Shown here: piece by piece, positions 1-21,426 of the stretch | Layout: each line of letters starts with the position of its first letter | Position numbering within the stretch: position 1 is the first letter of the stretch | Virus record (IMG/VR): IMGVR_UViG_3300046535_000604 | Coordinates: 1 to 21,426 of that record | DNA length: 21,426 nucleotides | Source of the DNA: a virus | Direction: 5' to 3' (one strand) | Made by a program: the position numbers and the translations under genes | The notes under the pieces: generated by a model | The model's database searches: none | Told to the model about the DNA's origin: nothing | Seen by the model: the letters and a program-made list of their open reading frames with translations, nothing else

Positions 1-2
1 TC

Positions 3-464
3 TACGATTGCAAAACGCCCTGGGTACCTATCGAGGCGAAGGGCAACAGCTATGTCATCCCCGACACGGAGAAGGTGAAGCTCGCCAATCTCTTGCGCCG
101 ACAGTTCCCGGCCGCGCCTCAGCAACAGGAAAGGAACGCCACGAATGGGGCGGGGCCAGGCGCGGCCGGGGACCTGGCGTTGCGATCACAGTTCGAGGTC
201 GAGGGCAAGGGAGCGCCCTTGACGCCCGCTGAGGCCGCGGCTCACCCGACCGAGCGCGAACGCAAGGTGCTGGCCGCCCGCGAGGCCCGCAAGCGCATCA
301 CCGAGGCGCTGGGGGTCGCCCGGACGCCGGCGATCATCGACGAGGTGATCGAGCGCGCTACAAAAGACCTGGCGCTCATCAAAGAGGTCCATACTCCGAG
401 TTGGGAAGCTATAATGGCGTTGTCTGTAAGCTTGAAGAATGGAATATACGGAGAGACGGGATGA
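3..464 (+). CDS. C-terminal part of an unrecognised phage protein (cut by left edge)
   Basis: The frame is open from the first bases of the window, so the 153 visible residues are the end of a longer protein. A GTG at 75 could start a 129-residue product, but in-frame sense codons continue upstream and there is no reason to prefer it. An Ala/Gly/Pro-rich stretch (about residues 38-60 of the visible part) leads into a charged helical segment rich in Glu, Arg and Lys (about 85-135), suggesting a flexible linker and a helical C-terminal domain. I do not recognise the family. Its stop overlaps the start of the next gene by 4 bases (ATGA at 461-464), so it belongs to the same plus-strand operon. 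A replication or recombination role would fit a non-structural operon of this kind, but nothing in the visible sequence proves it. Confidence 0.7.
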   Translation, partial: YDCKTPWVPIEAKGNSYVIPDTEKVKLANLLRRQFPAAPQQQERNATNGAGPGAAGDLALRSQFEVEGKGAPLTPAEAAAHPTERERKVLAAREARKRITEALGVARTPAIIDEVIERATKDLALIKEVHTPSWEAIMALSVSLKNGIYGETG

Positions 465-976
465 AAGGGATTTCCAGATATGTAACAGCAAACGAGAGGT
501 TTGATAAACAATTTATACCTGAGCCCAACAGCGGATGCTGGCTATGGTCGGGAAGTTGTCGCTCATATCGCTACGGAGTTATTAGGATTATGGGGCAAGC
601 CGTGGCAGCTCACCGTTTCTCATATGAACGTTTTATCGGGATCATCCCAGATGAAATGATGGTTCTCCACAAGTGCGATATTACATTTTGCGTAAACCCA
701 GATCATTTATTCCTTGGCACTCAATTGGACAACATGAGAGACGCCAAACAAAAAAATCGCCTCTGGTCCGCAAAAGGAGAAGAAAGCTGGAGCCGTCGCA
801 ATCCAGACCGTTTAGCTCGCGGAGAGCGTCACGGCAGCGCAAAGTTGACTGAGGCTGATGTTATAGAGATTCGCCGCTCATCATTGAAACGTAGCGAGCT
901 AGCCAGGAAATATGGGGTTTCTTGGGATGTGATTAATTTGATCCAAAAGCGGTTGGCGTGGGCATCGGTGCCATGA
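461..976 (+). CDS. HNH homing-type endonuclease with C-terminal helix-turn-helix
   Basis: This 171-residue protein is a free-standing HNH endonuclease of the phage HNH_3 type, expected to nick or cut DNA and promote its own spread. The core has a CWLW motif (26-29), a conserved AHR (50-52), an LHKCD segment (69-73: H70, C72), then C77 and the NPDHL/LGT motif (79-87), the usual His-Asn-His metal site. Residues 125-165 (AKLTEADVIEIR, then SELARKYGVSWDVI) form a C-terminal DNA-binding helix-turn-helix common in these enzymes. The start is the ATG at 461, preceded by GGAG at 450-453 and sharing ATGA with the upstream stop; an ATG at 401 in the same frame would overlap the upstream gene by 64 bases and is rejected. 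The gene is AT-richer than its neighbours, a sign of transfer. It is a paralogue of the next gene. Confidence 0.88.
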   Translation: MKGISRYVTANERFDKQFIPEPNSGCWLWSGSCRSYRYGVIRIMGQAVAAHRFSYERFIGIIPDEMMVLHKCDITFCVNPDHLFLGTQLDNMRDAKQKNRLWSAKGEESWSRRNPDRLARGERHGSAKLTEADVIEIRRSSLKRSELARKYGVSWDVINLIQKRLAWASVP

Positions 977-1689
977 CCGCTCCCACCGCCATCCGCGCTA
1001 CCTTCTCGCAATGTGCATGGTGTCATCAGCCATTTGAGCGCCGCTCTTCAGAAGACGCGGCTAGATATCGGCGCCGTCGGTTTTGTTCGCAATCGTGTGG
1101 CGCTCAAGCTCGCGCTGACGGACTTCGCCTACCTTACGACATCAGGTATTGCGAATCGTGTGGTGGCCCAATCGCAAAACGAAAACTTTCAATACCGCTT
1201 TATAAGCTGCGGCGGTTCTGCTCGCCGGAGTGCGCACAAGGCGCGCGGAAAATTTGCTTTGATTGGGACGCACACTTCGCGCCATTAGTAGAAAAAACCG
1301 ATGGTTGTTGGTTGTGGTTGGGTTCTCTCGACAATGAGGGGTATGGACGTGCTTGCAGGGGAGCCAAGGCACATAGATTAGCATACGAGCGAGAGATTGG
1401 GCCTATCGGCGATCTTCACGTTCTTCATATGTGTGACAATCGTCGATGTGTGCGACCAGATCACCTATTCCTCGGAACGCAATCTGATAATTCTAAGGAT
1501 ATGTGGCAAAAGAACCGAGCATATATTGCGAAAGGAGCGGAAAGCTCTAACGCAAAATTGACTGATGAGGCGATTCGCCAAATTCGACTATCGTTAGAAA
1601 CATCGCGCGCGCTGGCCGTGAGACATGGCGTCTCTAAAACGGCAATAAATTATGTGCGCACTTGGAAAACATGGCGACACGTACAATGA
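973..1689 (+). CDS. HNH endonuclease with two N-terminal zinc-finger-like Cys4 motifs
   Basis: This 238-residue protein has the same HNH and C-terminal helix-turn-helix core as the gene before it: CWLWLGS (112-118), KAHRLAYE (132-139), LHMCD (151-155), C159 and RPDHLFLGT (161-169), then AKLTDEAIRQIR (194-205) and a LAVRHGVSKTAI helix pair. Added in front are two Cys4 units, C14/C17/C38/C42 and C60/C63/C83/C87, each CxxC followed by FCSxxC. These look like zinc ribbons that could aid DNA recognition. The ATG at 973 is chosen because it overlaps the upstream stop as ATGA; a GTG at 958 is possible but less favoured. It was probably made by tandem duplication plus gain, or loss in its partner, of the finger region. 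Base composition is again more AT-rich than the flanking genes. Confidence 0.87.
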   Translation: MTAPTAIRATFSQCAWCHQPFERRSSEDAARYRRRRFCSQSCGAQARADGLRLPYDIRYCESCGGPIAKRKLSIPLYKLRRFCSPECAQGARKICFDWDAHFAPLVEKTDGCWLWLGSLDNEGYGRACRGAKAHRLAYEREIGPIGDLHVLHMCDNRRCVRPDHLFLGTQSDNSKDMWQKNRAYIAKGAESSNAKLTDEAIRQIRLSLETSRALAVRHGVSKTAINYVRTWKTWRHVQ

Positions 1690-2198
1690 CAGAATTTCCA
1701 TACGAAGCCGAGGTGCGCTTGTTGCGTTGGGGGGAATCATCATCTGCCGGCCGCACGATTACGCTTGAATTGCCGCCAGACGAAGGGCAGGCCCATCCAT
1801 TTAAAGGTCTGCCTACGGGACAGGCTCACGGCCAACGCTTCATCATGCAATTTGTAGCAATAGGAGACGATGAGCAACCTATCCAAACACAAGCCCTACC
1901 ACAGCGGCCATCTCCTCGGAGTGAAGCCGCGCGAGCAAAATACAAGTCGGCTTCCGACATGGAGCGGGCGCGCACGCGGGCGGCGCTGCTGCCCAAGGAT
2001 GCGCGGTTTATATTATGGGTAGAAGATCAGCGCGGCTATGCGCCCGATGAGGGTGGTGCCGAGCATTATATCCGCGACACATGCTGCGCGGGCGAGAGCC
2101 GCAAGCTGATCGCCGAGGACGAGATGTGCTACCGGGCATTCATCGCGATGGAAACGGATTATCTTCTTTCCATCGGGGCGTTACCAGAGGTGAGATAG
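1686..2198 (+). CDS. Unrecognised phage operon protein, two-part
   Basis: This 170-residue protein starts at the ATG at 1686, which overlaps the stop of the second HNH gene (ATGA); in-frame ATGs at 1662 and 1671 are less likely. Residues 8-66 look like a beta-rich domain (VRLLRWGESSSAGRTITLEL, then HGQRFIMQFVAIGDDEQP). A basic linker follows (70-100), then a helical C-terminal segment with the pattern IRDTCCAGESRKLIAEDE (129-146) ahead of an AFIAME helix. I recall similar IRxxC/SRxxL tails in accessory proteins near phage replication or recombination genes, but I cannot name a function. Its codon use and GC content return to the phage norm after the AT-rich HNH pair, which suggests the HNH genes were inserted between this gene and the one ending at 464. 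Confidence 0.7.
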   Translation: MTEFPYEAEVRLLRWGESSSAGRTITLELPPDEGQAHPFKGLPTGQAHGQRFIMQFVAIGDDEQPIQTQALPQRPSPRSEAARAKYKSASDMERARTRAALLPKDARFILWVEDQRGYAPDEGGAEHYIRDTCCAGESRKLIAEDEMCYRAFIAMETDYLLSIGALPEVR

Positions 2199-2843
2199 AT
2201 GACCGGCACCCGGCTGAACGACTGCACCCCTACGCCTGACGAGCAGGCGCGATATACAGATCTGATGCGCCGACGTGCTGATGTCTATGCTCCCGTGATG
2301 AAAATTGTGCGGGACGCTTTAACGCCCCTTCGATTATCTCCGGGCACTCTCCCCGCATATGAAAGTGCAGATCGTAAGTTGTGTACCGCCCTCACCGCCT
2401 ACGGCGACCAGCGCGCCCGCGAAGCCCGCGCGGCGGCGATTGAGGCCGCGGCGCAGGCTATCGCTGATGAGATGGATATAAGCGCGCAAATATCAATGCC
2501 AGCTTTGACGTGTGCCTTACGGCGCATACGTGCCCTAGCCGCCGCCCCGCCGCAGTCCGAGGAGCGGCATTTGACGCCCAGCGAGCATAAGGTGATGAAC
2601 CGTGCGCTGCTACGTTCGATGCGCCCTGTTGATCCGCCGCGGTCCGACTGGCGCGACATCGCGAGCGCGCCGACAGATACAACACAGGGGGATTTTCTGA
2701 TAACACTATTCAACCGTGGAAACTATTGCTGGGTCCAAATTGTTAGGAACCCAACCAACCACCACGGGATGAGCATCGCATCACACTGGATGCCGCTCCC
2801 CGATCCGCCGCAGTCCGAGGGAGGCGAGGGATATGGCCGCTAG
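2199..2843 (+). CDS. Phage accessory protein with C-terminal DUF551-like domain
   Basis: This 214-residue protein directly abuts the previous stop (TAG then ATG), with a GAGGTGAG ribosome-binding sequence just upstream. Residues 1-115 are helical and charged, with an Ala-rich stretch at 73-92 (AREARAAAIEAAAQAIADEM). Residues 151-204 match the DUF551 pattern: it opens WRDIASAPTD, has a beta-strand DFLITLF and closes SHWMPLPDPP. DUF551 proteins are short phage proteins of unknown function, often carried as exchangeable modules. The domain is flanked on both sides, and preceded once more, by the same PPxS(E/D) segment encoded by a repeated DNA sequence (separate entry). It is the last plus-strand gene; its stop lies 3 bases from the stop of a convergent minus-strand gene. 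Confidence 0.75.
   Translation: MTGTRLNDCTPTPDEQARYTDLMRRRADVYAPVMKIVRDALTPLRLSPGTLPAYESADRKLCTALTAYGDQRAREARAAAIEAAAQAIADEMDISAQISMPALTCALRRIRALAAAPPQSEERHLTPSEHKVMNRALLRSMRPVDPPRSDWRDIASAPTDTTQGDFLITLFNRGNYCWVQIVRNPTNHHGMSIASHWMPLPDPPQSEGGEGYGR
2547..2820 (+). repeat. Three-copy direct repeat bracketing the DUF551-like domain
   Basis: The 16-base sequence CCGCCGCAGTCCGAGG occurs at 2547-2562 and again at 2805-2820. A near copy, GATCCGCCGCGGTCCGA, sits at 2631-2647, and the third copy shares its GATCC lead-in (2803 on). They encode PPQSE, PPRSD and PPQSE. Copies two and three lie exactly at the two borders of the DUF551-like domain. Confidence 0.7.
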
Positions 2844-2846
2844 CTA

Positions 2847-2957
2847 CTACCCCACAAGAAACGGCAAGGCGAATATGAGCATGACCGCGGCGATAATAAG
2901 CGCGGCCTCCCATTTCAGCTCGGGCGTGGTCAACCCACCGTCGTCGTTCCCGCTCAC
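2847..2957 (-). CDS. 36-residue single-helix membrane peptide
   Basis: This tiny frame starts at a GTG at 2957 that overlaps the upstream lipoprotein stop as GTGA, and ends in two consecutive TAG codons. The peptide has an acidic N-terminus (SGNDDGG), a TPELKWE segment, and one hydrophobic helix (about residues 18-34, ALIIAAVMLIFALPFLV) running to the C-terminus. It is the last gene of the minus-strand operon. A longer in-frame reading from 3086 exists, but it would overlap the lipoprotein gene heavily and has an Arg-rich shadow-like N-terminus, so I reject it. Its position at the end of the lysis region suggests a membrane or lysis accessory role; no family is recognised. Confidence 0.55.
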   Translation of the reverse strand: MSGNDDGGLTTPELKWEAALIIAAVMLIFALPFLVG

Positions 2958-3127
2958 GGCGGACACGGCCAAACCGGCGTCCTCCCGCGCGCTATCATCT
3001 CGGCGCAAACGATACGCCCGTTGGCCCACTCCTGCCGCAGATCTCCTGCGGACGCGCCGAGATATGCCACATCGAACGAGTGGCACCCGGAGATAACAGC
3101 GAGGAGCACCGCTGCAATGATCCTCAC
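2954..3127 (-). CDS. Small lipoprotein, 57 residues
   Basis: The GTG at 3127 overlaps the preceding stop (GTGA), which fixes the start. The product opens with a lipoprotein signal: VRIIAAVLLAVISGC, giving a lipobox ISGC with the acylated cysteine at residue 15. The mature part is only about 43 residues, with a second and third Cys (C41, C55) and a Pro-rich end (TPVWPCPP). Size, lipobox and position downstream of holin and endolysin make it a candidate Rz1-like outer-membrane spanin. However, outer spanins normally follow or sit inside the inner-spanin gene, whereas the only coiled-coil membrane protein here is 3 kb upstream. An unrelated envelope lipoprotein is equally possible. Confidence 0.65.
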   Translation of the reverse strand: MRIIAAVLLAVISGCHSFDVAYLGASAGDLRQEWANGRIVCAEMIARGRTPVWPCPP

Positions 3128-3819
3128 GGCGGGCTCGTCGGGATTGCTCTCGGCGTCCGGTGCGAGTTGTGGTGTCGCAGCGAGCGATAAGACGGAGCGC
3201 CTCCGTAGAACATGGCCGTCACCTGCGTCCACTGTCCTCCCTCGAAGACGCCCATGTAGCCGCCCGGAGTCAGCGCCGGGCAACACGCCTTGAGCTTGCG
3301 CTGATAGTCGAACTGGACGCCGGCCTTGTTCGAGAAGTAGTCGGGCAGAACGAAGTCGGTCATCAGCACGCCTTCAACCGTGATGCCGTTCTCGTCCGCT
3401 TCCACGGCATCGCCAACCTCACGCATGACGATCCGGCCGTCCACCATCGTGAAGAAGTTGTCGATTGTCGGGTCTTCTCTCATCTCTCCCGCCTCGTGGC
3501 TGAGGTCGACCGTCCAGCTAATCCCGTAGCGGAGACAATCGCCGACGAACACGCGGCCGAATGGCTCCCCACCTGGGGTTTGATCGTGAAAACCGAGAGC
3601 ACCGGGATCCCGGCTATGGTTGTTGATGAAGATCGGCCACGCCCCTGTGGTCTTCCCCGCCTGGAAATCCGCCATCGTCGCGAAACCGTACTTCGCCGCG
3701 TCGAGGCCCCAGGCCGGGCGCAGGTAGTCGTTGTCCCACTTGCTGAGACTCGGCAGAACCGCGATGACCTGGGCATCGGTCAGGATGCGGGAGGCCTGGA
3801 CGAGAACGATGTCGGTCAT
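3124..3819 (-). CDS. Phage protein with HExxE motif (putative metal-binding or hydrolase-like)
   Basis: This 231-residue protein contains SHEAGEMREDP (107-117), an HExxE motif (H108, E109, E112) followed by DP, and later MREVGDAVE (132-140) and TDFVLPDYF (154-162). I recall a phage and bacterial family with the order GFHD...SHExxEMxxDP...ExxDxVE...xDFVxPxWF...PGGY, here complete from H78 to GGY (187-189). The paired acidic and His residues suggest a metal site, but HExxE is not the classical HExxH zinc-protease signature, so protease activity is unproven. There is no signal peptide. The start overlaps the upstream lipoprotein stop (ATGA), and it is followed by another lipoprotein. A long plus-strand frame over the same DNA is judged a shadow. 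Confidence 0.72.
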   Translation of the reverse strand: MTDIVLVQASRILTDAQVIAVLPSLSKWDNDYLRPAWGLDAAKYGFATMADFQAGKTTGAWPIFINNHSRDPGALGFHDQTPGGEPFGRVFVGDCLRYGISWTVDLSHEAGEMREDPTIDNFFTMVDGRIVMREVGDAVEADENGITVEGVLMTDFVLPDYFSNKAGVQFDYQRKLKACCPALTPGGYMGVFEGGQWTQVTAMFYGGAPSYRSLRHHNSHRTPRAIPTSPP

Positions 3820-4154
3820 CGGCCCACCGCCCGACGTACTAGCGCCGCCTTGGTCACGCCCTGCTGGGCCAACATCGTCTCGAACGCCGACGCGAGATCG
3901 AGGATCGCGACAGTTGCGTTGCCAGCCGCGCAGTCCTGCAAGGCGGTCTCAGCGGAGGTCAGCAGCGCCTGCTGAGTTACGGTGAGCCGAGCCCGGAACG
4001 CCTCGGCTACGGGCACGCCCAGCGAGAGCAGCGTACACGCCTGCTGCACCTGGGGTGGAACGGCAATCGGCGGCACGATGACCCCGCCATTTGGTAGGGC
4101 GCAACCGGCAACGGCGAGCGGTACGACGATGATGACGGCACGGAGTCGGTTCAT
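3816..4154 (-). CDS. Lipoprotein, 112 residues
   Basis: The chosen start (ATG at 4154) gives MNRLRAVIIVVPLAVAGCAL, a clear lipoprotein signal with lipobox VAGC and acylated Cys18. The mature chain has Pro/Val-rich residues 20-35, then two helical segments (about 36-75 and 80-108) with Cys40 and Cys75 placed to form a disulfide. A longer frame upstream lacks any reasonable N-terminus and would swallow the preceding small gene. An AGAGGAC-like ribosome-binding sequence lies about 10 bases before the ATG. Lipoproteins of this kind recur near lysis genes of alphaproteobacterial phages; a spanin role is possible but it is longer and less Pro-rich than typical Rz1. Confidence 0.75.
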   Translation of the reverse strand: MNRLRAVIIVVPLAVAGCALPNGGVIVPPIAVPPQVQQACTLLSLGVPVAEAFRARLTVTQQALLTSAETALQDCAAGNATVAILDLASAFETMLAQQGVTKAALVRRAVGR

Positions 4155-4168
4155 GGCTTTTTGTCCTC

Positions 4169-4270
4169 TCAATCCCATCCGTACATAAACAGCGGGCCGA
4201 ATGCAGCGAACACGATCAGGATCACAACGAGGATCACAAACCCGAGCAGGAAGGCTCGGATGAAGGGCAT
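4169..4270 (-). CDS. 33-residue single-helix membrane peptide
   Basis: This micro-ORF begins MPFIRAFLLGFVILVVILIV and ends MYGWD, so almost the whole peptide is one transmembrane helix with a single Arg near the N-terminus. Its ATG shares one base with the stop of the gene before it (TGATG at 4272-4268), a classic coupling overlap that supports reality. It is the third of three consecutive tiny membrane proteins between the holin and a lipoprotein. No family is recognised; a holin accessory, pinholin-like or membrane-stress role is inferred from place and form only. Confidence 0.5.
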   Translation of the reverse strand: MPFIRAFLLGFVILVVILIVFAAFGPLFMYGWD

Positions 4271-4410
4271 CACCGAAGTAAAATAACCAGCAGAACAATC
4301 ACGAGGACCACCCCGATCCCGCCACCTGCGTACAGGTGCGGGCCGCCCATATAGAGGCCGCCGCCGCCGAACAGCAGGATCAGGATGACCAGGAGGACAA
4401 GGAGGTTCAT
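4270..4410 (-). CDS. 46-residue hydrophobic protein, two short helices
   Basis: The start at 4410 overlaps the preceding stop as ATGA. The product has one hydrophobic segment (residues 2-14, NLLVLLVILILLF), a Gly-rich centre (GGGGLYMGG, then LYAGGGIG) and a second hydrophobic segment (about 32-45, GVVLVIVLLVILL). This hairpin of two helices round a Gly/Tyr linker resembles DUF3309-type small proteins found in Rhizobiales and their phages, whose function is unknown. A longer in-frame reading from 4470 exists but ignores the coupling overlap. It is the middle gene of the micro-membrane-protein trio. Confidence 0.55.
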   Translation of the reverse strand: MNLLVLLVILILLFGGGGLYMGGPHLYAGGGIGVVLVIVLLVILLR

Positions 4411-4571
4411 CGCCCAACCCCAAATGCCCCCAAGGCCGCCACCAGGACATAGAGGAACAGCCCGAACCATCCCAGATGTGGAAGAAACGGATACGGAGCT
4501 GGATTGGGCCGCTCGATGAACGATGCGACCAACAGAAGAACGGCGGCCAGCACGAGGAGGAATTGAGCCAT
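4407..4571 (-). CDS. 54-residue two-helix membrane protein
   Basis: The ATG at 4571 is preceded by GGGAGACC, a good ribosome-binding site, and the stop overlaps the next start as ATGA at 4410-4407. Residues 2-18 (AQFLLVLAAVLLLVASF) and about 34-52 (WFGLFLYVLVAALGAFGVG) are hydrophobic helices separated by a Pro-rich loop (ERPNPAPYPFLP). It is the first of three tiny overlapping membrane genes that directly follow the holin, with a stem-loop between holin stop and this gene. Its two-helix topology is compatible with a second holin or an antiholin, but no family is recognised. Confidence 0.6.
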   Translation of the reverse strand: MAQFLLVLAAVLLLVASFIERPNPAPYPFLPHLGWFGLFLYVLVAALGAFGVGR

Positions 4572-4581
4572 TAAAGGTCTC

Positions 4582-4603
4582 CCTACGCCGACGCTGGCGT
4601 AGG
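4582..4603 (-). other. Stem-loop between holin and micro-membrane genes
   Basis: CCTACGCC (4582-4589) and GGCGTAGG (4596-4603) form a perfect 8-base-pair stem with a 6-base loop. No T-tract follows on the minus strand, so it does not look like a complete intrinsic terminator. It ends just before the GGGAGA ribosome-binding site of the gene at 4571, so it could affect translation start, mRNA processing or stability. Confidence 0.55.
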
Positions 4604-4607
4604 CCGC

Positions 4608-4616
4608 ACTATATCA
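4608..4616 (-). promoter_or_regulatory. Extended -10-like sequence TGATATAGT
   Basis: Read on the minus strand this is ACGTGATATAGTG, fitting the extended -10 pattern TGnTATAnT. The TGA is also the holin stop codon. No convincing -35 is seen, as is usual for extended -10 sites. Transcripts would begin just before the 8-base-pair stem-loop and the micro-membrane genes. A closely similar 13-base sequence lies in the spacer before the gene starting at 12883. Confidence 0.3.
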
Positions 4617-4988
4617 CGTTCCGGCGACCGTTACGACGGCGCTAGGCGGAGGCCCAGCCGCCTGCACATTGGCGGCCAGATCGGCGCCCGCCTGAGTCGG
4701 CATGGTCTCCACTTTATTGACCTCCGGCATCGCGGCAACTGCGGCAACCAAGTTCACCTGTTTCTTGTCGATCACACCCCATACCCCGGCGATCGCCGAG
4801 CCGACCGAGCCGACTAGCGCGAGGACGATCATCGATGCGGCCCCCATGACCTCCTGGTTCGACAGGATGGCCGTAGCCTGATCCTGCGTGATCCATCCCT
4901 TGCCGATGGCCCAACCCGCCAGCATCCCGCCGAATGTGGCGATGAGGGTGCGAACGGCACTCTTTACCTGATCCTGCGATGGGTTCAT
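4614..4988 (-). CDS. Putative holin, Pam3-gp28-like
   Basis: This 124-residue protein has a short charged N-terminus (QDQVKSAVRT), a first helix at about 12-28 (VRTLIATFGGMLAGWAI), a GKGWITQDQ turn, a second helix at about 48-72, then DKKQ and a soluble tail with AAMPEVNKV and Pro-rich residues. The layout of GKGWI between two helices and a 'PEV-V' tail matches the Pam3-gp28 family of putative phage holins that I recall. It lies 3 bases after the endolysin stop and has an AGAGGA ribosome-binding site. The holin would open the inner membrane to release the signal-less endolysin. The assignment rests on pattern and neighbours. Confidence 0.75.
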   Translation of the reverse strand: MNPSQDQVKSAVRTLIATFGGMLAGWAIGKGWITQDQATAILSNQEVMGAASMIVLALVGSVGSAIAGVWGVIDKKQVNLVAAVAAMPEVNKVETMPTQAGADLAANVQAAGPPPSAVVTVAGT

Positions 4989-4991
4989 GTG

Positions 4992-5789
4992 CTAATTCCT
5001 CTGGCTCTGCCATCGTTGCAATGCAGCATAACTCCTTGGACCGAAATTCCCATCGACCGCGAGATTTGCGCTGATCTGATCGTTAAGCGCTCGCTGCAAT
5101 GCGATGATCATAGCGTGAATGTCCACCTGCGGCACAGGCGCGGGAGCCGGAGCGGGAGATGGTAGGCCAACGCTAAGCCACGAGCCGAAGTCGTGGCCGG
5201 CCGGAGCCGTGTTCCGATCCACGTCAAAACCAAACCCCCACGGATCGCCAGCCTGTCCCTGCTCGATCTCGGACAGGTGCGCTCCCGCGTAGTCCCGCGA
5301 TCCTCGCCACCCCATCGCTCCCGCAAGCCAGTCGTAGGACACGAGCCCCGCGGCGTCCAGTTGCGAGCACACGAGCCCCGAGCCGTATACGCCGACCTTG
5401 TAATGGCTGGCTAGCGCCGCGTTGACCGCCTCGAAATACAAGACGATATACGGCATGATCCCAAGGGTCGCATCGAGGTCGACGGCGAAATAGATGCAGG
5501 TGTTGGACGGTTGTCCGCATTCCTTTGCCTGGGCAAGCGCCGCCATACCTTCGCGCGTTCCGTTCGCCGAATTGAATGTGGCTGGCTGATCTCCGGCGGC
5601 TTCCCAAACCGACACGATATCGAGCCCGGCACCGAGGATCGCCTTGGCTTCCGAGGCCGTCAGGTTCTTGCGGGCATTGAAGCTGTAGTAGCGCCCCACA
5701 AAGCTGACCCCAGCCGCCTTCGCGATCCCGAGGATGCGCGTCACGTCCTGCGCAGCATCGAAACCGATCAGCCGAGATGGATCGCTCAT
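4992..5789 (-). CDS. Endolysin: DUF1906 glycoside-hydrolase-like domain plus peptidoglycan-binding domain
   Basis: This 265-residue protein degrades or binds cell-wall peptidoglycan at lysis. Residues 5-205 match the Rv2525c-like glycoside-hydrolase-like domain (DUF1906): IGFDAA (8-13), a FVGRYYSF strand (30-37), VSVWEA (59-64), IYFAVDLD (99-106), VGVYGSG (132-138) and FGFDVDRN (186-193). Acidic residues at strand ends (D11, E63, D104, D106, D189) are likely active-site or metal residues. A Pro/Ala linker (210-220) leads to a C-terminal peptidoglycan-binding repeat, LQRALN...VDGNFGPRSYAALQRWQ (231-261). There is no signal peptide, so release needs the holin encoded next. GGAGGGGG precedes the ATG, which overlaps the previous stop (ATGA). 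Muramidase-type activity is plausible but untested for this family. Confidence 0.88.
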   Translation of the reverse strand: MSDPSRLIGFDAAQDVTRILGIAKAAGVSFVGRYYSFNARKNLTASEAKAILGAGLDIVSVWEAAGDQPATFNSANGTREGMAALAQAKECGQPSNTCIYFAVDLDATLGIMPYIVLYFEAVNAALASHYKVGVYGSGLVCSQLDAAGLVSYDWLAGAMGWRGSRDYAGAHLSEIEQGQAGDPWGFGFDVDRNTAPAGHDFGSWLSVGLPSPAPAPAPVPQVDIHAMIIALQRALNDQISANLAVDGNFGPRSYAALQRWQSQRN

Positions 5790-6037
5790 TCCCCCTCCGG
5801 TTCGTTCTGCGCTGCCAATCGCTCAGCCTGTAGCTCCTTGAGCCGCGCACCGATCACATCGGCATCGTCAGCCGCAAAATCTCCCGCGCTCTGCCCCGTA
5901 CTCGTCGCCCTCGGACTCGTCTCGGTTTGCCAGCGCGGCGTGCAATTCTGCGGCTTGGCCTCGTGGAGCGCCTTCAGTGTGCCGCAATGGACGCACCGCT
6001 CCGAGGCGGCATCCCATTCGTGTTCTGGGGTCGTCAT
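5786..6037 (-). CDS. Small Cys-containing protein of unknown function
   Basis: This 83-residue protein opens with HEWDAASERCVHCGTLK, a CxxC (C15, C18) preceded by a His, with a further Cys at 32: a possible zinc-binding half-ribbon of a type seen in short phage proteins. The C-terminal half is polar, with a short acidic and Ala-rich helix (about 57-80). Both ends overlap neighbours by 4 bases (ATGA at 6037 and 5789), placing it firmly between the spanin-like gene and the endolysin. No enzymatic motif is visible. Confidence 0.65.
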   Translation of the reverse strand: MTTPEHEWDAASERCVHCGTLKALHEAKPQNCTPRWQTETSPRATSTGQSAGDFAADDADVIGARLKELQAERLAAQNEPEGE

Positions 6038-6312
6038 TTGATGTTCGACCCCTTCAATCTCGCCTCGAGCTCACCCGTCGTCGGACGCGTCGATTCCAAA
6101 ACCTTGATCCGCTCCTCGAGCCGATCGTCGTCCCGCTGCGCCTGCTTGGTCAATTGCTGAACGCCATAGCGCATCCTGTCCATCTCAGCCCGCACGGCAT
6201 TGCGGAACTCCTCGTGCTCGCGGATCGAGAGCGACTTGTCGAAGGCACGGCTCAGGACGCCGATACCTGCCACCAGCAACGCCCCGATCGCTATGACGGC
6301 TTGCCAGTCCAT
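6034..6312 (-). CDS. Membrane-anchored coiled-coil protein, inner-spanin candidate
   Basis: This 92-residue protein has one N-terminal transmembrane helix (residues 4-20, QAVIAIGALLVAGIGVL) followed by a long charged helix (about 28-85) with heptad-like spacing, including REHEEFRNAVRAEMDRM and DDDRLEERIKVLEST. An N-terminal anchor plus periplasmic coiled coil is the form of Rz-type inner spanins, and it lies just upstream of the endolysin. The matching outer-membrane partner could be one of the two lipoproteins further downstream. Other phage membrane/coiled-coil proteins have the same outline, so the spanin call is tentative. It starts 3 bases after the fibre stop without a strong ribosome-binding site. 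Confidence 0.6.
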   Translation of the reverse strand: MDWQAVIAIGALLVAGIGVLSRAFDKSLSIREHEEFRNAVRAEMDRMRYGVQQLTKQAQRDDDRLEERIKVLESTRPTTGELEARLKGSNIK

Positions 6313-6315
6313 TCA

Positions 6316-9300
6316 TCACATTTTCATCGGGCCGATATAACTCGTGCCAATGGCAACATTTTTCACAAAATAGGCGCTCTCGAACGCAATCGCGCAAACC
6401 CCTCCAAAATAGGACGGGTTCCACACTGACTTGATGCCGAGATCGCCAATGACCTGAAGGAGCGATGAACTCCCCACCATAGGATCGTACGGCGGCTGTT
6501 CGCGCCATTTGAAATCAGTTTTCGAGAACGTCTTTCGCCCGTCGATCCACGCCTCGATCATTCCATCGTGTGGCGCACTGCCCGGTGCTGACAAGCCGGT
6601 CGTGTCGTAGGTGTTCATCTTGGTATGGATTTCGATAGAGTACCATTGCCCGGGGTTGAGCGCGGCCAGGATGCCGTACATAAAATCGTCCTGGCAGAAA
6701 TCATAGCCGTACTGGTAAGTTCCGAGCATGAACTTCTGATAGTCCGGGCCACCCGGCGTCACGCCCATGTTGTCCTGGTTGCGCGCGCTCCACCCATTCA
6801 TCGCCGCATAGTGGTTTTCGCCCTTCAGAGATGCCCGCGTGCAGGCACAAGCCCCGCCGTTCGATGATACCGACGTGCGATGCGCCGTACCCATCGTCCA
6901 CTTGCCGCCCGTACAGCTTGCGTTATCGGGGGGGATAAAGTCGGAGCCGAGCATCATGTACCAACGAACGTATAGCTCGTTTGGCAGCTTTCCCGCCGGC
7001 CACGGCGTCGTTCCGACCGGCTGGTACTTCAATTGCGCCTGCCCGCTGTTGATCGCGACCGTGGCCGTCGATGTAGCCGTGCCACCCGACCACTCGAATT
7101 GCGGGTTGATCCCGAACTCGTTGGGGCTGAAGAATGCCGCCGTGGCCGTGCCAAACCGGCTGGTGAAATCCCCAGTTTTGACTCCGATACGATAGAAGAG
7201 ATTGGACGAAAGACCGTCATTGAAGGTCGTCGATACCGGAACAGTCCAGGTGGTCGCGTCACTCCATGTCGTGCCGTCCGTCGAGGATTGCAGGGTGATC
7301 GTCGCGACGAAGGTGCCAGTGATCGTGACATGGATATCCCGGTTAGTTCCGGTCCCGACGATGGGGATTACGTCCGTGAAGGTGTTGCTCGCGATGTTCG
7401 CCGAGAAGGCGATGTAGTTTCCCGCCTCGTTGCGGGTCGTGCCTGGGGTCTTGTTGCCCTGAATCGTAACCCCGCCAACCGTAAAATTCGACCCGAGGAT
7501 GCTGAAGCTGTCAAAGTGCGAGGGGTGCTGGACATGGTTGGGCAGAGTGACGGCGACGCTCTTCATCCCGTTGAACGTCGTAAACGTCGGGACGACGCCG
7601 CCCTTTGTCACATTTGACGTGGCGGTGATCTGGCTCCCGACCTCGAAATTATACCACTCCGCGCCGTAGGACTTGATCGTGTAGTTGTTGGCGTCAATGA
7701 CTGTCTGGATCGGGTACCAGTCGTGGAGGAGGACGCCGCAGACCGAGACCTGGAAAGGAAGATTTACCCAATCGCCGGCTGAGGCTCCGTGCGTCGGGTC
7801 TGTGATCGTTATCACATCTGACCCGCTCGTGCAGCTGAACCCGTTGGTACTGCCGTCCATCGTCAGGTTCGAGGTCTTGCGCGGCGTTCTGACACCCTGG
7901 CCGGTTGCATCCTGCCCCGGCGCGTAGGTCGAGGCCGGATTCCCATCGGTCGTCGGAACGAAATAGAACTCCTGGTCAGCGATGTACTCCATCATCGGTT
8001 CGAGCCGATACATGATCGCCGATCCGCTGCTAGCGGCCAGCGGCGTGTACCCGTGGTTCGAGTAGGTCGACGGCACAACCACCGGCCATGTCCCATATGC
8101 CTCGATGCCGGGAGTCTGTCGCGCAAACATAAGTTGGACGCCGGTTCCGGTTGCCGTACCGGCGTGATTGCTCCCGCCCTGCGTCGTAACGGTGTGGGCA
8201 TCGACGACGGTGATGACCGAGGGCCACGGGAAATATCCCCCTTTGTTCGTCGAATTTGCCGACACGCTCGATACCCACATATTCGTTGCTAGGGCCGAGG
8301 TGTCAGGGATATTGCTAATCGTGTTGCTGCCGGAGACCACATCGCCAGTCGTAAAGATCGTCGGCGCGCTCTGAATGAACTGGATCGAGACGCTGCCAGA
8401 TGCAAGCGCATTGCGGTCGAGAGTGACCTGGGTGCTGCTATCGACGGTGGCAACCTTCGAGTCGATGTCGAGCTTCGCGAAGGTTGGATCGTAGGCGAAA
8501 AAGTGATTGAGTATCCCGGTGGTGCTGGACAGCCCGGTGATAATCTTCGATCCGGCGGTCGCCGTGCCAGTGAGTACCGTCACACCTACCTGGGCCTTCG
8601 TGTTGGTGTGGAATTTGCCGAGAGTGGACCACGGGTATTTGGCGGTATTCGGGCTTGTGCCTAAATCCCACGAAGAAACGATATTGGCATCGTCGCCGGC
8701 CTCGGTGAACATCCCCGAGAAGCTCGACCCGTCCGCAAAGAAATAGATCGACGGGTCCGTGCCAAGCCCAACGTCCTGCGTATAGCTATTAGCAACGCCG
8801 AGATGCACCCCCGCGCCGTCGATACCGTTCGGATAGAGCACGTCCTTAACTCGAAATACCTTTGGCGACGCTGTGCTGGCAAATTGCTGTGTGTTTGTGA
8901 CAGTCAGCACCGCTGTCGAGACCGTCTTCGCCGCGTTGGGCATTGCGAAGTGGAGCGCAAGCGTCGCACTGGCGATGTTGAAGGTGCCAGTCGAGGTCAC
9001 GGACTCGGGGGAGCTCAGAAGGGCGTTGTCGAGACATGCCAGCGTGTCGGTGCTGGTATCGGTATAAGTCACAAGGATCGTAGGTGGCGTCCCAGTATTT
9101 CTCGGTGCGATATACCGCGGGTTGCCGGTCATTTCCTTTAGGAAGAGTTCAAGGTTCTGGTTGGGATCGGCGACGGCCTCCTGAACGAGTTGGGTAATCG
9201 GCATGTTCCAGGTCTGCGGCGCCCCGGTTATCGGGGATGTACAGCTCGACGAGAGACCGCCGCTGCAACTCGATGCGTAGCTGGTCGTCCCCTGCGATGT

Positions 9301-9561
9301 GCCGTTCTTGTCGATCCAATCCCCGCCGCTATTGATCCACTTCTGGCCCGTGCTGCGGTTGTAGTAGGTCAGCGTCGAGCCGTAATTGGCCGCCCCGAAT
9401 TGCGAATTTTCCTCCGACACAAACCATCCGGTGAGGATGGCGGGAACAGAGAGGGCAATGCCTCCGTGCCCGAACAGCTTGCCCTCGCCATTTGGCACGG
9501 CCACGAACTGCGACAGTGCCGCAAAACAAACCGCCGCAAGAAGCAACCAACGTCTTATCAT
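6316..9561 (-). CDS. Large tail fibre/spike with polysaccharide-lyase-like C-terminus and N-terminal export signal
   Basis: This 1081-residue protein probably binds and may digest a host surface glycan. It opens with a signal-peptide or anchor-like segment (MIRRWLLLAAVCFAALSQFV). Residues about 50-100 contain YYNRSTGQKW and GGDWIDKNGTSQG, a pattern seen in tail-spike and lyase-associated proteins. The middle is built of beta repeats: GSKIITGLSS...VTLDRNA, GSNTISNIP, SGSDVITITDPTHGAS...VIDANNYTI, and TITLQSSTDGTTWSD, all common in phage fibres. From about residue 862 a jelly-roll like that of alginate or polysaccharide lyases follows: ELYVRWYMMLG, MIEAWIDGRKTF, and SVWNPSYFGG. The gene abuts the previous stop with no spacer and lacks a strong ribosome-binding site, so expression may depend on coupling. 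Lyase activity is inferred. Confidence 0.8.
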   Translation of the reverse strand: MIRRWLLLAAVCFAALSQFVAVPNGEGKLFGHGGIALSVPAILTGWFVSEENSQFGAANYGSTLTYYNRSTGQKWINSGGDWIDKNGTSQGTTSYASSCSGGLSSSCTSPITGAPQTWNMPITQLVQEAVADPNQNLELFLKEMTGNPRYIAPRNTGTPPTILVTYTDTSTDTLACLDNALLSSPESVTSTGTFNIASATLALHFAMPNAAKTVSTAVLTVTNTQQFASTASPKVFRVKDVLYPNGIDGAGVHLGVANSYTQDVGLGTDPSIYFFADGSSFSGMFTEAGDDANIVSSWDLGTSPNTAKYPWSTLGKFHTNTKAQVGVTVLTGTATAGSKIITGLSSTTGILNHFFAYDPTFAKLDIDSKVATVDSSTQVTLDRNALASGSVSIQFIQSAPTIFTTGDVVSGSNTISNIPDTSALATNMWVSSVSANSTNKGGYFPWPSVITVVDAHTVTTQGGSNHAGTATGTGVQLMFARQTPGIEAYGTWPVVVPSTYSNHGYTPLAASSGSAIMYRLEPMMEYIADQEFYFVPTTDGNPASTYAPGQDATGQGVRTPRKTSNLTMDGSTNGFSCTSGSDVITITDPTHGASAGDWVNLPFQVSVCGVLLHDWYPIQTVIDANNYTIKSYGAEWYNFEVGSQITATSNVTKGGVVPTFTTFNGMKSVAVTLPNHVQHPSHFDSFSILGSNFTVGGVTIQGNKTPGTTRNEAGNYIAFSANIASNTFTDVIPIVGTGTNRDIHVTITGTFVATITLQSSTDGTTWSDATTWTVPVSTTFNDGLSSNLFYRIGVKTGDFTSRFGTATAAFFSPNEFGINPQFEWSGGTATSTATVAINSGQAQLKYQPVGTTPWPAGKLPNELYVRWYMMLGSDFIPPDNASCTGGKWTMGTAHRTSVSSNGGACACTRASLKGENHYAAMNGWSARNQDNMGVTPGGPDYQKFMLGTYQYGYDFCQDDFMYGILAALNPGQWYSIEIHTKMNTYDTTGLSAPGSAPHDGMIEAWIDGRKTFSKTDFKWREQPPYDPMVGSSSLLQVIGDLGIKSVWNPSYFGGVCAIAFESAYFVKNVAIGTSYIGPMKM

Positions 9562-11226
9562 TCAAGTCACGCCATCAATGGCCGGATTCATCCACATCGT
9601 CAGCGTCGCCACGGCAACTCTTACTTGAGCGACGAGGAGCCCCTTAGCGGCCGCCGTAAAGGTTGCGGGCGTCGTTGCCGTTCCCGATTGGAGCTTCTGC
9701 GTAACTGGGTTGGCGCCGATATTCGGTACGGTCCAAGGATTCGTGCTGGTCGCGTGGGCGACTCCGGTGCCGACAAACGGCTGCGCGTTTCGGTTGCTGG
9801 CGAAGGTATAGTTCGGAAACGAAGCCGAAGCAGCGTAATCAATGTCCGACCAGATTTGCCGATCGGTCAAGGCGGAGGCCCCATTTACCTGGGCAAACTC
9901 AATCGCATAAGTCTGCGCGGTCGTCGTGTTGTTCCAAATGGAAAGAGGCGGCAGAATAAATGGGCTGAACTCGCTCGCTAGAGATGAAGTCACGATCTTC
10001 CAAGCAACCGGCGCGCCATTAAATGAGGCTCCTCCGGTCGTTACGAAATCAGTATTTTCTGCCACCAGCGATCCATAGGCACTCTCGTATTGAAACGTGT
10101 AGAGCGTGTTGGCGCTATCCGAGTTGCGGACCCAGATGCTGCCACTAGCCGCATTCCATGTGCCGGTCTTGAGCGTCGGCGTGGCGTTGAGTTTCATGTC
10201 TTGAAGGATGACTTGGAGCGTATCAATCAGACTGACGCCGACTATGGCCGTTCCACTATAAGACGACATATCGCCGTCCCGTATGATAACTTTCCCAACA
10301 CACCCAAGAAGCCCCACGATAAGCGGAGATTGCTTCGTGGCACCAAAAGAAAATGTGGGATTGATGATTTCGCAATCACAAGTTCTAAACGTCATTGCTC
10401 CGGTTGATGGAGTCTTAGAGGAAAAAACAAAGGTGCAATTGATTGCTCGAATATATCCGGTAAGACTACTGCTCGCCGCCGTAGGGCCAAAGTAAATCGT
10501 AGCTCCTGTCGCGGTCGAGGGACACGATATCGTGCAAGTATGCATGACAAGTTTAGAATGGACGCTGAGCGTAGCGTTGATGTTGAACGAAGAAGATGTG
10601 CTAGAGTTCGTACCGGCAGTCATCGACACGCCATACATATACATGGCACTGCCGGCCGCGCCTGCTATGGAAAAGGCTTGGGCCGCCGCACCAACTGCCT
10701 CGGCCGCACCGGCTGTAAACGCGGAGAACGACGCTGCGCCGCTCGGTGTCACACTGATGATCGCGAGGCCACCAGCCGGGGGCGTATAGGTGATCGCCGC
10801 GGTTGCCGTGGTCGAGAGGGCACTGTCAACCAGCAAATAGTCACCTACGCCACATACAGCAATGCCTGCGGTGATGGTGGTTTTGGCCTTAGCCCAGGTC
10901 GTCCCGTCCGAGTTGTCGCCCGTCGTTGCAGCGAAGAATGTCGTTCCGGCAGCGTTGACGGGGGCTCCAGGAAACACGGACATGAAAACGACTGCGCCAA
11001 TCGACAATCCCGCTCGGAGGAACCATCGACGAGTCGGGCCGTCCTTCTTCAAATCCTCGGCCACAAGTCGGTCCATCATCGTCGGCTCGCGCTCGGTCTT
11101 GCGCGTCGTCACGTCGAGCAGGAAGTCGTCGAGAGACTGGATTGCGAACGGGAGCGGGCGACCCACGGCCGCATCGAGAGCCGCGTCGCCGTAGCTGAGC
11201 AGAGTCAAATCCTCCAGGTCGATCAT
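9562..11226 (-). CDS. Beta-helix (pectin-lyase-like) surface protein with internal Tat-like signal
   Basis: This 554-residue protein starts at the ATG at 11226, overlapping the upstream stop (ATGA). Residues 1-50 are acidic and unfamiliar; residues 65-92 contain TRRWFLRAGLS, a hydrophobic run and VNAAG, the form of a twin-arginine signal with AxA cleavage site. After it, TTGDNSDGTTWAKAKTTI and GVGDYLLVDS are the opening of a right-handed parallel beta-helix as in pectin-lyase-like proteins. The body is Ser/Thr/Ala-rich with IIRDGDMSS-type rungs. The C-terminal 130 residues (SIWNNTTTAQTY, DRQIWSDIDY, VTQKLQSG) match a domain widely seen at the end of phage structural proteins. A start at Met50 or Met51 would give a normal Tat signal; no good ribosome-binding site precedes it. 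Likely a fibre or surface-exposed adhesin. Confidence 0.72.
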   Translation of the reverse strand: MIDLEDLTLLSYGDAALDAAVGRPLPFAIQSLDDFLLDVTTRKTEREPTMMDRLVAEDLKKDGPTRRWFLRAGLSIGAVVFMSVFPGAPVNAAGTTFFAATTGDNSDGTTWAKAKTTITAGIAVCGVGDYLLVDSALSTTATAAITYTPPAGGLAIISVTPSGAASFSAFTAGAAEAVGAAAQAFSIAGAAGSAMYMYGVSMTAGTNSSTSSSFNINATLSVHSKLVMHTCTISCPSTATGATIYFGPTAASSSLTGYIRAINCTFVFSSKTPSTGAMTFRTCDCEIINPTFSFGATKQSPLIVGLLGCVGKVIIRDGDMSSYSGTAIVGVSLIDTLQVILQDMKLNATPTLKTGTWNAASGSIWVRNSDSANTLYTFQYESAYGSLVAENTDFVTTGGASFNGAPVAWKIVTSSLASEFSPFILPPLSIWNNTTTAQTYAIEFAQVNGASALTDRQIWSDIDYAASASFPNYTFASNRNAQPFVGTGVAHATSTNPWTVPNIGANPVTQKLQSGTATTPATFTAAAKGLLVAQVRVAVATLTMWMNPAIDGVT

Positions 11227-11393
11227 TGCTTCACTGCTCCGGTGTTCGTCCATACCGTTCGCGCCCCGATGGTCGTGAACATCGCGCCGTCGTTCAGCCA
11301 GACTGTCTGTGTCGTAGCTGCGGGCGTCGAACCGCCTTGCGCAAGCCAACCTCCTAGCAGCACGGGCAGGAGTAGCAAAACTAGGCGGATCAT
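11223..11393 (-). CDS. Small exported protein, 56 residues
   Basis: The gene overlaps both neighbours by 4 bases (ATGA at 11393 and at 11226), which strongly supports it despite its size. The product begins MIRLVLLLLPVLLGGWLAQG, a typical signal-peptide shape, with a probable cleavage near STPA. The mature remainder is only about 30 residues with two similar strands, TVWLNDGAMFTT and TVWTNTGAVKQ. The TVW-N-GA repeat suggests a tiny beta-hairpin unit. Its role is unknown; it sits between two exported fibre-like proteins and may be a minor fibre component. Confidence 0.65.
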   Translation of the reverse strand: MIRLVLLLLPVLLGGWLAQGGSTPAATTQTVWLNDGAMFTTIGARTVWTNTGAVKQ

Positions 11394-12508
11394 GACGGGG
11401 CCAAGAAAACGGTAATCGTGCCAACTCCAACCCCACCCGTCCACCCGGTCGTCCCGGTCGTCTGGAGACAAAGGCGGTCGCCAATCGCGAGGTTGTCGGT
11501 CGCGCCCCCAACAAGGGTGAGTGTCTGGTTGGTCGCCGCCGTACCATTGGCGTTGAAGCTGCCCGAATGAAGGATTGTTCCTGCTGAACACGCGGTTCCG
11601 CTCGCCGCCTTGTTGACCGTAACTGTCGATGTACCGCCGGTTGCCGTCTCGACCGCGCCGATGATTGCGCTTATCGTCGAGGCTTGGTTGATGACCGCGA
11701 TCACGACATTGTTCGGGTTGACGGTCGCGATCCAGCCAACCGACACGGGAACATTGTGGAGTTTGGCGATACCTGCCGTCGAGGTCGTGGCAGCGGGCAG
11801 TGCCGCCCACGTCATATCATCATGGAGAAGCGTTGTTCCAGTCTGCGTTGCCGGCTGAGGCACCCCGAGGACTGCGTGCCAATTCGTGCCGTCGGAGAAG
11901 AAGTCCGCCCCCTGCTGGGGACCGAGCTTGATGCCCGTAACTCCTGCAATTCCATTGATCGTCGAGGTTGTCGAAGTCAGCGTGTTGCCGACCGTGCCGG
12001 TCTGGTAACTGAACCCAAAGCCCGACGCGAAGCTGCCTGTTGCCTGGGGTACGGGATCGGTCTGCGTGACCGTGTTCGTCCGGTTGACCGTCTTCTCCGC
12101 GTCGGTTGAGAGGATCGTATAGGCGCTGTTGCCGCTCTGCGTGTTGAGCGTTATGGTTAAATTCCAGACTGTGCCGGATTTGGAGAACCCGGTGCCGAAG
12201 GTCCACGGCAGGAAAGCCGAGCCATCACTCCCCAACCCATCAGCGACGGCAGGCCAAGCCACACCAAAAAACGGTCCCGGTGCTACGCTGTTTAGCGTCA
12301 GGCACGTAGTCGTACCCGTCGAGGTATCGGTCGTGCAGTCTCCGCCTTGGGTGAAGCCGCCAAACGACGTGCCTCCGACATTGTATTGGATCTGACCTGC
12401 AGAGCCCCCCGGTGTCCCACTGCCTCCGGTGCCGCCCCCATTTACAATCTGAGCAATCGCGCCCCCCGAAACGAGACACGCCGTCAGGACGGCGATTATC
12501 CGGCGCAT
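11390..12508 (-). CDS. Exported tail-fibre-like protein
   Basis: This 372-residue protein has an N-terminal signal peptide (MRRIIAVLTACLVSGGAIAQ, probable cleavage after AIA). Next comes GSAGQIQYNVGGTSFGGFTQ and DCTTDTSTGTTTCLTLNS, the repeat that opens many phage tail-fibre stalks in alphaproteobacterial and metagenomic phages. The remainder is Thr/Ser/Gly-rich beta sequence, including a central AEKTVNRTNTVTQTDPVPQA region typical of fibre beta-helical segments and a C-terminal VVIAVINQASTISAIIG domain with a Cys pair. An alternative lipobox (LTAC, Cys11) is present but its hydrophobic run is too short to favour it. The start has a GAGAGGGG ribosome-binding site upstream, and the stop overlaps the next gene. 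Confidence 0.75.
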   Translation of the reverse strand: MRRIIAVLTACLVSGGAIAQIVNGGGTGGSGTPGGSAGQIQYNVGGTSFGGFTQGGDCTTDTSTGTTTCLTLNSVAPGPFFGVAWPAVADGLGSDGSAFLPWTFGTGFSKSGTVWNLTITLNTQSGNSAYTILSTDAEKTVNRTNTVTQTDPVPQATGSFASGFGFSYQTGTVGNTLTSTTSTINGIAGVTGIKLGPQQGADFFSDGTNWHAVLGVPQPATQTGTTLLHDDMTWAALPAATTSTAGIAKLHNVPVSVGWIATVNPNNVVIAVINQASTISAIIGAVETATGGTSTVTVNKAASGTACSAGTILHSGSFNANGTAATNQTLTLVGGATDNLAIGDRLCLQTTGTTGWTGGVGVGTITVFLAPS

Positions 12509-12511
12509 GGC

Positions 12512-12883
12512 CTAGCGCCCCTCTCTGATCGTCAGCCCGGGCGTTGCACTCGCGGCGATGAAGCAAAATTGGTTGACGGGGGCGATAGGCCAGTAGTGCA
12601 AGGAGCCCGCCGCTAACGATGTCGTCCCCGCGGTCCCGATCGCCGCGGTGCATGGCGTGTTCGGGGTCGACGCCGCGGTCTCGCAATAGCCGATGACGAT
12701 CGAGCCCCCCGTATTATCGAGGGTGAGCGTCTTTCGATCGGCGTTGGCTCCGAGGCAATGCCCCGACGTGACCGATAGCGTAGCCGTCGTCACGAGATCC
12801 GAGACGCCGTGCGCCGCAGTTTGTGCCTGCGCGGCATGCCCGAGAACCGCCAGCAATCCAGCGGCGAGCGCTATCCTCCGCAT
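12512..12883 (-). CDS. Small exported beta-sandwich-like protein
   Basis: This 123-residue protein has a canonical Sec signal peptide: MRR, hydrophobic IALAAGLLAVLGH, and AAQA before Gln22. The mature part (about 100 residues) shows DRKTLTLDNTGGSIVIGYCE, then GTTSLAAGSLHYWPIAPVN and FCFIAASATPGLTIREG. This strand order matches small phage beta-sandwich proteins that decorate virions, though those normally lack a signal. Four Cys (43, 67, 78, 107) could pair after export. GGAGGG precedes the start. It is the first gene of the fibre cassette and follows a possible internal promoter. Confidence 0.68.
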   Translation of the reverse strand: MRRIALAAGLLAVLGHAAQAQTAAHGVSDLVTTATLSVTSGHCLGANADRKTLTLDNTGGSIVIGYCETAASTPNTPCTAAIGTAGTTSLAAGSLHYWPIAPVNQFCFIAASATPGLTIREGR

Positions 12884-12931
12884 CGTCTCATCCCTCCATC
12901 GGACGGGCGCGTCTCACGACGGGCCTCGGCC

Positions 12932-12940
12932 ATTGTATCA
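12932..12940 (-). promoter_or_regulatory. Extended -10-like sequence TGATACAAT
   Basis: On the minus strand the 59-base spacer between the HNH stop and the next start carries ACGTGATACAATGG, matching the extended -10 form TGnTAnAAT. No clear -35 is seen at 17 bases. Just downstream CGTC-GTGA-GACG can form a small GNRA-type hairpin before the GGAGGG ribosome-binding site. It would drive the exported fibre cassette independently of the virion module. Confidence 0.35.
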
Positions 12941-12942
12941 CG

Positions 12943-13359
12943 TCAATGAAGTAACCCACGCTCTCGAAGATCGACAAGATACACTATATCAAGCGCCTTC
13001 TCGATTGATATGCCTTCACGCCAATCAGTTTCGTCCCGGCCACCCTTCCCCGCATTACAGGTCGCGCATAGTACCTGAAGATTGCTCTCATCCATTGCCA
13101 AATGAGGATATTTGTGGCGAGGCTTGATATGATCGACGTTCATTACACTACCATCGGCCGCCGAACGTCCGCAGAGTTGGCATCGTCCGCCATCACGCTT
13201 AAGCACCAAATATCGGAGTTCCCGCCACTCAGGGGTGCTATAAAATGCCGGGATGGATCTACGCGCAGCAGCAGCGCGCATCTCCCTCGCCCTGCGTTTC
13301 CGCAACTTGCGAAGTTGCGCCTTGCTCTTTTTCCGCGCTTGGTGTTGATATATGTCCAT
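12943..13359 (-). CDS. HNH endonuclease (Cys-type)
   Basis: This 138-residue protein is a compact HNH nuclease. An Arg/Lys-rich helical N-terminus (residues 8-36) likely contacts DNA. The core has FYSTPEWRELRYLVLKRDGG (39-58), CQLC (60-63), the NVDHIKPR motif (74-81: D76, H77), N93 and LCATCNAGKG (97-106), giving both the zinc-binding CxxC pairs and the DH...N...N active site. It differs in family from the two plus-strand HNH genes near the left end. GGAG lies three bases before the ATG at 13359. It sits within the late operon but next to a structured spacer and a reverse-oriented gene, so it looks like a mobile or moron gene; a packaging-related nicking role, known for some phage HNH proteins, is less likely so far from terminase. 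Confidence 0.88.
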   Translation of the reverse strand: MDIYQHQARKKSKAQLRKLRKRRAREMRAAAARRSIPAFYSTPEWRELRYLVLKRDGGRCQLCGRSAADGSVMNVDHIKPRHKYPHLAMDESNLQVLCATCNAGKGGRDETDWREGISIEKALDIVYLVDLRERGLLH

Positions 13360-13597
13360 GATCTCCTGCCGAGACAGCGGCGGTTATGATCTAGCGGCGG
13401 GTCGAGGACTCCAATCCTCCCCGCCGCGTCCCCTTCACGATAGCCAATCATTTTCGCCACCGCAAGCCGTTTCGGCTTGTACGGTGTACGGGGAGCGCGA
13501 TATATCGGGGCGCAGCGGCGGATAGGCTGATCCCCGAAAGCCGGGCACCGCACTCGGTTTCCGCCGCGTTTATTTTGCGAGATTGGGGACATCACAT
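13360..13597. other. Hairpin-rich 238-base spacer between divergent genes
   Basis: This divergent gap separates the minus-strand HNH gene from the plus-strand membrane gene, so it should hold promoters for one or both. Three folds are visible. (a) GCGGCGGG (13394-13401) pairs with CCCGCCGC (13420-13427), enclosing GAGGA/TCCTC with a 6-base loop. (b) CAAGCCG/CGGCTTG (13463-13469/13473-13479) with a TTT loop, extended by CACCG/CGGTG (13458-13462/13482-13486). (c) GCGGCGG (13515-13521) pairs with CCGCCGC (13561-13567), enclosing GGCT/AGCC and ACCG/CGGT arms; TCGGGG at 13505-13510 can also pair with CCCCGA at 13532-13537 as a pseudoknot. AGCGGCGG and CCGCCGCGT both recur in (a) and (c). No stem has a terminator T-tract, and no clear -35/-10 pair was found. 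Confidence 0.5.
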
Positions 13598-13804
13598 ATG
13601 ATCTGGGCTGATCGGCTGGCGCTGGCTTGGGGCTTCATCCTGATTTTATTCATTCTAATGTTGCAGCAACCCGGGGGCTTCGAGAACTCCCTGGCCGCTG
13701 AAAACATCATCGGCGGATGGGGTTCGCTGTTGTTCAAGCTCGTCGTCATCCCCTGGGGACTCCTCCGCATTGTCGACGCCATGTTCACGCGGCGCTCCTA
13801 CTGA
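13598..13804 (+). CDS. Reverse-oriented small membrane protein
   Basis: This 68-residue protein is on the plus strand amid 18 kb of minus-strand genes. The ATG at 13598 is preceded by GGGGAC at a workable distance; a GTG at 13583 is less likely. It has one strong helix (about residues 8-23, ALAWGFILILFILMLQ) and a second (about 43-58, SLLFKLVVIPWGLLRI), with MIWADR at the N-terminus and FTRRSY at the end. This layout is familiar from short hypothetical proteins of Rhizobiales phages, function unknown. Its last 7 bases overlap the stop end of the convergent virion gene. Opposite orientation and its own leader suggest separate expression, for example as a moron acting on the host membrane or on superinfection. 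Confidence 0.65.
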   Translation: MIWADRLALAWGFILILFILMLQQPGGFENSLAAENIIGGWGSLLFKLVVIPWGLLRIVDAMFTRRSY

Positions 13805-15849
13805 CCTGGCGAAAATTCGAGGCGCGGATAAACCGACGCGCCGAGAGCCGATGCCGGCGCTCCAATCGCCGGAGATAGCGGAGGACGACGCGCCAAAATC
13901 TGCGCCAGCGTTGCCATATTGGTTGCGGGATCAGACGATGCCATCATCCTGGCGGCAGCGGCATTTACCTCTGGGTTTTTCGTCTCGCTTAAAAAATTGG
14001 CAAACCGCGGCAATAACGCCAGCATCGGAGCGGGACTTTGTGCCGCGATAGAGGTTGCCATCGGCGCAATAATATCATGCGCCAGACTGAATCCTCCCCC
14101 ACCTTTATCCTCCGCAACGCGCCGCCCTGTTGCAGAATTGCCAATCACATTCTGCCGGGTCTGGAACATTTGTCCCTCGGGGCGCGCCACCTGATCCATG
14201 AATTGCTGAAATGAGGTCTGATCCGGAAAGATTGCGGCCAACTGATCCTGGCGTGTCTTGTTTCCCATCAATGCCAGCGCCTCGTTCCCCCCAGGCCCCT
14301 TCCCCGCGATCTGCGATTTGAGCGTATTCGCCGCGCCCAGCCGATAGAAAGCCTGATCCCCTGGATCGAGCCGACTGATTTCATAGGCGATACGATCCGG
14401 AGCCATGCTCGCAAATCCGCCGCCCATCTTCATCGCCGCGAGACTTTGGCTCGGGCCGCTCCAGGCCGCTCGAGCCGGAGCATATGCAGGATTGTTCGCA
14501 TCCATGAAGTCACGAAAGCCCTGCATCGTCTTTTCAATAGCGTTGACACTCTCGTCGCGAACGAGTCGACCTGTCGTGCTGTCGCGATGGCTGTTCAACA
14601 CATCATCGAGGCCGCGCTTGACGTAATCGAGGGTCTGCCAACTGGGAACCGCCTCAAACTTCGGATCGCCAGCCACGTTGAACGTGATCCCTAAAGATGC
14701 CGGATTGCGCCCCTCCTCCTTTGCGAGGTTCAGGGCATTGTTCGCTGCCTTCACCATCGCCGGACGCGTCATCATGTTGTCCAGCGCCCCTCCTGGAGCG
14801 ATTGTGTCGGGATTGAGCGGAGGAGCATCATAGAACTTTTGCCAAAGCGGTGCCGTCTGCTGAGCCCGCTGCTGCATCAACTGCTGCCCGGTCGTGAATG
14901 TCGGGCCGCCGCTGGCGATGCGAGCATCCACCGCCGCCGTAAGTCGATTGCCCGCCTCAGCGTCGCGCTGATTAAGGAAATCGGTCACGATCTGCCTGGG
15001 CTCCCCCTGCATACGCGACATTCTTCCCGCAAGAGCCTGGGTGTTCTCCCCCCCAACATCCATCAGCGACAAATTGGGATTGGCATGGAGGCGTAGCGCC
15101 ATCGCGGCCGCGTCCGGTCCTCCGGCGGCCATATCCTGAGAGATACGACCACCGATCAACTGAGCGGCCTGCTGACTGACCGCGTTGGGGTTGAATTGTC
15201 GTGCAAGAGCTTGCGCCAACGGCGTGGCCGCCGACGTGACGACCGGAAGCGCACCCCCAACCAAAGCCCCCACGCCTGCTCCGATCCCGGTGTCTTTTGC
15301 GAGGCCGAGCGCATCGGTGCGCGGCGACTCCGCAAGACCAGTGGATGCACCTACTCCCGCCCCCGTAGCCGCGCCTCCTAGCGCCAATCGACCAAGCGTA
15401 GGTGCGACGGCAGGAGCAATCGCTCCGGCCGCTCCGAGAACAGGCGCAACCGGAGTCATATAGCCTGCTGCCGTAGACAACGCGCTCAACCCCGGATTTT
15501 CGGCGGAGAACTTTTCCCCTTCGCCACGCTGTTGGGCCATGTTGCGAAAATATCGCTCCCCGAACGTGCTCCCATCGGATGCGCCCGGGAGCATCGGCTG
15601 AATAAGAGCGCGCCCCGCGGCGCTTACTGGACCGGCAAGACCGAACGTCGCCGCTTCTCCGGCCGCGTTCGTCATTCCTGGGAGCGCCTTTGCCAAAGCA
15701 TCCAACCCCCCGCTGTAATCGGTGATAGAGGGGGCTTCGGCAAGCTGCTGGCGTAGGGAACCAGGGCGCGCCTCATCAACGACATAGCCAGGAGGCAATG
15801 CGCTAGCCGCAGGAGGATCAATGACATACCCCGGAGGAAGATCACTCAT
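13798..15849 (-). CDS. Internal virion / DNA-ejection protein
   Basis: This 683-residue protein starts at the ATG at 15849, overlapping the preceding stop (ATGA). The N-terminus carries a duplicated LPPGYV(I/V)D peptide (4-11 and 18-25), a feature of phage internal virion proteins. Residues about 90-210 are a Gly/Ala-rich hydrophobic region (AAGAIAPAVAPTLGRLALGG, GIGAGVGALVGGALP) that could insert in a membrane, as ejection proteins do. The rest is mainly helical with NPNLSLMDVGGENTQALAGR and NNPAYAPARAAWSGPSQ, sequences I associate with podovirus internal proteins. It follows a lytic transglycosylase gene, as in the ejectosome module of podoviruses. It probably enters the cell envelope with the DNA. 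Confidence 0.72.
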   Translation of the reverse strand: MSDLPPGYVIDPPAASALPPGYVVDEARPGSLRQQLAEAPSITDYSGGLDALAKALPGMTNAAGEAATFGLAGPVSAAGRALIQPMLPGASDGSTFGERYFRNMAQQRGEGEKFSAENPGLSALSTAAGYMTPVAPVLGAAGAIAPAVAPTLGRLALGGAATGAGVGASTGLAESPRTDALGLAKDTGIGAGVGALVGGALPVVTSAATPLAQALARQFNPNAVSQQAAQLIGGRISQDMAAGGPDAAAMALRLHANPNLSLMDVGGENTQALAGRMSRMQGEPRQIVTDFLNQRDAEAGNRLTAAVDARIASGGPTFTTGQQLMQQRAQQTAPLWQKFYDAPPLNPDTIAPGGALDNMMTRPAMVKAANNALNLAKEEGRNPASLGITFNVAGDPKFEAVPSWQTLDYVKRGLDDVLNSHRDSTTGRLVRDESVNAIEKTMQGFRDFMDANNPAYAPARAAWSGPSQSLAAMKMGGGFASMAPDRIAYEISRLDPGDQAFYRLGAANTLKSQIAGKGPGGNEALALMGNKTRQDQLAAIFPDQTSFQQFMDQVARPEGQMFQTRQNVIGNSATGRRVAEDKGGGGFSLAHDIIAPMATSIAAQSPAPMLALLPRFANFLSETKNPEVNAAAARMMASSDPATNMATLAQILARRPPLSPAIGAPASALGASVYPRLEFSPGQ

Positions 15850-17909
15850 TGCGGAACCCACCTACCTCCACGATAGATCAGCGGGGGTCCACCTTGTGGG
15901 TTTCTAGCAGTTTGCCCTTCTTGAAACGTTGGTGTAGCCGATTGATTAGGTGCGGGATTCCCCACAACACCCCGATTTGGGATCTGCGGCAATCCTTCGT
16001 AGGCGGTATGCTGAAATCCCTGAATCGGATTGGCTTTTGCCCATTCCGGCATATCAAAAGCAAGATGAGAGCCAGTCTCGCGGCGCGATTTGTTCCACGC
16101 CTCGAACATATTGTTTTCCCATTGCATCCGCCCCAACAATGACGCCGCAATAGCGCGGTTGGCTTCTGGCTGCAAATCGGGATTTGGCATGGCCTTATCC
16201 AGCATTGCAAACTCTTGAAATGCTGGACGACTGCTCACCCCTTTGATCGCACCGAATACAGCTTGCGTTGAGGCTTTCCGCATCTTTTCTACTTCCGCAG
16301 GATCGGCGAGGCTAAGTTTCTGTGGATCGACGTTGATTGATTTCAGCCATGCCGCCGCCTCGCCGCTCAACCCTGTGCCTTTGCCCGTTCCTACGATGGC
16401 AGCAGCATTGAGGAAATTCTGAAGATTCTGGATCGAGCCTTGGTTGCCCTGATAGGCTTCGCGCAGCTTCCCAAAATCTTCGGATGCTACCTTCTCAGCA
16501 TCGAGCGTGGGATTGGCGGCCACTCTTCCCGCTTCGCCCGCTATAGCGGCGCTCGCAATGGCCGGGGCTCCTCCGGGCATTGTTACCGCCGTAGGCGGCG
16601 TACCGGGCGGAGATCCGGGCGGGGGCGGAGCAGAAACAGTTGCCTCGGGCAAGCGCGGACTTTGGAATTGCTCGTGAAAAGTAAGTGGTGGCGTCTCACC
16701 GGGCTTTGTTTCCATGCCGATGCTTTCGCCCTGACGCGCCGTCTGCGGTGTCCCCGTCGTGTGCCCTATGGCCTTGGCATGCTCTAAACTTTCCGCCTGC
16801 GTCGGATCGTAAGGCCCTCCCGATGTTGGGATAAGGCGAGCCATGCCTGGTACTCCATTTTGCGATGGCTCTACGAATAGCTGATATCCCTCCGGCGTCA
16901 TTTTCTGGATCATCCCGAGCGCTTGCGTTGCAAGAGGCACACCAGCTGGGAATCCCCGATAATGATTGTAGGTATCAAGCAAGCCCTGCACATTCAAAAC
17001 TGGCGAGCCAGTTGCCGTCCCAACCGATGGCGCTGCCGCAGTTGTCGGCTGAGTTGTTTGCGCGGCACCGGGAGGCTGACCACCGAACATCTTGCGGTTG
17101 GCAGCAAGAAGGTCGGCGATCTCTGGATCGGGAGCGGCTTGCGCCACCTGCTGCGGCGCGCCGGCTGGGACACGTCCCCCTGCTGCGGAGGGATTAAGGT
17201 TGGGATCGAGAAGCATCGCATTCTCAGCCTGCGCGCCCGCCGCCCTCCGAGCATCGGCCTCTTGATCCGTCAACCCCGGCTCCAAAGCAGAAGCCAACCG
17301 CACCTGTGGTGTCGGTGCGGTCCCTTGCCCTGACAGCGCCGCTAAGGCTGCGACCCGATCCGGAGCGGGCGCAAACGTATCTGGCGCATTTGCGGGAGGG
17401 ATAGCATTCGTCGCCACCGCGCCAGGCGCAGGCATCGGCGTTGCCTTCGCCGCGGCAAGCGCACCTATCCCCGAGACGGGCGGAGGAGCGGGAAGCTCCT
17501 GTCCGTTCTGCAGAGCGAGATATTTCTGAGCGATGTAGCCGGGATAGGCTGCCGTCTGCGCCCCTCGATTCCCGCCACCGGGACCGGCGAAATAGCTCCG
17601 CAGCGCTTCATCGGTCGGGTCAATGTTCGCACCGGCCGCCTTTGCTGCCTCTGCCTTGGTCAGATTGTCGTTGAGGATATTTGCGGCGCCATAGATTGCT
17701 TGAACTGGATCGTAAGGATCGGCGATTTTATAATGACTTGCGGTCTCCGGCATGATTTGCATAAGGCCGCCAGCGCCCTTTGGCGAAGTTGCGTTGGGAT
17801 CATTACCCCCCTCACCCGAGGCGAGCGCTCGCAGCAGCATCGGATCGAGATTGTTGAGACGGGCAGCCTCCTCGAAATGGGGGTCTAGTTCAGGGTCGAG
17901 CGGCGGCAT
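15846..17909 (-). CDS. Virion-associated soluble lytic transglycosylase
   Basis: This 687-residue protein has an N-terminal SLT domain (about 9-125) that cleaves peptidoglycan during DNA entry. Signature elements are ALASGEGGND (28-37, catalytic Glu33), SPKGAGGLMQIMPETA (42-57), AIYGAANILNDNL and LRSYFAGPGG. It is followed by long Pro/Ala-rich, low-complexity linkers (about 140-440), then a helical region with LDAEKVASEDFGKLREAYQG and a C-terminal domain ending GGPPLIYRGGRWVPQ. The mosaic of SLT plus extended tail is typical of podovirus internal core proteins. The start at 17909 lies 20 bases inside the preceding gene and has a GGGGGG stretch just upstream. No signal peptide is present, in line with packaging into the virion. 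Confidence 0.87.
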   Translation of the reverse strand: MPPLDPELDPHFEEAARLNNLDPMLLRALASGEGGNDPNATSPKGAGGLMQIMPETASHYKIADPYDPVQAIYGAANILNDNLTKAEAAKAAGANIDPTDEALRSYFAGPGGGNRGAQTAAYPGYIAQKYLALQNGQELPAPPPVSGIGALAAAKATPMPAPGAVATNAIPPANAPDTFAPAPDRVAALAALSGQGTAPTPQVRLASALEPGLTDQEADARRAAGAQAENAMLLDPNLNPSAAGGRVPAGAPQQVAQAAPDPEIADLLAANRKMFGGQPPGAAQTTQPTTAAAPSVGTATGSPVLNVQGLLDTYNHYRGFPAGVPLATQALGMIQKMTPEGYQLFVEPSQNGVPGMARLIPTSGGPYDPTQAESLEHAKAIGHTTGTPQTARQGESIGMETKPGETPPLTFHEQFQSPRLPEATVSAPPPPGSPPGTPPTAVTMPGGAPAIASAAIAGEAGRVAANPTLDAEKVASEDFGKLREAYQGNQGSIQNLQNFLNAAAIVGTGKGTGLSGEAAAWLKSINVDPQKLSLADPAEVEKMRKASTQAVFGAIKGVSSRPAFQEFAMLDKAMPNPDLQPEANRAIAASLLGRMQWENNMFEAWNKSRRETGSHLAFDMPEWAKANPIQGFQHTAYEGLPQIPNRGVVGNPAPNQSATPTFQEGQTARNPQGGPPLIYRGGRWVPQ

Positions 17910-18573
17910 TAGCGCCCCCCTTCACATGCGCGGCCCATAGAGCATACAGCTTCGGGTTTGTCGTCTTCACCTGTTGGAGCCGGGCTTGTGCAGCGGCATC
18001 TGGCATAGTGGCAAGCTGTGCCCCAAGCGCATTAACATCCGCATCGGTTGCGGGACGCGCCGTTGCCCCCGTGATTGCGGTAAAGGATGCACCAGATGGC
18101 GCGGAGGGGGGAGCTATACGACGATTCGCCGGGGCATTAATGGATGATGTAGGAGCATTCCCCGTGTTTTGAAATCCTTGGACATTAAGATTTCCAAGAG
18201 CGCCCTGCGTAGCCAAAAGACGCGCATTTGCAGCCGTCTCCGGGGTTGCCCCCTGAAGGATCCGCGCCGCCGCGATCGGGTTCGTGTTGGCGTTGATCGC
18301 CCCATAAGCGTCAGGACTCGATAACAGCTTCGCCAAATCCGGCATTGCCGCCGTGTTCGCCGCCGTCGCCTGCTCCACCCCCTGCTGCAGCATCGGCCCG
18401 CCGCGCGCCGCCGCGATGATCTTGCCGAGCGCGCCAAACAGCCCCTCGTTGTGCCCGAAGTTCGGGTCGAGCCCGGCATTCGAGAGTTGCGCGCCCTGGT
18501 AGGCACCCAGCATCGTCGGATCGAGCGGATTGGTGCCGCTGATGATGCTTGCGAGGAGGGATGCGTCAGCCAT
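17890..18573 (-). CDS. Unrecognised virion-module protein, Ala-rich
   Basis: This 227-residue protein is Ala/Asn/Gly-rich and mostly helical, with MADASLLASIISGTNPLDP at the start, a GLFGALGKIIAAARGGPM hydrophobic segment (about 44-61), a Pro-rich middle and a C-terminal helix (ARLQQVKTTNPKLYALWAAH). AGGAG lies 8 bases before the ATG. It is placed between a low-complexity virion protein and the lytic transglycosylase and overlaps the latter by 20 bases, which matches the position of small internal core proteins in podoviruses. No sequence family is recognised; a virion-internal role is inferred from context. Confidence 0.62.
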   Translation of the reverse strand: MADASLLASIISGTNPLDPTMLGAYQGAQLSNAGLDPNFGHNEGLFGALGKIIAAARGGPMLQQGVEQATAANTAAMPDLAKLLSSPDAYGAINANTNPIAAARILQGATPETAANARLLATQGALGNLNVQGFQNTGNAPTSSINAPANRRIAPPSAPSGASFTAITGATARPATDADVNALGAQLATMPDAAAQARLQQVKTTNPKLYALWAAHVKGGANAAARP

Positions 18574-18575
18574 CC

Positions 18576-20024
18576 TTACGCTCCTAAGAATGGCAGGAAG
18601 CTGCCGAGGGTCGACAGGCCATCGAAACCGGCGGCTCCCGTTACTGCTGGTGCGGCGCTAAGGGCGCCCAAATCAGTAGCTGCCGATCCAAGGGAACCAA
18701 TAGCCCCTGCTCCACCAGCGCCAGCACCCGCACCGAAAATGTTGCCGAAGATGCCCGTCGAGCTAAACGGCCCCGTCCCCGACAGCGCGGCACCTCCCAC
18801 GGTGCCAAGTCCGTTGAAAAGCTGGTTATTGAGCGTGTTCCCCGCCGTAAACCGATTGGCGGCGGCCTGGTTCGCCACCTGTTGAGCCCCAACCACATTG
18901 GCGGGCGATACGGCTGTCGGCGAGCCGCCAAAGGTCGGCAATGATCCTGCCCACTCAAACCCGGAGAGCGGGTTGAGCGTCGCCAGGTTCGATGCTGCGC
19001 TTCCCGTGATCCCCGTTCCCGTCCCGGCAAGCGAGGCGAGTGCCGTCAGCGGGTCTTGCCAACCCTGCTGCGCCGCCGTATTGGCAAACTGCCCTCCCTG
19101 CGCGATCTCATTCGCACCCTGCGTCCTCGAAGCGAGCAGATCGCCAAGGATCGATTGGTTGGTCTGGTTGCGGAACTGTCCCGAAGTCAACGCCTCGTTT
19201 ACGCCTTGCTGCCGTCCGGACAACGCCTCGCCGAAGAGCCTCTGCTGCTCCGCCTGCCCGGCCGCCACAGCCGCGTCCTGAGCTTGCTGATAGGCGAGCG
19301 TCGATTGCCGCCCAAGGTCGCCCTGTGCCCGGCTATAGGCTTGCGTCCCTACCCCAATCCCCTCATCGGCCAACTGCTGCCTGAGATCGCTGCCCTTCTG
19401 CGCGAACTGCGGATCGAGATAGCCTGCCTGCGTATTGTAGGCCGCATTTTGGGCGTCGGTGACGGCCCTCCCGAAATCTTGAGAACTCGTCGGCAATTTC
19501 TCGAGGCCGGTGAAATCCAGCGACCGGGTAAAATCGGCCGGGTTCGGGTTCGGGAGCGGACCAAGCGAGCTGAAATCGAGGCTTCGCTGAAGCGAGGGAG
19601 CCGGGTTTAATGCGGCCGGCCCGATGTTTCGGAGCGCTTGGTCAATGAGCGTTCCGCCACCTTGTGCCCCTGATGCTACCCACGGAGCACCTCCATTTGC
19701 CTGATTTGCAAGAGTGGCGGCAAGCGTAGTCTGTGCCCCATAGACGGGTGCCGTCGATGGATCGAGCGTTTGATTGAGGCTCCAGCGCCCGTCCGGCCCT
19801 TGTTCAAAGAACGATGTTCCAAGCGGTGAGGTCGTGCGGACGTTGTTGAGCGCCGACTGCGCCTGCGCGGTGCCGATGTTGGCGTTGAGTTGCGCCCCCG
19901 CAACGGCACTAGGATTGGCCGATGGAGGCGCGCTCGTACCGCCCTTCTTGAACCGCCTACGCTCGGGGAACAGCTCGACCGCCGCACCCGCGTATGATGT
20001 GCGCCTCGGCTCTAGTCCACGCAT
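18576..20024 (-). CDS. Low-complexity virion protein (tail/ejection module)
   Basis: This 482-residue protein starts at the ATG at 20024, inside the last 13 bases of the GNAT gene; an earlier in-frame ATG at 20060 would overlap more and adds an unlikely N-terminus. The body is rich in Ala, Gln and Asn. There is a duplicated RSLDF(S/T)(S/G)L motif, a long Gln-rich helical section (LAYQQAQDAAVAAGQAEQQR, repeated SGRQQGVNEALTSGQFRNQT) and a Gly/Ala-rich hydrophobic C-terminus (GNIFGAGAGAGGAG). Similar Gln-rich helical proteins with ASRTQGANEI segments occur between tail and internal-core genes in many podovirus-like phages. Structural role likely; exact function not known. Confidence 0.68.
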   Translation of the reverse strand: MRGLEPRRTSYAGAAVELFPERRRFKKGGTSAPPSANPSAVAGAQLNANIGTAQAQSALNNVRTTSPLGTSFFEQGPDGRWSLNQTLDPSTAPVYGAQTTLAATLANQANGGAPWVASGAQGGGTLIDQALRNIGPAALNPAPSLQRSLDFSSLGPLPNPNPADFTRSLDFTGLEKLPTSSQDFGRAVTDAQNAAYNTQAGYLDPQFAQKGSDLRQQLADEGIGVGTQAYSRAQGDLGRQSTLAYQQAQDAAVAAGQAEQQRLFGEALSGRQQGVNEALTSGQFRNQTNQSILGDLLASRTQGANEIAQGGQFANTAAQQGWQDPLTALASLAGTGTGITGSAASNLATLNPLSGFEWAGSLPTFGGSPTAVSPANVVGAQQVANQAAANRFTAGNTLNNQLFNGLGTVGGAALSGTGPFSSTGIFGNIFGAGAGAGGAGAIGSLGSAATDLGALSAAPAVTGAAGFDGLSTLGSFLPFLGA

Positions 20025-20461
20025 CCCGGTATGCCCATCTTCGCTCCCAACTGCCGCCATTCCTCCCGAAGCATGCCGTAGACCACGGCATCGTCGGTGG
20101 GGAACCCTTGGCGAATCACGCCTTCTTCACGAAAGCCGAGATGACAGAGGAACGCCCGACAGGGCTGGTTCTTGGCCTCGGTAGTAGCTGTTAAGCGCCG
20201 GCACCCTAATTGGTTGAACGGATAACCGAATATCACACCTAGTGTATCACGATTGCACCACCTTGGGGTAGTGCTCGCCATCGTCGCTTCGATCAACCCC
20301 GGATCGGAGGGATGATGCCAGTTGTTGTAGACGATCCCGGCGATCAATGCGTCGTCTCGCATGAACCCGATTGCCGCACACGGCCCGAAATCCTCGATAC
20401 CAACCTGATCGCCCACCCATCGGGAAACCGCCGTGTCGTGTCCGTAGAGAGGGCGGATCAC
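20012..20461 (-). CDS. GNAT-family N-acetyltransferase
   Basis: This 149-residue protein fits the compact phage GNAT type: MIRPLYG start, AAIGFMRDDALIAGIVYNNW (29-48, core strands), FNQLGCRRLTATTEAKNQ (82-99), CRAFLCHLGFREEGVIRQGF (101-120, acetyl-CoA-binding and final helix region), and AVVYGMLREEW. Such enzymes move an acetyl group from acetyl-CoA to an amine; the target here is unknown. The start is a GTG at 20461 overlapping the upstream tail gene stop (GTGA). GNAT genes of this type are repeatedly found between tail and internal virion genes of podovirus-like phages, where they may modify virion or host proteins early in infection. Confidence 0.85.
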   Translation of the reverse strand: MIRPLYGHDTAVSRWVGDQVGIEDFGPCAAIGFMRDDALIAGIVYNNWHHPSDPGLIEATMASTTPRWCNRDTLGVIFGYPFNQLGCRRLTATTEAKNQPCRAFLCHLGFREEGVIRQGFPTDDAVVYGMLREEWRQLGAKMGIPGCVD

Positions 20462-21426
20462 AGCCCCACCCCCGGCTCAAGCAGCAGATCGGTGCGTACC
20501 CACAGGGTCGACGCCTGCGAATTGGCAACGATGCCCCAGGAAAACGACGCCCCCTCCCCGCCCTCGATATGCCAATCGGTATCGACAATCGGCTGCGCCG
20601 CCCCCCAGGTGAACGCGCCCCATGTCACCGAACCCCATAGCGGCCCCAGGGGAGCAGTCGTAATCGGCGTGACGAACGAGACAGGCCCGTAATCGATCCC
20701 CACATCGAACGAGTAGCTAGCCCCGTTGTTGTTCGTTTCTACGATCACCCGGGCCGCCGTGAGCCGCTTCTTCAACGGCGTCCCGAAGTTCTGCCAAGCC
20801 TGTTGGCTCGCCGCCACGATCGGGCGCGTACCCGCGGCATCGCTGTCCGTAAACCCCACGGCAGCCTGGATGACCTCGCCCGCCGACTTCCCGAAATAGA
20901 TGTTGTCGTCGAGGATCGCCCAGCAGAGGGCATTGAGGCCCTTGAAGCGCGACCACGACTGCAGCGACGTGTTGTAGACGTGCTGATCGAATGTCCCGTC
21001 AGGGTTCGGAATGTTGAAAATGAGGCGGGTGGCCGATGGATAATAGATCGCCTGCCAGCCAAAGAGGCCTCCCCCTGCCACAAAGGCGTTCGTAACGGCT
21101 CCGCTTATCTTGCTGCGCGGCGGCGTTTCGCCAAGCTTCAGGGCGATGAGGATCTTGGACAGCTGCAGATGATCGTTATGGGTCGCTATGTAAACATCGC
21201 CGCCATAGCGCGTGATCGCCCGAGGGGAAATCGGCGGAGGGAGCACGTAACGACCGACCAGTGCCCAGTTGTTGGGGTTCGTCGGGTCTGTCCCCGTGTA
21301 CATCAGGAGTTCGCCCGACGACATGAAGAAACAGGTGTAGGTATCGATTCCTGTTCCCCCGTCGTAGCTCAGGACATCAACCGCGATGAGGCTCCCGCCG
21401 TTCGCAGCAACCGTCGAGAGGTCGAA
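20458..21426 (-). CDS. C-terminal part of a podovirus tail nozzle-like beta-propeller protein (cut by right edge)
   Basis: The frame is open through the window edge, so the 322 visible residues are the C-terminal part; an ATG at 21324 is internal, since in-frame codons continue through it (VDVLSYDGG before it). The sequence shows repeated short strands typical of a beta-propeller: GELLMYTGTDP, AITRYGGDVYIATH, GWQAIYYPSATRLIFNIP, and ALCWAILDDNIYFGKSAGEV. Then comes a segment with TPLKKRLTAARVIVETNNNG and a Trp-rich end (LWGSVTWGAFTWGAAQ). This matches tail tube/nozzle proteins of podovirus-like phages that close the short tail. It is followed by a GNAT gene through a 4-base overlap. Confidence 0.7.
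   Translation of the reverse strand, partial: FDLSTVAANGGSLIAVDVLSYDGGTGIDTYTCFFMSSGELLMYTGTDPTNPNNWALVGRYVLPPPISPRAITRYGGDVYIATHNDHLQLSKILIALKLGETPPRSKISGAVTNAFVAGGGLFGWQAIYYPSATRLIFNIPNPDGTFDQHVYNTSLQSWSRFKGLNALCWAILDDNIYFGKSAGEVIQAAVGFTDSDAAGTRPIVAASQQAWQNFGTPLKKRLTAARVIVETNNNGASYSFDVGIDYGPVSFVTPITTAPLGPLWGSVTWGAFTWGAAQPIVDTDWHIEGGEGASFSWGIVANSQASTLWVRTDLLLEPGVGL

Follow-up and report, generated by a model that had tools for sequence, protein, structure and literature searches.

Four of five consecutive genes in the window, the whole 21,426-nucleotide stretch of viral DNA that we analysed, begin with putative export signals, and we propose, with a probability of roughly 55%, that this cassette encodes outer virion parts that are exported to mature in the periplasm and attach to virions when the cell lyses. 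By sequence, the predicted signals are present, are kept in relatives and exactly precede domains that are virion parts elsewhere; in addition, spike partners are concordant in having or lacking a signal, and Cys is enriched. Under this proposal, the cassette products (a head spike or decoration, a fibre, and polysaccharide-binding and probably polysaccharide-cleaving proteins) would be made as preproteins that host Sec, or Tat for g4 and similar genes, would carry into the periplasm late in infection. There, signal peptidase would cut the leader and disulphides would form. At lysis, mature spikes and fibres would encounter the completed heads and tails and dock on them from the outside, so that morphogenesis would be split between two compartments.

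Cassette layout and gene content

The five genes of the original prediction, g1 to g5, keep their coordinates, are all on the minus strand and lie directly upstream of the lysis genes. g1 (12512..12883) encodes a small protein of 123 aa with 4 Cys in its mature part, g2 (11390..12508) a fibre-like protein of 372 aa with four mature Cys (58, 69, 307, 347), and g3 (11223..11393) a protein of 56 aa that consists of the signal MIRLVLLLLPVLLGGWLAQ and a short tail. g4 (9562..11226; 554 aa, 7 Cys) has a fibre-like body rich in Ser, Thr and Gly, and we found no homologue of it. g5 (6316..9561; 1081 aa) carries a DNRLRE/disaggregatase-type repeat (residues 63-152) above the Pfam cut-off for PF06848 (52.3 bits vs 33.9; E 7e-14) and a polysaccharide-lyase-like C-terminus that is below the Pfam cut-off for PF14099/PL14 (19.2 bits vs 29.9; E 0.0012) and has an AlphaFold model with a pLDDT of only 33. 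The g1 stop and the g2 start are 3 nt apart, g3 and g4 each begin within an ATGA that also holds the stop of the gene before, and the g5 start codon immediately follows the g4 stop, so the start positions of g2 to g5 are constrained.

The lysis end of the operon (3816..5789, minus strand) comprises an endolysin (4992-5789), a holin-like gene (4614-4988) and an o-spanin-like lipoprotein (3816-4154). On the other side of the cassette lies an Mx8-like virion core (13798..21324, minus strand) with a phrog_5107 protein, an acyl-CoA N-acyltransferase, virion structural proteins and an SLT transglycosylase. Host contamination was rejected as the source of the cassette, which is flanked by virion and lysis genes and recurs in other viral contigs.

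Export signals of the window genes

We scored N-termini with a home-made export-signal scorer combining a von Heijne-type matrix, the h-region and n-charge, with a cut-off of at least 14 calibrated on E. coli K-12 (passed by 11/14 exported, 7/29 membrane and 0/89 cytoplasmic proteins). Four of the five cassette products exceeded this cut-off (g1 18.6, g2 19.1, g3 14.8, g5 17.9) and none of the 13 other window proteins scored did (Fisher p = 0.0016), the highest being the lipoprotein at 13.9. The original prediction had described a non-random run of five consecutive export N-termini; g1, g2, g3 and g5 bear this out, and g4 does not in the form described, its Tat motif being internal. The g4 sequence TRRWFLRAG fits the Tat consensus T-R-R-x-F-L-R almost perfectly and is followed by GLSIGAVVFMSVFPGAPVNA and then A, within the Tat-like signal TRRWFLRAGLSIGAVVFMSVFPGAPVNA (residues 65-92; 10951..11034, minus strand). 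With the ATG at 11226 as start, this motif begins at residue 65 (nt 11034), behind a 64-residue n-extension, and so lies inside the protein; only initiation at MM (residues 50/51), from which g4 scores 12.6, would bring it near the N-terminus.

g1 and g2 have clear Sec signals of the SPase I type. The predicted g1 signal peptide, MRRIALAAGLLAVLGHAAQA followed by Q (12824..12883, minus strand), has an SD-like GGAGG upstream, and its cut is placed at residue 22 by the scorer vs an AxA site at 20; that of g2 is MRRIIAVLTACLVSGGAIA, again followed by Q (12452..12508, minus strand). In g3 and g5 the hydrophobic core fits this type and the AxA cleavage site is weaker. The g5 segment MIRRWLLLAAVCFAALS, followed by Q (9511..9561, minus strand), may be a signal peptide or an anchor, and LFGHGG is found behind it at residues 29-34 (9460..9477, minus strand).

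Signal-bearing relatives and the head spike

Three other viral contigs (G001, G002 and G003) with relatives of g2 have a similar run of signal-bearing genes, so the comparison with related phage contigs that the original prediction called for came out in its favour. The g2 homologues, which are 69% identical over 123 aa in G002, 62% over 118 aa in G003 and 59% over 111 aa in G001, each bear their own signal. g3 resembles proteins of 53-73 aa in these contigs in size and layout, and g5 is 33% identical to the G001 g5. Gene a (6034..6312, minus strand; 92 aa) has counterparts after the g5-position genes of G001 (76% identity) and G003 (56%). Scans of genome contigs found no relative, searches of annotated phage records with the proteins of the window and its relatives returned few or no isolates, and an N-terminal adaptor profile built from the G001 and G002 fibres recovered its training members only.

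At the place of g1, all three relatives encode homologues of the RcGTA/Carin1 head-spike base, each with a signal; this identity is not visible from the window sequence alone. These base proteins match phrog_12296 (3e-7 for L018, 2e-5 for L005), and their profile matched the 'Spike Base Protein' 8cjz_h of Carin1 (1.2e-10) and RcGTA Rcc01079 in PDB 6tb9 (7.7e-10), in chains of 92 and 84 aa respectively, with the matched domain beginning at residue 14-21. A mediocre structure model of the spike base (pLDDT 67) gave no fold match at E <= 0.001, with Carin1 capsid chain h ranking second, and further spike-base scans yielded no new members. We did not detect g1 of the window as a member of the RcGTA/Carin1 base family: it shares only the position, has no PHROG match or convincing PDB match, and hits Pfam Phage_cement_2 weakly (E 0.01, below the cut-off). 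Its position suggests a virion role.

The signal on the base is an exact addition, since the predicted cleavage site lies 34 residues before the YxG motif in all three bases (34/34/34), matching the 33-37 residues from Met to YxG in five signal-less homologues. In the RcGTA spike (Rcc01079 pentamer as base, Rcc01080 as fibre; PDB 6tb9/6tba), the head-fibre star peptide IALGLGLGL plugs the fibre into the base, and the spikes bind capsule polysaccharide (PMC7296036). The small gene after the base in G001-G003 likewise has a star peptide of alternating hydrophobic and Gly residues, placed at most a residue or two behind a signal: (Q)GFGFGMGF, GIGIGIGI and (Q)GFGFGMGL. Signal-less stars are MIGLGL (P8625 gp24, ZHS gp9) and MPNALGLGLGL (L027). 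Base and fibre partner both lack a signal in P8625, ZHS and L027 and both bear one in G001-G003. We saw no star peptide or RcGTA-type head fibre in the window, and a DNA-pattern search for the star peptide returned two already known contigs only.

Unlike RcGTA and Carin1, the G001-G003 bases also have an extra Cys pair (+7/+45), present in 3/3 signal-bearing and 0/5 signal-less bases (Fisher p 0.018). Among hand-listed proteins that are not mutually independent, Cys per 100 aa was 1.42 in 27 signal-bearing proteins, 0.63 in signal-less fibres and 0.30 in the virion core, and Cys counts were even in 18/24 (p 0.011). Cys is absent from all 2095 residues of four virion core proteins of the window (494, 227, 687 and 687 aa).

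A signal-bearing fibre in the cultured phage Mx8

The window qualifies as an Mx8-like podovirus by the order of its virion genes and by homologues of the phrog_5107 protein, the acyltransferase and the virion structural protein, an assignment based on genes inside the window, with portal and capsid genes lying outside it. Mx8, Bradyrhizobium ppBjS10J-1 and Rhizobium RHph_I3_18 share with it the order phrog_5107, acyltransferase, virion structural genes, fibres and lysis, and we found the g1-g5 cassette in none of the three. In Mx8, a cultured and classic laboratory phage of Myxococcus xanthus, p64 is hit at 1.6e-14 by a profile built from the N-termini of four signal-less tail fibres. The match begins at residue 30 and the predicted cleavage falls between residues 28 and 29, with no intervening start codon, giving a predicted mature N-terminus of TRNSVGTYTLPGG. 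Mx8 p66 is also signal-bearing; unlike Mx8, the Bradyrhizobium and Rhizobium relatives have a fibre without a signal. Because the pattern recurs in G001-G003 and Mx8, the signals are exact additions and signal-bearing versions are richer in Cys, the original claim of a non-chance run is strongly supported by these comparisons, as is export of cassette-type proteins, which it had also proposed.

Alternative explanations

Exported proteins might instead work outside the virion, on the host or its environment, as released depolymerases or adhesins, by remodelling the surface of infected cells or lysogens, or by blocking superinfection. We regard this as unlikely, though it is the best of the alternatives: it accounts for the export signals and for the DNRLRE and lyase-like domains of g5, and T4 Spackle (PMC7650644) and Cor-type lipoproteins (PMC4936722) are exported phage proteins that act on cells, but head-spike bases at the g1 position of G001-G003, followed by a gene with a base-binding star peptide, point to the virion, as does the tail-fibre N-terminal domain of Mx8 p64, such domains being virion attachment parts.

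It is improbable that the hydrophobic N-termini stay uncleaved and anchor the proteins in the membrane or the virion. The N-termini of g3, which is very Leu-rich, and of g5 could be such anchors: g5 and its G001 homologue have poor cleavage sites, and LFGHGG stands right behind the hydrophobic segment in both, as it does in a G002 protein. The body of that G002 protein has no recognised relation to g5. However, g1, g2 and most relatives have AxA sites, and cleavage would exactly recreate the N-terminus of signal-less homologues, the end at which RcGTA carries its star peptide. Retention of these N-termini for attachment in the virion, as originally suggested, is disfavoured for g1/g2-type and spike proteins, as cleavage restores the signal-less N-terminus that is the capsid or base binder in RcGTA; for g5, with LFG[HR]GG after its hydrophobic segment, such attachment may still apply.

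DNRLRE repeats are common in secreted bacterial proteins, which would suit a capture of bacterial genes whose leaders are functionless leftovers in the phage. This is less probable again, as the same families are leaderless in other phages, the leader is an exact addition, and in several phages homologous bodies bear leaders of differing sequence, which suggests that the leaders are maintained. It is very improbable that the run arose by chance or from misplaced start codons, even with a home-made scorer and signal-like starts in 1.6% (16/1023) of GC-rich shadow ORFs, given that window g2, the G002 and G003 bases and Mx8 p64 have no alternative start nearby, the pattern recurs in four phages and the Cys and star evidence is independent.

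The reading of the cassette as exported virion parts has its counterpoints: signal-less spikes and fibres function well in other phages and the advantage of export is unexplained; in the window, g1 is without detectable spike-base homology, the g4 signal is internal, and g3 and g5 are perhaps uncleaved anchors.

Comparison with known systems

As a general scheme for tailed phages, heads and tails would form in the cytoplasm, and head spikes and receptor-binding fibres would mature in the periplasm, waiting until lysis to dock through an N-terminus made by signal peptidase; we hold this tentatively, at a little short of even odds. If true, tailed-phage assembly would not be limited to the cytoplasm, and some phage-encoded "secreted" genes between tail and lysis genes would be accounted for. 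For adhesin-like (DGR target) proteins, the absence of signal peptides has served as an argument that they come from phages (PMC6199706), a rule that would mislead annotation if whole phage groups export spikes or fibres.

In the open-access literature, we found no report of tailed-phage spikes or fibres with signal peptides. T4 Spackle (gp61.3) is alike in being a periplasmic phage protein with a cleaved leader and a disulphide; it differs as a tail lysozyme inhibitor and is not described as a spike or fibre (PMC7650644). Exported endolysins (fOg44 Lys44, SAR endolysins) similarly use host Sec during infection (PMC6116005) but are lysis enzymes and no part of the virion. The nearest case in the searched open-access literature is gp40 of Xanthomonas phage PBR31, a tail-hydrolase-like esterase.

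Export signals in the late operon

The window, a 21.4-kb IMG/VR record, carries its late operon on the minus strand. At the virion end are a phrog_5107 protein, an acyl-CoA N-acyltransferase, virion structural proteins and a transglycosylase, followed in order by an HNH gene, the five consecutive genes g1 to g5, small genes, an endolysin, a holin-like gene and a lipoprotein; Myxococcus phage Mx8 and its relatives have the same gene order. The HNH gene (12943-13359, minus strand), third in the window, lies directly ahead of the five-gene cassette, and two ORFs that by eye resemble HNH endonucleases lie on the opposite, plus strand (401-976 and 958-1689).

We scored export signals with a home-made scorer combining a prokaryotic matrix after von Heijne (1986) with hydrophobic-core and charge terms, calibrated on annotated E. 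coli K-12 genes; the cut-off of 14 passed 11 of 14 exported, 7 of 29 membrane and 0 of 89 cytoplasmic E. coli K-12 proteins. Scores were 18.6 for g1 (12883-12512), 19.1 for g2 (12508-11390), 14.8 for g3 (11393-11223) and 17.9 for g5 (9561-6316), and none of 13 other window proteins reached 14 or more. The original prediction of export signals on all five genes thus held for these four but not for g4 (11226-9562), whose N-terminus fails the scorer and whose Tat-like TRRWFLRAG begins at residue 65. Because the scorer separates signal peptides from membrane anchors poorly, g3 and g5 may carry either.

A leader added to the head-spike base

Homologues of g2 were found in three other viral contigs, G001 (locus L005), G002 (L018) and G003 (L024), with 59-69% identity over 111-123 aa. 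With G002 the similarity extends to three more window proteins: the virion protein vsp, at 61% over 425 aa; the acyltransferase, at 63%; and the phrog_5107 protein, at 45%. Predicted leaders (signal peptides) are conserved as a feature: in each contig several signal-bearing genes form a run, and the leader sequences differ.

The gene at the g1 position in G001 and G002 matched phrog_12296, "tail fiber protein". A profile of this family (alignment A8, which also includes the G003 protein) matched solved structures of both the phage Carin1 spike base (1.2e-10) and the base of the RcGTA head spike, Rcc01079 (7.7e-10); the predicted base model is all-beta, with moderate confidence. The leader is placed as an exact addition: from predicted cleavage to a YxG landmark there are 34 residues in all three leader-bearing bases, and from Met to YxG there are 33, 33, 36, 36 and 37 in five leader-less homologues. 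The cut was placed at an AxA-type site; in the base of G001 this lies two residues from the scorer's top choice.

In RcGTA, the base N-terminus attaches to the capsid, and fibre residues 2-10, IALGLGLGL, form a five-point star within the base pentamer (PMC7296036). The gene after the base in all three contigs encodes a protein of 67-73 aa with a predicted mature N-terminus of QGFGFGMGF (G001), GIGIGIGI (G002) or QGFGFGMGL (G003), so cleavage would make exactly the docking end. Base and fibre partner are concordant: in three phages where the base lacks a leader, so does a neighbour starting MIGLGL (P8625 gp24, Edwardsiella phage ZHS gp9) or MPNALGLGLGL (L027). In two other phages with a leader-less base (L025, L028), the start of the neighbour showed no star. 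In a scan of 5,858 ORFs, which some contigs entered twice (once as the locus, once as the full record), the star motif was rarely present near the start. In the window, g1 was not detectable as a spike base and a star gene is absent; the window is placed in this scheme by the homology of g2 and g5 and by the position of the genes.

A leader on a cultured phage's tail fibre

The Mx8 tail-fibre protein p64 begins with a leader (score 13.98, marginally below the cut-off), behind which lies an N-terminal domain of the tail-fibre type. A profile built from four leader-less fibres only matched p64 at 1.6e-14 from residue 30, with the predicted cut at 28|29 and no alternative start codon between leader start and fibre domain. 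Unlike p64, the fibre of the Bradyrhizobium and Rhizobium relatives has no leader. Two genes past p64, p66 scores 19.3 and has seven cysteines; p66 and the SGNH-like p67, which together occupy L047 21170-22368, both carry leaders and many cysteines, and p67 might be a lipoprotein. In ZHS (L022), signal-like N-termini on a head-module protein (7864-8469; 16.8) and the annotated major capsid protein (8526-9695; 14.1) may be scorer false positives.

Cysteine content and proposed docking at lysis

The 27 leader-bearing proteins are richer in cysteine, with 1.42 per 100 mature residues; the figure is 0.63 for the leader-less fibres that related phages carry and 0.30 for core virion proteins. Counts were even in 18 of 24 non-zero cases (p 0.011) and cysteines at +7 and +45 occurred in 3/3 leader-bearing but 0/5 leader-less bases (Fisher 0.018), p-values that are only indicative because the proteins are partly homologous and the lists were chosen by hand.

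We propose that leader-bearing proteins would be translocated, cleaved and oxidised, and would dock on virions when the cell lyses. Once across the inner membrane, a virion part would have no contact with heads before lysis unless only some of it is exported, which favours docking at lysis rather than assembly in the cytoplasm. The chief alternative is that these proteins work on cells instead of in virions; their docking domains make this less likely.

Other features of the cassettes

Directly behind an N-terminal hydrophobic segment, the g5-position genes of the window, L005 and L018 carry LFG[HR]GG ahead of differing protein bodies, with no other copies in the loci scanned. It reads LFGHGG in g5 (9460-9477, minus strand), and its place behind the hydrophobic segment recurs in G001 and in a G002 protein with no apparent relation to g5. 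The motif is possibly an anchor or docking element, and g5 may be a membrane-anchored enzyme.

Elsewhere, the G002 genome encodes three further, larger tailspike-like proteins with leaders, one of them giving a weak match (E 0.0013) to phrog_2234 tail spike. In G002 (L033), two leader-bearing tailspike-like proteins lie in tandem (3591-5846 and 5831-8101, minus strand); their N-terminal stretches are closely alike but their bodies differ, which suggests exchange of receptor-binding parts behind a common N-terminus. The window's small lipoprotein (MNRLRAVIIVVPLAVAGC; 3816-4154, minus strand) adjoins the endolysin and holin-like genes and is probably an outer-membrane spanin.
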